Part shown: positions 1 through 55,280 of the stretch, one piece after another
How the letters are laid out: each line of letters opens with the position of its first letter
How positions within the stretch are numbered: position 1 is the first letter of the stretch
Source of the DNA: Candidatus Omnitrophota bacterium
Lineage (GTDB): Bacteria > Omnitrophota > Gorgyraeia > 2-01-FULL-45-10
Direction: 5' to 3'
Length of the DNA stretch: 55,280 bases
Assembly (NCBI GenBank): GCA_018823705.1
Contig: JAHJHP010000009.1
Coordinates: 1 to 55,280, forward strand
Notes under the pieces: generated by a model
The model's database searches: none
Told to the model about the DNA's origin: nothing
The model's input: only the letters and a program-made list of their open reading frames with translations
Position numbers and translations under genes: made by a program

Positions 1-1500
1 AGTATTTAAACTGGTTATTACAGCTTGTAGAGCTTGCTCGGCTGTTATCTTACTATTTAAAACAGACTCTTTTGCGGCTAATGCCATCTGCGCGGCTATG
101 AGATCCTGACCGATTTTTTCTTCGAGCAGCCTGGCTGCGCTTAATGCCTTATCCGCGATATCATAATCGTTCTCGGATGCCAAATACAGGGCATAGAGAG
201 CGGTGTATTCTGCTTGCTTATCATTATTTGAGATTTGGGCGTCATTCAATACTCGAATGGCTGTATCAAGGTCAGCGTATGCCTGATCTTTCGCGGTGGC
301 CTTAGTCATAAGATCCTCGCTTGCCTCATCAAGACTGACCTGATATACTTCCCGGAGATGTTTATTATCTTCATATATCTTAGATGCCGCCTCGAACTCT
401 CTTTGCGCCCCACTTATCAGATCATCTGTTATGACTTCCCCGTCTTTGATTATGCTTAATAGGGCTCCTTCCTTATTATAGGCAGCTATACCACCGTCTT
501 TTTCCACTGTGACAGATGACATAGAGTAATCTTCACCTACGATATACCTATATATAGTGCCATCGGCGGCTATACATTGGGTAAGGGTGGAGCTTGCCGT
601 TCCGTCAGCATTATTCTCTATATCAAATGTAAAGACGTTATTATCGGAAGTTGTGACTTTTGATATAACGCCATTCTGATATTCAACCTTTTTATTACTC
701 GCCCTAAATTCCACCTTCGTTAATTTATTATCACGTCCGTAATAGGACCACTTTTCCGGATCCTTAAGAACCGTCTCTATAACAGCCCCTTCAGTATCCT
801 TTATATATAAGAAGTCGACGGTCTTATTATCAGGGTATGAAATCGACGAAATAGTCTTATCCTCATTATAATTAAAGGTAACGCCATCGGGTTTAGTTAT
901 TAAGACGACTTTACCGTTTGCGACGACCTCAATAGACCCGTCCGAATATGCTATATTTGCAGCGAGTAGATTACCGGCTTCATCTATTAAGAGATCCCGC
1001 AAGACCGTGCCGTCTTCCTGCTCTATGCGATCTATCTTATTATTCAGATAATAGATAATATCCCCGGATTGTGTAGTCACTGAAAGAACTGAATCGGCAT
1101 TACCTGATGGCGCGGCGCTATTCGCGGGCGCCATAGCCGCGGAAGGATCCACGGTGGGTTCCACAGAATAACTTCCCTTAGGTCCCTGAAGCTCAATAGA
1201 CTCATCCGGATCAATGTCGCTTGTTTCTGAGGTTGAGGCGCTTGTAACCAGTGACTGTGTGTTCATGATATCTTCCACGAACTGCTTCTGGTCTATCATG
1301 CTTTCATGGATGGCCTGCTGATCCTGGATATAGCCCGGGGCAAACGTCTGCGATTGCTCTATGCTCAATTTTTCGATTGAATTGTCAATCGAACTTATCG
1401 GCATATCAGCCCCCCACATTATCTGCTGCATAAAAAAAGAAAAGGCCACGATACCTGCTGTGGCCTTAAAACCTATCCCCGTCTTCAGTTTAGTTATCAT
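1..1500 (-). CDS. Large secreted YD-repeat/coiled-coil protein, C-terminus off the window
   Basis: The frame is open from an ATG at 1500 to the window edge, giving 500 codons with no stop, so this is only the N-terminal part. Residues 1-31 look like a signal peptide: basic start MITKLKTG, hydrophobic AGIVAFSFF, possible cleavage after WGA. Residues about 35-130 are low-complexity and rich in Ser, Ala and Gln. Residues about 135-360 contain short beta-type repeats with signatures such as YYLNNKIDRIEQ, DGVTFNYNEDKTISS and YQNGVISKVT, resembling RHS/YD repeats. From about residue 385 the protein is Ala/Glu/Lys-rich and helical, a probable coiled coil. The promoter at 1529-1557 precedes it. I infer an exported surface or periplasmic structural protein. 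No enzyme motif is visible and the family is not identified. Confidence 0.75.
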   Translation of the reverse strand, partial: MITKLKTGIGFKATAGIVAFSFFMQQIMWGADMPISSIDNSIEKLSIEQSQTFAPGYIQDQQAIHESMIDQKQFVEDIMNTQSLVTSASTSETSDIDPDESIELQGPKGSYSVEPTVDPSAAMAPANSAAPSGNADSVLSVTTQSGDIIYYLNNKIDRIEQEDGTVLRDLLIDEAGNLLAANIAYSDGSIEVVANGKVVLITKPDGVTFNYNEDKTISSISYPDNKTVDFLYIKDTEGAVIETVLKDPEKWSYYGRDNKLTKVEFRASNKKVEYQNGVISKVTTSDNNVFTFDIENNADGTASSTLTQCIAADGTIYRYIVGEDYSMSSVTVEKDGGIAAYNKEGALLSIIKDGEVITDDLISGAQREFEAASKIYEDNKHLREVYQVSLDEASEDLMTKATAKDQAYADLDTAIRVLNDAQISNNDKQAEYTALYALYLASENDYDIADKALSAARLLEEKIGQDLIAAQMALAAKESVLNSKITAEQALQAVITSLNT

Positions 1501-1528
1501 ATACCGCCTCACTTTCTATCGTGAAACG

Positions 1529-1557
1529 AGTATATCACACTATTTGCGATTTGTCAA
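1529..1557 (-). promoter_or_regulatory. Sigma70-type promoter for the large secreted protein
   Basis: Reading the minus strand, TTGACA (1557-1552) is followed after exactly 17 bases by TATACT (1534-1529). The first element matches the -35 consensus in all six positions and the second matches TATAAT in five of six. It lies about 30 bases upstream of the ATG at 1500, with a GAGGCGGT Shine-Dalgarno-like stretch between. This is one of the best promoter matches in the window. Confidence 0.75.
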
Positions 1558-1582
1558 CTTTTATTTGATGATTTGTCAAATC
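1548..1582 (-). promoter_or_regulatory. Operator-like repeat overlapping the -35 box
   Basis: The 10-mer GATTTGTCAA occurs at 1548-1557 and again at 1570-1579, 22 bases apart (about two helical turns). The distal copy is extended into the perfect 13-base palindrome GATTTGTCAAATC (1570-1582). The proximal copy contains the whole -35 hexamer. Two in-phase copies, one covering the -35 element, suit a repressor site. The regulator is unknown, and chance cannot be excluded in AT-rich sequence. Confidence 0.4.
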
Positions 1583-1626
1583 CTCCTTTTAAGATAAACA
1601 CATCGTAGTTCGTAAAAAATGGTTTT

Positions 1627-2565
1627 CTATGCTAACCTATCGCCGATACCGAGCTTATGTCCACGCAGGAAAGAATCGGTGTCAAGGATCTTGCCGCCCT
1701 CAAGCTGAAGATATTTTATCACAATAGCGCCGGAACCGGTATTCACCACTATGCCCATATTTTTGATGATATCCAGCACCTCTCCGGGTTTCGCCTCACT
1801 ACCGTCCGGATATGTGATAAGCTCTGTATGTAGTATCTTTAATGTCTTTCCCGCGCACCTGGTGTATGCGCCTGGCCACGGTAATAAGCCTTTCACTCTG
1901 TTATGGATGGTCGCAGCGGGTAAACTCCAGTCGATAACGCCGTCCTCCTTCTTCAGCTTAGGGGCCGGTGTGGCCTGGGTTTTGTCCTGTTTCTGATAGG
2001 TCGCTCTTCCGGACTCTATCAGCTCTAAGGCATCCATCAATACTTGGGCACCGAGAGCGGATAACGCTTCGCTGAGCGTAATATTAGTGTCATCAGCGTC
2101 TATCGCAGCCTCACTCTTCAGTATTATATCTCCTTCATCCATCTGTTCATTCATCCTGATGATAGTGACGCCGCTCGACTTGTCGCCGTTCATGATCGCC
2201 CAATTAGTCGGCGCGGCTCCGCGGTATCTTGGAAGGAGCGAACCGTGCAGGTTTATAGCCGATAGTTTAGGGATGCCGAGCGCTTCCTGCTTCAGTATCT
2301 GACCGAATGCTATTACCACGAATAAATCGGCACCCAGCTTCTTCAGGTATTCGATCGACTCCCTACCGGAGGCGTCCTCCGGCTGATAAACGGGGATGCC
2401 GTGCGTCTCAGCCACAACTTTAGTCGGCGGGGGCTGAATCTTGAGGTTACGCCCGCGCTTCCTGTCCGGCTGAGTAACAAGCGCCAGCACCCTGTGCTTC
2501 GAGGCGATAAGCGCCCTAAACGCCGGGATCGCGAACTCCGCAGTACCGAAAAAGACTATAATCAT
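1627..2565 (-). CDS. fmt: Methionyl-tRNA formyltransferase
   Basis: This cytoplasmic enzyme of 312 residues, close to the family norm, transfers a formyl group from 10-formyl-tetrahydrofolate to initiator Met-tRNA. The N-terminal Rossmann-type domain starts MIIVFFGTAEFA. The catalytic Asn and His are N105 and H107 in INLHGSLLP, followed by the RYRGAAP loop. The catalytic Asp is D143 in MDEGDI. The C-terminal tRNA-binding domain includes the GLLPWPGAYT region near residue 228. In many bacteria fmt lies beside def and priA. Here priA is the next gene upstream and def is absent. A 132-base inverted-repeat element fills the gap to priA. The start is the ATG at 2565, which gives the canonical N-terminus. 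Confidence 0.97.
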   Translation of the reverse strand: MIIVFFGTAEFAIPAFRALIASKHRVLALVTQPDRKRGRNLKIQPPPTKVVAETHGIPVYQPEDASGRESIEYLKKLGADLFVVIAFGQILKQEALGIPKLSAINLHGSLLPRYRGAAPTNWAIMNGDKSSGVTIIRMNEQMDEGDIILKSEAAIDADDTNITLSEALSALGAQVLMDALELIESGRATYQKQDKTQATPAPKLKKEDGVIDWSLPAATIHNRVKGLLPWPGAYTRCAGKTLKILHTELITYPDGSEAKPGEVLDIIKNMGIVVNTGSGAIVIKYLQLEGGKILDTDSFLRGHKLGIGDRLA

Positions 2566-2583
2566 CTACGCTCCTTTATAGTT

Positions 2584-2715
2584 TAAGGGGACGTGTCACT
2601 TTGGGACACTCCACTTTTTAAATTAACTCTAAGTAGCCCGAGCTTAAGCCTAGGCTACTACTAATTAGCTATTGGTTCTCTTATGTGGAGTGTCCCAAAG
2701 TGACACGTCCCCTTA
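2584..2715. repeat. 132-bp element with perfect 31-bp terminal inverted repeats (MITE/REP-like)
   Basis: The left arm (2584-2614) and right arm (2685-2715) are perfect reverse complements over 31 bases. The arm contains GGGGACGTGTCAC followed by TTTGGGACACTCCAC. Between them lie 70 bases with a nested hairpin: AGTAGCC (2632-2638) against GGCTACT (2653-2659). The element fills almost all of the gap between priA and fmt and has no coding capacity. Such palindromes are typical of non-autonomous elements, but no transposase and no second copy occur in the window. A role as a bidirectional terminator is possible, although no U-tract is present. Confidence 0.8.
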
Positions 2716-2723
2716 TCGTCTGC

Positions 2724-4724
2724 TCACATAGAGATCGGGTCGACGTCGACCGCGATCAGGACGCCGTGCGGTTTACGGAAACTACCCAGGACTTTCTTCA
2801 GAAACGCGCACATGGCGACCTTGTCCTTGCCCTTCAATAATATATTGTACCTGAAGTATCCGCGCATCCTCGCCATTGGAGCGGGAGCCGGCCCAGCGAT
2901 CATAGCGTCCTTATCTTCAGCCCTCAGCGCCTCCGCCAACTCTACCGCCGCCTGCCGGGTCATCTCATCGTTCCTGGCCCTCACCACTACTTTCACAAGA
3001 CTGACAAATGGCGGAAATAGAAGCTCCTTCCGCGATATTATCTCCTCATCATAGAACTTATCGTAATCATGCTTGGCCGCTGCCAGTATCGCGTAATGGC
3101 TCGGCGCATAGGTCTGCACTATGACCTCTCCGCCGTCCTCGCCGCGGCCTGCCCGGCCTCCCACCTGAGTAAGCAGGTTAAAAGTCCTCTCGCTCGAACG
3201 GAAGTCCGGTATATTGAGTGTCACATCCGCCGAGACGACACCAACGAGCGTAACCTGCGGAAAGTCAAGGCCCTTAGCGATCATCTGAGTGCCTACGAGC
3301 ATCTTCACTTCACCCGACTTGAATTTACTCAGTATCCTGTCGTGAGACCCCTTCTTGGCGGTCGTATCCGAATCCATCCTCGCCATCTTAACATGCGAAA
3401 AGGCATGGCTGAGCTCCGACTCCACTTTCTCCGTGCCGAGGCCGGAATACCGTATGTAGCCGGATTTGCATTTCGGACAGATGTCGGGCGGAGCCTGATG
3501 ATAATTGCAATAGTGGCAGATCAGCTTCTTCTCTTCGAAATGGTAGACCATGACCGCATCGCACCGCCTGCACTTAACTACGAGCCCGCACTTCTTACAA
3601 TTGATAAATGTCGAAAAGCCGCGCCTGTTCAGGAATATTATCACCTGTTTGCCCGCTTTGAGGGCATTATCCACGGCATCGAGCAGGACCCTTGAGAATA
3701 TCGTAAGCTTCTTTCTTGTGGCCAGGTCCATCCTCATGTCGACTATCTTCACTTTAGGCAGCAGCCTGTCATCAACACGCCTGGTAAGCCGTATAAGCTT
3801 ATAGTCGCCCCGCTTAGCCTTGTAGTAAGATTCGAGTGAGGGGGTCGCGCTTCCCAGGATGAGCGGGCATTTGTTGAGCCTGGACCTCTCCTCGGCGACA
3901 TCGCGGGCGTGATAGCGCGGCACATCATCCTGCTTATACGTCGTCTCGTGCTCTTCATCTATTATTATGAGGCCGAGCCTCGACATGGGCGCGAATATAG
4001 CCGAACGCGCGCCCACAACTATATCGGCCTTGCCGTCCTTTATCTTCTTCCATTCCAGGAATCTCTTAGCCGGAGTGAGATGCGAATGCGTTACCGCGAC
4101 GCGGTGGCCGAACCTGGCGACGAAGCGTTCTATCGTCTGTGGCGTAAGCGCTATTTCCGGGACGAGCATGATCGCCTGCTTTCCCATTTGCAATATGGCA
4201 TCTATAGCCTGTAAGTAGACCTCCGTCTTGCCGCTCGAAGTTATGCCGTGAAGCAGGAATGTCCTGGCCTCGCCCTTATCGACACACTCCACTATCTCCT
4301 TCAACGCCTTATCCTGCTCCTCCATCAGAACGTGCGGATCCGTTATGACAAAGTCTTCGGCTCTTATCTCCGGTACCTTGATCCTCGATCCTATACTCTC
4401 CTTACCCTTCTTTATCCCGCCCGGTATGACGGCGCCTATCGCTTCACCCCACGAACAGAAGTAATTTTCACCTATCCACTTCGTCAGCTTGAGCAACTCC
4501 TCCGTCAGGATCGGCTCTTTATCGATAACTCCCATTACCCCCTTCACATCCCTCACTTCAGGGGCATCACTGAATCCCACGACATATCCGACGGTGGTCC
4601 TGGGGCCGAACGGCACAAAGACCCGCGCGCCGATCTTGACGTTGCTAGAAAGCTCTTCCGGTATGCTGTACTGGAAGAGCTTGTCTATGGGCAGTGAAAT
4701 AGCTACTTCTGCGAATTTAGTCAT
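2724..4724 (-). CDS. priA: Primosomal protein N' (replication restart helicase PriA)
   Basis: PriA is a 3'-5' superfamily 2 helicase that reloads the replisome at stalled forks. The 666-residue protein has the N-terminal DNA-binding domain (FAEVAISLPIDK start). Walker A is GITSSGKT (residues 160-167) and Walker B is DEEH (256-259). The helicase core includes the LGSATPSLES motif. A Zn-binding insertion has paired cysteines (INCKKCG, KCRRCD, ICHYCN, ICPKCKSG). The later helicase motifs GTQMIAKGLDFP and QVGGRAGRG are intact. It is somewhat shorter than the enterobacterial protein but lacks no recognised motif. The ATG at 4724 gives a normal N-terminus. Palindromic repeats lie on both sides of the gene. 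Confidence 0.97.
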   Translation of the reverse strand: MTKFAEVAISLPIDKLFQYSIPEELSSNVKIGARVFVPFGPRTTVGYVVGFSDAPEVRDVKGVMGVIDKEPILTEELLKLTKWIGENYFCSWGEAIGAVIPGGIKKGKESIGSRIKVPEIRAEDFVITDPHVLMEEQDKALKEIVECVDKGEARTFLLHGITSSGKTEVYLQAIDAILQMGKQAIMLVPEIALTPQTIERFVARFGHRVAVTHSHLTPAKRFLEWKKIKDGKADIVVGARSAIFAPMSRLGLIIIDEEHETTYKQDDVPRYHARDVAEERSRLNKCPLILGSATPSLESYYKAKRGDYKLIRLTRRVDDRLLPKVKIVDMRMDLATRKKLTIFSRVLLDAVDNALKAGKQVIIFLNRRGFSTFINCKKCGLVVKCRRCDAVMVYHFEEKKLICHYCNYHQAPPDICPKCKSGYIRYSGLGTEKVESELSHAFSHVKMARMDSDTTAKKGSHDRILSKFKSGEVKMLVGTQMIAKGLDFPQVTLVGVVSADVTLNIPDFRSSERTFNLLTQVGGRAGRGEDGGEVIVQTYAPSHYAILAAAKHDYDKFYDEEIISRKELLFPPFVSLVKVVVRARNDEMTRQAAVELAEALRAEDKDAMIAGPAPAPMARMRGYFRYNILLKGKDKVAMCAFLKKVLGSFRKPHGVLIAVDVDPISM

Positions 4725-4760
4725 TTGATTATAAGCAATGGTTCATTTGTATAGTAAGCT

Positions 4761-4851
4761 GTCATTGCGAGGAGGTTATTGTTTTCGTATTTACCGACGA
4801 AGCAATCTCGTTTTTGAGATTGCTTCGGATGCTTCGCATCCTCGCAATGAC
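4761..4851. repeat. Extended palindromic repeat (tcattgcgagg...gcaatgacg type)
   Basis: This 91-base element has three nested hairpins. The outer stem is GTCATTGCGAGGA (4761-4773) against its perfect complement at 4839-4851. The inner stem is CGAAGCAATCTC (4798-4809) against 4816-4827, with a 6-base loop. The small hairpin GATGC-TTC-GCATC lies at 4828-4840. Dispersed repeats of this general sequence are known from many bacterial genomes. It sits between the uracil-DNA glycosylase gene and priA. A related shorter copy lies inside a coding region at 8990-9022. Confidence 0.85.
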
Positions 4852-4862
4852 GAAGGTTATAA

Positions 4863-5543
4863 TCACAACAGCTTTTTGATCTTCTTCATGTCTTTCCAGA
4901 CTAATTTTTTATCGTGCGGGTTTCTTAACAGATACGCCGGATGGTACGTCGGCATCACTTTTATGCCTTCATACTCATAAAGGTTACCGCGCAGTTCGCC
5001 GATCGTCGTTTCCGTCTTTAGCAGCATCTGGCTCGCGAACTTACCGAGAGTGCATATTACTTTTGGCTTGATGATGGCTATCTGGCGCCTCACATTTTCC
5101 CGGCAGGCCTGTATCTCCTCCGGAAGCGGCGGGCGGTTTTCGGGCGGACGGCACTTCAATAAATTGGCGATATAGACGTCTTCCCGCCTCAAATCCATAG
5201 CCTCTATGATCTTTGTCAGGAGCTGCCCTGCCCGTCCGACGAACGGCAGGCCCTGCTTATCCTCTTCCGAGCCCGGAGCCTCTCCTACGAACATGAGGCC
5301 GGCCCTCGGGTTACCTGCTCCGAAGACGACGTTGAGCCTCGTCTTCGCCAGCTTGCACGCGTGACACTCGGAGACCTCCCTCTTAAGGCGTCCGAGTTCG
5401 CTGTCAACGCTAACAGCGTCGGCAGCGTTCGTCGCACATCGAGCCGCAGGTTCCGTGGAAAAGAACTCTTCCACCCCGGACTCGCGCTCGAGCCCGATAT
5501 AAGACTTTACCGACCTGATCATATCCTGAAGTTCTCCGCTCAT
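4863..5543 (-). CDS. Family 4 uracil-DNA glycosylase (Fe-S type)
   Basis: This 226-residue enzyme excises uracil from DNA as the first step of base-excision repair. Motif 1 is GEAPGSEED (87-95) and the C-terminal motif is HPAYLLRNP (201-209), as in the thermophile-type family 4 enzymes. Four cysteines suited to the 4Fe-4S cluster are C60 and C63 (CHAC), C131 (KCRPPENR) and C147 (ACREN). The N-terminal 45 residues form an extra, poorly conserved segment rich in Glu and Ala. The start codon overlaps the stop of the upstream glycosyltransferase by 4 bases, implying co-translation. A DNA-repair gene in the same unit as envelope genes probably reflects operon fusion rather than shared function. 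Confidence 0.93.
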
Positions 5544-6673
5544 TTCGTTACCGCTGCCTCAAGGGCCAGTTTCGCTACGTCATAACAAGACGCGGGTTTC
5601 TTTATCTTCTGTATTTCACTTCTCATGCTGACCAATCGTTCGGGATGAGAAGTTAACTTCTCGAGCGCTTCACGAAGGTCATCGATCTTATCCACTTTGA
5701 TTGCCGCGCCGTGGCTTACCAGGAATGAGCTATTACGCGTCTCCTGTCCGATTATCGGAGCTATGACGACCATGGGCAGTTCCTTGGCCAGGCTCTCGCT
5801 CACCGTTATGCCTCCCGACTTGGAGATCAGGAGGTCCGCTATCTCCATATACTCGTATACGTTATTCACAAAACCGAACACGACCATCTTATCTTTGAAA
5901 TTCAATTTCAAAGCTTCGAGCCGCTTCACAAGTTCTTCGTTATGGCCGCATATCGCGATAATCTGCATCGGGCGGGATATGCTGTCTATTATCTTCACAA
6001 TAGCCTCGATCGGCCCCACACCGAACCCTCCTCCTATCACAAGCGCCGTGAGACGGTCATCCTTCATGCCCGTCTTATCCAATATCGCCTGGCCGTCCAG
6101 TGGCTTTGAAAATATCGGTTCGACCGGTATGCCGAGGACTTTTATCCGCGGCTCCTCCACTCCCCATTTTATGAGATCGCCCTTAGTATCTTCGCAGGCA
6201 ACTACGTAAGCGTCTGTCTTATCCGCGATCCACCATGAGTGCGACCCGTAATCGGTGATCACCGTGATAAGGCGGGATCTCAGTATCCCTTGTTTCTTCA
6301 TGTCGCCTATCACTTCGCTAGCGAAGAAATGAGTAGAGATTATTGCGTCCGGCTTCCACTCTAAGAGATATTCGCGCAGCTTTTTTGAGTTGAACCAGTT
6401 ATTGAGCCTTCTTAATTTTGAGACGAGTATATTAACAAGCGGATTATCCGTAAAATAATAGGATAGCCCCCAGAAGGTAGGCGTCTTATTCACCATGAAG
6501 AGGTACATCTGCAGATATAGCCATTTAAAGAACGGACCTGTATAGTCCAGCGCGTCTATTAGCCGGACTTCCGTGTCCGCAGGCGCCATCTCATCCAGCG
6601 CCGCTTTCACCGCCTGCGCCGCTTTCTTATGCCCTATACCGGCCGTCGCGTATGCTATCAGTATCTTTCTCAT
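5540..6673 (-). CDS. MGDG synthase/MurG-like (GT28-type) glycosyltransferase
   Basis: The 377-residue protein has a GT-B fold. The N-terminal domain contains the glycolipid-synthase signature AGIGHKKAAQAV (11-22). The C-terminal nucleotide-sugar domain carries VIGGGFGVGP and SKSGGITVSESLA followed by APIIGQE. This arrangement is known from monogalactosyldiacylglycerol synthases, bacterial processive diacylglycerol glucosyltransferases and MurG. I infer transfer of a sugar from a UDP-sugar to a membrane lipid at the cytoplasmic face. The exact sugar and acceptor cannot be read from sequence. It overlaps its neighbours on both sides by 4 bases, forming a unit with the GmhB-like and uracil-DNA glycosylase genes. 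Confidence 0.85.
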   Translation of the reverse strand: MRKILIAYATAGIGHKKAAQAVKAALDEMAPADTEVRLIDALDYTGPFFKWLYLQMYLFMVNKTPTFWGLSYYFTDNPLVNILVSKLRRLNNWFNSKKLREYLLEWKPDAIISTHFFASEVIGDMKKQGILRSRLITVITDYGSHSWWIADKTDAYVVACEDTKGDLIKWGVEEPRIKVLGIPVEPIFSKPLDGQAILDKTGMKDDRLTALVIGGGFGVGPIEAIVKIIDSISRPMQIIAICGHNEELVKRLEALKLNFKDKMVVFGFVNNVYEYMEIADLLISKSGGITVSESLAKELPMVVIAPIIGQETRNSSFLVSHGAAIKVDKIDDLREALEKLTSHPERLVSMRSEIQKIKKPASCYDVAKLALEAAVTK

Positions 6674-7275
6674 CGTTTTCTGCCTTCCTTTTCTCTTCGC
6701 CTCGAGCGCTCAGTCTTTCTTCTCTCTTTTACGAGAAGCCACTTCACCGCTTCTAAAAAGTCTTTGAAGATATAGTCCGGCTTGACCTTCCAGGCCTTCA
6801 TCCCGTTCATATCGGTCTTGCCGGAAAGCACTAATATCGTACTCAGGCCCGCGAGCCTGCCCGCCAGAATATCCATCTCGCCATCCCCTATCATATAGGT
6901 ATCGCGGGCCGTCACGCTGTACTTCCTGATGGCTGCCTCGAGCATGCCCGGTTTCGGCTTCCTGCATTTACAGTTATCTTCGTTGGTGTGAGGACAGTAA
7001 AATACCTCGCTAATATTGCCGCCGCCCTTCTTTATTTCGGCCAGCATAGTGCTCGTTATCTCATTCAGCCTGTCTTTTGTAAAGAACCCCTTATTTATCC
7101 CGGCCTGGTTGGATACGACTATCACCTGTACCCGGTTGCGATTTAAGAGCGCCAGCGCCTCGATAGCGCCCGGCAGGAAGTGAAAGTCCTTCAGCTCGGT
7201 CACATACTCATGCCTGGTCCAGCCGCCCGGATCTTTATTGATGACACCGTCTCTATCGATGAATAACGTCTTCAT
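6670..7275 (-). CDS. gmhB: D-glycero-D-manno-heptose 1,7-bisphosphate 7-phosphatase (HAD)
   Basis: This HAD-superfamily phosphatase removes the C7 phosphate of heptose bisphosphate in ADP-heptose synthesis for LPS core. Motif I is FIDRDGVIN with catalytic D7 and D9. Motif II includes SNQAG (55-59). The zinc loop is CPH...CKC (C94, H96, C102, C104), a mark of GmhB. The later motif is MIGDGEMDI. The 201-residue protein ends in a strongly basic tail after about residue 180 (KERRKTERSRRR), which is not part of the catalytic fold. GmhA, HldE and HldD partners are not in the window. Related histidinol-phosphatases share the fold, so substrate is inferred from the zinc loop and glycan context. Confidence 0.85.
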   Translation of the reverse strand: MKTLFIDRDGVINKDPGGWTRHEYVTELKDFHFLPGAIEALALLNRNRVQVIVVSNQAGINKGFFTKDRLNEITSTMLAEIKKGGGNISEVFYCPHTNEDNCKCRKPKPGMLEAAIRKYSVTARDTYMIGDGEMDILAGRLAGLSTILVLSGKTDMNGMKAWKVKPDYIFKDFLEAVKWLLVKERRKTERSRRREKEGRKR

Positions 7276-8651
7276 ATTTTAATATCCTCTTTCAGCATAT
7301 GGGCGAGCCACAAGACAACGAGCGGCAGAAAATGCAGCATGAACCTACCCCACGTCTTGCTCGTGAAGAATACGACATCCACATAAGATACCATATAGAA
7401 TAGCACATATCCGCAGAAAGCCAGTATAAGCGATATTGAAATATATCTCTGCTCGGGGGCGAATATCTTCCTGGAGTGGAATATCGCGGCATATATCGCG
7501 ATCGGCCATAACAGTATCCACTTCTTCGGCCCGAATAACTGTTTCTGGAACTCATAAAGTATGGGCCCCATTTTATACAGCTGTTTAAACAGGTAAACCG
7601 GGTTCAGGTTGAAAAGGTTGATCTCGTCATTCACGATCCCGAACCTCTGTTTTACCCATATCCACGGGGCAAGTATCAGGGCTATTATAAAGACATACAT
7701 TACCGGAGCTATGGTAACTTTCCACGACGTATCTTTACGCGCCAGGACTGAAACAAAGAGCACTATCGAAGCATTTATAACGCAATAAAGCATGCCTTCG
7801 TTCTTGGTCCATCCGGCGAGCGCGACGAGTACAGCCGACAATCCCAGAATATGCAGGTCCTTCTTCTCTTTTATCCAGGCAAAGAGGAATATGGCGCTCG
7901 CGAAATAATAGAATGCAAGCGGCAGCTCCTGATACGCATTAGCCGCATAGGCATTGAACATCGGAATGCTCGCCAGCAGGAATGTGAAGAGCAGCGCGTA
8001 TGCGCGGCTCGCGAACCGGCGTATAGCGAAGTAGAGGATACAGAGTATTCCCACGAAGAAGAGCGGAAATATTAGCTTCACAAGCTGGTCATTCAGGTTT
8101 CTCATGGCCAAGTATAAAAAAGTCTCGCTAAGCGGTATATTCAGAGGATAGTCCGGGTGCGGAAAACCGTGGACCAGGCCCGGAAAATAGTTCTGCGGTA
8201 TGGCTTTTGCCAGAAAGAAGATCTTCGACTTTATCGCATATATAGCTACTGCGTCATACGCTTCAATGGGTTTTATGAGCGCCCTGAAAAAAGCGTAGGC
8301 CACTTCGAGCGTTATGCCGCACGTCAGGAAGATACTCAATGCTCTGTTCTTTTCTTTCGGAATGGTAGATCGTTCGCTGAAAGTGAACCCATCGCCGTAC
8401 TTCATATGCCGGTACACATTAATTGTAACGAGGATAGTCCACGGGATCAAAATTACCGGCACGCTGAACGTCAGGCCGAGTAAATAGAATATGAGCATCT
8501 CGAGCGATATGGTTCCGAGGCCGAGGGCGAACGAAATGAAGACCGCCTCCGAGAAAGATAGTTTATCGAACTTACCGAGCACTATGTACAGGACGTTAAA
8601 TCCGATAAATGTGGCCACCATCAGGGTGGCAATTAAGCTGATAAGTTCCAC
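7272..8651 (-). CDS. GT39-like polytopic membrane glycosyltransferase
   Basis: This 459-residue protein has about ten or more hydrophobic helices and looks like an ArnT/PMT-type enzyme that uses a polyprenyl-phosphate sugar on the outer side of the inner membrane. Segments typical of this class are IEAYDAVAIYAIKSK after the early helices and the loop HPDYPLNIPLSETF. The start is a GTG at 8651 with AGGAG eight bases upstream. The upstream gene encodes a small single-span membrane protein, and beyond that lie a B12-type radical SAM protein and a DPM1-like GT2. The donor and acceptor are unknown. It overlaps gmhB by 4 bases. Confidence 0.75.
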   Translation of the reverse strand: MELISLIATLMVATFIGFNVLYIVLGKFDKLSFSEAVFISFALGLGTISLEMLIFYLLGLTFSVPVILIPWTILVTINVYRHMKYGDGFTFSERSTIPKEKNRALSIFLTCGITLEVAYAFFRALIKPIEAYDAVAIYAIKSKIFFLAKAIPQNYFPGLVHGFPHPDYPLNIPLSETFLYLAMRNLNDQLVKLIFPLFFVGILCILYFAIRRFASRAYALLFTFLLASIPMFNAYAANAYQELPLAFYYFASAIFLFAWIKEKKDLHILGLSAVLVALAGWTKNEGMLYCVINASIVLFVSVLARKDTSWKVTIAPVMYVFIIALILAPWIWVKQRFGIVNDEINLFNLNPVYLFKQLYKMGPILYEFQKQLFGPKKWILLWPIAIYAAIFHSRKIFAPEQRYISISLILAFCGYVLFYMVSYVDVVFFTSKTWGRFMLHFLPLVVLWLAHMLKEDIKI

Positions 8652-8656
8652 AGGCG

Positions 8657-9058
8657 CTACTCCTCTACTCTCTTGATCGTATATTGAGAGATATCGATTA
8701 TAAAATCGGGATCCGCGGTTTTAACATTCGGATATAGATAGTAAACGGCCTTTCTCGATTCCAGGGCTCCCTCGTCCATTCCTATTATATTATATGCGCT
8801 ATTTTCAGGCATCGTCGTCTTGCAATAAGTTAAAAAATCGTACAGCCTGTCGCCTGTTACATAGGAGTGTTTACCTTCAAGCGTCCTGGTCAGTAGATTT
8901 TTATAATCACGGATATTATTCTTTACGAAGAGCTCTCTCGCCAGGAATCCTATCCATAGGACAACCCAGACGATAAATAATATCTTTAAGATTGCTTCGG
9001 GCCTTCGGCCCTCGCAATGACGGTGTATTTTGTCCTTATACCACATTTTCAACGACAT
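8657..9058 (-). CDS. Small single-span membrane protein with a repeat-encoded N-terminus
   Basis: The 133-residue protein has one membrane helix (about residues 27-44, ILFIVWVVLWIGFLA) and a soluble C-terminal domain, probably periplasmic, containing MPENSAYNIIGM and the ending ISQYTIKRVEE. I do not recognise the family. Similar small proteins can accompany GT39-like enzymes, which fits its position directly upstream of one. The start ATG overlaps the stop of the upstream radical SAM gene (TGATG), which supports this start. Residues about 13-23 (HCEGRRPEAIL) are encoded by a palindromic repeat (8990-9022), and no clear in-frame ATG exists between the repeat and the helix. Confidence 0.65.
   Translation of the reverse strand: MSLKMWYKDKIHRHCEGRRPEAILKILFIVWVVLWIGFLARELFVKNNIRDYKNLLTRTLEGKHSYVTGDRLYDFLTYCKTTMPENSAYNIIGMDEGALESRKAVYYLYPNVKTADPDFIIDISQYTIKRVEE
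8990..9022. repeat. Short copy of the palindromic repeat inside a gene
   Basis: The sequence GATTGCTTCGG (8990-9000) followed by CCTCGCAATGACG (9010-9022) matches the right half of the element at 4761-4851. The centre is replaced by the hairpin GGGCC-TTC-GGCCC. It lies in frame within the gene at 8657-9058 and is translated as HCEGRRPEAIL. Confidence 0.85.
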
Positions 9059-10455
9059 CAGTTTGCCACTATCCAGCGCATAAAACGCCTCGCTAAAAAA
9101 CCGAAATGTTTTGCCGACTGTATCGACTTTAACTGGTACATTATAATATGCGGCCGTAAATAAAATTTAGCAAAGGCGAGGCGATGCAGGCTCTTCAGCT
9201 CTTTTCTCGTTATCCCCGTGGGCACGTAAGCGGCATTGGTAAAATAAAACCTCTCCCAGTCTACATCCTTAAGTTCACCGCTGGCAAGTAATTTCGCATA
9301 GCTTTCCGTTCCCGGAAAAGGCAGATACGTGAAGAAGTTGGCCCTCTTTAGCGGAAGCTCAGCGGCAAAGTCGATCGTCTGCCTGATAGATTCCGGCGTC
9401 TCTCCGGGAAAGCCCAGTATAAAGAAACCGGCTATATCTATACCCGCCCTATCGATCTTATTGACGCATTCCCTTATCCTGGCCACGGTGATGCCTTTTC
9501 TCATCTCACTCAACACTTCATCCGAGCCGGACTCGATCCCAAGCGAAATCATATAAAGCCCCGTCTCTTTCATCAGGCCCAGGAGCTCATCATCCAGCGT
9601 ATCCATCCTGACACCGTTTGGAACAGCCCATGTCATGCCGAGATTCAGGGCCTTCAGCTTCCGTAAGAAATCCTTTACGTACTCCTTGTCCATTGTAAAA
9701 TTGTCATCAATGATATGAAATTCTCTTATTCCGAAATCATTATTGAGCATCTTTAACTCGCCCAGCACATTATCGATAGACCTGCGCCGTATCTTCTTTC
9801 CGGAGACCAAACTGCCCGCGCAGAAAGTGCATGGGTAAGGACAGCCCCTCGTCACCATGATCGGCGCTATCGGAAACTGTTTAAAGAACGCGCCGTGCTG
9901 AGACTCCGGATACTCCTGAGGCTTGATAAGGTCCCAGGCCGCGAGCCCCAGGCCATCGAGGTCATCCTGTATGACATTCGGATTGATCTTTATTGTCTGG
10001 CCATCTCTGAATGCGAGTCCGGGGATGTCGGAAAAGTCTTTCACGTCGGTTTTGTTCGCGCCACGTTCAATCGCTTTGACAAGCCGTGGAAACCCTGTCT
10101 CCGCTTCGCCTACGAATAGAAAATCGAGATCCTTCTCCGCTTTAAGCGTCTCTTCCGGCAGAGCCGAGGAATGCGGCCCGCCGATGACGGTCACGATATC
10201 CTTATTGAAAGCTTTTGCCGCCTTGAGAGCCTGCCTTATAAAAGGAAGGTCGAATGTATAGCATTGCAGCCCGAGGATCTCCGGGTTATACTCTTTAAGG
10301 AGAGCCATAAATTTATCTATGGTGAGATCGTCCTTAATGCAATCGACCAGCCTGACCTCATGTTCCTTCCGGATAGCGCTAGCCAGATACCCAAGCCCTA
10401 TCGACGGCTGGATATGGTCGCTCATATTGAAAGGTTTGGCTAGCAGTACTTTCAT
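9058..10455 (-). CDS. B12-binding-type radical SAM protein
   Basis: The 465-residue protein has an N-terminal cobalamin-type Rossmann domain (residues 1-140, with GLGYLASAIRK and IGGPHSSALP). A radical SAM barrel follows, with the cluster motif RGCPYPCTFC (C205, C209, C212), IIDDNFTMD, GIESGSDEVL and the late PGETPESIR and PFPGTESY elements. No DxHxxG cobalamin motif is visible, as is common in this family. Members include methylases and ring-modifying enzymes such as BchE and HpnP. The substrate here is unknown; context suggests a sugar or polyprenyl lipid. It sits between a DPM1-like GT2 and the small membrane protein/GT39 pair, sharing one base with each neighbour. Confidence 0.9.
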   Translation of the reverse strand: MKVLLAKPFNMSDHIQPSIGLGYLASAIRKEHEVRLVDCIKDDLTIDKFMALLKEYNPEILGLQCYTFDLPFIRQALKAAKAFNKDIVTVIGGPHSSALPEETLKAEKDLDFLFVGEAETGFPRLVKAIERGANKTDVKDFSDIPGLAFRDGQTIKINPNVIQDDLDGLGLAAWDLIKPQEYPESQHGAFFKQFPIAPIMVTRGCPYPCTFCAGSLVSGKKIRRRSIDNVLGELKMLNNDFGIREFHIIDDNFTMDKEYVKDFLRKLKALNLGMTWAVPNGVRMDTLDDELLGLMKETGLYMISLGIESGSDEVLSEMRKGITVARIRECVNKIDRAGIDIAGFFILGFPGETPESIRQTIDFAAELPLKRANFFTYLPFPGTESYAKLLASGELKDVDWERFYFTNAAYVPTGITRKELKSLHRLAFAKFYLRPHIIMYQLKSIQSAKHFGFLARRFMRWIVAN

Positions 10456-11153
10456 TAATCGATAAACCTGTATTTGAGGATCGTCCAGAGCGCGCCAAAA
10501 CCGTCTTTCCAGGATATCTTCTTCCCTTCGGCATAGCTCCTGCCATAGTAGGATATCGGTATCTCGTAGATCCTCAGGGATTTATCTTTCAGTATCTTCG
10601 CGGTAAGTTCAGGCTCGACAGAAAAATCTTTTGACCGTATGTTGATACGGGCGATGACTTCTTTACGGAACATCTTATAACAGGTCTCGATGTCGGATAG
10701 AGTAGAATTATACAGTAAGTTCATCGTGAATGTCAGCAGGGTATTTCCGGCCTTATGCCAGAACATATGCACGCGCTGCGGCTTACCTCCGGAGAGCCTC
10801 GAGCCGTAGACGACGTCAGCCATACCGTCCTCTATGGGCTTTGCCATCTCCATAAATTCATTCGGGTCATATTCGAGGTCCGCGTCCTGCACAGTGACTA
10901 TCTCACCCGTAGCAGCCTTGAAGCCGGTACTGAGCGCCGCGCCCTTGCCGCTATTCTTTTCATGGAGCAGAACTTTTACTCTGGGATCGAGCTTGGTGTT
11001 TTTCAGGATATCCTTCGTCCCATCAGTAGATCCGTCATCTACTACTATGAGCTCTTTCACCATCTCGAGCTTCAGGACCTTTTCTATTATCTTTAAGACT
11101 GTATTCTTCTCATTGTAGACAGGCATGACGACCGACAGGATACCTTTTCGCAT
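10455..11153 (-). CDS. GT2 glycosyltransferase, polyprenyl-phosphate-sugar synthase-like (DPM1-like)
   Basis: This short GT-A enzyme (232 residues) has VVMPVYNEKNTV at the start, VVDDGSTDGTKD near residues 37-48 and the metal-binding acidic motif QDADLEYDP. The region ETCYKMFRKEV is typical of dolichol/undecaprenyl-phosphate mannosyl- or glucosyltransferases. No membrane helices follow the catalytic domain, unlike the GtrB-like proteins elsewhere in this locus. I infer that it loads a sugar onto undecaprenyl phosphate for the GT39-like enzyme at 7272-8651. An AGGA Shine-Dalgarno sequence lies about eight bases before the ATG. The start codon of the downstream radical SAM gene overlaps its stop. 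Confidence 0.85.
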   Translation of the reverse strand: MRKGILSVVMPVYNEKNTVLKIIEKVLKLEMVKELIVVDDGSTDGTKDILKNTKLDPRVKVLLHEKNSGKGAALSTGFKAATGEIVTVQDADLEYDPNEFMEMAKPIEDGMADVVYGSRLSGGKPQRVHMFWHKAGNTLLTFTMNLLYNSTLSDIETCYKMFRKEVIARINIRSKDFSVEPELTAKILKDKSLRIYEIPISYYGRSYAEGKKISWKDGFGALWTILKYRFID

Positions 11154-11170
11154 AATTCACATCCTTTAGA

Positions 11171-12244
11171 TTAAAAAACTTTAGACTTCTCGGCCAAAAT
11201 CTTTAGCAGTCCTTCGCTATCCGGGTTAATGACAACATCCGCTCCATGGAGAGGCCTTGTCATCTTCAATAATTTACCGAAAAACTCGTTATCCGTCAAT
11301 AGCACTTCCAGCTTCTTTTTCTTCTTACGCTTAAAAATCTTGTAGATCGATGCGATGCCAAAGAGCGCAGGCCGGAGATCTACCCGCCTTATATCGAAAT
11401 GATCTATAACTACAGGCCAGTTCAATCCCTTCTTCATGAATACTATGATCTGGTGTCCATTCCTGGCCACGCTCGTAGCGATCTGGTCCACTTTGTTATC
11501 GAACTTTTGCGTATCTATAAAATATCCCACTCTCACATGCCTTCCCCACCGCTTGAAGAATATCTTCTCATTATCGCTGAAGAGGTCCTGGTTATTCTCC
11601 AGCGCCTTGAAACTTACGTTCTCCTTGTGATATACGTACGCCGCCTTGGCGCGGGCCGTCTTATATCCGAGCTTCTGGGCTCTCTTGCAGTAATCCGTAT
11701 CGTCAAAATATCCCACGTGGTAGATCTCGTCCAATAGCCCGACGCGCTTGATCACGTCTCTCGTCAGTACCATGCAGAATCCCCGGCATGTGTAGAGCTC
11801 CTGGATCTGCCGTTTGAGCGGTTTCAGAGTAAGAGCGTAATCTTCTATCGACTTATCTTCGGGATACTGCCCGGAGGTATTGCTCGATGGGTTCAATAAC
11901 CCTATGGACGGGTTCGCCTCCATGACGTCTATCATCTCCTCGAGCCAGCCCGCGGCGGCTATGGTATCGTTATTCATGATACAGAGATACGGCGCATCGG
12001 ATACGACGAGGCCCTGATTCACGGCCTTCACGAATCCGAGGTTCCTATCGTTACGTATCAATAGGAAATCCAGGTCCTTATTATCTTTAAGGCCGGCCAG
12101 ATAATCTCGTGCGGGAGCATCGCTCCCGTTATCGATCACTATGAGCCTGTAAGGATACCCCGTATTCTTCACTATGGACTCGACGCATTCACGCGTTACT
12201 TCAGGCTGATTCCAGACAGGGATGATTATATCGCACTTACTCAT
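11171..12244 (-). CDS. GT2 glycosyltransferase with C-terminal extension (paralogue 1)
   Basis: The N-terminal 230 residues form a GT-A domain: CDIIIPVWNQPEVT, VIDNGSDAPARDY and the acidic motif NNDTIAAAGWLEEM, then the EIYHVGYFDDTDYCKRAQKLGY acceptor region near residue 190. The last 120 residues form a second, less conserved region ending LLKILAEKSKVF. Three other genes in this locus (13811, 15673, 16721) share the same layout and opening. Such enzymes usually build rhamnose- or hexose-containing O-chains, but the sugar cannot be deduced. It overlaps the upstream GT2 by 8 bases. Confidence 0.85.
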   Translation of the reverse strand: MSKCDIIIPVWNQPEVTRECVESIVKNTGYPYRLIVIDNGSDAPARDYLAGLKDNKDLDFLLIRNDRNLGFVKAVNQGLVVSDAPYLCIMNNDTIAAAGWLEEMIDVMEANPSIGLLNPSSNTSGQYPEDKSIEDYALTLKPLKRQIQELYTCRGFCMVLTRDVIKRVGLLDEIYHVGYFDDTDYCKRAQKLGYKTARAKAAYVYHKENVSFKALENNQDLFSDNEKIFFKRWGRHVRVGYFIDTQKFDNKVDQIATSVARNGHQIIVFMKKGLNWPVVIDHFDIRRVDLRPALFGIASIYKIFKRKKKKKLEVLLTDNEFFGKLLKMTRPLHGADVVINPDSEGLLKILAEKSKVF

Positions 12245-13004
12245 CTTTTTTTACCAGCTCCCAATATTTTGCCCATTTAAAGAAATTGATGGACGCGAAT
12301 AGGACTCCGAAGATAAGCCCGTAGGCTCCGTCTTTATATCCCTGTTTCTTCACATATGACTTCCAGAATACTTTGAACGTTCTTTTTATCAGCCCTTTTC
12401 TGATCTCACGTTCGCTCAAAACTCCATCGGTATCGAGCATCTTCTTTGCGGCGATCCCAGCGTATCTATTCTGTCTCTCTATAAATTGATTTATCGAATC
12501 GAACGGATAGTGGTCTATATCCGCGTCGATCATGCCGATGTTACCTTTGTAAACCGGCATCTCGTGGACATCGCCTTCATACTTTACATGCTTTTTATTT
12601 ACCAGATTGGGTATATAGTGGTGGAATCCTCCGTGATCCATAGAATGGCCCAGGAAGAAGTTCCTTCTCCTGAATTTATAGATGACCGCGGCCCCATCCG
12701 TGGCGAGCATGGCGGCAAGCTTATCCCTAAAACCTTCTGTTACGACGTCATCGGCATCAATATGCAGGACCCAGTCATATTTGGCGTTTTCGTTGCCTAC
12801 ATTCCGTTCATCGGCAAAAGACCCGCTGAATTTATGCTCTATGACTCGCGCGCCCCTGGACTTCGCTATCTCGGCCGTTTTGTCAGTACTGAATCCGTCG
12901 ACCAAGACTACATCATCCGCCCAGGTGATACTTTCAAGGCACCTGGCTATGCGCTTTTCTTCGTTCTTTGTGATGATCGCTACTGTGACTTTAATCTTTT
13001 CCAT
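12237..13004 (-). CDS. GT2 glycosyltransferase, WaaE/KdtX-like (copy 1)
   Basis: The protein begins MEKIKVTVAIITKNEE and contains VDGFSTDKTAEIAKSRGA, FADERNVG and HIDADDVV, the pattern of WaaE/KdtX-type beta-glucosyltransferases of LPS core assembly. The C-terminal part has a short hydrophobic stretch (YGLIFGVLFASINFFKWAK) that may associate with the membrane. The frame stays open to an ATG at 13085, but that start would overlap the upstream gene by 95 bases and adds 27 residues unlike the family. The ATG at 13004 gives the canonical start and only 14 bases of overlap. It is paired with a close paralogue immediately upstream. Confidence 0.85.
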   Translation of the reverse strand: MEKIKVTVAIITKNEEKRIARCLESITWADDVVLVDGFSTDKTAEIAKSRGARVIEHKFSGSFADERNVGNENAKYDWVLHIDADDVVTEGFRDKLAAMLATDGAAVIYKFRRRNFFLGHSMDHGGFHHYIPNLVNKKHVKYEGDVHEMPVYKGNIGMIDADIDHYPFDSINQFIERQNRYAGIAAKKMLDTDGVLSEREIRKGLIKRTFKVFWKSYVKKQGYKDGAYGLIFGVLFASINFFKWAKYWELVKKDE

Positions 13005-13809
13005 GCCCGCACTCGCACCCGCATTTTTCTTTTTTAGGTTCCGCCGTAAGCTCAGCATTGTATAGCATCTCTTTATATTTAACAAAGCTCATAAGCTGGT
13101 AGAGCCCCCCTGCCCATGAGATCGTAAATCCGAGAAGCCCGTCTTTAAATCCGCCCTTCTGGACATACCCTTTCAGGAATCTGCTGCACGCTTTTCGATA
13201 CATCTTTATGAAATTCACATTGCGGCGCTCTTTAAACCATTTTTTCGCCTCGAGCGTCGTCTGGTTATTTATGCTGACGAAGAAATCATGGAAATCCCTG
13301 TATGAATAGTGAATGATATCTTTCTTGAGATGTCCGCATGACCCATCGATAAATATCCTCGGATGGACCTCGGCTTCTTCATATTTGAACGCATCTTTAT
13401 CAAATAGGCGCACCTTTGGGGCAGGATACCAGCCGCTATGCCGTATCCACCTTTTACCGATAAAACTCTTGATGGGGATCGTATAGTGATTATCCTTCAT
13501 CTCGGTCTTTAGCAGGATCGTGATCTCTTCAGCGAGTTCCGGGGTGACACGCTCATCTGCGTCAAGAGAAAGGACCCACTTATTCTTTGCCAGGCTATAT
13601 GCGTAATTACGATGCCTGCCTTCATTGTCCATCTTTCTCGAGAAGACCTTACCGGTATGCTGCTTAGCGATGTTGACTGTATTATCTGTACTGGCATCGT
13701 CGAGCACAACTATCTCGTCTGCCCATGCGGCACTCCGCAGGCAGTCCGCTATATTATTTTCCTCGTTCTTCGTAATGACAACTATGGAAACAGGCGCTTT
13801 ATCGGACAT
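12991..13809 (-). CDS. GT2 glycosyltransferase, WaaE/KdtX-like (copy 2) with Cys-rich tail
   Basis: The 272-residue GT-A enzyme has VSIVVITKNEENNIADCL, VLDDASTDNTVNIA and SLDADERVTPEL, matching the WaaE/KdtX pattern and its neighbour at 12237-13004. The region WYPAPKVRLF followed by HPRIF and the conserved basic tract before the C-terminal hydrophobic segment (LLGFTISWAGGLYQLMSF) are also as in that family. The last residues form an unusual cysteine-rich tail, CGCECGHGKD, which could bind metal. Its coding sequence overlaps the next start codon. I infer a core-oligosaccharide hexose transfer; the linkage is unknown. Confidence 0.85.
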   Translation of the reverse strand: MSDKAPVSIVVITKNEENNIADCLRSAAWADEIVVLDDASTDNTVNIAKQHTGKVFSRKMDNEGRHRNYAYSLAKNKWVLSLDADERVTPELAEEITILLKTEMKDNHYTIPIKSFIGKRWIRHSGWYPAPKVRLFDKDAFKYEEAEVHPRIFIDGSCGHLKKDIIHYSYRDFHDFFVSINNQTTLEAKKWFKERRNVNFIKMYRKACSRFLKGYVQKGGFKDGLLGFTISWAGGLYQLMSFVKYKEMLYNAELTAEPKKEKCGCECGHGKD

Positions 13810-13810
13810 C

Positions 13811-14824
13811 TTAATAGTACCTCACTTTCGCTTTATGGATAAATGAAAGAGCCTCTAGTGATCTCTTGAACTTCTCTCCTCCTACAAATATTTCGCTGAA
13901 ACGTTTCTTCTTTGTCAATACCCTGAATGTCGTATTTAAATAGAAATTGCCCTTATCTGAAGCCACCGTTATTATATTCGAATGAATAGGGATTTGCTCA
14001 CCATTTTTTGTAAAGAACCATATCCAGTTACCTCCTCTGGCAAGCTTCAGGGAATCGGCTTCGAGCCTCTTCAGGATATTGGCGTCATACAGGTCGAGAA
14101 TATAGGCGATCCTCCCGGGTTTGCCCCACCTGAATTCGAATATCTCCTTATTCCTTTTAAAGTCGTTATCAAATGTCCTGACTTTGCTGAACGATGAATT
14201 TTCCCTGTGATAAACATACGCGCCGCATGCCCTGACGCACTTATAGCCTTCCTTTACCGCTTTACGCGAAAAGTCCGTGTCCTCGAAATTACCCATCCCA
14301 TACACTTCATCAAATAGCCCTACTTTGCTTATCAGGTCCCTTTTGATGAGCATGCAGAACCCTATTGCGGCGCCAAGCTCGACAGATTGTCCGGAATTCT
14401 GCCTGATCTTTTCGGCGTACAGAGCTACCGGCTCGCCATCTGCCGGCTTCTGGCCCAGGTTGTTGCTCGATGGATTGACAATCCCTATGTCGGTGGAGCT
14501 ATTGGCTACAGCTATCATCTCTTCGAGCCAGCCCTTTGTGACCAGGGTGTCATTATTTAAAAGGCATAGAAGCGGCGCATCCGAGGCGCTCAGTCCCTGG
14601 TTAACAGCCTTAACGAAACCTTTGTTCTCTTCGTTTCGTATTAATTTTATAGGCAGAGCGGCGGACGCTTTTAGCGTTTCGAGATACTTTTTAGTCTCAT
14701 CATCGCTTGCGTTATCTATTACTATGATCCCGTATTTGCCGGACGTATTCTTCTTTATCGAGTCGATACAGTCTTTTGTGAAAGCCGGCTGATTCCAGAC
14801 CGGTATTATTATATCGCACTTCAT
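13811..14824 (-). CDS. GT2 glycosyltransferase with C-terminal extension (paralogue 2)
   Basis: The GT-A domain opens MKCDIIIPVWNQPAFTKDC and has IDNASDDETKKYL, the acidic motif LNNDTLVTKGWLEEM and GNFEDTDFSRKAVKEGY. The C-terminal 110 residues (from about RIAYILDLYDA) form the variable extension shared in layout with paralogues at 11171, 15673 and 16721. The frame also allows an ATG at 14833, three codons earlier. The ATG at 14824 aligns with the MKCD starts of its paralogues. The next gene upstream is the toxin-antitoxin pair, so this is the first GT2 after that interruption. Confidence 0.85.
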   Translation of the reverse strand: MKCDIIIPVWNQPAFTKDCIDSIKKNTSGKYGIIVIDNASDDETKKYLETLKASAALPIKLIRNEENKGFVKAVNQGLSASDAPLLCLLNNDTLVTKGWLEEMIAVANSSTDIGIVNPSSNNLGQKPADGEPVALYAEKIRQNSGQSVELGAAIGFCMLIKRDLISKVGLFDEVYGMGNFEDTDFSRKAVKEGYKCVRACGAYVYHRENSSFSKVRTFDNDFKRNKEIFEFRWGKPGRIAYILDLYDANILKRLEADSLKLARGGNWIWFFTKNGEQIPIHSNIITVASDKGNFYLNTTFRVLTKKKRFSEIFVGGEKFKRSLEALSFIHKAKVRYY

Positions 14825-14940
14825 ATAGTCCATATTATAGTTTAGTTATAGCTAAATTGCATGATGTTTTTTTGCCATTTTTGATCATATCCGGAAGGTA
14901 ACTTTATCGGTGGGTAGCGCTATTTATTATCTTCTAAAAC

Positions 14941-15243
14941 TTACACATTGGCCAGAAATTGTTTAACCTGGTTATGGTTCCCGACTAGCATTGCTATGCA
15001 CTTTTCATCCTCTCGCCTTATAATCACTCGAATAGTTCCTTCAACGCCGGCTTCATGATAGGGCTTTCTTAGCTGTTTATAAAAAAATCGTGGGGAGATT
15101 TTTTGCGCTTCATATAGATCGCACCCACTAGAATAATAAACAGTTAAAGACTCAAGTATCAGCCCTACTATTTTTTTCTGTTCATACCCAAGGCGCTCGA
15201 GGCTTCTGTTAAAAGAAGGCCTGTAATAAAGATACAGGGGCAT
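14941..15243 (-). CDS. RelE/ParE-like toxin of a toxin-antitoxin pair
   Basis: This 100-residue protein begins MPLYLYYRPSFNRSLERL and contains an alternating helix/strand pattern with GTIRVIIRREDEKCIAMLVGNHNQVKQFL at the C-terminal half, similar to RelE/ParE ribonuclease or gyrase-inhibiting toxins. The conserved basic residues on the later strands (RVIIRRE) fit a RelE-type active face. It starts 3 bases after the stop of an AbrB-type antitoxin gene, the usual order for such pairs. The assignment rests on size, fold pattern and partner rather than a diagnostic motif. Target (mRNA or gyrase) is not determined. Confidence 0.6.
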   Translation of the reverse strand: MPLYLYYRPSFNRSLERLGYEQKKIVGLILESLTVYYSSGCDLYEAQKISPRFFYKQLRKPYHEAGVEGTIRVIIRREDEKCIAMLVGNHNQVKQFLANV

Positions 15244-15246
15244 TGG

Positions 15247-15504
15247 TTATGATTTCCCATTTTTTAAATTACCTATAAACTTTTTTGTCGCGCGCTTTTC
15301 TTTCCCAGCTTCCTTGGCGGCGAGGGTCTCTAATTTAGCATATTCCTCATCTGTAAAATGTCTCTCTTTTGTCTCTAGCGGAATAAGCTCTATTCCGTCC
15401 TTAGAAAACTCTACTTCAAACATAGACCCGCTTCTTAAGCCTAAAGCATCTGTGACCTTCTTAGGTATGGTTATTTGATTCTTAGCTGTCATCGTGATTG
15501 TCAT
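15247..15504 (-). CDS. AbrB/MazE-type antitoxin
   Basis: The 85-residue protein has an N-terminal swapped-hairpin DNA-binding domain: MTAKNQITIPKKVTDALGL followed by GSMFEVEF and GIELIPLE. This is the AbrB/SpoVT/MazE pattern. The C-terminal 40 residues are charged and probably bind and neutralise the toxin. The frame is open to an ATG at 15534, but that lies inside the -10/-35 region of a strong promoter. The ATG at 15504 has GGGAGGTG seven bases upstream and is downstream of the expected transcription start, so it is preferred. By analogy with the family, the protein should repress its own promoter. Confidence 0.8.
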   Translation of the reverse strand: MTITMTAKNQITIPKKVTDALGLRSGSMFEVEFSKDGIELIPLETKERHFTDEEYAKLETLAAKEAGKEKRATKKFIGNLKNGKS

Positions 15505-15524
15505 CTTTCTCACCTCCCGCATGA

Positions 15525-15553
15525 AGTATACCACAAAGTAAGGAAATCGTCAA
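15525..15553 (-). promoter_or_regulatory. Sigma70-type promoter of the toxin-antitoxin pair
   Basis: On the minus strand TTGACG (15553-15548) and TATACT (15530-15525) are separated by exactly 17 bases, each with five of six consensus matches. The GGGAGGTG ribosome-binding site begins a few bases after the expected transcription start. This gives the pair its own expression signal independent of the glycan operon. Confidence 0.7.
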
Positions 15554-15594
15554 GGACGAAAGTCTGAATTACGGATATGCGCATCAATCAACCG

Positions 15595-15658
15595 TAGAGC
15601 ACATTATCATTTCTTTATTTAATCAAAAATGATTAATTACAGAAATAGGGGTGCTCTA
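15595..15658. repeat. Imperfect nested inverted repeat (possible terminator)
   Basis: The outer arms are TAGAGCAC (15595-15602) and GTGCTCTA (15651-15658). Inside are ATTTCT (15609-15614) against AGAAAT (15641-15646) and TTAATCA (15619-15625) against TGATTAA (15630-15636) with a 4-base loop. It begins about 15 bases downstream of the stop of the GT2 gene at 15673. It could terminate the long upstream transcript before the toxin-antitoxin promoter. No U-tract follows, so intrinsic termination is uncertain, and a boundary of the inserted pair is an alternative. Confidence 0.5.
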
Positions 15659-15672
15659 AGCGTCTAATCCTG

Positions 15673-16731
15673 TCAACAGGCTTTGGTCTTAGCCGTGGAA
15701 TCGACTATCTGAGATATCTTATCAGCATCCCGATCGACGTCAACGCAATGGACTGCCGGGTGTTTTTTGGATAATTTTGAGCCGAGGCGGGGATCGTCAA
15801 CGAAGACCAGGTCATAACGCTTAACCGCTTTCTTCCCCGCGTTAAAATATAAGGTCAGAGCGAATATCGCCGATGAAAAGATCCCGGGGACACTTCTCTC
15901 CCTTATGTTGGTATGTTTTATACCTAGAGGTTTCGTCAAATTCCACAGATAGACTATGTGCTGCCTTCTGGCGAGAAGCAGCAGTGCGCGCTTAAGGCTC
16001 TCACGATTCGAGTCCTTAGTCACGATGAATACGATCTTCAGCCTCCTGCCCCACTTCTCGTAAAATAGCTGCTTATTCTTCTCGTGCAGAGTTTTTCTTT
16101 CATTATCCTCGAATATAGCAGAAAAAGTCGTATCCTTCAGGTGTTCAACCACAACATCGTTAGCTCGCACGCATATGAAGCCGGCGCGCATAGCCCTGAC
16201 CGAGAGATCGTCATCGTCATAATATCCGAGGCCATAGGCCTCATCCAGCCCTCCCACCTTTATTATAACAGTCCTCTTTATCAGGACACAGTAACCCCGG
16301 CAAAAATCGATCTCGATATACGGTTCACCTGGTTCACCTTTTGCCGTACCGGGATTGGAATCAAAACACGGGTTCACAAGACCGATATCACCTGCTGTCT
16401 CGACAACAGCTATCATTTTAGCAAGCCATCCGGACGTCTTTACGACCGTATCGTTATTCATTATACAGACGTAGGGGCTTGATGACAGCCCTATGCCCTG
16501 ATTAACGGCCTTGACCCATCCGAGGTTCGTTTTGTTACTAATAAGCGCGACATTATTATTGGAACGCGCGAAGTTTTGGAGGAATATTCTCGTCTCATCG
16601 GCGCTCGCGTTATCTATCAGTATAAAACGATAGGGCGTATCAGACTTTGCGGCTATGCTGTCGATACAATTCTTAGTCAGGATAGTTTCGTTATAAACAG
16701 GTATTATGATATCGACGTAATTATCTTCCAT
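15673..16731 (-). CDS. GT2 glycosyltransferase with C-terminal extension (paralogue 3)
   Basis: The GT-A domain opens VDIIIPVYNETILTKNC and contains IDNASADETRIFL, the acidic motif MNNDTVVKTSGWLAKM and GLGYYDDDDLSVRAMRAGF. The 352-residue length and the C-terminal extension (RLKIVFIVTKDS onward, ending VDSTAKTKAC) parallel the other three paralogues. The extension includes a short hydrophobic segment (SAIFALTLYFNAG). Its start overlaps the end of the upstream paralogue by 11 bases. It is the last gene before the inverted repeat and toxin-antitoxin pair. Sugar specificity is not readable. Confidence 0.85.
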   Translation of the reverse strand: MEDNYVDIIIPVYNETILTKNCIDSIAAKSDTPYRFILIDNASADETRIFLQNFARSNNNVALISNKTNLGWVKAVNQGIGLSSSPYVCIMNNDTVVKTSGWLAKMIAVVETAGDIGLVNPCFDSNPGTAKGEPGEPYIEIDFCRGYCVLIKRTVIIKVGGLDEAYGLGYYDDDDLSVRAMRAGFICVRANDVVVEHLKDTTFSAIFEDNERKTLHEKNKQLFYEKWGRRLKIVFIVTKDSNRESLKRALLLLARRQHIVYLWNLTKPLGIKHTNIRERSVPGIFSSAIFALTLYFNAGKKAVKRYDLVFVDDPRLGSKLSKKHPAVHCVDVDRDADKISQIVDSTAKTKAC

Positions 16732-17908
16732 CGCGGGCCTCTTTTATTCCTATAGCGGCAATGCGGCCTCTCTCAAACCAGTCGTAAGGCACCTTTAAAG
16801 GTGCCTTACAGATGCTGCCTGCCTTCGGCGAGGCGATCTTCATCACGCATGACTTGAGCAGTTTTGTAGTCATTTCCGTAAGGTGTCCGGCGTAACCATC
16901 GAAAAATACGATCGCGTCAAAGCGCTTGTCTCTCATTCTTTTGCGCATCCTCTCGACCAGCTTTCCGGATATGGTAAGGTCAAAGAGGAGCCGGGGGAGA
17001 TTGAAATAGTCTATCCTGATATTCTGGTGCGGCGCCAGGTTTTTTGCCCTCACAGCGTCATCTATCGAGCTTCTTATCGCGTCTTTGCCTAAAGCGGAGT
17101 TGATCCATATATGTACCCATGACCACTCCCTGGCGAGACCATAGATATACTCCGCAAGCCTGGCTATCTTAAGCGCATCGAGAGTATCGAGCGAAAATAG
17201 CACGCCTATACGCAAGTGCTTCCCCCACTTCTTGTAGTATATATCGCGATTTCTTTTTACCACCTCTTCGCGGTTGCCCGCCTCATCAAAGGAGCCATGG
17301 ATACGGTGATAAACGTAAGAATCTCTGATAGAGACGGATCTGTATCCCGCTTTATGAGCTCTTATCGAATAGTCCGTGTCATCGTAACCGCCTACACCAT
17401 AGGATTCATCCAGGACGCCTATCTTGTCTATCAGTTCTCTCTTTACGAGCATACAGAAGCCCTGGCACTGGTTCATCTCCATATACTCACCCTTATAGCG
17501 CTCGAGCGTCGCGGCATGAGGGTCGACCGAAGCACCGTCGTGGCCGCCGCATTGAGGATTTATAAGACCGACGTCAGTATGGCTCTCGGCAAACTCCACC
17601 ATGCGTTCAAGCCAGCCCGGCGCGGGAAGAGTATCGTTATTCATCATACACACATACGAGGCATCCGAGACCTTAAAGCCCTGATTGATCGCCTTGATAT
17701 ATCCTGCGTTATGCTCGTTCCTTATGAGCGTCGCCTTATCCGGATTATCCGAAGCAAATTTACCAAGATATTCTCTCGTATCCTTATCGCTCGCGTTATC
17801 GACCAGAATGAGCCTGTAGGGATAGCGCGTATTCTTCACTATATGCTCCAGACAATCTTTGGTGAAAGCAAGCTGGTTCCAGATGGGAATGATTATGTCG
17901 CACTTCAT
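16721..17908 (-). CDS. GT2 glycosyltransferase with C-terminal extension (paralogue 4)
   Basis: This is the longest of the four related enzymes at 395 residues. It starts MKCDIIIPIWNQLAFTKDC and has VDNASDKDTREYL, MNNDTLPAPGWLERM and GVGGYDDTDYSIRAHKAGY. The acceptor-side region is followed by an extension of about 170 residues (from RIGVLFSLDTLDALKIARL) with alternating helices and strands. The extension could be a second nucleotide- or acceptor-binding domain, as suggested by IRIDYFNLPRLLFDL and FDAIVFFDGYAGH. It overlaps the upstream radical SAM gene's partner ATGA by 4 bases. The role in chain assembly is inferred from context. Confidence 0.85.
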   Translation of the reverse strand: MKCDIIIPIWNQLAFTKDCLEHIVKNTRYPYRLILVDNASDKDTREYLGKFASDNPDKATLIRNEHNAGYIKAINQGFKVSDASYVCMMNNDTLPAPGWLERMVEFAESHTDVGLINPQCGGHDGASVDPHAATLERYKGEYMEMNQCQGFCMLVKRELIDKIGVLDESYGVGGYDDTDYSIRAHKAGYRSVSIRDSYVYHRIHGSFDEAGNREEVVKRNRDIYYKKWGKHLRIGVLFSLDTLDALKIARLAEYIYGLAREWSWVHIWINSALGKDAIRSSIDDAVRAKNLAPHQNIRIDYFNLPRLLFDLTISGKLVERMRKRMRDKRFDAIVFFDGYAGHLTEMTTKLLKSCVMKIASPKAGSICKAPLKVPYDWFERGRIAAIGIKEARDGR

Positions 17909-19266
17909 GCTGCCAGCCCTATCTTCTTCTTGAATTTAATGACATGCTTCTTTATCTTCCGCTCTACAGTATGGTCGATCTTTCTTCTTATTTTTACTGA
18001 TAACGGGATCTTCTTCGACTCCTCGAGCACCTCTCTCAAGAAGAGATAATCTACGCCTTTTATCTTGGGGCTATCGGGAGATCTGGAATAATCGCTATGG
18101 CTCTTCATGAGGGAGAGGCCGTTCTCTTCGCAATATTTATACAGATCACTGCCCGGATGAGGGGTGAAGAAAGCGGGGCTGGCCCTATAAGGCTTGATCT
18201 TGCGTATCATGGCAAGCGTATCGAGCGCTTCCTCTTTAGTCTCTGTCGGGATCCCAAGCATATAATTTGCCCAGACACGGACGCCGTATCTCTTACATAT
18301 TTCCGCGGCCTTATAATTCTGCTCGACCTTCGTCCCTTTCCTTAAGAAATTCAGGACTCTCTGGTTCCCGCTCTCAAATCCTATGAGAAACATCGCAAGG
18401 CCCGAACACGCCATCATCTTTACCATATCTTCATTCTTACATATTATATCGGCCCTGGACTGGCAAATAAAAGGCTGTTTGAATCCGTTTTTCCTATATT
18501 GACCGCAGAAATCCATCACCCATGCCCTGTCTTCGGTAAGGCAATCATCGTGGATCATGAGGCTCTGGAAATTCGATCTCTCACGCAGAAGTTTCAGCTC
18601 GTCTATGACATTCTTTACGCTTCGCCTTCTCACCACAGGCCCGAATATCATCCTCTCCGCAGGCTGGCAGAAACTGCAATTATAGATGCATCCTCTCCCG
18701 GCTATTATCGTCACAAAAGGTATGCGTAGAAAATGATCAATGGGCATTTCGCCTGCGGCGAATATCTCCCTGTCGGCGAACGGAAGCGCATCCAGGTCCG
18801 GCTTTACACCATGTATCACCCGATTCACGGCTTTTCCGGACTCTATGTCGCCGAGCAATTCGACAAAACTTATTTCACCCTCGCCGAGCACAATGTGATC
18901 TATGTCAGTATTGGCCTTCACCTCTTCAAGCGCAAGGTTAGGGTGTGGGCCACCGACAACTACTTTTATACGCTTATCTATTTCTTTTATGAGTTCTATA
19001 GCCCGCGTAACCGTTTCATAGTCGACACTCATCATCGTAATGCCGACTACCTGAGGCGCATAGGCCGTAACCTTGGCTTTAAATTCATCCCAGGACGAGA
19101 GCTGCCTTAAGTCTATGAAATTTACTTCATGGCCGGCTTTCTTTACGGATCCGGCTATCGAGGCCAGGCCATGATTTATCCAGATAAGCTTCAGCTTTTG
19201 ACCGGAGCTATTAAATCCGGTTTCAGCAATACCGGCGAATACGAGTAATACTTTCATGGTGGTCAT
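17905..19266 (-). CDS. B12-binding-type radical SAM protein
   Basis: The 453-residue protein has an N-terminal cobalamin-type domain (SVKKAGHEVNFID, VVGGPHPNLALEE). The radical SAM barrel has the cluster motif RGCIYNCSFC (C193, C197, C200), followed by IHDDCLTED and GFESGNQRVLNFL. The C-terminal region has the family's PTETKEEAL and TPHPGSDLYKYC. A basic tail (KIRRKIDHTVERKIKKH) ends the protein. It lies between the GT9 gene and the GT2 paralogue series, overlapping each by 4 bases. An effect on a sugar or lipid of the glycan is inferred; the reaction is unknown. Confidence 0.9.
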   Translation of the reverse strand: MTTMKVLLVFAGIAETGFNSSGQKLKLIWINHGLASIAGSVKKAGHEVNFIDLRQLSSWDEFKAKVTAYAPQVVGITMMSVDYETVTRAIELIKEIDKRIKVVVGGPHPNLALEEVKANTDIDHIVLGEGEISFVELLGDIESGKAVNRVIHGVKPDLDALPFADREIFAAGEMPIDHFLRIPFVTIIAGRGCIYNCSFCQPAERMIFGPVVRRRSVKNVIDELKLLRERSNFQSLMIHDDCLTEDRAWVMDFCGQYRKNGFKQPFICQSRADIICKNEDMVKMMACSGLAMFLIGFESGNQRVLNFLRKGTKVEQNYKAAEICKRYGVRVWANYMLGIPTETKEEALDTLAMIRKIKPYRASPAFFTPHPGSDLYKYCEENGLSLMKSHSDYSRSPDSPKIKGVDYLFLREVLEESKKIPLSVKIRRKIDHTVERKIKKHVIKFKKKIGLAA

Positions 19267-20354
19267 CCGTTTTTTGACAGAAACCGGCCGGCCGCCTCCA
19301 GCACTTCTTCGGCCTTTATAGACTTAAGGCATGACCGGTCTTCGCAGATCTTGTATTTGAACTTTTTATAACAGGGCCTGCAAAGGATATCGTTTTTTGA
19401 TATCACGACATGACTTTTGGTCACAGGATACGGGCCGTATATCTTTTCATCTACCGGGCCGAATATCGATATGGTATTGAGCCCCAAACCTACCGCCATA
19501 TGGAGCGGCCCGCCGTCATTCGTTATTATGAGCTTACATCTATTGATGAGGCCTAAAAAATGCCTCAGGGTAGTCTTGCCGCAAGCCATTATGGCTCTGT
19601 TCTTCATCTTCTTCTGGATATCATCGCATATCTCTATCTCGTGAGAGTCACCTAGTAACACTATCTTAGCGCCATAACGCTCAGCCAGGCCATCGCAGAC
19701 CTTTGCGAATCCGGCGCGATCCCAGCGCCTGTGGCGCGCGTCTATCCCCCAGCTAGCGCCACAGCCCGGCACTACACCTATCAGCACGTCGTCATCGGCT
19801 ACCCCTTGAGGCTTTAAGTAATCATCCGCCCAGGCGATATCTTTCTCCGTGATATAAACTTTTGGGCTTAATTTGAAACCCCGCGGGTCTATGCCCAGGA
19901 ACTTCAGTATGTCGCAATAGTACTCTATAACGTGTTTTTCACTAAAACCGTCTATGTCTATCTTACCGGTAAGAAACTTGCCCCTCTTCCTGTAGTTAAA
20001 CCCGTATCTCTTCCTGATACCGATCAGGCTGAGCAGTAAACTATATTGGTATCCCAGAGAAAGATCGATCGCGATATCAAATCTCTCCCGCTTTATGGCC
20101 TTCAAAAAATCCCATATTAATTTAAGACACTCTATCTTTGACTTCTCCCAAGAGGTTCTATAATCGTCCTTCTCATATACGAAAAATTTATCAATTTTCG
20201 GATTTGATCTTATGACCTCGTAAGATCTCTTATTGCAAACATAGCCCATGAAGCAATCCGGGTGTTTTTCCTTAAGGATCTCTATGAGAGGAGTGGAAAA
20301 TATGACATCGCCAATGCCGAATGGATTAATTATAAGGATCTTTTTTTGGTTCAT
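19263..20354 (-). CDS. GT9 heptosyltransferase-like glycosyltransferase
   Basis: The 363-residue GT-B protein starts ILIINPFGIGDVIFSTPLIE, the conserved opening of the ADP-heptose:LPS heptosyltransferases (WaaC/WaaF/RfaQ). The C-terminal domain has VVPGCGASWG, VLLGDSHE and TNDGGPLHMAVGLG followed by SIFGPVDEKIYGPY. A cysteine-rich segment close to the end (CRPCYKKFKYKICEDRSCL) is often present in this family. It acts in the cytoplasm on LPS core. The presence of a GmhB-like gene 12 kb away in the same locus supports heptose as donor, although other GT9 sugars are possible. Confidence 0.88.
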   Translation of the reverse strand: MNQKKILIINPFGIGDVIFSTPLIEILKEKHPDCFMGYVCNKRSYEVIRSNPKIDKFFVYEKDDYRTSWEKSKIECLKLIWDFLKAIKRERFDIAIDLSLGYQYSLLLSLIGIRKRYGFNYRKRGKFLTGKIDIDGFSEKHVIEYYCDILKFLGIDPRGFKLSPKVYITEKDIAWADDYLKPQGVADDDVLIGVVPGCGASWGIDARHRRWDRAGFAKVCDGLAERYGAKIVLLGDSHEIEICDDIQKKMKNRAIMACGKTTLRHFLGLINRCKLIITNDGGPLHMAVGLGLNTISIFGPVDEKIYGPYPVTKSHVVISKNDILCRPCYKKFKYKICEDRSCLKSIKAEEVLEAAGRFLSKNG

Positions 20355-21583
20355 AAGCCGGTAGTCCTGGATACCCTGATAATGGCAAGGCTTGTGCCTA
20401 TAGCAAACCAGAATAAGGTTGCCAGGTTCAGTGAATAGAGGTTGGTATCAAAGAAACTATGCACTAAGAATGCAAAGACACCTATGGATATGCCCCATAG
20501 AGCCGTTCGGAAAAAATCATCATTGATAACCTTCAGAGCTCTTATCACCGCTCGGAAATAAGCGCCAATCAGGAACAGAAACCCGGCCAGGCCGATGATT
20601 CCCGTATCCGCAGCCATCTGTAGATAACAGTTATGCGCGTAGCTTCCCTTTTTGTCTTTCCACTTGTCATTCCTATGCTTCTTAAAGTTAACAAAGAAAG
20701 TATTGAGTCCGTTACCTATAATGGGATGCCTGGCGAATATCTGCCAGGAAGTGCCCAGCATGCTGACTCTGTCGCTAAAGCTGCCTGTTGCGAATATATC
20801 GCGCGTCATTTCAGTCTTTATTACGATGGAAGCGAATAGGACTATCACCAGCAGTAATACTATCCATATTTTGCGTTTTGAAAACGCTATGTATAACATC
20901 GATATGCCTAACCCTATCCAGGCGCCCCTGGCCTTGGCCAGGAAAAAGAGATAGAATAGCGCCACCGATACAAAACCTGTCAAATACCTGAATCCGGACT
21001 TCTTCATGTCGAATACTGTGACGCAGGCAAGCGGTAAGAGCATCAAGAGTATCCATGCCGCCAGATCGTTCGGATACGGGAAAGACGCTGTGGGGTAACC
21101 TCTAAAAAATCCAACCTCGGCGAAAATCGGACGCATACTGAAAGACGGATAATTATGCAAAAAATCAACCTGGACTCCATAGTGTTGAACGTAGCCATCG
21201 AGCGTTATAAGCATGATGGAGAGGAAAGCTATTACCAGGAGATCCTTCAGACGCTCCTTGGTCCTTATGGTGTCCGCCATGACAACACATAGAAATACAT
21301 ATTTTAAAACTTTGGAAAAAAAAGCTTTTATACTTAGAGCCGGATAGGCAGTATTAATAAATGAGGGCAAGATAGCGATAACAAATATTGCCAAAGCTAC
21401 GCCCAGCTCTATTTTTGCCGGATTCAGGTCTCTATTTAATAGTTTCTGCGCTATCCATACGGCAATGGCAAGCGTTATGCCGATCTCCGATATGGATTTT
21501 GAAAAAGGCGCGGCAAAGACTATCGCATAGAGACACCACTTAATAGTCTCATCAAAGATTATATTCAAGCGTTCTTTATTCAA
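20351..21583 (-). CDS. O-antigen ligase/polymerase (WaaL/Wzy-like) membrane protein
   Basis: The protein has about eleven hydrophobic helices and a large periplasmic loop near residues 280-330 containing the family motif AHNCYLQMAADTGIIGL. The tract KARGAWIGLG precedes it. This is the Wzy/WaaL family, which joins O-chains to lipid A-core or polymerises repeat units on the outer face of the inner membrane; the two roles cannot be told apart by sequence. Two TTG starts are possible. The TTG at 21634 has AGGAG six bases upstream but overlaps wecA-like coding by 59 bases. The TTG at 21583 has AGGGGA upstream and overlaps by 8, and is used here. Confidence 0.85.
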   Translation of the reverse strand: MNKERLNIIFDETIKWCLYAIVFAAPFSKSISEIGITLAIAVWIAQKLLNRDLNPAKIELGVALAIFVIAILPSFINTAYPALSIKAFFSKVLKYVFLCVVMADTIRTKERLKDLLVIAFLSIMLITLDGYVQHYGVQVDFLHNYPSFSMRPIFAEVGFFRGYPTASFPYPNDLAAWILLMLLPLACVTVFDMKKSGFRYLTGFVSVALFYLFFLAKARGAWIGLGISMLYIAFSKRKIWIVLLLVIVLFASIVIKTEMTRDIFATGSFSDRVSMLGTSWQIFARHPIIGNGLNTFFVNFKKHRNDKWKDKKGSYAHNCYLQMAADTGIIGLAGFLFLIGAYFRAVIRALKVINDDFFRTALWGISIGVFAFLVHSFFDTNLYSLNLATLFWFAIGTSLAIIRVSRTTGL

Positions 21584-22616
21584 ATTTCTTCTTCCCCTTG
21601 TTTCTGCCAAACCTGCCCGTATCGACGTAAGCAAGCCGTACTCCTAGCGTCACCATCGAAATGGTAACGCACCCTATCAGTATGAGAGCTGATTTAAGCG
21701 GCAGCCTCTGCACTAAGAGAGCCGATAGCCCAAGCATTGTGCATATACCGTATATAGCTATAACCGTTCTTCTCTTCCTGAATCCCAGGAGAGCTATTCT
21801 ATGCGACGAATGGTCACGGCCCCCCTGAAATACGGAGCGCCCCTCTATCGATCTCATGATAGTGACAAGCATTGTGTCGAATATAGGGTAAGCCAGTATA
21901 AGTATCGGCATAGCGAGTGACGTAGTAAGAAATCTTGTGCTCCAGCTTCCCATTACAGCGAGCGACGCCAGGACAAATCCCAGCACCAGGCTTCCCGTGT
22001 CCCCCATAAATATGCTTGCTTTAGGGAAGTTGTGCTTCAGGAAACCAAGGCCCGCGCCTGCAAGAGCAAACGCTACGATCGCGACGGATATCTGGTTGCT
22101 TGTGCACATAACAATTCCGAAAAATATCGAAGCTATAACAGCTATCCCTACCGACAAGCCGTTCATATTATCCAGAAGATTAAAGGCATTAGTGATCCCG
22201 ACTATCCACAAATACGTAAACAAGGTATCGAGGTAATAGTTATGTAAAAATTCGACTCTGACCCCTGACTTGATCACTATCATCGCCGCAAGAACCTGAC
22301 CGAGGAGTTTTACCTCGGGCATCATCCCCATCTTATCGTCCACAAGGCCGACGATCAGGAGAAATGTACATCCGATAATAATGCTTGTCAATTTAGCATC
22401 TAATGTAAAACCCACTGTCGTGAGAAGCCCGACTATAAATGAGACATAGATCGCTACACCTCCGAGAAGAGCCGTAGGATGAGCATGGACCTTATTGGTC
22501 TTGGGGTGGTCAAGATAGTTAAGGTTAATGGCTATATTTTTTACAACGGGCGTAATAATATAGGCAATGACCGTGGTGAGTATGAAAACTTCAACTACAT
22601 TTTTTATTCGCAACAT
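21576..22616 (-). CDS. WecA/MraY-family polyprenyl-phosphate GlcNAc-1-phosphate transferase
   Basis: This 346-residue polytopic membrane enzyme starts a glycan by moving a sugar-1-phosphate from a UDP-sugar to undecaprenyl phosphate. The family motifs are DHPKTNKVHAHPT (36-48), VDD (92-94), NAFNLLDNMNGL (143-154), FMGDTGS (203-209) and GRDHSSHRI (266-274). All the acidic residues expected for Mg binding are present. The ending of basic residues (GRNKGKKKFE) is cytoplasmic. It sits directly upstream of the O-antigen-ligase-like gene, which suits an O-antigen pathway. A GAGGT ribosome-binding site is eight bases upstream. Sugar choice (GlcNAc, GalNAc or QuiNAc) is not determined. Confidence 0.9.
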   Translation of the reverse strand: MLRIKNVVEVFILTTVIAYIITPVVKNIAINLNYLDHPKTNKVHAHPTALLGGVAIYVSFIVGLLTTVGFTLDAKLTSIIIGCTFLLIVGLVDDKMGMMPEVKLLGQVLAAMIVIKSGVRVEFLHNYYLDTLFTYLWIVGITNAFNLLDNMNGLSVGIAVIASIFFGIVMCTSNQISVAIVAFALAGAGLGFLKHNFPKASIFMGDTGSLVLGFVLASLAVMGSWSTRFLTTSLAMPILILAYPIFDTMLVTIMRSIEGRSVFQGGRDHSSHRIALLGFRKRRTVIAIYGICTMLGLSALLVQRLPLKSALILIGCVTISMVTLGVRLAYVDTGRFGRNKGKKKFE

Positions 22617-22632
22617 AAATTTACCTCAAATC

Positions 22633-23601
22633 TTACTTTTCAAAATACTTAATTATATTCATCAGCATCTCATCCAGGTCCACCTTCGGCTGGAAACCGA
22701 TCAATTCCTTTATCTTCGTAATATCAGGAGCTCTGTGCCTCATGTCCTCAAAACCTTTTTCATAGGCCTTCTCATACGGAATATGCATGATAGGCGAATC
22801 GGATTTAGTGAGCTTCTTTATCTTCTCCGCAAGATCCTGTATCGAGATAGCGCCAGGATTACCGATATTGAATATTTCTCCTACTGCTTTCTGGTTATTC
22901 GCGAGCCCCGTTATCGCCCGGACCGCGTCTGAGACATAGGTAAAGCTTCTCGTCTGCTTCCCGTCCCCGTATATCGTTATCGGTTGGCCAAGCAACGCAT
23001 GTTTGACAAAACGCGGCACCACCATGCCGTACATGCCGCTCTGGCGCGGGCCTACGGTATTGAAGAATCGCACAATAACTACCGGCAGTTTCTTCTCGCG
23101 CCAGTATGCGAGCGACAGGAATTCGTCCATCGCCTTGGCGCACGAGTAACTCCATCTCGATATAGTGGTGGGCCCCAGCACCCTATCGTCCTCTTCTTTA
23201 AATATCTTCTTCCCGGGCCTGTCCTTTCCGTATATCTCGGAGGTAGACGCTATTATCACTTTCTTCTTCCCTAGTGAATTTGCGAGCTCCAGGACAATCT
23301 CGGTGCCTTTCACATTCGTCTGCATCGATTCCAGGGGGTTATCTATTATATATTTAACGCCGACAGCCGCTGCCATGTGATAAACAACGTCACAGTTTTT
23401 TATCAACCGCTTCATCAGCTCTTCATTCATGATCGTATCTATATGGAATGAGAACTTGGGGTTTGATTTCAGATGCTCGATATTCTCCATGTTGCCGGTC
23501 GAGAGGTTATCGATAACGACAACCTCTTCGCCCTTTTTCAGAAGCTCTTCAACAAGATGCGAACCAATGAAGCCCGCTCCGCCTGTTATAAGAATTTTCA
23601 T
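22633..23601 (-). CDS. NAD-dependent epimerase/dehydratase (extended SDR)
   Basis: The 322-residue protein is an extended short-chain dehydrogenase acting on nucleotide sugars. The NAD motif is GGAGFIG (7-13), the catalytic residues include the serine-rich tract ASTSEIYG and Y152-x3-K156 (YSCAK). The substrate-binding side has VVRF-type IVRFFNTVGPRQ and GQPITIYGDGKQTRSFTYV. It resembles UDP-glucose 4-epimerase and UDP-xylose synthase families, and the GDGKQTRSFTYVSD segment is shared by both. I cannot choose between them. It would supply a modified nucleotide sugar to the transferases around it. Confidence 0.9.
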   Translation of the reverse strand: MKILITGGAGFIGSHLVEELLKKGEEVVVIDNLSTGNMENIEHLKSNPKFSFHIDTIMNEELMKRLIKNCDVVYHMAAAVGVKYIIDNPLESMQTNVKGTEIVLELANSLGKKKVIIASTSEIYGKDRPGKKIFKEEDDRVLGPTTISRWSYSCAKAMDEFLSLAYWREKKLPVVIVRFFNTVGPRQSGMYGMVVPRFVKHALLGQPITIYGDGKQTRSFTYVSDAVRAITGLANNQKAVGEIFNIGNPGAISIQDLAEKIKKLTKSDSPIMHIPYEKAYEKGFEDMRHRAPDITKIKELIGFQPKVDLDEMLMNIIKYFEK

Positions 23602-23602
23602 G

Positions 23603-25048
23603 TCACTCTCCCTGTTTTATTTTAAAAACACCCTTTATGCAGCTCGTTAAAAAACTTAGGCCTCCTCTGATCCAGTAAATCACCTCTTCCGGACTCCTCA
23701 TCTTGCGAAGCATCCTGAAGACATAGGAAGGCCTGAAATAGAAATTGAGCAACATCTTCCTCTGGAGCGACATAAGTTCCCCTGAAGAGAAGTTCTCGGT
23801 ACGCCACGACGGCTCTCTGCCGTAAAGTATGAAAGAGTCCCAGTTACTGGACTTTGAAATAAGCCCTTTCTCTTTCATCATTCTATAAAGCTCAGTACCG
23901 GGATACGGTACCACGATCGAGGGCATCACTATGTCCGGATTTATCCTGGCTAAAAGTCGTCTCGTCAGCCTTATATCATCCTTCGTTTCGGAAGGATGAC
24001 TTCCTATGATCACATCCGCTTCCACTAGTTTTATTCCGGCTTCCTTAGCCCACATGAAAGCGTCTTCCACCTGTGACACGGTTATATTCTTTTTGATCAG
24101 TTCGAGAATGCGCGGGCTGCCCGACTCTACTCCAAAAGTAATGCCTGTGCACCCTGCTCCGGCAAGCATCTCGAGCATTTTTTTGGACAACGGCCAAACA
24201 CGACCGTAGCAATTCCAGGTGATCTTTCGCCTGGCGAACTCATCACATATTTCATATAATCTTTCTTCCTTGAGCGTAAACGTATCGTCCATGACAGCAA
24301 AATGGTTAAAACCGAACTTTTCAACGCATTCGGTTATCTCTCCCTTGACGGAAACGGCCGATCTGAACCTTACCCCGCTGCCGATCGCGACATCGGAAGC
24401 GCAGAATATACACCTATTCGGACAACCGCGCGAAGTGATGATCTCTGTTATCTTAAGGAAACTACGGGAAAACCCACGATGCGACTGGCCTCTATACAAA
24501 GGAATGTTCAAAAGGCCTCTCGCGGGAAAGGGCAGCCTATCGAGATCTTTTATCGGGCCGCGTTTAACCGTAAACTGCGGAACCCCTCCCTTCCTGTAAA
24601 CAATCCCCTCTATGTTCTCTACGCCGGCGCCTTGCGATATCCTGTCCGCCAATTCTATGATCGTGTCATCGCCTTCGCCTATAACCCCTATGTCAAAATA
24701 CTTAAATTCATTAAGGCTCGCTTCGGGCAGCGCAGATATATGCGGGCCTCCTGTTATGACAACAACGTCCTTTAAATGCTTTTTAACGAGAGCGGCCACC
24801 TTGTTGGCGCTTATGATAGTGGGGGTGTAACAGCTTATGGCGACTATTAAAGGAGAAAGATCTTTTATCCGCCTTTCGAACACACTTTCATCGAAAGGTT
24901 CCACTTCAAAGTCCCATATCCGGACGTCATAACCTCTATTCAGTAATCCCGCGGCCATGCCGGCTATATTGAGAGGGAACTGAGTCGCGATAAAAGACGT
25001 TCCCTTCATAATAGTCGGCGGCCTTATAAAAAGTATCTTATGTTTCAT
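23603..25048 (-). CDS. B12-binding-type radical SAM protein
   Basis: The 481-residue protein has an N-terminal cobalamin-type domain (MAAGLLNRGYDVRIWDFEVE, ITGGPHISALPEA). The radical SAM barrel has RGCPNRCIFC (C209, C213, C216), VMDDTFTLKEERL and GVESGSPRILELI. The late conserved VPYPGTELYRMM and a C-terminal basic region (PSYVFRMLRKM) are typical of the family. It starts 3 bases after the stop of the GtrB-like GT2 and ends 1 base before the epimerase. Together with those genes it forms a compact unit. The substrate is unknown. Confidence 0.9.
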   Translation of the reverse strand: MKHKILFIRPPTIMKGTSFIATQFPLNIAGMAAGLLNRGYDVRIWDFEVEPFDESVFERRIKDLSPLIVAISCYTPTIISANKVAALVKKHLKDVVVITGGPHISALPEASLNEFKYFDIGVIGEGDDTIIELADRISQGAGVENIEGIVYRKGGVPQFTVKRGPIKDLDRLPFPARGLLNIPLYRGQSHRGFSRSFLKITEIITSRGCPNRCIFCASDVAIGSGVRFRSAVSVKGEITECVEKFGFNHFAVMDDTFTLKEERLYEICDEFARRKITWNCYGRVWPLSKKMLEMLAGAGCTGITFGVESGSPRILELIKKNITVSQVEDAFMWAKEAGIKLVEADVIIGSHPSETKDDIRLTRRLLARINPDIVMPSIVVPYPGTELYRMMKEKGLISKSSNWDSFILYGREPSWRTENFSSGELMSLQRKMLLNFYFRPSYVFRMLRKMRSPEEVIYWIRGGLSFLTSCIKGVFKIKQGE

Positions 25049-25051
25049 CTG

Positions 25052-25978
25052 CTATTGTATGTTCACTTTCTCTTTAACCAGAAATAGCGGCCGTTTTTTA
25101 GACTGCTCATATATCCTCGCTATATATTCACCCAGTATTCCTATCGTGATCAGCTGAACGCCGCCCAGAAACAGTATAAGCACGGTAATGGTCGTCGTTC
25201 CGTATATAGGCATTCTTTTGAAACATAAAAGCAATATCAGCAGAAAGGCAAAACCGGAAACAACAAAACCCGATATGGCCGCAAGCCTTAGCGGAATATA
25301 TGAGAATGACACAAGGCCGTCCAGAGCAAGCCTGAAGAGCTTCAGGAATGAGTACTTAGTCTTTCCGCCGAACCTTTCCTGTCTGTCGTATTCGACGCCT
25401 ATCTGATCATACCCGACCCAGCTGCGCAGTCCCCGCATGAAAGGGTCGGACTCAGGCATCGATGACAGGATCTTTACAATGCTCTTATCCATAAGGCAGA
25501 AATCGCCGGCGTCCAGGGGCATATCCGTATTCGCCATGATCTTGAGCAGCCTGTAGAACGTAGCGTACAGAAATCTCAGCAAAAGCCCCTCTTTTCTCGT
25601 CTTTCTGATAGCATAAACGACATGGTATCCTTCCTTCCAGCTGGCTATCATGTCGATCACCACCTCCGGGGGGTCCTGAAGATCCGCATCCATGATAGCG
25701 ACCGCGTCACCGGATGCGAATTCAATGCCGGCCCGGATCGCCATCTGATGGCCGAAATTCCGCGACAGATCCACAACTTTCACCTGTTTGTCCGATACGC
25801 CCAGCGCCTTCAGCATCGAAAAAGAAGAGTCACTGCTGCCGTCATTAACGAATACCAGCTCGAGTTTCGTGGAAAGCTCTTTACCTATTTTGATAAGTCT
25901 CGAGTACAACTCGTTTATGTTGTCTTTCTCATTACAAATAGGTATAACAACAGAAAGTAGCTTTAGCTCCCGAGCCAT
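25052..25978 (-). CDS. GtrB-like GT2 (undecaprenyl-phosphate sugar synthase) with two membrane helices
   Basis: The GT-A domain has LSVVIPICNEKDNI, VNDGSSDSSFSML and DADLQDPPEV, and the C-terminal part has two helices (GFVVSGFAFLLILLLCF and TITVLILFLGGVQLITIGILGEYIARIYEQ), as in bactoprenol glucosyltransferases GtrB and in ArnC. I infer transfer of a sugar from a nucleotide donor to undecaprenyl phosphate. The frame is open back to an ATG at 26107, but that would overlap the upstream gene by 112 bases. The ATG at 25978 has GGAGG five bases upstream, which decides the start. It is the second of three such enzymes in the locus. Confidence 0.88.
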   Translation of the reverse strand: MARELKLLSVVIPICNEKDNINELYSRLIKIGKELSTKLELVFVNDGSSDSSFSMLKALGVSDKQVKVVDLSRNFGHQMAIRAGIEFASGDAVAIMDADLQDPPEVVIDMIASWKEGYHVVYAIRKTRKEGLLLRFLYATFYRLLKIMANTDMPLDAGDFCLMDKSIVKILSSMPESDPFMRGLRSWVGYDQIGVEYDRQERFGGKTKYSFLKLFRLALDGLVSFSYIPLRLAAISGFVVSGFAFLLILLLCFKRMPIYGTTTITVLILFLGGVQLITIGILGEYIARIYEQSKKRPLFLVKEKVNIQ

Positions 25979-25995
25979 GTGTGCCTCCGTCATTT

Positions 25996-26967
25996 TTATG
26001 CTGACTTCATCCTCTTTCTGACAATAAGCGCCAATCCTGAAATACCACCCAGAATCGTTGAAACCGACAGTATCATATAAGTGACTATGGCCCTCGCCAG
26101 AAACCATGGCGACTCTCTCTTAATAACCAACACGAAGAAGTTCCGGTTAAGATAAAAGAAGGCGGCGAAGATACAGGCCCAGAGAGCGTAAAGCTTAAAT
26201 ACGACACATAACGGTAGTGATACAATCGAGATAAATCCTAATAGCCGTCCCGCTCCTCCGGATACCGATGTGCAATGATTATCAAATTTTCGATACTCGT
26301 CAAACATCTCGACCCACTTCATGGTAGAATAATAATCCGTATAGAGCGCCTTTTTGAATGAGTTGATCTTGACCCTGACAACGAGATCAGGATAAAAATA
26401 TATCGCGCACTGTTCTCTCAGTGCATAGCTGAATTTGACATACTCCACGGTAGCCCCTCTTATGGACTCATCGAATCCGCCGCACTTGAGAAGAGCCTCT
26501 TTTCTGATACCACCAACCGCCGGCGTGAATACAGTCGAAACATTCTCTCTGGGAAGCCACGAATTGAACATTATAGCCTTATATTTTGGAAAGAAACCCT
26601 CATTTTGAGGAGTAATATCAAGATGGCCTATGAACGCCTTCACATCTTCATTCTCGAAATACTTTTTGGCTTTCGATATGGTATCGGGAAAGACGATAAC
26701 GTCGGAATCCAGATACAGGAGCGAATCGAACCTGGCAATTTTCGCTCCGGTGTTCCTGGCTACCGCCGCGCCGCCATTCTTTTCCAAACGTATACAGCGG
26801 GCAAAATCGTAGGCCTCAACTACTCTTTCTATCGCGCGATCGGCCGAGCCATCGTCCACGATTATGGCCTCAAACACAAAATCGATACCTTCGCTCTTTT
26901 TGATCGATTCAAGAAGGCTTTTGACCTCATCCGGATTATTATAAGCCGGCGCTATGATCGATATCAT
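25996..26967 (-). CDS. GT2 glycosyltransferase with C-terminal membrane helices
   Basis: The 323-residue enzyme opens ISIIAPAYNNPDEV and has VDDGSADRAIERV and the acidic motif YLDSDVIVFPDTI. The middle contains GIRKEALLKCGGFDESIRG, typical of acceptor binding in GT2 enzymes. Residues about 235-315 are hydrophobic with two or three helices (LGFISIVSLPLCVVFKLY, AIVTYMILSVSTILGG), anchoring the protein in the inner membrane. It begins 1 base after the methyltransferase stop. The sugar and acceptor are not identifiable. It shares layout with GT2 enzymes that extend lipid-linked glycans. Confidence 0.82.
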   Translation of the reverse strand: MISIIAPAYNNPDEVKSLLESIKKSEGIDFVFEAIIVDDGSADRAIERVVEAYDFARCIRLEKNGGAAVARNTGAKIARFDSLLYLDSDVIVFPDTISKAKKYFENEDVKAFIGHLDITPQNEGFFPKYKAIMFNSWLPRENVSTVFTPAVGGIRKEALLKCGGFDESIRGATVEYVKFSYALREQCAIYFYPDLVVRVKINSFKKALYTDYYSTMKWVEMFDEYRKFDNHCTSVSGGAGRLLGFISIVSLPLCVVFKLYALWACIFAAFFYLNRNFFVLVIKRESPWFLARAIVTYMILSVSTILGGISGLALIVRKRMKSA

Positions 26968-26968
26968 C

Positions 26969-27727
26969 CTACTTCTTCCTGCAGTATACGAGATACGAAT
27001 AACCGATATCGGCGTTCAAAAATGCCTTTTCAATGAAGAGAATGGCTTCATAAAACCTGGATGCTACAGGATAGAGCGCCTTCCATATGCCCGGAAACTT
27101 CAGGATACCGCTATCTTTTGTCCTGGATGCCGCATCATCATTACGCTTATTTCGTTCATAAAATCCCCTGAACAGAAGATGCTGACAAATTAGGTGCACA
27201 GGCAGCAACCCGAAACTCCAGAATATGACAGGGGTAAGGCCGGCCTTCTCCAGCTTTTCCTTAAGATCTTTCTTTTCATATCGTCTTAAATGACCGTAAT
27301 GCTTGTCCGCTTTAGAATAAAGCCGCTGTTTAGCCGGCACCGATATGAAAAAAGCGCCGCCATCCTTTAACAGATCGCCCGAGATATGTTTCAGCAGCTT
27401 CTGATCCTCCCCGACATGCTCCAGGACCTCAAACATAAAGACGGCATCGAACTTATCCTTCAAGCTATCGATCGTCTGATTTTTTACCGATATGAGCTCC
27501 GATGACCTGAATCGTCCGGACGCTATCCTGATCGCCTCTTCTGAAGTATCGATGCCGACTGCCCTGAAACCGCGTTTTTCAAGTTCGGACAAAAATATGC
27601 CGGTACCGCAACCTATCTCGCAACAGCAGGTTCCCGTCGATAATCCCGCGCGGGCAAGCATACGATCAAGAAGCCGGTATTTTGACCAATCGGTCGGTGT
27701 TGTATAGCGTTCCTGCTCCGTCAACAT
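26969..27727 (-). CDS. Class I SAM-dependent methyltransferase
   Basis: The 252-residue protein has the SAM-binding motif I CCEIGCGTGIFLSEL and acidic motif II VGIDTSEEA. Later motifs are FMFEVLEHV and DGGAFFISVPAKQ, followed by HLRRYEKKDL. This is the UbiG-like Methyltransf_11/23 type. In glycan loci such enzymes methylate sugar hydroxyls or carbons, or lipid head groups. The C-terminal region has an extra segment with the hydrophobic stretch FWSFGLLPVHLICQHL. It is the first gene after the B12-type radical SAM gene at 27752 in transcription order. The acceptor is unknown. Confidence 0.85.
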   Translation of the reverse strand: MLTEQERYTTPTDWSKYRLLDRMLARAGLSTGTCCCEIGCGTGIFLSELEKRGFRAVGIDTSEEAIRIASGRFRSSELISVKNQTIDSLKDKFDAVFMFEVLEHVGEDQKLLKHISGDLLKDGGAFFISVPAKQRLYSKADKHYGHLRRYEKKDLKEKLEKAGLTPVIFWSFGLLPVHLICQHLLFRGFYERNKRNDDAASRTKDSGILKFPGIWKALYPVASRFYEAILFIEKAFLNADIGYSYLVYCRKK

Positions 27728-27751
27728 AGCTTATTATTTTCCAATGCTTAT

Positions 27752-29191
27752 TTAATTCAGAAACTCTTTGCGAAACATGAAAAGGAACGTATTAATAGCG
27801 TCCCGTTTCCTGCCGCGCGCCAGGTGAGACAGCAACCTAAAAGACTCTTTTTTATTCTTAAATGAGAGCTTTAGCATATCGCATATGAACGCCGGATTCA
27901 ACATGTATCCCAGGGCGCTGGTCTTATTATATTTCTGCATATCCTCGAACTCTCTTTTAAGCTCATCTCCCGTAAGAGTCGCCGTCATCACCGGAGATTC
28001 CATAGTCTGCCAGTTTATGGGCGCCGTGGGATCGATCCATCTGTTCTTCACCGCAACATCATATAGCTCAGTGCCCGGAAACGGTGTTGAAAAGAAACAC
28101 CCGAGGAACGCCGGCTTGATCTGGTCAAGAAGCGCCCTCGTCATCGCGATATCTTCCCTGGTTTCGCCGGGAGATCCAACCATGACCGTAGCGACCGGAC
28201 GGATGCCATGCCTTTTGCATATTTCGAACGCCCGCTTAGTCTCATCCAGCTTTATCCCCTTATGGAGGCTGTCCAATACCCGTTGCGAACCTGATTCGAC
28301 TCCAAAATCTATCTGGACACAACCCGATGAGCGCATAGACCGGGCCATAACGTCAGTAAATGTGTCTACGCGTGCCTGGCAGGCCCATGTAAGATCAAGC
28401 TTGCGCGCATTAAGTCCGTCGCAAAATTCCACAACACGCTTTTCTTTGATAGAAAAAGTATCGTCGATTATCCAAAGGCCCTCTATGTCGTATATTTTTT
28501 TAAGCCACTCCACCTCATCCAGCACCCTGGATATGCCAAATTCTCTGACGACCCTGCCATGCACCGCCCTGCAGCAGAACGTGCATCGGGCGGGACATCC
28601 TCTTGCCGTCATAACGAGTCCGCACCTAAGCCAAAGCCCGCGGATCGCATAAGTCCTTCTGGCAAACCTGCGGCTATCAATGAGGTGATATGCCGGAAAT
28701 GGTAAGGCGTCAAGGTTAGTGATAAAAGGCCTTTGGCCGGTCAGGATCGGAAAGCCATCCTTGACATGCGCTATGCCTTTTATGCCGCTAATATCGGCGT
28801 CGCTACACATCGCATTAGCCAACTCAAGCATCGTATTCTCGCCCTCACCTACACAGACAACGTCCGCCCCCCATGAAAGAGCATCACCATACATAAGCGT
28901 CGGGTGTACGCCTCCTGCGATGATCTTTATATCCTTAAATTTACTTTTTATGAACCCTATCAGGCCTTTTGATATCTCAGCCTGAGGAGTCATAAACGTT
29001 ATGCCGATAGCGTCCGGCAAGTATCCGCTGATCTCCCTCTCCGCCAATATATTTCTTGCCTCTTCATCCATCATGTAAGGTATCTCTAATACCTTCACTT
29101 CATGTCCGTTATGTTCCAGGACCGCTGCGATATACAAAATGCCGAAAGGCGGCTGTGTAAGACGTTCGGGATTGATAAATAGAAATCTCAT
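27752..29191 (-). CDS. B12-binding-type radical SAM protein
   Basis: The protein begins MRFLFINPERLTQPPFGILYIAAVLEHNGHEVKVLE, the classic opening of the cobalamin domain, then IIAGGVHPTLM. The radical SAM motif is RGCPARCTFC (Cys at 199, 203 and 206), with IIDDTFSIKEKRV and GVESGSQRVLDSL. Late elements are PGETREDIA and TPFPGTELYDV. The frame is open to an ATG at 29239, but the ATG at 29191 matches the family start and overlaps the GT39 stop by exactly 4 bases. It is therefore translationally coupled to the GT39-like gene. Substrate unknown. Confidence 0.92.
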   Translation of the reverse strand: MRFLFINPERLTQPPFGILYIAAVLEHNGHEVKVLEIPYMMDEEARNILAEREISGYLPDAIGITFMTPQAEISKGLIGFIKSKFKDIKIIAGGVHPTLMYGDALSWGADVVCVGEGENTMLELANAMCSDADISGIKGIAHVKDGFPILTGQRPFITNLDALPFPAYHLIDSRRFARRTYAIRGLWLRCGLVMTARGCPARCTFCCRAVHGRVVREFGISRVLDEVEWLKKIYDIEGLWIIDDTFSIKEKRVVEFCDGLNARKLDLTWACQARVDTFTDVMARSMRSSGCVQIDFGVESGSQRVLDSLHKGIKLDETKRAFEICKRHGIRPVATVMVGSPGETREDIAMTRALLDQIKPAFLGCFFSTPFPGTELYDVAVKNRWIDPTAPINWQTMESPVMTATLTGDELKREFEDMQKYNKTSALGYMLNPAFICDMLKLSFKNKKESFRLLSHLARGRKRDAINTFLFMFRKEFLN

Positions 29192-31083
29192 GCTATCTTC
29201 TCTTTTGCGTTCTTTAGCGCCGAGGATATAAATACCCATATCGTGTAGACACAGAACGACATAATTATGTATAGGAATGGCCTCATGGGAGCGCCGTAGC
29301 GAGGCCCTATTGTTAGAAAAAGTATCCCGTGAAAGAACGTATAAAACATTATGACAAGAAGCGCTAGCACCTTTAGATATGTCTTTCTCTTAGAAAAAAT
29401 AAATACAAAAAAGCTGGCAAAGAGGATCAGTATGCTGTAGAACTCCAATTTTGACGCGTACCTATTGGGGCATTGCGAACTGTTCATAAGGAATACGGGA
29501 TCAAAACTGCCAAACTTCGGCCAGAGATAAAGATTTCGCAAGCGCTTTGGCACTATCCGGCCATACGCTATCAGGATATCTTTTGGCTTTGCAAGGACTG
29601 CCCTGACGCTTCCGCCAAAATCTGTTACAGGATCCCTCATGCCAAGCTCGATGAGTCTTTTGTTGCTGGGAACCATCTGTTCTCCCCATGCCGCGGAACC
29701 GCACGCCCATAAAAGCGAACCTGTCCTGTAGACAAGAACGAACTTATGCGTATTTATGTAATTTACACAGGTGATGGGGGCTATCGCCAGAAACGTGATC
29801 ATGACAAATAAAGCCGCATCGCGCAATCTCTTCATTATAAGGCCCCTGCCGTACACTCTGCCCCAAATAGCGATCCACGGTAACGCAAAGATAATAAGCA
29901 CTAAGCCGAGCATCCTCATGATAGTCGCGAGGGCTAGTGAAATACCTGCCAAAAGCAAAAACGCGATTGCTTTCAAATCTTTAGCGCACTCTCTATAAAA
30001 TAGAAGAAAAAGGATCGTCAATGTGATAAGCGGTATATAAAGCGCTTCTGTATTCAAAGTAGCCGTAAGATGGATCAGGGCTGTATCCGACGCGGCGCCG
30101 AGAGCGGCAAGAAAAGAAACCGCGACACTACCGGTTATTCTTTTTGACAATACGAATACGGCGCAACACAACAAGGCCCCTATGGCAGACTGGACGATGC
30201 CGATAGCCATGTAACTATGGCCAAAGACCTTATATACGGCCGATATCAGCACCGAATAAAATAACATCCACTGATGCGGTGATTCTCTCAGGAAACTCAT
30301 CGGATCAGCAGCTCCTTTTAATCCCCACGCATTGTATGCGTCTCCGTCATCGCTGGCCAGTGGATACCTGGGCCCCTCGATCCTTAAGAGATTGATCAAA
30401 AAGACCACCCTCGCCACAAACGCCAGGATAAATATCAACTTCAAAAGTCTGTCCTCTCTTGACAGCCACTTCACTGCGCGCGCGAATGCGTCTCTTATCC
30501 CGGGAATTGGATTTTTTTGGATCATGACGCATAGCGATATTATGAGAGCAGTATCCAGAGCGATAGCCGTGCCAATATGACCGCATCGATAATAGAAGAA
30601 TATCGCATATAGCGCTAATAATGATACCGGCAGGAAAGCTATCTTTCCTAAAACCGTAACGCTCTCTCTTTTTAAAAACATGGATACGATAATATAAGCA
30701 CCCCACACAACTATGCACGACGTCACCACGAACACAAATATGTTTATATATAACACGTAGACGCCGGAGATCCGTACTCCCGCCCATACCTGTTTCTGAG
30801 TGTCAAGCATGGCAGGGTACATGTCCAATAAAAATCCCAGAATTATCCCGTATGCGCACGCTTTCTTCCAGGGTTCACGCGCCACATATCGCAGGGCCGC
30901 TATAAAGATGAGCGTAAGCGCCCATTGATAGGCAGGCAGTATGATGTCCCTGAATATGAGCTTGATGCTGAAGATATCGGCGTACGGCGATCCCTGCAAT
31001 AATAAAAAGACGATCGAATAAACGATCCCCACTACCGACACTACCAATGACCTGTGGGAAATTTTTCCGGATATAACCATCAT
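29188..31083 (-). CDS. GT39-like polytopic membrane glycosyltransferase
   Basis: The 631-residue protein has about 13 or more predicted helices. After the early helices a periplasmic loop contains YPLASDDGDAYNAWGL, where the acidic D residues suit the catalytic or metal-binding position of PMT/ArnT-type enzymes. The middle helices are interrupted by DTALIHLTATLNTEALYIPL, a segment typical of this family. The long C-terminal soluble part includes WACGSAAWGEQM. I infer transfer of a polyprenyl-linked sugar on the periplasmic side. The first two codons are ATGATG; GGAG precedes them. It overlaps its downstream radical SAM gene by 4 bases and the upstream methyltransferase by 4. Confidence 0.75.
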   Translation of the reverse strand: MMVISGKISHRSLVVSVVGIVYSIVFLLLQGSPYADIFSIKLIFRDIILPAYQWALTLIFIAALRYVAREPWKKACAYGIILGFLLDMYPAMLDTQKQVWAGVRISGVYVLYINIFVFVVTSCIVVWGAYIIVSMFLKRESVTVLGKIAFLPVSLLALYAIFFYYRCGHIGTAIALDTALIISLCVMIQKNPIPGIRDAFARAVKWLSREDRLLKLIFILAFVARVVFLINLLRIEGPRYPLASDDGDAYNAWGLKGAADPMSFLRESPHQWMLFYSVLISAVYKVFGHSYMAIGIVQSAIGALLCCAVFVLSKRITGSVAVSFLAALGAASDTALIHLTATLNTEALYIPLITLTILFLLFYRECAKDLKAIAFLLLAGISLALATIMRMLGLVLIIFALPWIAIWGRVYGRGLIMKRLRDAALFVMITFLAIAPITCVNYINTHKFVLVYRTGSLLWACGSAAWGEQMVPSNKRLIELGMRDPVTDFGGSVRAVLAKPKDILIAYGRIVPKRLRNLYLWPKFGSFDPVFLMNSSQCPNRYASKLEFYSILILFASFFVFIFSKRKTYLKVLALLVIMFYTFFHGILFLTIGPRYGAPMRPFLYIIMSFCVYTIWVFISSALKNAKEKIA

Positions 31084-31817
31084 CGCTCCTTTACCGCCAC
31101 CGCAAAGACACTGACCCCAAAAGGAAAACCTGTCGTTATGCTGATCCCATTCTCTATCTTCAGGAGGCGCGTCAGGAATGTATTTACCCCGGGATTGACA
31201 CTGTAGAATTGGTCTTTCTTATCACGTTTCTTACTGAAGAATAATCTCTGGAATATCCTTACTACACTTGTCGGAAAGAACAGGCTGAAATTCCAGTAAG
31301 ATCCCCTGCATACTCGAAAATTAGCTTCTTTTAAGAGCCGCGTGAGTCCGGGCCTGGAGTACCGCCTGCAATGATGGTTGACCTCATCGTGTTCGCTCCA
31401 TAAAAAACCGAAGGCAGGAACAAAGACGATCAACCTGCCGCCTGTTTTCAACACTCTATTCCATTCGGCCAACGCACGGGAATCTTCCCTGATATGCTCC
31501 AGAACATCCGATATTATCACCACGTCGAATTTATCATTGCCAAATCCAAGCCTGGCCCCGTCCATTACGAACGATAGGCCTTCGTTCCTTTCTCTGCAAA
31601 GGCCTATCGCCTTTTCGCTTATATCCACACCATAAAGGTCGTCATATCCGCATGCCTTCAAATCCTTAAGAAGAGCGCCTCCCGAACATCCTACATCCAG
31701 TATCCTGGAACTTTTATCGAAAGCGCCTACTATGCGGGTTATGATATCCCTGCGCCCCGCAAACCACCAGTAATCTTCCTCGATACGATGGCATTTAGTT
31801 TCGTAAGCTTTATCCAT
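31080..31817 (-). CDS. Class I SAM-dependent methyltransferase
   Basis: The 245-residue protein has motif I ILDVGCSGGALLKDL, motif II YGVDISEKAIGL, then ISDVLEHIREDS and GGRLIVFVPAFGFLWSEHDEVNHH. The HHCRRYSRPGL segment closely matches the HLRRYEKKDL segment of the methyltransferase at 26969, so the two are related. The N-terminal CHRIEEDYWWFAGRRDII is typical of enzymes that act on sugars or glycolipids in polysaccharide loci. It is translationally coupled to the GT39-like gene downstream by a 4-base overlap. The acceptor is unknown. Confidence 0.85.
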   Translation of the reverse strand: MDKAYETKCHRIEEDYWWFAGRRDIITRIVGAFDKSSRILDVGCSGGALLKDLKACGYDDLYGVDISEKAIGLCRERNEGLSFVMDGARLGFGNDKFDVVIISDVLEHIREDSRALAEWNRVLKTGGRLIVFVPAFGFLWSEHDEVNHHCRRYSRPGLTRLLKEANFRVCRGSYWNFSLFFPTSVVRIFQRLFFSKKRDKKDQFYSVNPGVNTFLTRLLKIENGISITTGFPFGVSVFAVAVKER

Positions 31818-31823
31818 AGCGGT

Positions 31824-32840
31824 TCACCTCTTCCTGCCGATCATAACGAAAAACCCGCCTTCGTTCTTCCCGGTTAAAAGCAACTGAGCCTGAACGCAAA
31901 AATGGTCAAACCGGCTACCCTTCGGATTAGGCTTAAAGAGCTTCTCATCCTGATGAAAACCGGACAAGGCTCGTGACTTCGGTATGCTGTTTACGAAATC
32001 AAATCCCGTATCGTCAAACCACCTCATAACCTCGCCGATCGTATGCTTCGATTCATGCGGATTTTTATACTGATCCATGAACCAGGTAAACTTTTTCAGA
32101 TCCCCGATACTTGATTTTCTGAGGTATGGATCTAAAAACGTCAACCTGTCTCCTAAAAGATTGAACACGATTCGTCTCGCGTCAGTCGTAAGCCGTCCGT
32201 ACTTATTGTAGAGGCCTATTATAATATACCCGCCCTTCCTGACGAGCCTCGCTATCGACTTAAAACCGCCGAATGGGTCACTCGTATGATGGAGAACTCC
32301 ATTGGATATGACAAGTGAGAAGCTCTCTTTTTTGAATATCGGACTAAAAAGATTCATCTGATAAAAACCCGTTCTATCTATCCTGTTCTTCTCCCTGAAA
32401 TCATTTGCGAGTTTCAATGAGTTAAAACACATATCCGCTCCGAAAAGAAATCTGTGCGCGATGCCCAGGTAGTTTGTGAGCTGGCCTGTACCGCAGCCTA
32501 CCTCGAGGACACGGGTATTGAAAGGTATCTGCTCGTTCAACAGCCGCGCAAATATGCCACTCTCGGCCTTTTCAATTAAATCCCCTGTCGTCTCCATCTT
32601 CTCGTAATTCGGGAACGGCGTCTTTTCGTAGAAAGACTTAACGACATGTGTCACATCGCGCTTTGAGGAATCCCATTCATTGGGCCAGAATAAAAGAGGT
32701 ATCCCGGATTCTGTTGAAAAAGTATTCTTGCAGCCGGCACAGGTTATCGTATCACCGCACACGGCGAGATCCTTGCCGCATGCCGGGCACACAAATATCT
32801 CCAGGTGATCGATCATGTGTTTTAGTAACAGTCCGGTCAT
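31824..32840 (-). CDS. SAM-dependent methyltransferase with N-terminal zinc ribbon
   Basis: The 338-residue protein has a zinc-ribbon (CPACGK ... CAGCKN, a Trm112-like module ending GIPLLFWPNEW) in the first 55 residues. A class I methyltransferase follows, with VLEVGCGTGQLTNYL, FSLVISNGVLHHTSDP and GGYIIIGLYNKYGR. The C-terminal 100 residues are an added domain. Such fusions are common among methyltransferases of unknown acceptor in surface-glycan loci. It lies between the other methyltransferase and the SGNH hydrolase gene. Its stop lies 6 bases upstream of the next start. Confidence 0.82.
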   Translation of the reverse strand: MTGLLLKHMIDHLEIFVCPACGKDLAVCGDTITCAGCKNTFSTESGIPLLFWPNEWDSSKRDVTHVVKSFYEKTPFPNYEKMETTGDLIEKAESGIFARLLNEQIPFNTRVLEVGCGTGQLTNYLGIAHRFLFGADMCFNSLKLANDFREKNRIDRTGFYQMNLFSPIFKKESFSLVISNGVLHHTSDPFGGFKSIARLVRKGGYIIIGLYNKYGRLTTDARRIVFNLLGDRLTFLDPYLRKSSIGDLKKFTWFMDQYKNPHESKHTIGEVMRWFDDTGFDFVNSIPKSRALSGFHQDEKLFKPNPKGSRFDHFCVQAQLLLTGKNEGGFFVMIGRKR

Positions 32841-34036
32841 AGAAGAACCTCGTCATTGATGATATAATCCTTTATCTCCTTCGCCAGCGCATCAGCTATG
32901 ACTTCATTTCCCAACGCTGTGAGATGAGCCGTATCGTAAAAAACATCATCCGGTGTAAAGTTCGTCAATGCGATATGAAAATCCACGACCGGGACGGACA
33001 TCTCTCTGCCTATCTCATCCAATATATCGCGCGTTCGAGAATGCAGGTAGTAATAGGCATCCTCCCTCGCCACAGGCGCACCCGCCTCAAGCTTCTGCGC
33101 AATACTCCGCACCAGATCTTTGTCAAATGACATGTCATAGCCTTTAATGTATGCCCCTTGCTTTGCCAGAATGATCCCGATATTATTCTTCTTCGCGAGA
33201 GCAACTATCTTCCTCACGCTCTCTGAATAATTCGACAGTGAATTTCTCATGTCCGATATATTGTATATTTTCCTGATGTATAAACATCTCTTCTCCAGGA
33301 CTATCGCGAATAAAAGGCTCTTGTTATATAATAAACTCAGCAGGCGAGGTACCGCTCTGAAGATCTTGGCGACAGGGCCTAAACTGTCGAGGCTGTGATA
33401 ATCGTTAAAGGCTTCACAGAACGTTACCATATCCGGCTGATATTTTAAAATATCATACTTTAACAAGCTAAGCAGGGCCGCGGATGAACTGCCCATGAAG
33501 CCTGCGTTTATTACCTCTGCCTTTACAGGGAGATTGAAGGAGCTAAGTTTTCGCTGTAAAACCGAAGGGTAATCTTTACCGTCTTCCACCTCAAGCCCCT
33601 CGGTCGTCGACCCTCCCATGCAAAATATTCTATAAATACCTTTTGGTTTTATCTTCGAGAATTCGTTCCCTCTAAAACCCAGGCTGTTTATCCTGATCTT
33701 AAAATTATGAAAACCATAGTGCTGTTTGTAAACACCGGGCACAGATTTATAATATACGACATCTCCCGATGTAGTCACTACGCGATGCTTTACTGTGTCG
33801 TATACCACTATCCTATCTTTTCCCGCTGCCATCATATTTTCTCCCGCTGCCACGTTCGCCGATGCGGCGGTCACTCTACCTGTAGTGCTGCTTGCAAAAC
33901 CATACGTAAGAAAATGCGGCTTATGATATTTTATCGAAAAATATACCCTGCTTCCTAATTCAAGCGATAATAGCAGTAACAGCGCGGGAATTATGGAAAA
34001 TAACGCTATCTTTATCATTGAATATTTTCTCTTCAT
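32837..34036 (-). CDS. Membrane-anchored SGNH/GDSL-type esterase or acetyltransferase
   Basis: The 399-residue protein begins with a basic tail and one membrane helix (IALFSIIPALLLLLSL). The soluble domain, probably periplasmic, has the SGNH blocks: GGSTTEG with nucleophilic Ser, NAGFMGSSSA with Gly, EAFNDYHS with Asn, and DTAHLTALGN with the Asp-x-x-His pair. This suits an O-acyl esterase or acyltransferase modifying the exported glycan. The first 120 residues, between the helix and block I, include RVTAASANVA and YKSVPGVYKQHY and are not recognised. It overlaps the downstream methyltransferase by 4 bases. A 10-bp A/T-rich inverted repeat lies just before its start codon. Confidence 0.85.
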   Translation of the reverse strand: MKRKYSMIKIALFSIIPALLLLLSLELGSRVYFSIKYHKPHFLTYGFASSTTGRVTAASANVAAGENMMAAGKDRIVVYDTVKHRVVTTSGDVVYYKSVPGVYKQHYGFHNFKIRINSLGFRGNEFSKIKPKGIYRIFCMGGSTTEGLEVEDGKDYPSVLQRKLSSFNLPVKAEVINAGFMGSSSAALLSLLKYDILKYQPDMVTFCEAFNDYHSLDSLGPVAKIFRAVPRLLSLLYNKSLLFAIVLEKRCLYIRKIYNISDMRNSLSNYSESVRKIVALAKKNNIGIILAKQGAYIKGYDMSFDKDLVRSIAQKLEAGAPVAREDAYYYLHSRTRDILDEIGREMSVPVVDFHIALTNFTPDDVFYDTAHLTALGNEVIADALAKEIKDYIINDEVLL

Positions 34037-34068
34037 ATAAAATAATTTCCTTGTTCGTATTATTTTAT
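34037..34068. repeat. A/T-rich hairpin just upstream of the SGNH start
   Basis: ATAAAATAAT (34037-34046) and ATTATTTTAT (34059-34068) are perfect complements with a 12-base loop. In the transcript this is a hairpin covering the end of the GT4 gene and the beginning of the SGNH gene. The likely ribosome-binding sequence AAGGA is in the loop. It could affect translation of the SGNH gene or act as a weak attenuator. In AT-rich sequence it may also be chance. Confidence 0.4.
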
Positions 34069-35235
34069 TGTCTTACCGGCTATCAAATCACCGTACAATA
34101 ACCCTATATCCTTTGCGAGCCGCTCCTTTGAAAATCTGTTTATGACAAAACCCCTGCCCTTAGCGCCAAGCTCGGTCCTTAATTTATCGTCCATTAGAAG
34201 CGATGTGAGCCTATCTGAAAGAGATGCCGCGTCCCCGGATTTAACAAGTAGCCCATTCATCCCGTCCTCGATAAGGTCTCTAACGCCACCGACATCCGTG
34301 GATATCACCGCTCTTCCGGACGCCATCGCCTCTATTAAAGAGACTGGAGTGCCTTCGTTCAGAGATGTCAATGCGACCACATCCAGGTCCGCATAGACCG
34401 GCGCCAGATCCTCGATCCATCCGGTTAATATCAACCGATCCTTAATACCGAGTTTTTCGGCATAATCCTCTATATTGCCTCTCATCTCACCATCGCCGAC
34501 CACTACGAACTTTACGCGTGGCCATAAAGGAGAGTTTTTCATCTCAGCCGCCGCCTCAAGGAACATCCTATGGTTCTTTATCGGCACAAGCCTGCCGACT
34601 ATGCCCACGAGCAGCGTATCCGGCGAAACACCGAGGCGCTTCCTGAATGAACCCTTTTCGGATTCACAAGCCGCAAATCTGTCAAGCTCAAGCCCAAGCG
34701 GTATAACGACGCTTTTAGACTCGCTTACCACTTTAAGTCGATTCACTATATCAGCCCTGACACGCTCGCTTACCATGATCACTTTATCTGTGAATAACGC
34801 CAGGAGCTTTTCTATCAATACGAATATATTTGCCTTAACCGGATTGAAATAACCGTCAAAGACGTGGCCGTGGAAAGTGTGAACCTTTACAGGCACTCCT
34901 GCGATGATAGCTGCAAACCTTCCGAGCGTACCCGCTTTAGCCATGTGGGTATGAACGATATCGGGCCTTTCTTTCCTGATCAGCCGATAGATATCACGAA
35001 ACGCCCTAAAATCATTCTTGATTGATATCTCTCTCGTAAGTCCGGGGATAACTATGGGATCGATCCCTTTGCTTCTTGCAAAATCCGCCATGTCCCCCTC
35101 AGACTCGCTAACGCTTCCCGTAACCAGGATGTTCTTATAAACACCCCCGTCATTTAAAGAGCTGGATAGCAGTATCGCGTGTATAGCCGGCCCGCCTATA
35201 TTGAGCCTTGTTATTATCCTTAGCACCTTGACCAT
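34060..35235 (-). CDS. GT4 glycosyltransferase (GT-B fold)
   Basis: The 391-residue enzyme starts VLRIITRLNIGGPAIHAILL, the usual opening of GT4 family enzymes. The N-terminal domain has HTHMAKAGTLGR. The C-terminal nucleotide-sugar domain has VGRLVPIKNHRM, VVVGDGEMRG, LILTGWIED and the EGTPVSLIEAMASGRAVISTDVGG motif, which contains the E-x7-E pair. It acts at the cytoplasmic face, elongating a lipid-linked glycan, with GDP- or UDP-activated sugar. It is the last gene before the SGNH gene in transcription order. Sugar unknown. Confidence 0.92.
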   Translation of the reverse strand: MVKVLRIITRLNIGGPAIHAILLSSSLNDGGVYKNILVTGSVSESEGDMADFARSKGIDPIVIPGLTREISIKNDFRAFRDIYRLIRKERPDIVHTHMAKAGTLGRFAAIIAGVPVKVHTFHGHVFDGYFNPVKANIFVLIEKLLALFTDKVIMVSERVRADIVNRLKVVSESKSVVIPLGLELDRFAACESEKGSFRKRLGVSPDTLLVGIVGRLVPIKNHRMFLEAAAEMKNSPLWPRVKFVVVGDGEMRGNIEDYAEKLGIKDRLILTGWIEDLAPVYADLDVVALTSLNEGTPVSLIEAMASGRAVISTDVGGVRDLIEDGMNGLLVKSGDAASLSDRLTSLLMDDKLRTELGAKGRGFVINRFSKERLAKDIGLLYGDLIAGKTIK

Positions 35236-35246
35236 TTTAACCTGAC

Positions 35247-35657
35247 CTATATCCTTTTATTGATAAGCCTGGATATGTAGGAATAAGAATATATTGAAGC
35301 AAAATGTTTGATCACACCCTTCTTGACAAGATAAATCACAAATAATGCGGCACAAAACAATGATATGGGTATGTAATTGACTTCACCGAGTGTAAGGAGG
35401 CCTATGAAAATATGGCATAGTAAAATTGATATGGCGGACGCCAGTATAAAATATCGCGCCTTACCTCTGCACGCCGAGTAGCTCGATATAAACAGGCGCC
35501 GGCTGTCTGAATTGTGTATAATCTCTCCGGATATGCGGTATATGCTCCGCGCAGAGCCGGCAAAGATCTTGAAGAAGAGGCTTGCAATAAAACAGCTATA
35601 CAGGTCCCTGGTCGCCTTATAACACAAACTCTCTTCCATGAACGCATCGCATTGCAT
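35247..35657 (-). CDS. Small hypothetical membrane protein
   Basis: The 136-residue protein has at least two hydrophobic helices (YFILASAISILLCHIFIGLLTL and YIPISLFCAALFVIYLVKKG) preceded by a basic, Ser/Tyr-rich N-terminal half. I do not recognise the family. Its ATG follows immediately after the stop codon of the DUF4330 gene, and the GT4 gene begins 11 bases after its own stop. The tight arrangement suggests it works with the DUF4330 protein or the GT4 enzyme, perhaps as a membrane-anchoring subunit, which is inference. Confidence 0.6.
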   Translation of the reverse strand: MQCDAFMEESLCYKATRDLYSCFIASLFFKIFAGSARSIYRISGEIIHNSDSRRLFISSYSACRGKARYFILASAISILLCHIFIGLLTLGEVNYIPISLFCAALFVIYLVKKGVIKHFASIYSYSYISRLINKRI

Positions 35658-36191
35658 CTACTTATCTCCGGTACTTATGATTTTACGTACGCTGAATTGG
35701 AGTAAATATTTTTTCGTTTTTAACCCTACGGTGGTCCCAACCCGTATGGGAGTGCCCGAGCCCGCAAGAACAGCATAGACATCGCCTTTTCTTTCGTATG
35801 ATAACAAATCCACCTGAATGGACATGATAATAGCTGTAACGCTTGCGTCTGAGCTGAAGAACAGTTTCTCGCCGTTCTTGGATGTATAAACAACCGCTCC
35901 GGGCCGCCGCTCTTCCTTTTTAATCGAAACTTTTTCGACCCTGGCTACGACAAGTCCGTCATCATTGTATGCCTCGTCGCCCTCTTTCACAAGATCGGCC
36001 AGGTAAGGAGGAAGTTCTGCTACCGCAATGCAGCGTGTGTGCAAAATTTTTACATTGACCCATGATGGATCTTCGGCCATCCGGATCCATTTATACACAA
36101 AGAATATGGACAGTACCAGCATCAGAATAACAAACAGGTCAAAAACGTTTATCATCCCGAACAACTTTCCCTTTTTATCGATAAATTTCAT
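35658..36191 (-). CDS. DUF4330-type membrane-anchored protein
   Basis: The 177-residue protein opens with DKKGKLFGMINVFDLFVILMLVLSIFFVYKW, where a glycine/aspartate-rich start leads into one membrane helix. The rest is a beta-rich soluble domain. This layout and the K-GKLFG-IN-FDL opening are those of the DUF4330 family, known from bacterial capsule and exopolysaccharide loci but without a proven function. The domain has VEKVSIKKEERRPGAVVY and ends KYLLQFSVRKIISTGDK. It is coupled to the hypothetical membrane protein downstream and the GT4/DUF218 fusion upstream. Confidence 0.8.
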   Translation of the reverse strand: MKFIDKKGKLFGMINVFDLFVILMLVLSIFFVYKWIRMAEDPSWVNVKILHTRCIAVAELPPYLADLVKEGDEAYNDDGLVVARVEKVSIKKEERRPGAVVYTSKNGEKLFFSSDASVTAIIMSIQVDLLSYERKGDVYAVLAGSGTPIRVGTTVGLKTKKYLLQFSVRKIISTGDK

Positions 36192-36215
36192 GTTTAACCT
36201 CGTTTGTTGATGGTC

Positions 36216-38063
36216 TCATATATACTTTCTGAGCTTATAGTAAAATATCGCCGCATATTCCTGAATTATACCCTCGATCTGTTTAAACGTAACACGAGGG
36301 CCTTTCGCATAATATTCGCTCTCCTCGACCGGAATATAGAGAACTTTGGAATCGCTTAGATATTTATCGCACAGAAACTTCAGTCTCAGCATGTGATAGG
36401 GAGAGCTTATCACTATGATCTTCTTCCATCCGTTCTTTCCCGCAAGATCCTTAAGGTGTAGAATCATTTCATACGTATTATGCGATGCATCATCTATGCT
36501 GATAGCTTGATTGCTTACTCCCATGTTAACGGAGAGCGCTTTCATAACATGGGCTTCCTGCATCAAATATTTGTATCCACTTGAATACAGGATATGATCC
36601 GCAAAATGCTGATTATACAGCTTCACCGCCGTCTCTACACGCTCCTGATACCCCTGGCCTACTTTACCTGATTCTCCCACACCGCCTCCCAGGGCGATTA
36701 TGACATCTGAGCGCTGGGGCACGCTCGAGATCTGCAGTGGTTTTGCAATGAACCATATGAATGGAGAGTGGAACATCACAACGTAAATAATGCCAAAGGC
36801 TATCACGACAGGCATGAGCCTGTTCTTCGTCCGCTTATAGAGTCGTGACAGGTTCACCTTCCAGTTTGTCTCTCTTTGTTCCGCCTTTTTACGCTCAACG
36901 ACCTCTATCAGCGATGACATCTGTTCGATCCTGGTCGACCAGGAATTTTTCTTAGCCGCATCGATCGCAAGCGCCGCCTCTTCTTCTCCGGCAGGACGGT
37001 CTATCGCCTGTCTTACATTTTTGGAAAAATCATCCCGTGAGCCGGATATCCTGATTATACCGTTGTTTTCTTTATTGAATTTTCTCACTTCAGGAAGATC
37101 CGTTGAAACAACCGTCTTACCTACCGCAAGATATTCATTGAGCTTGGTCGGATACACATTTTTTGTGTACTCTGTCAGCTTATACGGAATCAGCGCGACA
37201 TCAAATTCCTTTACATACATCGGCAGCTCTTCCGCCTTCTTCTGTCCCAAAAAAAAGACGTTGGGCAGATCCCCCAGCATCTTGATATCGGACTGAATCG
37301 GTCCGCAAAAGACAAACGATACGTCTCGGTTTGCTTTCGCGATATGCCGCACAAGCTCAAAGTCTATCCATTTATGGATCCCGCCGATATATCCGGCTAT
37401 TGGCCTTATAATTTTTTTTATGTCGGACGGCGTCGGATGTGTCCCGTGAAGAACACCCTTGAACTTTTCAATATCGACACCGAAAGGAAAATAGTGCACT
37501 TTGTCGTCATGCCGCGAACAATGCTTAAAAAGCGCTTCGCTTGTAACGAAAACAAGATCTGCTTTGTTTATTAGAAGGCTTTCCGTCTCCCTTATCTTCC
37601 TTGCATCACGAGAGCTCGCCTGAAATGAGTCTATGCAGTAATACACCAGGACCTTCGGCTCTATCTTCTCTATGAGGTCAAGGCTAAGGCCCGTAGGAAG
37701 AAATGCCCATACTATCGGCTCGGAAAAACCCACTGTCCTCAGCCACTTAAAAAGGACGGAGAACATCAGCTTTTTATTTATGAATCTGGCTATCCTCAAA
37801 TACGGGAACGGCAGCACAAGCGGAGAGTACACATATAGCCCGTCCTCTATCTTTCTGATGCCGTGAAGTCCCCTTTTCCAGTTGGCGATGCGCCTCTTGA
37901 TCCTTCCGAGATCTCTTATCCGTGGGGCACGCACACCGGTATTCTCAATGAAAAGGACTCTGTTACCGTTCCTGGCAAACCGCGTCATTATCTCCTGATG
38001 GCCCTGCCACAAGAAATCCCAATCGATACTGGATACGCAAATTATATCCTGGTTCTTAAGCAT
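36216..38063 (-). CDS. Fusion: GT4-like glycosyltransferase + membrane helix + DUF218 (YdcF/SanA) domain
   Basis: The 615-residue protein has three parts. Residues 1 to about 390 are a GT-B glycosyltransferase that opens ICVSSIDWDFLWQGHQEIM and contains PTKLNEYLAVGKTVVSTDLPEV. Residues about 420-440 form one membrane helix (VVIAFGIIYVVMFHSPF). Residues about 449-615 are a DUF218 domain: IIALGGG, LYSSGYKY, DDASHNTYEM and SSPYHMLRLKFL. DUF218 proteins such as ElyC, SanA and YdcF are known envelope proteins linked to undecaprenyl-phosphate or peptidoglycan metabolism. The two domains would lie on opposite sides of the inner membrane. The promoter at 38090-38118 and a GGAGAGGAAC ribosome-binding site precede it. 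Confidence 0.88.
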   Translation of the reverse strand: MLKNQDIICVSSIDWDFLWQGHQEIMTRFARNGNRVLFIENTGVRAPRIRDLGRIKRRIANWKRGLHGIRKIEDGLYVYSPLVLPFPYLRIARFINKKLMFSVLFKWLRTVGFSEPIVWAFLPTGLSLDLIEKIEPKVLVYYCIDSFQASSRDARKIRETESLLINKADLVFVTSEALFKHCSRHDDKVHYFPFGVDIEKFKGVLHGTHPTPSDIKKIIRPIAGYIGGIHKWIDFELVRHIAKANRDVSFVFCGPIQSDIKMLGDLPNVFFLGQKKAEELPMYVKEFDVALIPYKLTEYTKNVYPTKLNEYLAVGKTVVSTDLPEVRKFNKENNGIIRISGSRDDFSKNVRQAIDRPAGEEEAALAIDAAKKNSWSTRIEQMSSLIEVVERKKAEQRETNWKVNLSRLYKRTKNRLMPVVIAFGIIYVVMFHSPFIWFIAKPLQISSVPQRSDVIIALGGGVGESGKVGQGYQERVETAVKLYNQHFADHILYSSGYKYLMQEAHVMKALSVNMGVSNQAISIDDASHNTYEMILHLKDLAGKNGWKKIIVISSPYHMLRLKFLCDKYLSDSKVLYIPVEESEYYAKGPRVTFKQIEGIIQEYAAIFYYKLRKYI

Positions 38064-38089
38064 GTTCCTCTCCGTTATCTGAAGGAAGT

Positions 38090-38118
38090 ATTATATTATA
38101 TAATGGGCGGTATTACAA
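38090..38118 (-). promoter_or_regulatory. Promoter-like sequence upstream of the GT4-DUF218 fusion
   Basis: On the minus strand TTGTAA (38118-38113) is followed after 17 bases by a perfect TATAAT (38095-38090). A second overlapping TATAAT is at 38100-38095. The gap of 81 bases between genes is longer than the typical gap here, and the ribosome-binding site follows at normal distance. The -35 match is only four of six. Confidence 0.5.
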
Positions 38119-38144
38119 TACAGAAGGCGCAGAAAGGTGGGATT

Positions 38145-39038
38145 TCATATCTTTAACAATCCGCTGACAAAACCAGCCAAAGCGCCCTTTGCCCTGTTTA
38201 AATATCGCTTATCCATACCCATAAAACCTCTGACGATATTATTCATGAGTATACCAAAAAGCGCCCAATAGCAAAGAGGCAGCGACAATTCCGGGTTCTT
38301 ACGCACAAAGTATAATCTATTTACAAATTCCATCTTTCCCAACGTGAAGCTGAAGTCCGGATCTTCTAACTTATTAAGATGTAAGACTTTAGCTCCGGAT
38401 ACGACATACATCTTATACTTCTTACTTACCCTGTAACTGAAGTCGACGTCCTCATAACGCGAATAACCGGAGAACCATTCATCGAAAAAGAATTCACTAA
38501 ATACCTCTCTACGGTAAACCATAGCGCACCCCGCAAGCCAATCCGCCGGCAAGGTTTCATTCACAAATGAGACCTTGCCCTGAAATCCCGAGCGAAGTAT
38601 CTTGTTGGGCTTGTTTGTATTGACAAAAAAGAAGCGCTCGAAAAATGTCGGGGCCTTATATATCTCGCTCACCAGATTAAATGATGCGCCGCCGACCTCC
38701 GCCAACGCGCCCTCCCAAAACTTCATCATGTTTCTTAGGCATCCCTCTTCGAGAATAATATCATCGTCGAAGAACGCGATAAGCGTCACGTCTTTAATAA
38801 GATGCCGTATACCCGCATTCCTTTGGACAGTCAATGATGGGGGGAATATTCTCAGGTATTCCACTTTAAAGCCTCGAAAATTATCGATGAGATCCTTGAT
38901 AGGAGCAGCGCCGCCGTCTACAACAACTACTCTATCCGGATGGTAATCCTGTTCCGAAATGCTTTTTAAGGCGCGTATAAGGTCGTCCGGCCTGTCTTTT
39001 GTAGGTATGATTATCCCCAGCTTCTCTTCCCGTGGCAT
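38145..39038 (-). CDS. GT2 glycosyltransferase
   Basis: The 297-residue GT-A enzyme opens LGIIIPTKDRPDDLIRALKSI and has VVDGGAAPIKDLI, FFDDDIILEEGCL with the acidic motif, and GYSRYEDVDFSYRVSKKYKM close to residue 200. The C-terminal 60 residues have one weakly hydrophobic stretch (LSLPLCYWALFGILMNNIV). This resembles the GT2 enzymes that add hexoses or rhamnose to O-chains. The gene directly upstream (39043) encodes a SPASM radical SAM protein 4 bases away. Sugar unknown. Confidence 0.85.
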   Translation of the reverse strand: MPREEKLGIIIPTKDRPDDLIRALKSISEQDYHPDRVVVVDGGAAPIKDLIDNFRGFKVEYLRIFPPSLTVQRNAGIRHLIKDVTLIAFFDDDIILEEGCLRNMMKFWEGALAEVGGASFNLVSEIYKAPTFFERFFFVNTNKPNKILRSGFQGKVSFVNETLPADWLAGCAMVYRREVFSEFFFDEWFSGYSRYEDVDFSYRVSKKYKMYVVSGAKVLHLNKLEDPDFSFTLGKMEFVNRLYFVRKNPELSLPLCYWALFGILMNNIVRGFMGMDKRYLNRAKGALAGFVSGLLKI

Positions 39039-39042
39039 TAAC

Positions 39043-40149
39043 TTATCCTTTCAATGCGGTTCGAACATTTACTATAAAACCTTTCATTATAAGGCCGGGT
39101 GTATGCCACACGTTGAACATATAACCGCAGGAGCATCCCGGGCATTTTTTATAAAACATCTTTTTCTTAGCGCTCCTGTATCGATCGGTCTTTTTCAGGC
39201 GGCCGAACGGCATCTCCCTCAGGTTACCGAACGTCCCCATAGAAAGACACCCTCCAAATACATTGCCATACGGGTCTACATATATCCTGTCCTGTGAAAC
39301 AACGCAGGGTATATTCTCCTGACGCGGATCTGTGAAATATCTGGCTATAAAATCTACGCCCGGGTAGTTCAGGATGAGCGAATGGGGCTTCCGGACCATC
39401 TCGTTTTTTACATATTCAAGCAACGCTGCAAGCCGCTTCATGTCCTCTGAACCATATATCCATAACCTCTGCTCATTCTCCGGCAGGTTAAATATCGCGG
39501 ATGTCTTGTCCAGTGGACATATCGCGACAGGTAGCCCGATCGACTCCGCGAACTCCTTCACATCCCTGAAAAGATCTATATTCTCTTTCATCAGTGTAAA
39601 GTTAATGTAGGCGTCTATCCCTCGTGTCTTCTTTGCTTCCGCAATCGCCGCGGCCGCGCTTTGCAACTTCTTAAATGAGCCAGGCGCCCCTCTTATCTTC
39701 TCATAGCGCTCACCCAGAGCATCTATCGACAACGCCACGGACCTCAGGCCGGCATCGATCATGCCGCATAGCGTACCGCTATCAAGAAGCATGCCGTTTG
39801 TAGTCATCCCGACAGTAAACCCTTTTATGGCGCAATAAGAGATCAGATCCTTAAGATCCCCGCGCAGCAGCGGCTCACCTCCTGTAAAATGTATATTCCT
39901 GAAACCATTCTTCTGTAAATCGTCCACTATCTTCTTCCAACCCGCAAGGTTCAGCTCCTCGCCCGGCTTCTCTCTCCACTGCTTACACATTAAGCACTTC
40001 AGGTTGCAGCGGTTAGTAATCATTATATTGCAGGAGCTTGGCTTGATTTCGAAAACGTGATAGAGCGCCGGCATAGCGCATAATAACCCTGTCTTCGCAA
40101 CGTCAGGCATATATTTTAAAATAAGTTTCCTGAGACGCCTAAATATCAT
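39043..40149 (-). CDS. SPASM-type radical SAM protein
   Basis: The 368-residue protein has the radical SAM cluster motif CNLKCLMC (C48, C52, C55) and FTGGEPLLRGDL. The C-terminal SPASM-type auxiliary cluster is suggested by CVVSQDRIYVDPYGNVFGGC and CPGCSCGYMFN. No cobalamin domain is present. The family includes peptide-modifying enzymes and enzymes that alter sugars or lipids. Neighbouring GT2 and B12-type radical SAM genes point to a glycan substrate. No precursor peptide was seen next to it, which argues against a RiPP role. The start is the ATG at 40149. Confidence 0.85.
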   Translation of the reverse strand: MIFRRLRKLILKYMPDVAKTGLLCAMPALYHVFEIKPSSCNIMITNRCNLKCLMCKQWREKPGEELNLAGWKKIVDDLQKNGFRNIHFTGGEPLLRGDLKDLISYCAIKGFTVGMTTNGMLLDSGTLCGMIDAGLRSVALSIDALGERYEKIRGAPGSFKKLQSAAAAIAEAKKTRGIDAYINFTLMKENIDLFRDVKEFAESIGLPVAICPLDKTSAIFNLPENEQRLWIYGSEDMKRLAALLEYVKNEMVRKPHSLILNYPGVDFIARYFTDPRQENIPCVVSQDRIYVDPYGNVFGGCLSMGTFGNLREMPFGRLKKTDRYRSAKKKMFYKKCPGCSCGYMFNVWHTPGLIMKGFIVNVRTALKG

Positions 40150-40186
40150 CCGCTGGCCTCGTATATGAAGAATTTGATCGAGAACA

Positions 40187-41707
40187 CTATTTTCTTAACG
40201 CAACTTTCCTGAATCCGGTATTAAAGAATGACGACATCATTCTGATTGTCGAAAACACATTGCAATCGAACGAAATAAAGATCATGACTATCCATACGAA
40301 TGGTTCCACTATAAATAGTGCTGGTAAAAATACCAGATTTATACAAAAAGAGAGCTTCCCTTTTCTGTTATTAACTAGCCACATAATAAATCTGCCGGGC
40401 AGCAGCGGAGTTAACCTGATGACCTTATTTAAATATGTATTAGAATATTTTGTATAGCTCTTCTTTCTCGGGTCTTCGAACAGTATTCTGTCTTTTGATG
40501 CCTTTTCGTATATCTCTGTACCGTAATAAAAACACAGTGAAAATAATTGCAGCATGAAAGGCCTGGGTATCTTCAGGAGAACTTTTATCGTCTCAATAAC
40601 ATCACTTTCTGTTTCGTAAGGATTGTCAAGAATAACGTCATAAAGACAGGGGATATTGAATTTCTTTATTTGCAGCGCTGCCGTAACGAATGTCTCGTTC
40701 GACATAAATCTTCTGTAAATTTCCCGATTGATTTTTTGAGATCCCGTCTGAAGCCCCATGGTGATCCAGGACAACCCTATCTTCCTGAGCATAGATAACT
40801 TTTCTTCATTTACGTTATTTGGAGCAGTGCTGCAAACAAATCCTTTACCGCCTATCGCTTTCTTATACTGATCCGCAAAGTCTTGCATCCATTTGATATC
40901 CGAGTAAAAGAAGTTTTCATCCTGTATACTAATGTAGATAATATCCGGATATGCCGCGACCGCCATCGTTAATTCTTCGATGATATTGTGAACCGAGCGA
41001 TGTCTTACCTTGCTCGTTCCATATAGTTTGGCATAAAAGCTGTTGCTGCAATACGAACATGAAAAAGGGCACCCCCTCGACGATAATAAGCTATAAAATT
41101 TTCCGGAATACCTGGCGTATTTCTCAAAAATTGATTTATTCATCTCGCGAATTCGATTTTTATGCAGAATAAATGAGTCAGACGGCATATGCTCGGGGAA
41201 AGGCAGAATATCAAGATCATCGATATAGGGACGCGCCTCATTAATGACGATTTTATCCCCTGTTTTATAAGCCAGGTTTAAGATACTCAATGTTGGTTTA
41301 TTCGCGAATACCGCTTCTACATACTCCATAAATGCAACCTCAGATTCCCCCATAAAAACAAAATCGGCATATTCCAGGCATTGGGCAGGAGCAATAGACG
41401 GATGTATGCCGCCCCACACGACGGTTAGTCCCGGGAATTCATTTTTGATAAAAGACGTGAATTCTTTTGCATAAAAAAATTCGTCAGACATCAAACTGAT
41501 ACCCATAACGGCAGGGTTAATATCTTTTATGAATTTTGCTATCTTGTAATTATCATTCTCCCTGTAATGAGGCAGAAGCAGCATATAGGACTCGATTTTG
41601 TGCCCTCTTAAATATGAGTGAATGTATTTTAATCCGACTACGTCTGTATTGTCCTGAAATGTTACCAGGAGCACTTTATTTGTTTTATTGTTCATTGGAT
41701 TATTCAT
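40187..41707 (-). CDS. B12-binding-type radical SAM protein, AT-rich
   Basis: The 506-residue protein has a cobalamin-type N-terminal domain (VLLVTFQDNTDVVGLKYIHSYL, VVWGGIHPSIAPAQC) and the radical SAM motif RGCPFSCSYC (C213, C217, C220), then IQDENFFYSD and GLQTGSQKINREIY, a slight variant of the usual GxESGS. The C-terminal region has two hydrophobic stretches (LVFLPALFIVEPFVWIVMIF) that may attach it to the membrane, which is unusual in this family. The gene looks richer in A and T than its neighbours. Its ATG overlaps the stop of the GT39-like gene by one base. Substrate unknown. Confidence 0.88.
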   Translation of the reverse strand: MNNPMNNKTNKVLLVTFQDNTDVVGLKYIHSYLRGHKIESYMLLLPHYRENDNYKIAKFIKDINPAVMGISLMSDEFFYAKEFTSFIKNEFPGLTVVWGGIHPSIAPAQCLEYADFVFMGESEVAFMEYVEAVFANKPTLSILNLAYKTGDKIVINEARPYIDDLDILPFPEHMPSDSFILHKNRIREMNKSIFEKYARYSGKFYSLLSSRGCPFSCSYCSNSFYAKLYGTSKVRHRSVHNIIEELTMAVAAYPDIIYISIQDENFFYSDIKWMQDFADQYKKAIGGKGFVCSTAPNNVNEEKLSMLRKIGLSWITMGLQTGSQKINREIYRRFMSNETFVTAALQIKKFNIPCLYDVILDNPYETESDVIETIKVLLKIPRPFMLQLFSLCFYYGTEIYEKASKDRILFEDPRKKSYTKYSNTYLNKVIRLTPLLPGRFIMWLVNNRKGKLSFCINLVFLPALFIVEPFVWIVMIFISFDCNVFSTIRMMSSFFNTGFRKVALRK

Positions 41708-43563
41708 CAGTCACTGATCTCGTGTATGAAAAATTTCTCACCGGGGGTCCTGCGATATCCTATTCCACTGTCGTCAAACACTTTTATCAGCCGCAACTTC
41801 TTCTCCGGCAACACCGTTTCGATATCAAATGCACCGACTGTGCCATCCGGAGTCTTTCTGTGATATATATATCGCGGGCTATATTCGCGAATTAACTTTC
41901 GCAGCTGAGCCTCCTCATCCTTCCCGTTCCAGTGAAGTCTCCTTACGTTCTTATATTCCTCCGGCACGTAAACTTGCATATGATGCTGAGCGACGATCCT
42001 GGCGTCGGGGGGAACGTTCACCCTCCACCATCGCGCTATGGTAAAAACCGTGTCTTCACGTTGTCGGACTTTGTACAGATTGGATCGCGCCATATCAATA
42101 CCATAAACGCCTATATCGGCCAATAGTATTATGTACACGAGCAAACACAAATACTTTCTATTTATCTTTGTAAATATTTCGGCTGCCTGGACAGCCAGTA
42201 TCGCTGCAACCATAAAGAACGGGAGCATGTGATGGCCCGCAAGCCTGCCCATGGTGAATATCGAAGCAAAAAACGGCAGAAGAAATATAAGTAAAACGCA
42301 TCTCTTGTAGCGTCCTGCTCTATCGATAGCGCCGCCTCTCTCAAAAAGGCGCGTCTCGTTAATGATATATAGCCCGATAAACGTAAATATTACCGGATCG
42401 AACGAAATGATCTTTTCCCAGACACCTTTAAAAAATACCGTAAAGAACTCCGCCGCGGAGCGGATGCCCTGCACAACCTCGCCGCCGCTGAAGTCCATCC
42501 CGTTATATACGTAGGTATCAATGAAATGGCGTGGCATGGTAAACCATCTGGCTCCGAATACAGCGAAGGATACGCTGAAGACCGCGCCGACGATTATAGC
42601 GTAGGAATTTATACGATTGACATGTTGCATCACTTTGATGACCAAACGATTCTTTGATCGGTTCATGGTAAACATAAGAAATGAGACCGCTATGAGAGCG
42701 GCTGCCGCAAACCATACCAGATAGACGATCTTGTAGAGCGACATGCTTTGAACAAGGCCGTATTCCTGGTACAGGGTAAGGCCGTTGTGGCGCCTGACAT
42801 AAAAGAATATGGCAAGGAAAGGCGCCGCAATCATCGGGATAGACAATAACATCGGGAAGGTCCACGCAAACTTGGCCTCGGCTCTGGTAGTGACAAGTCC
42901 TTTGCCGGGTGCCGCGCGATAAATGTCACCGAGGTAAAGCGCTCCGACAATAACAGGCAGTAGAAAGATCCCTGAAAATTTCACAACCATAGCCGCGGCA
43001 GCGCACGCGACCGCAATCACGACATTACTTCGCGCGGGCTTTTCAACTATCCTGAGGGTATAGTCAAGTCCAACAATAATCAAAAGAAGGACCAGTGGTT
43101 CGGGCTTCAGGCTATTCATGAAATACAGCAACGCCGGCCTCACCGCCAGCAAGGCCACCGCGATAGCCTGACCCCACCCTTTTCCGAAATGTCGTCCTAT
43201 GAGCAGCCATAATGCAACGAGCGCGCCAAGCCACGACAGGAGGTGGATCCAGCGTAATATCAGGACCAGCGTACCCGGTCCTATCTTCATGAATTTTGAC
43301 AATACGGCGCGCGACAGGTCGGCAACATAGACCATCTCGAGTCCGTAATCGATATCCCACTGAAAGCTGTCACGCTTTTCGCCCGAATAGTAATACCACG
43401 CCTCATCCATGAGGCCGCCCTCATCGGCGCTAAAATATGTTATCAGGTCGGGATTCGAGCTGTTATTCGCGATGGTTGGAAATGTAATAGCGAGACTTCC
43501 AATGCATATCAATATCAGTGCTGCCAGGCTAAATTTTGAAGAGATCGAATTATTAGCTTTCAT
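41707..43563 (-). CDS. GT39-like polytopic membrane glycosyltransferase
   Basis: This large membrane protein has roughly a dozen helices. After the first helix (LAALILICIGSLAITFPTIA) a loop contains YFSADEGGLMDEAWYYYSG, in which the acidic residues occupy the catalytic position of PMT/ArnT-like enzymes, and a later helix loop has NSLKPEPLVLLL, a family feature. The last 130 residues are a periplasmic domain (RVNVPPDARIVAQHHMQVYVP). An open frame extends to 43638, but that start would overlap the upstream methyltransferase by 65 bases. The ATG at 43563 leaves a 10-base gap. The downstream radical SAM gene overlaps its stop by one base. Confidence 0.75.
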   Translation of the reverse strand: MKANNSISSKFSLAALILICIGSLAITFPTIANNSSNPDLITYFSADEGGLMDEAWYYYSGEKRDSFQWDIDYGLEMVYVADLSRAVLSKFMKIGPGTLVLILRWIHLLSWLGALVALWLLIGRHFGKGWGQAIAVALLAVRPALLYFMNSLKPEPLVLLLIIVGLDYTLRIVEKPARSNVVIAVACAAAAMVVKFSGIFLLPVIVGALYLGDIYRAAPGKGLVTTRAEAKFAWTFPMLLSIPMIAAPFLAIFFYVRRHNGLTLYQEYGLVQSMSLYKIVYLVWFAAAALIAVSFLMFTMNRSKNRLVIKVMQHVNRINSYAIIVGAVFSVSFAVFGARWFTMPRHFIDTYVYNGMDFSGGEVVQGIRSAAEFFTVFFKGVWEKIISFDPVIFTFIGLYIINETRLFERGGAIDRAGRYKRCVLLIFLLPFFASIFTMGRLAGHHMLPFFMVAAILAVQAAEIFTKINRKYLCLLVYIILLADIGVYGIDMARSNLYKVRQREDTVFTIARWWRVNVPPDARIVAQHHMQVYVPEEYKNVRRLHWNGKDEEAQLRKLIREYSPRYIYHRKTPDGTVGAFDIETVLPEKKLRLIKVFDDSGIGYRRTPGEKFFIHEISD

Positions 43564-43573
43564 GCGCCAGGCC

Positions 43574-44401
43574 TTATCCGTCTTTTTTCTTCCTGCATAC
43601 GACCGTTTGAAGTATACCAAAGCGCGACGGAAACGCAAAGAGCGCCCCTGCCCCGCACATGTAGGCGACCCTCATCAGCGTTCCGCACGACGGATAATTT
43701 ATAGCCCGGAGAGGATAGTTATGGTTCTTCCGGCTAATAACTTCAAGGCCGTGACATTCCAGCAGTTTTCGGAGAGAAGTATTCGTGAAATGATGGAGAT
43801 GCGCCAGCTCATACAGGCCTTCATAGGGGGCCTTGATGCCCATTTTTTTGAGCAAACGGGCCGCGCTATAAAATACTCCACCGGTATTATCGGTCATTAT
43901 CACGAGTATGCCGCCGGGAGCCAGAAGTTCCTTAATATTTTCAATAAATAGGTTAATATCGTCGACATGCTCTATCGCCGCAAGGCTGGTAACAGCATCT
44001 AACTTCATTCCGATATTTTCCCGCAGGATATCTCCCCGCACAAACGCAATGCCGGGATAGCTGTTGGGCCGTAAGTCTATGCCATAGAGATCAAGAGACG
44101 GGTCTTTCTTTCTCAAATATTTGAGGAAGTCCCCCGTACCGCATCCAACGTCAATGAGCTTTAAACCGTCCTTCCTGATCCGCGAGATTACCTGAGAGTG
44201 GATGAAATCGAATAGCCGATAATTGGGGTGATTGAACCAGTTGGCGTGGGTCTCGTAGTAGTCATCAGTATAACGGGTGCGCTGCTCTTCTGTCACAACG
44301 GTGAACGAATGATGGCATTTATTACACCCGTATCTGTTAAGAACACTGTCTTGCAGAACAACGTCTTTATCACTGTTGCAGATGGAGCAGGTTTTCCCCA
44401 T
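43574..44401 (-). CDS. SAM-dependent methyltransferase with N-terminal zinc ribbon
   Basis: The 275-residue protein starts with CSICNSDKDV and CNKCHHSF, a four-cysteine zinc-binding N-terminus, followed by class I methyltransferase motifs LIDVGCGTGDFLKYL, YGIDLRPNS, AIEHVDDINLF and GGILVIMTDNTGGV. The region after residue 190 (YEGLYELAHLHHFTNTSLRKLL) is shared with sugar C- and O-methyltransferases that carry this zinc module. The methyltransferase at 49405-50250 has the same architecture, so the pair are relatives. It is positioned between the amidotransferase fusion and a GT39-like gene. The acceptor is unknown. Confidence 0.87.
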   Translation of the reverse strand: MGKTCSICNSDKDVVLQDSVLNRYGCNKCHHSFTVVTEEQRTRYTDDYYETHANWFNHPNYRLFDFIHSQVISRIRKDGLKLIDVGCGTGDFLKYLRKKDPSLDLYGIDLRPNSYPGIAFVRGDILRENIGMKLDAVTSLAAIEHVDDINLFIENIKELLAPGGILVIMTDNTGGVFYSAARLLKKMGIKAPYEGLYELAHLHHFTNTSLRKLLECHGLEVISRKNHNYPLRAINYPSCGTLMRVAYMCGAGALFAFPSRFGILQTVVCRKKKDG

Positions 44402-44423
44402 GGCGGAGCCTTTCGCAAAAGAT

Positions 44424-46385
44424 CTAATAGAGCTTAGGAATCTCGTTTATGCGCAGCAGTACCTCTTCAAGATTGAAGCCTATCAGCTGGCCAAACTCCT
44501 GCAGCATCTCTAGACGCGGTTTATTATCCTCCTCGGTAAGCTTCATTGCCTCATCCCGAGTGATAAGGCCTTCGCGGACCTGGTTGCTGCGAAAATTGTC
44601 AAATTCGGAGAACCCCGCGACCGTGTGATAAATATAATCTATAAAAGCGGTATGGCCGTCTCCCATCCGCCACTGGTTCTTGCCGTATCTTTCATTAGCC
44701 TCCCAGCCGTATTCTTCTTTTAGGGTCCGCTCTATAAGTTTCTCATCCCACGGAAGATAACGGAACAAGTACACATAGTCATCCTTGCTTATAAAGCTCG
44801 CGTAATACGCAAAAATGCTGTCGAGGAAAGACTCGTTGATATAGGCCGGATTCGTGACATATTCTTTTATGTACCAGAGAGCGATACGGGCCTTTACCAT
44901 CGTGTTATAATTATACAACTTGGTATTATTAACAAGATCCTGGTCTACCCCGCAAAATCCGATTTTGAACTCCATCTGCTCCAGCTGCTGCCCCGCGGCA
45001 AACACGGTAAGCTTTATACCCGTCTCCTTTCGAAGCTGTCTTCCATAATAATAAAACATCTTATCGCCTGCCATAAAGAGCGGCACCATGCCGAGCGAGG
45101 GCTTCTTAAGCCATGCGTATATGTTCTTTCTGATATATCGGCGTTTGGCGTGGATATCCGCGGCGCGGATAAGGTGCTCCACGCCAAGTTTACCGGTTAT
45201 TCTCGCCTGATTCCGCCTGGCAAGGTCAGTTACCATCGCCCAATCATATGTATACGCGATCGGGTGCATATTAAATTCTGTCTTCAGCACATGCAGGCCA
45301 TATGAACTGTCCCTGCCCCCGCTAAATCCTACGATACAATCCGGCTCGCCATTCTTTGACCGGTATCTGGCCAGGACTTCCTCGAGAGCTTCTTTGCCCA
45401 GAAATTCCTGTTTTTTGTACTTTCTGCAGTAGTTACATACACCATCTTCATCGAACGTAATGAATGGGTATGTATGCGGTAGTACGCACTTCGTGCAGCG
45501 GCGCAGCGCCGTATGGGTCACGCTCAGGTCGATGATATCGTAGATCTTTATATTGCTGCTTATCATCGGCGATTCCGCATGATCATCAGATAACTTAAAG
45601 ACTTGCGGCGCCAGGTCTTCGGCATTTATGACAGCGGCGGTGAACGGTTCCAGCTGTCTGACGCTCTTCACATCATAAATGAGCTTAAGAGAATTTTTCC
45701 GCAAGAATCCCTCGACGATGAACCGTTCTGACCCAAACACAAAGACACCCTGTCTGGCGTCGGACCAATAATACAGGGCCCCCATATTGGTGGCAATAAC
45801 CATAGAGGCGGACAGATCACATAAAAATCCTATGGAAGCAGAGCCTTCTACTTCTCGATAGATACGCCTTATAGCCCCAGGGACACCTTTTTCTATTTCG
45901 TAATATTTATTAAGCAGATTATATAATACCCATGTGTCGGATCCCGAATGACTGCCCGGCAGGTCTTTAAGCTCAGGGTGTTGCTGCCGCAGATACTCAT
46001 CGTTGGTGATGATACCATTATGAACTCCCACCATATGGCCGGCGTTTATAGGCTGGTTGTTCTCGGCAATAGCCTGGGAGCCATTCGTGACAAGCCGTGT
46101 GTGGCCGATAGCGATAATGGGCGCTGTTATGATCATCTTCCCGGAGCGTGGCGCGTCGACAACGCTGGAATCTATATAACTCTTAAATGACGCGCTCTTA
46201 AGCATAGCAGTCGGATTTTTCGCTTTTTTATAGACCGATATTTTGCTCCCCGAAAGGATGGAAAATCCGGCAGCCTCACATCCGCGCCTCTGCGAGAGCT
46301 TGACCAGACTCCCGAGCGCGCCCGTAAGCTCTCCCTTAGTTATGTCAGCGTTATTGTTCGCTATGAAACCGAATATTCCACACAT
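44424..46385 (-). CDS. Fusion: class II glutamine amidotransferase + PP-loop N-acetyl-sugar amidotransferase
   Basis: The 653-residue protein combines two activities. Residues 1 to about 280 are an Ntn-type glutaminase with catalytic C2 (MCGIFGF), GHTRLVTNG, NNQP, HNGIIT and SGSDTW, which releases ammonia from glutamine. Residues about 296-653 resemble WbpG/PseA-type N-acetyl-sugar amidotransferases: the cysteines C297, C300, C317 and C320 (CTKC, CNYC), and the ATP pyrophosphatase loop SGGRDSS (355-361). In known systems, WbpG works with separate HisH- and HisF-like partners. Here ammonia could pass directly between domains. I infer formation of an acetamidino or amide group on a sugar of the surface glycan. 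Confidence 0.9.
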   Translation of the reverse strand: MCGIFGFIANNNADITKGELTGALGSLVKLSQRRGCEAAGFSILSGSKISVYKKAKNPTAMLKSASFKSYIDSSVVDAPRSGKMIITAPIIAIGHTRLVTNGSQAIAENNQPINAGHMVGVHNGIITNDEYLRQQHPELKDLPGSHSGSDTWVLYNLLNKYYEIEKGVPGAIRRIYREVEGSASIGFLCDLSASMVIATNMGALYYWSDARQGVFVFGSERFIVEGFLRKNSLKLIYDVKSVRQLEPFTAAVINAEDLAPQVFKLSDDHAESPMISSNIKIYDIIDLSVTHTALRRCTKCVLPHTYPFITFDEDGVCNYCRKYKKQEFLGKEALEEVLARYRSKNGEPDCIVGFSGGRDSSYGLHVLKTEFNMHPIAYTYDWAMVTDLARRNQARITGKLGVEHLIRAADIHAKRRYIRKNIYAWLKKPSLGMVPLFMAGDKMFYYYGRQLRKETGIKLTVFAAGQQLEQMEFKIGFCGVDQDLVNNTKLYNYNTMVKARIALWYIKEYVTNPAYINESFLDSIFAYYASFISKDDYVYLFRYLPWDEKLIERTLKEEYGWEANERYGKNQWRMGDGHTAFIDYIYHTVAGFSEFDNFRSNQVREGLITRDEAMKLTEEDNKPRLEMLQEFGQLIGFNLEEVLLRINEIPKLY

Positions 46386-46403
46386 ACCGTAACCCCTCTC
46401 TCC

Positions 46404-47819
46404 TTAGGCGGCGGGATAAAATAGTTTTTTGTAATCAACCGTAGAATGCGTCAATCCGAACCTCTCCTTTGCCTCATCCTGTTTTACCGGATCATCAAAA
46501 GACCGCAAAAGCTCATCTGTTAATTCGTCATAAGCGACATGCATAACGCCGCTCATCCCATCGAGATCAATATAAGAAAGATAGTCGGGATGGTTTAGCT
46601 GGACGACAGGGCGTCCGATCAAAAGAGCTTCCTCCAAAACCGTGGTGCTCATTCCTATAACCGATACGGCTCCCGCTATATCCGAGCGCAAAGAAGTATC
46701 GCCCGAGACCTCGATGGCCCCGGAGCTCCTGCTCTGATCCACCCATCTCCGCAATTCTCTGCCTGGTTCCGCGTGTGAATGCATCCGTAACCTTAATGGC
46801 AATGATACGTTGCTTTTTTTCAGGAGATCGCGCAACGAACCGATCACCGCCTCATTGTCAAAACGCGCCAGTCCCGAAACAAACAGATAGTAATGGCCGT
46901 CTTTGCCGGCAGGCTCCGGCCGAGACGACTTCCACTGGCTGTATCTACAACTGCACCCCATCAAAAAAGTCGTCTTTGGAAAATACGGCTTGAGAAGACG
47001 AATAACCCTTTCTTCAAATGCATAAAAAACGTCGGGTAATGCCAGGCCCTGCAAAGTTTCCTCCGGATAAGAAAAATACCAGAGTTTACCGCTTGAAACG
47101 GACGCATGTTGTACGGTATATGTTCTTATGTCATGTTTTGAGGCGATGTGCCAAACCACCCTCGCATATGAATGCATCTCATGGATACATCCGATCTTTT
47201 TTATCCGGCGATGCTCTATGATCTCGTTCAGTATCCGCTGCAAGTATAAATTGCGTTGCCATTGCAAACTAAAAACCCATGAATACCATTCCAATAAAAT
47301 CAATGCTCTACTGACAATGCTGCCCCGGATCTTAAAAAAAGCGTATATACCGCAGACCGTCATTATACAGACGATCCTCAGGGAAGCAAGAGCCGATATC
47401 GGTATAAAAAGTTTCGCGCGGCTGCCGCATTGTTGAACAGGCCCGACAACCAGCATTGCATCATCATCGTCGGTATCTACGTATTTTGTCTTGTAACTAT
47501 CACCTGCAGCCGCATATCCACATTCAGAAGTTACGATCAGAATGCTATCTTTTATCGTTCCGTACAAGCCATAGCCAAACCTGGGCGGCCGCAGTGTCCG
47601 CATCAATCCCTTTAACAGGCCCGTTACCGATGCGATCAGCAACTGAAAAAACAATTTGAAGAGATGCCGCTGCCTGTATCCGCTGTGCCACAAATTTGAC
47701 GCGTCGGGGCTCCTGACACTTACGCTGGACGAAAAGATAAGCGGAACCAGATCCCGTGAAGCCGCTCCGACCGCGGCGCCGACAAATCTGGCGGCAAGCC
47801 GCTGGAAATCAGTACCCAT
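46404..47819 (-). CDS. Probable GT-B surface-carbohydrate glycosyltransferase
   Basis: The 471-residue protein is not confidently assigned. Its centre has CIHEMHSYARVVWHIASKHDIRTYTVQHASVSSGK, where VQHA resembles the VQHG motif of capsule and surface-carbohydrate glycosyltransferases. The C-terminal third has LRMHSHAEPGRELRRW, SVIGMSTTVLEEALLIGRPVVQLNHPD, a typical nucleotide-sugar-binding end of GT-B enzymes, with a preceding VSGDTSLRSDIAGA. The N-terminal 150 residues include hydrophobic stretches (LFKLFFQLLIASVTG) but no clear signal peptide. Position beside the amidotransferase fusion suggests that it adds the aminated sugar. Confidence 0.5.
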   Translation of the reverse strand: MGTDFQRLAARFVGAAVGAASRDLVPLIFSSSVSVRSPDASNLWHSGYRQRHLFKLFFQLLIASVTGLLKGLMRTLRPPRFGYGLYGTIKDSILIVTSECGYAAAGDSYKTKYVDTDDDDAMLVVGPVQQCGSRAKLFIPISALASLRIVCIMTVCGIYAFFKIRGSIVSRALILLEWYSWVFSLQWQRNLYLQRILNEIIEHRRIKKIGCIHEMHSYARVVWHIASKHDIRTYTVQHASVSSGKLWYFSYPEETLQGLALPDVFYAFEERVIRLLKPYFPKTTFLMGCSCRYSQWKSSRPEPAGKDGHYYLFVSGLARFDNEAVIGSLRDLLKKSNVSLPLRLRMHSHAEPGRELRRWVDQSRSSGAIEVSGDTSLRSDIAGAVSVIGMSTTVLEEALLIGRPVVQLNHPDYLSYIDLDGMSGVMHVAYDELTDELLRSFDDPVKQDEAKERFGLTHSTVDYKKLFYPAA

Positions 47820-47851
47820 TATACAATATCCCCGCTTGACACGACTTTCGA

Positions 47852-49405
47852 TTACCGTGATTTAAAGATCCTGTGCAAAACGTTAAAAAGCTTATCTCTC
47901 CATGGGCCATCTTTCTCACATAGCCTGACAAGAGGATAGGCGATCTTAGGGACTTTTCTATAAAGGCTAAAGGTCTTAGCGAGCCCTACGATCTCCGCCG
48001 GAGGTAACTGCGGCATATTCAGATAGCTCTCAGTGTAGCGATAGTTTTCGCATTCATCTGGCAGAAAACCGGCTTCTACAGCCATCTTGCGGATAGCCGT
48101 GCCCTCCCATGGCTGCAGGATCATAACGCTCGAATTCTGCGCCCTGGCCTTTCGATTCAGCTCAATAGTCTCAAACACGTTACCTCTTGTCTCAAAAGGC
48201 ATACCTACCATATTAAGTGTACTCGTGCGGATACCATACTTATTGAGAATGCTTATGCCTCTGATTATCTGGCTGTTCGTCATCTTCCTGTTCAGCACCC
48301 TTCTACGGATATCCTCGCTTCCGGATTCAATTCCGGCAGACACGTTTACACAACCCATCTCCTTAAGAAGCTTTGCCTTGTGCTCGGTAACCATATCGAG
48401 CCTGGCGGCAATAAGAAATGGAAGGGCTATCTTTTTATAGCCCTGAGCAAACTCCTCCATCTCCTTATCGCTATATAGAAAAAATTCCTCATCCCAGAAT
48501 TTCATCATCTCAAGGTCGTATTTATCTTTAAGAAAAGATATCTCCTCTATAGCGCGCGGAATGCTCTTTTTACGAAAATAGCGCCCCTTCCCTTTGTATA
48601 GTTCCTGCAGCCGGTCGTTATTGCAATAGGAGCACCTGTGAGGGCAGCCTCTCGAGAGCTCGAGATGTCCATAGCGATATACTTTACCGCAAAAAGGCTT
48701 GTAAAAATGGCGTTTATCAAAAAGTGTCCAGTCAGGAAAAGGTAGCGCGTCAAGGTCTTCGATAAGCCTGATATCATTCTTCACCACCCCCGAAGAAGTC
48801 TTGACCCAAAGGTTACGGACAGCATCATAGGGTTTCCCCTCCCGGATGCGCAGGCACAGGTCTCGAAACGGCGCCTCCCCCTCACCAACGCATACGATAT
48901 CAACGTTCGCATTTTTTATGAACTTTTCAGGATTCATCGTCACGCATTTTCCGCCGATAATCAATGGGCAGTTTTTTCGGGAAATACCGTCCACGAGAGC
49001 CATGGCCAGAGGATAATTGTAAGAGGTCGGGACTGTAACGGCTATGATATCCGGATCAAACTCCTTTATCTTAGCGTTAAGATCGCCTATATGATCCCGC
49101 TCCTCACGGACAACGCCGTATTTTGTCATGTCAGCCGGCAGGAATTCTCCCACTTTCTCGTTTTTCTGTCGGTCTTCATAATTGGTTATCTTGTAGTATG
49201 TTGTATCGAATATATCGACCGTACACTGTTCCTTCCGCGCTATAGCGATAAGCGATGAAAGCCCTATCGGCAAGAAACCCTCAATGCCTGACATGGGGTT
49301 TACAAATAGTATCTTTATATTAACGATATTCCGGGACTCATCCGCGGCGCCTGGAATTCCGGATACTTCTTCATTGGAATTGATCATGCTCTGTTCTCCT
49401 TGCAT
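47852..49405 (-). CDS. B12-binding-type radical SAM protein
   Basis: The 517-residue protein has a cobalamin-type domain (IKILFVNPMSGIEGFLPIGLSSLIAIARKEQ, IIGGKCVTMNPEK) and the cluster motif RGCPHRCSYC (C254, C258, C261), followed by FWDEEFFLYSDKEM and GIESGSEDIRRRVL. The late segment LQPWEGTAIRKMA replaces the usual PFPGTEL. The first ATG (49405) overlaps the upstream stop (TAATG). The ATG at 49387, with AAGGAG upstream, is a strong alternative and removes only six residues. The family is known for methylation or ring-modifying reactions. Substrate unknown. Confidence 0.9.
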   Translation of the reverse strand: MQGEQSMINSNEEVSGIPGAADESRNIVNIKILFVNPMSGIEGFLPIGLSSLIAIARKEQCTVDIFDTTYYKITNYEDRQKNEKVGEFLPADMTKYGVVREERDHIGDLNAKIKEFDPDIIAVTVPTSYNYPLAMALVDGISRKNCPLIIGGKCVTMNPEKFIKNANVDIVCVGEGEAPFRDLCLRIREGKPYDAVRNLWVKTSSGVVKNDIRLIEDLDALPFPDWTLFDKRHFYKPFCGKVYRYGHLELSRGCPHRCSYCNNDRLQELYKGKGRYFRKKSIPRAIEEISFLKDKYDLEMMKFWDEEFFLYSDKEMEEFAQGYKKIALPFLIAARLDMVTEHKAKLLKEMGCVNVSAGIESGSEDIRRRVLNRKMTNSQIIRGISILNKYGIRTSTLNMVGMPFETRGNVFETIELNRKARAQNSSVMILQPWEGTAIRKMAVEAGFLPDECENYRYTESYLNMPQLPPAEIVGLAKTFSLYRKVPKIAYPLVRLCEKDGPWRDKLFNVLHRIFKSR

Positions 49406-50250
49406 TACCTTTTTCGGGCTATTATATACATGATATCGTATAAGTTCAAATAGAATTGCGCTCTACCCAATCCGCTCTTGCGCAAAATATCACAAAACCA
49501 TCTTCCTCCCTTATTGGCAAGCGATATCCTGTGCAAAGTCATATCGATACTGCGATAGAATCCGCAATAACCGCTATATATAACGTCAAATCCGTTATTA
49601 TCGAGCAGTTTACTGAGCGTCTGCTTGGAAAAATAATGAATGTGCGTAGGCGCATTCATAATGCGCCATTTATTCTTTTTCATGCGGGCGTTCAGGCTTC
49701 CGACATCACCGGTTGTTATAGCTACCAGCGCACCCTTATCCATCATATTCTTTGATATCTTAGATAAGCACCCGGCAGGGTCGCTCAAATGCTCTATCGT
49801 GTCCCACAGGCAAACGACGTCGAACTTCTGCCCATTAAAATCGTGTGGCAAAAAGTCGTCGGTTACCACGTCAAGTCCGAGCTCATCCCTGGCGTACGCG
49901 ACGCCGTCCGCTGTAACATCAATGCCCTTGAGAGTGCCAAAGTAAGATCTGGCGACATCAAGAAAAAATCCGTAAGCACAGCCGATTTCAAGAAGTCTCT
50001 TGTGCCTCATGGGATCTAAGAATTTGCGCAACTTCTTAAGGCGTAGCTTAAAATTATCCCGGGTGATCTTTTTATCGGCAAGATAATCGCTATATTCACC
50101 ACCGAAAAAGTAGTTCTTACCGTATAATTCCGACAGCTTATTATTCTGCGATGGCATATTACAAAATACGTGACCACACCCCAAACAGCGCAAGATACCC
50201 GGATAGGCCTGTTCCACATCGACGCGGTCACATATGATGCATCTGTTCAT
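49405..50250 (-). CDS. SAM-dependent methyltransferase with N-terminal zinc ribbon
   Basis: The 281-residue protein opens with CIICDRVDVEQ and CLGCGHVF, a four-cysteine zinc module, then class I motifs LLEIGCAYGFFLDVA, LKGIDVTADGV, LWDTIEHLSDP and DKGALVAITTGDVGSLNARM. The residues HIHYFSKQTLSKLLDNNGFD are characteristic of sugar methyltransferases. The architecture matches the methyltransferase at 43574-44401. It is coupled by a 4-base overlap to the upstream GtrB-like GT2, and by one base to the downstream B12-type radical SAM gene. The acceptor is unknown. Confidence 0.87.
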   Translation of the reverse strand: MNRCIICDRVDVEQAYPGILRCLGCGHVFCNMPSQNNKLSELYGKNYFFGGEYSDYLADKKITRDNFKLRLKKLRKFLDPMRHKRLLEIGCAYGFFLDVARSYFGTLKGIDVTADGVAYARDELGLDVVTDDFLPHDFNGQKFDVVCLWDTIEHLSDPAGCLSKISKNMMDKGALVAITTGDVGSLNARMKKNKWRIMNAPTHIHYFSKQTLSKLLDNNGFDVIYSGYCGFYRSIDMTLHRISLANKGGRWFCDILRKSGLGRAQFYLNLYDIMYIIARKR

Positions 50251-51191
50251 TTTACAGCCGCCTCCGTTACTATGAATGGCGGGCGCCCTTTAGTCTGATC
50301 ATAGATTCTGCCGACGTATTCGCTCAATATGCCTATTGCAACCAATTGAACGCTACCCAGGAAACAGACAGCCATGACAATATCTGTGTATCCTGGCGGC
50401 ACCGGTATATTTACTATTCCAAGCACTTTAAGGACCCATATAGTTAATACCATGATTATATACGCTGAAGAGCAACCTAGTATCACAAGAGCGAAGAGCA
50501 TCACCAGGTGCAGGGGATATCTTCCGAAGGAGAATATACCATCGAGGGCAAGCCTGGAGAGGGATCGAAATGAATATTTAGGAAGACCGCTATGCCTCTT
50601 TCCGACATTGTAAGGTATCCCCTGCTGCCTGAAACCGATCCAACTTACCTGACCGCGCAAGAATTTGTGGCACTCAGGCATATCGAGTAATACGCTAAGG
50701 ACTTTTTTGTCGAGAAGCCTGAAGTCAGACTGACCGAAACTCAAACTTAACCCCGATACTTTTGAGATGAACCGGTATGAGGCCTTGACGATCAGATTTT
50801 TAAGGAAAGGTAAATTAGCGTTTTCCTTCGTCGTATAGACAACCTCTGCGCCATTACGCCACATCTCAACCATCTTAGGTATCAGTGAAGGCGGGTGCTG
50901 CAAATCCGCATCCATGGTTATGCAAGCATCGCCTGCAGCCTTGGTCATCCCCGCGAAGATCGCACACTGATGCCCGAAGCTTCGCGAAAGTGAAAGATAG
51001 CCGACCTTCGGGTCCGCATTACGCAACCTCTTTACCGCGTCCAGCGACCTATCGGTGCTTCCGTCATCGACGTATATCATCTCGTAATCTACGCCTGCTT
51101 CAGAGCATGCCTGTTTCACCTGATTATAAAGCTCTTCTATGTTGCTCTCTTCATTATGCACAGGGAAAACTATCGATATTATATTCTTCAT
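50247..51191 (-). CDS. GtrB-like GT2 (undecaprenyl-phosphate sugar synthase) with two membrane helices
   Basis: The catalytic domain opens IISIVFPVHNEESNIEELY and has VDDGSTDRSLDAV and MDADLQHPPSL. The C-terminal part has two membrane helices (LVMLFALVILGCSSAYIIMV and IVMAVCFLGSVQLVAIGILSEYVGRIYDQ), ending RPPFIVTEAAVK. The arrangement matches the enzyme at 25052-25978 and bacteriophage GtrB. I infer transfer of a sugar to undecaprenyl phosphate at the inner membrane. An open frame extends to 51227; the ATG at 51191, just after the upstream stop, matches the family start. Confidence 0.88.
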   Translation of the reverse strand: MKNIISIVFPVHNEESNIEELYNQVKQACSEAGVDYEMIYVDDGSTDRSLDAVKRLRNADPKVGYLSLSRSFGHQCAIFAGMTKAAGDACITMDADLQHPPSLIPKMVEMWRNGAEVVYTTKENANLPFLKNLIVKASYRFISKVSGLSLSFGQSDFRLLDKKVLSVLLDMPECHKFLRGQVSWIGFRQQGIPYNVGKRHSGLPKYSFRSLSRLALDGIFSFGRYPLHLVMLFALVILGCSSAYIIMVLTIWVLKVLGIVNIPVPPGYTDIVMAVCFLGSVQLVAIGILSEYVGRIYDQTKGRPPFIVTEAAVK

Positions 51192-51193
51192 AT

Positions 51194-51376
51194 TCAGCTT
51201 GCCTTTCTGCGCGGTAATACCGCGCATGATTTTTCAATATCATCTGCCTCTATATCCAGCAACTCAACGCAATGACTGTGATCCTTGATTTCATGAGCGG
51301 TATAGGCCATTCTGAATAAAGGAAAGAGATGTTCCATATCACCCAGCATCATAGGATTTATCAATAATACGTTCAT
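51194..51376 (-). pseudogene. 60-residue remnant of a B12-type radical SAM N-terminus (probable)
   Basis: The short frame starts with ATG overlapping the stop of the SPASM gene (ATGA) and ends 2 bases before the next gene. It begins MNVLLINPMM, then PLFRMAYTAHEIKDHSH and CVELLDIEADDIEK. These parts match, with degeneration, the opening of the cobalamin domain of B12-type radical SAM proteins: LLINP, PPLGLAYIAAYLKxxGHxVxLLD. The rest of the domain and the radical SAM core are missing. A shortened leftover of such a gene is the simplest view. A functional small protein is possible because the frame is intact and well placed. Confidence 0.5.
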
Positions 51377-52422
51377 ATCAACTTATCCAAAAGCCCTTCT
51401 GCGTAGTCATCAATATCGCTTAAATGATTCACGCCATCCATATATTGGCAATCTGCACATGGTGAAATCATATGCTTTTTATTGGTAAGATGCAAAACCC
51501 TGAATTCGCGCATTTTACCGCCGTTCCAGATATCAACAAGGCTATCCTGTTTTGCGTCTCCAATGACTGTTCCGAAACTCCAGTCAACACAACACACTGA
51601 GACTGTGCCATCAAAATTTACCGACATGGTCTTGAACGGCTGGGGGCAAACTTTTCTGCCAATTTTTAGAGGCGTTATCCCATCCATGCCAGTTGTAGGC
51701 AAAAGTCCCATTTTGAAGTCTTTTTTCCCGGAAAGGCTCCATCCTATCACTGTATCCACGCCTACTGAGTCCGATATCGGACTAAAATCAGATAGAAAGC
51801 GCTTTTTCTCATCGGCCGTCAGGTTGATATCAAGGATCTTGGCATGAATTTTAAGACTGCTATTCCTTTTGCACTTGAGCTTATAGAGAAATGCGACATT
51901 CTTCCGTATCTTTTTGTAATCAGAGAAAGTCTTTGTAAATTTTTTGTAGCCTGAATCACTTACATGTTCGACGGATATCCTGATTGCGTCGAGACCGGCA
52001 TCGACAACCTCCCTTGCGCGCTCTTTTGTGATCAGGGAACCGTTTGATGTTGTTTCGACTGATCGAGCTATTTTCATCTTCTTCGCATACGCGACCATTT
52101 TGCTAAAGTCTTCATTGACGAACGGCTCCCCGTCCTTGTAGAGATATAATTTTTCGATCTTACCCTTAAAACCGATGACGCCGTCTACGACGTGCTTGAA
52201 GATTGGGAAAGGCATGATTCCGACCTTTCTGCCTACGGAGCTCAATAAGCTTCTGTCTCCGGTCGGGCAGAATGAACACATGAAATTGCACACACTTGAC
52301 GGGTCTATTATAAGAGATAGCGGAGCCTCTAGGGGCAATATCTCCGAAAGCTTCTTATAGCCTTCATTGCCTGTCTGCCCCGTACACCGTATCCTATTTT
52401 TTGATCTTTTGATCGATCTCAT
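51373..52422 (-). CDS. SPASM-type radical SAM protein
   Basis: The 349-residue protein has the radical SAM motif CNFMCSFC (C45, C49, C52). The C-terminal SPASM-like auxiliary cluster region is CPQPFKTMSVNFDGTVSVCC, followed by IGDAKQDSLVDIWNG and ISPCADCQYM. There is no cobalamin domain. The start chosen, the ATG at 52422, overlaps the upstream gene by 29 bases, and the ribosome-binding site is weak, so the true start may be slightly later. It lies in an AT-rich stretch with the AAC(3)-like and DUF4910 genes. The substrate may be a sugar or a lipid-linked intermediate. Confidence 0.85.
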   Translation of the reverse strand: MRSIKRSKNRIRCTGQTGNEGYKKLSEILPLEAPLSLIIDPSSVCNFMCSFCPTGDRSLLSSVGRKVGIMPFPIFKHVVDGVIGFKGKIEKLYLYKDGEPFVNEDFSKMVAYAKKMKIARSVETTSNGSLITKERAREVVDAGLDAIRISVEHVSDSGYKKFTKTFSDYKKIRKNVAFLYKLKCKRNSSLKIHAKILDINLTADEKKRFLSDFSPISDSVGVDTVIGWSLSGKKDFKMGLLPTTGMDGITPLKIGRKVCPQPFKTMSVNFDGTVSVCCVDWSFGTVIGDAKQDSLVDIWNGGKMREFRVLHLTNKKHMISPCADCQYMDGVNHLSDIDDYAEGLLDKLI

Positions 52423-53167
52423 ATAGAAGAAAAGGATCTTCTTTCATTTTCTTAACGGTAAATCTGTACAATTCATCCGCGTTTAGCAGCTTCACAAAAC
52501 TTCCGTTAGGGAATATAGTCATTTTAACGAATCCGGCCTGTTCAAAAAGCTTACTCATCGGTTCTACATTCGTTTTCACCCCAAGTTCCAATTTTCTAAC
52601 AAAAATGGAATATGTTTTCGAGGATAACTTGCCATTTTCGTCAGTATAGAGGCCTCTAAAATCCTTATGATACCTATAGTCGACATGCAGCATCTCTTCT
52701 ATATGATGAAAAAACGTCATGCTACGTTGAATGGAAATATCTATCAGCATGATCTTCCCGTTGCGCCTTCTTAATTCACCAAAGATGGATTCGTCGGAAT
52801 AAGCGCTTTCATTGTCTATCTTCGCAAAATCCTCTTTCAGTCTTCCAATAACAGCGAATGAATAGACGGGATGCTTCGTCCTCACAGACTCCGGCAGTTT
52901 CATAGCATACGTAGTCAAGCTACCCATCTGGCTCTTTGTTTCCTTGATTGAAAAAGACTCACCGGAACAAAAGCCAAAGTTAAAGGTTGGAAAAATCAGC
53001 GTGCCCGACTCTCCTACTTTGTTAAGCATATATTTATAGAATATTTCGCAAAAATCTTCCGGCCTGCCAGGCGATATAACTTGTGAAATTAGAGTAATAT
53101 CGCTATGTATAAGGACAACATCACCCTTTTTTATTCCTAGGATATCTAGCGATTCAATCGTAGTCAT
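52394..53167 (-). CDS. AAC(3)-fold N-acyltransferase
   Basis: The protein resembles the AAC(3) aminoglycoside 3-N-acetyltransferase family: GDVVLIHSDITLIS, GTLIFPTFNFGF, then MGSLTTYAMKLPESVRTKHPVYSFAVIG, which holds the family's R-x-HP-x-x-S motif. Near the middle is GKIMLIDISIQRSMTFFHHIEEML, in which the histidines may be catalytic. In glycan loci such enzymes acylate amino sugars and are not antibiotic-resistance genes. A GTG at 53182 is also possible; the ATG at 53167 has GGGGTGG seven bases upstream. It adjoins the DUF4910 gene. Confidence 0.85.
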   Translation of the reverse strand: MTTIESLDILGIKKGDVVLIHSDITLISQVISPGRPEDFCEIFYKYMLNKVGESGTLIFPTFNFGFCSGESFSIKETKSQMGSLTTYAMKLPESVRTKHPVYSFAVIGRLKEDFAKIDNESAYSDESIFGELRRRNGKIMLIDISIQRSMTFFHHIEEMLHVDYRYHKDFRGLYTDENGKLSSKTYSIFVRKLELGVKTNVEPMSKLFEQAGFVKMTIFPNGSFVKLLNADELYRFTVKKMKEDPFLLYEIDQKIKK

Positions 53168-53189
53168 TCTCTGCCACCCCACAATCGGC

Positions 53190-54497
53190 TCATCTGCTTA
53201 CCAATCCGCAAGCTATGAACCTCTCAATGTAATCCCTCGTCTTCCAATATTCGAGGTCCAGCTTTTCCGCTATATTGAAAACACTGTTTTTGCCGTCAAA
53301 ATGCTGCATGATCAAGTATATGTTCGCATTGATGGCCGCATCTTCTTTAGGGCTAACCCATAGGCCATACCGGGTTAAGAATGCTGGCCCCGTAAACTTA
53401 CGTCGAGGGATGTAATCAGACGCAAAGATGCGCGCGATCTCCTCTACCACATCCACTGTCTTTTGAAGCCTGTCTTCATGGATAATATCCATGTTGTCCG
53501 CGCTGGTATGATACTCCTTATAAGGATAACGGCTTATCGAGATACAGGGAACATCAACACCAGGCCCGTTTATGACCTTTTCATCATTTCCTACAACCTT
53601 CAGAAATGCGCCCTCCCTGAAACCTGGTTCAAGCCTTCTTAGCACATAGCGCGCTATTCTATCTATTTTATGATCGCCCTGCCAGGACTTTTGAAGGACT
53701 AGAGAATTCCTGTTCCCCGCCATTTCAATAAATATACCCGCCTTGAGACGTTTAACAACTTCTTTGTGATGACTTAGATAACATATACTGCCTATCGTTT
53801 CCGGGCAAAAAAGAAAGCGGATCGCGCTGCTTCCTTCCGGTAACGGTCTGGAAACAAGTCTTCGCGCGATCTCAACGGCAACAGCAACTCCTGATAGCCC
53901 ATCGTTCGCCTGGTACGGGTGATCTATGTGGCCGCATATTATGAGATCTCCGGACTGCTTATCGTGCCGCGGACCTGAAGAAAGGCGTGCAATACCGACT
54001 TTAAGCCCCTTTTTTGCCGCGGTAATGAACTTGGCGCGAATGACTACATGAAACCGCCCCTTCCTGGGCAACCTGTCATATTCGTTCTTTGTAAGAGAGA
54101 ACCCCCACTCCTTCACGTAGTATGCATACTGCCATGGTATCGCGGATGGGATCTTTTCTGAATAATGCAGGTGTGTCTTTAATTCATCCCATGTCATTCG
54201 TTTTTGTATCGGAACTGAGTAGGATACAAGATGCATAGGGTTCAAGTTGAAATCCGCCACTCGCCTGCCATCCTCAAGCTCTATATATGCCTCGTCGACC
54301 TCATAGCGTGGAGGTACCTGCCATGTCCACGCGCGCGACATCGGGGCATAGCATTCGATCGAATATTTTGCCGAGGCCGGTATGCGGCTACCGATCATTT
54401 TTAGCGCCTTATCGGTATCATTATGGACCAAAGTCCGGTAAAGAGGATATAGCTCTCTAACTATTTCTTTTATCATATGTTTTCTACTTTTCACCAT
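53190..54497 (-). CDS. DUF4910/DUF2172 aminopeptidase-like protein with winged-helix tail
   Basis: The 435-residue protein has three parts. The N-terminal part has the DUF4910-type sequence TWQVPPRYEVDEAYIELEDG and NPMHLVSYSVP. The central part has an M28-like metal site, CGHIDHPYQANDGLSG, and later HTSADNMDIIHED. The last 60 residues (INANIYLIMQHFDGKNSVFNIAEKL) form a winged helix. The layout is that of aminopeptidase-like proteins frequent in sugar-biosynthesis loci whose reaction is not established. The ATG at 54497 has GGAGG eight bases upstream. Its gene lies between the radical SAM gene off the edge and the AAC(3)-like gene. Confidence 0.87.
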   Translation of the reverse strand: MVKSRKHMIKEIVRELYPLYRTLVHNDTDKALKMIGSRIPASAKYSIECYAPMSRAWTWQVPPRYEVDEAYIELEDGRRVADFNLNPMHLVSYSVPIQKRMTWDELKTHLHYSEKIPSAIPWQYAYYVKEWGFSLTKNEYDRLPRKGRFHVVIRAKFITAAKKGLKVGIARLSSGPRHDKQSGDLIICGHIDHPYQANDGLSGVAVAVEIARRLVSRPLPEGSSAIRFLFCPETIGSICYLSHHKEVVKRLKAGIFIEMAGNRNSLVLQKSWQGDHKIDRIARYVLRRLEPGFREGAFLKVVGNDEKVINGPGVDVPCISISRYPYKEYHTSADNMDIIHEDRLQKTVDVVEEIARIFASDYIPRRKFTGPAFLTRYGLWVSPKEDAAINANIYLIMQHFDGKNSVFNIAEKLDLEYWKTRDYIERFIACGLVSR

Positions 54498-54508
54498 TAT
54501 TACACCTC

Positions 54509-55280
54509 CTATCGCTTAAGATCTTCGGATATTGATACCGTCCCTTTATCATTTAACACGATTCTAGTCGACTCGTCCCGGAACCGTGCAAACAATAACC
54601 CGCATATCTTCCTCAGAACGAAATAGGTTTCGTACACAAGCGGCGTAATAATATGTATCATGACAAATTTATACGGTGCTAATTTGGATGCCTTACCCGC
54701 TCGAAACAAGTTCTTATCAAGCTCTTTAAGAACCATCATCCTCATCAACTTTACAACAATATCCGGGTATTTCGTAAAGTTGATCGTTAAGACCATCGCG
54801 TCACGATTCGCCACTATCTCGAGATACCGAACGGTATTTTTTATCAGTCCCTGCTCAGTGCACCACCTAAACAACCTGGACCCGGGATAAGGCGTGGTAA
54901 AAAATACAGCGCTATCGGTAATTCCGGCCTCCTTTATCGCGTTAATCGTATTCCGCAGCGTATCCCGCGTCTCCCCGGGCGTTCCTACCATAAACGAGCA
55001 GGCCGGCGTAATGGCTGTATCGCTTATCAATTGATATGCCTTGATGTTGGTCGAGCGCGACATACGCTTCCCTAAAATTTTCAAAATTGTGTCGTCCCCG
55101 GATTCAAAACCATAGGCAAGATAATAGCAATTGGAACCCTCAAGCGCCTCGAGAAGTTCATGCGTAACGTAATCCGCCCTTATTGAACAGGAAAAGTAGG
55201 CATCCGGAAAATTGTTGGTCATCATCGCCGAAAATTCGCGCGCCTGTTTTGGATTATAAAGAAAAAGGTCTTCCCCCATG
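54509..55280 (-). CDS. Radical SAM protein, N-terminus off the window
   Basis: Only the last 256 or so residues are present; the frame continues past the right edge, so the codon at 55279 is internal. The visible part has the radical SAM barrel elements EDLFLYNPKQAREF, SCSIRADYVTHELLEAL, GFESGDDTILKIL and the later VGTPGETRDTLRNT and FFTTPYPGSRLFRW. These match the B12-binding radical SAM group of this locus. The cobalamin domain and the CxxxCxxC cluster would lie outside the window, so membership of the B12 group is inferred from the C-terminal pattern. The C-terminal region (LAPYKFVMIHIITPLVYE) is slightly hydrophobic. Confidence 0.85.
   Translation of the reverse strand, partial: MGEDLFLYNPKQAREFSAMMTNNFPDAYFSCSIRADYVTHELLEALEGSNCYYLAYGFESGDDTILKILGKRMSRSTNIKAYQLISDTAITPACSFMVGTPGETRDTLRNTINAIKEAGITDSAVFFTTPYPGSRLFRWCTEQGLIKNTVRYLEIVANRDAMVLTINFTKYPDIVVKLMRMMVLKELDKNLFRAGKASKLAPYKFVMIHIITPLVYETYFVLRKICGLLFARFRDESTRIVLNDKGTVSISEDLKR

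Follow-up and report, generated by a model that had tools for sequence, protein, structure and literature searches.

The window analysed here, a stretch of 55,280 nucleotides from a Candidatus Omnitrophota bacterium, encodes a protein of 653 amino acids that joins a class II glutaminase to a PP-loop ligase of the N-acetyl sugar amidotransferase (NASAT) type. Judged from sequence, this architecture is widespread and uncharacterised, and the protein is probably a single-chain sugar amidotransferase. The reading frame called in the original prediction proved to be real: it lies at 44424-46385 on the minus strand and yields the full 653 residues. Translation begins with MCGIFGFI at an ATG, 5′ of which lies the Shine-Dalgarno-like AAGGAGAGAGG. 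As the stop-to-stop frame around the ORF comprises just 659 codons, the Met-Cys start is nearly forced, and with the Shine-Dalgarno-like sequence before the ATG this means that Cys2 is almost certainly exposed once the methionine is gone. Dozens of genomes carry the fusion over its entire length, and its architecture is therefore beyond chance. Its features are the following:

46393-46405, minus strand: Shine-Dalgarno-like sequence AAGGAGAGAGGGG, 5′ of the fusion ATG
44424-46385, minus strand: fusion ORF, 653 aa, class II glutaminase plus NASAT-like PP-loop ligase (domain searches, conservation, model)
45696-46385, minus strand: GlmS-type class II (Ntn) glutaminase domain, residues 1-230 (Pfam GATase_6/GATase_7; GlmS profile; Foldseek)
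46380-46382, minus strand: codon of Cys2, N-terminal nucleophile after removal of Met1 (invariant in 32/32 fusions; aligns with GlmS Cys1)
46095-46097, minus strand: Arg97, aligned with the catalytic-pocket Arg of GlmS (R73)
46014-46019, minus strand: Asn123-Gly124 (HNG motif), aligned with the oxyanion-hole N98-G99 of GlmS
45936-45938, minus strand: Asp150, aligned with the glutamine-binding D123 of GlmS
45522-45668, minus strand: variable inter-domain linker, residues 240-288, with low model confidence near 271-280
44427-45521, minus strand: PP-loop ligase domain of WbuX/WbpG/NASAT type, residues 289-653 (TIGR03573, 140.2 bits; 8WEX)
45426-45497, minus strand: tetra-cysteine site C297-C300...C317-C320 (zinc in 8WEX)
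45306-45323, minus strand: PP-loop SGGRDS, residues 355-360, ATP pyrophosphatase signature

The N-terminal half had been read as a class II glutaminase with Cys2 at its active site, and this reading holds. Pfam detects GATase_6 (1.1e-11) and GATase_7 (1.2e-6), the sequence is GlmS-like across residues 1-200, and a profile of the domain retrieves GlmS from the PDB at 3e-19. The active site is complete: besides the N-terminal cysteine, the GlmS-type Arg, Asn-Gly and Asp that define the class II (Ntn) type are all present, aligned with the GlmS residues of the catalytic pocket (R73), the oxyanion hole (N98-G99) and glutamine binding (D123). Cys2, Arg97, Asn123-Gly124 and Asp150 are invariant among the 32 aligned fusions and are kept in the split ORFs too.

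For the C-terminal half, the assignment to WbpG/PseA-like PP-loop enzymes with a four-cysteine site was likewise borne out. TIGR03573 (WbuX) matches residues 296-641 at 1.1e-40 with 140.2 bits, below its curated cut-off of 203.2; the fusions of other genomes also score under that cut-off. Against the PDB, this half finds the Legionella NASAT 8WEX at 5.2e-14. NASATs are marked by the PP-loop SGGxDS and by CxxC...[GN]xCxxC, a tetra-cysteine site that binds zinc, and the accessible part of the paper on NASAT structure describes no glutaminase fusion (PMC10607449). In the window protein the corresponding elements are SGGRDS and C297/C300/C317/C320, in the form CxxC...GxCxxC. Together with Cys2, these motifs are invariant or nearly so among the 32 aligned fusions, and the tetra-cysteine and PP-loop residues belong to 21 positions common to fusions and standalone NASATs. 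Some 45 further positions hardly vary across the fusion clade yet lack conservation among standalone NASATs, which argues for a single common substrate type. A confident AlphaFold2 model computed with the 32 fusion sequences reached a mean pLDDT of 88.7 and a pTM of 0.82. Foldseek related it to GFAT/GlmS, AsnB, PurF and 8WEX, one half resembling GFAT/GlmS and the other 8WEX.

Three homologues, on plasmids of Solidesulfovibrio and Agrobacterium, bear three conflicting names in public records: '7-cyano-7-deazaguanine synthase', 'hypothetical protein' and 'glucosamine 6-phosphate synthetase'. The first of these names, as well as the position of NASATs near QueC in a family network (PMC13329287), would suit a QueC-like enzyme with nitrile or deazaguanine chemistry. 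We regard such an enzyme as hardly credible, since the fusion has no QueC family match at E <= 0.01 and its gene context is that of surface glycans throughout. At the same threshold there was no match to the Asn_synthase domain or to TIGR03108, and both the QueC and the AsnB identities were rejected on the absent domain matches.

Several known systems share parts of this design. WbpG, WbuX and PseA (TIGR03573, 8WEX), which work with HisH and HisF2/AglZ, resemble the fusion in SGGxDS, tetra-cysteine site, ligase fold and location in glycan clusters. They obtain ammonia from the separate class I pair HisH and HisF, whereas the fusion would obtain it from its own class II glutaminase; the fusion further differs in its sub-cut-off score, its separate clade, its own conserved residues and its ability to occur side by side with the classical set. 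One chain that combines a class II glutaminase with a PP-loop sugar amidotransferase is already known as WbpS/WbqG, which makes uronamides: the AsnB-type WbpS is required for the uronamide of Porphyromonas gingivalis (PMC7468200), and a homologue acts in Helicobacter pullorum (PMC6025236). Like the fusion, WbpS, WbqG and PGN_1234 (AsnB type, TIGR03108-like) combine in one chain a class II glutaminase and a PP-loop ATP pyrophosphatase, with a sugar substrate and a role in surface glycans; unlike it, they have as PP-loop half an asparagine-synthase domain that lacks the NASAT tetra-cysteine site, and they amidate carboxylates. GlmS/GFAT, the closest relative of the glutaminase half by profile and fold, also delivers ammonia to a sugar-acting domain in the same chain, but its acceptor half is an ATP-free sugar isomerase and that of the fusion a PP-loop ligase. 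Asparagine synthetase B and beta-lactam synthetase similarly pair a class II glutaminase, or its relic, with a PP-loop synthetase, although their PP-loop family and substrates are different.

Neither a characterised protein nor a paper with the exact fusion was found in the open-access literature, where absence is no proof, and the architecture recurs widely. Full-length fusions are present in 30-odd other genomes, members of the window's phylum and plasmids included. The genome scan located the full fusion in Rhodospirillales, Pelagibacteraceae, a patescibacterium, Bacteroidota, Deferribacterota, Chloroflexota, Geomonas (Thermodesulfobacteriota), Verrucomicrobiota and Pseudomonadaceae, that is, in at least seven named phyla plus that of the window, many of the records being metagenome-assembled genomes. 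The sequence from the Bacteroidota bin (L015) groups within those of Pelagibacteraceae in the tree and may reflect a binning error. In the window's phylum, 13 of 384 genomes match the fusion clade, eight of them with full fusions (the window's counted), and TIGR03573 matches 154 of the 384 at 1e-20. The fusion is also present on plasmids of Solidesulfovibrio and Agrobacterium, and phage records gave no match. On the Agrobacterium sp. RAC06 plasmid, predicted to be mobilizable (L201, L203), one glycan cluster combines the fusion with two asnB genes and with a NASAT, hisH and HisF2, and so contains three kinds of amidation system.

Phylogenetically, fusions, split pairs and lone ligases form one clade (100/99) on a branch of 2.28 changes per column. 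Placement of the fusion among the standalone NASATs, whose sampling was limited, fails in favour of this separate clade. Split pairs and lone ligases are nested inside it, which fits a single fusion followed by losses, an order of events read from a tree rooted at its midpoint and with weakly supported basal forks. In two relatives (L100, L101) the same halves are encoded by adjacent, separate genes that overlap by 4 bp or lie 62 bp apart; this arrangement suggests that glutaminase and ligase cooperate physically. The ligase occurs without the glutaminase half in two bacterial genomes (L102, L103) and on a predicted viral contig (L120); elsewhere in the two bacterial genomes there was no glutaminase of the clade, just weaker matches of other kinds. 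The window fusion itself groups with Pelagibacteraceae sequences (99/97) and is absent from three genomes of the same genus, which suggests that it was acquired horizontally.

Some further observations concern the separate halves. The lone ligase of the predicted viral contig (119.5 kb, IMG/VR) occupies positions 7962-9074, among apparent sugar-nucleotide genes, and many other viral contigs (L121-L199) have ORFs that match mainly the glutaminase half, weakly, at 22-32% identity. One ORF of 830 aa (L074, 1450-3942; G106:C23) has two tandem TIGR03573 matches, and a frame of 810 aa in G229 has one listed match.

The original prediction saw in the fusion a self-contained enzyme whose class II domain takes the place of the HisH/HisF ammonia supply. 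Its first part is well supported at the level of sequence by two complete domains, co-conserved motifs and adjacent split halves, all of which point to a chain that would feed itself; the replacement stood only in part. In its favour, the genome of the window has, apart from the fusion, no NASAT beyond a weak match, its sole strong HisF match adjoins a HisA-like match and scores under the WbuZ cut-off, and there is no recognisable second HisF. Among 33 fusion genomes, many of them incomplete drafts, a standalone NASAT above cut-off was absent in 23 and present in 10. Against the replacement stand the separate clade, the sub-cut-off score and coexistence: three genomes (L030, L031, L035) have a standalone NASAT, HisH and HisF2 no farther than about 5-6 kb from the fusion, and a Pseudomonas (L115) has a standalone NASAT-HisH-HisF set in the fusion's own cluster. 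A fusion that shares its cluster with the complete classical set is no plain substitute for it, and in these four genomes and in Agrobacterium, at least, it must have another job.

If the fusion were nonetheless a class II substitute for WbpG-HisH-HisF in which substrate and product are unchanged and the ammonia source alone is swapped, three Pseudomonas (L032-L034) would fit: their fusion lies in clusters with WbpB, and their genomes yielded neither a standalone NASAT nor a second HisF. Co-occurrence with the classical set in at least five clusters weakens this explanation; the depth and separateness of the fusion clade, with its clade-specific residues, and the failure to find WbpB in the window's phylum also speak against it, and we consider it improbable.

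Clues to the substrate come mostly from Pseudomonas. In one genome (L034), genes for WbpB (1.3e-169 to 3OA2) and WbpE (1.1e-192 to 3NU7), which flank a WbpD-like gene, are about 9 kb from the fusion, and the genome has no other NASAT and one HisF only. In three Pseudomonas genomes with WbpB at 9-11 kb from the fusion, the latter is the sole NASAT-type protein found, with one HisF each; in L020, WbpB- and WbpD-like genes are upstream of the fusion. Within 219 Pseudomonas genomes, WbpB was found in 29 and the fusion in 4, all four of which have WbpB (P = 0.0019 with the seed genome left out); a standalone NASAT is also present in two of the four. In both Pseudomonas and Agrobacterium, a GT4 gene comes next after the fusion. 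Behind it, either at once or with other genes in between, stand genes for an initiating sugar transferase, a NeuD/PglD-like acetyltransferase and a DegT aminotransferase, joined in Pseudomonas by a PglF-like gene.

The presence of WbpB in 4/4 of the fusion-bearing Pseudomonas sampled, probably signifying a diacetamido-uronic acid pathway, leaves room for a uronamide synthase, whose ligase half would amidate the C-6 carboxylate of a uronic acid, as WbpS does, instead of an N-acetyl group. At least one of those clusters (L115) already has a full acetamidino set, and the uronamide-forming WbpS is likewise built from a class II glutaminase and a PP-loop domain. The PP-loop half, however, is of NASAT type, with the tetra-cysteine site and no Asn_synthase match, and AsnB-type amidotransferases are encoded near the fusion in L020, L023, L200 and L201, which makes a uronamide role less likely there. 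On balance we find uronamide synthesis rather unlikely, while not negligible.

WbpB was found in none of the 384 genomes of the window's phylum, a search that had no positive control inside the phylum, but a related WbpB query did match seven genomes elsewhere. The substrate of the window fusion is thus probably other than the WbpABDE sugar, and the WbpABDE product was rejected as a universal substrate. Recurrent neighbours of the fusion in this phylum are GT2, methyltransferase, large membrane proteins, B12-radical SAM proteins and a carbamoyltransferase with a DUF3473 deacetylase. Carbamoyltransferase-like genes with adjoining deacetylase-like genes are seen near the fusion or split pair in L100, L101, L108 and L109, Pfam confirming both in L101 only.

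In the window, the surroundings of the fusion are as follows:

41707-43638, minus strand: PMT_2-type membrane glycosyltransferase
43574-44401, minus strand: SAM-dependent methyltransferase, downstream of the fusion, 22 bp away (Methyltransf_23, 3.7e-21)
46404-47819, minus strand: gene of 471 aa, upstream of the fusion, 18 bp away, no Pfam family, probably co-transcribed
47852-49405, minus strand: B12-binding radical SAM protein
50247-51227, minus strand: GT2 glycosyltransferase, polyprenyl-phosphate-sugar-synthase-like, same cluster
52394-53182, minus strand: Antibiotic_NAT (AAC(3)-like) N-acetyltransferase, same cluster

Of the two flanking genes named beforehand, the methyltransferase was confirmed, whereas the GT-B label of 46404-47819 found no confirming match, with no Pfam family and a TIGR04326 match far below threshold. 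At other loci, too, the fusion has large membrane proteins as neighbours, and B12-radical SAM genes recur in its vicinity in L003, L008, L009, L020, L028 and L108. Among the window genes we recognised neither HisH and HisF2/AglZ partners nor a pathway specific to an N-acetyl substrate; the Antibiotic_NAT gene is a possible candidate for the maker of the N-acetyl group. This gene adjoins a DUF4910/DUF2172 peptidase-like gene, the pair spanning 52394-54497 on the minus strand. Elsewhere in the window, an ORF of 615 aa (36216-38063, minus strand) carries a DUF218 domain at the C-terminus of a group 1 glycosyltransferase, and radical SAM genes dot the surface-glycan region (9058-55279, minus strand), B12-binding ones at 9058, 40187 and 47852 and others at 39043, 51373 and 54509.

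The reading that we favour, with some confidence, is that the fusion would be a self-contained amidotransferase of surface-glycan synthesis that depends on glutamine and ATP, likely with an acetamidino product and with a substrate of its own, on a route parallel to WbpG-HisH-HisF and WbpS. Given the complete active site, Cys2 of the Ntn domain would hydrolyse glutamine; the PP-loop domain, by analogy with the NASAT family, would adenylate the carbonyl oxygen of a sugar substituent, with release of PPi and then of AMP. Ammonia would travel within the chain, as the fusion and its split-gene relatives suggest, making a HisH/HisF pair unnecessary. The product would most likely be an acetamidino group, formed from the N-acetyl group of a nucleotide- or lipid-linked sugar, and the clade, by running alongside the two known routes, would go beyond mere replacement. 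More tentatively, and falling a little short of what we would call probable, it may represent a further class of sugar amidation, of single origin and sharing one conserved type of substrate, passed horizontally among at least seven phyla, using a widely available intermediate other than that of WbpABDE, and operating beside NASAT-HisH-HisF and AsnB/WbpS in one glycan cluster.

Amidated sugars alter the charge that O-antigens, capsules and flagella carry. Three proteins are needed in the acetamidino system described so far, and a single-chain version would offer a simpler enzyme for this chemistry. Assignment as a single-chain amidotransferase would correct the conflicting database names, and the fusion would predict amidated glycans in, for example, Pelagibacteraceae, where it is often the sole enzyme of its type.
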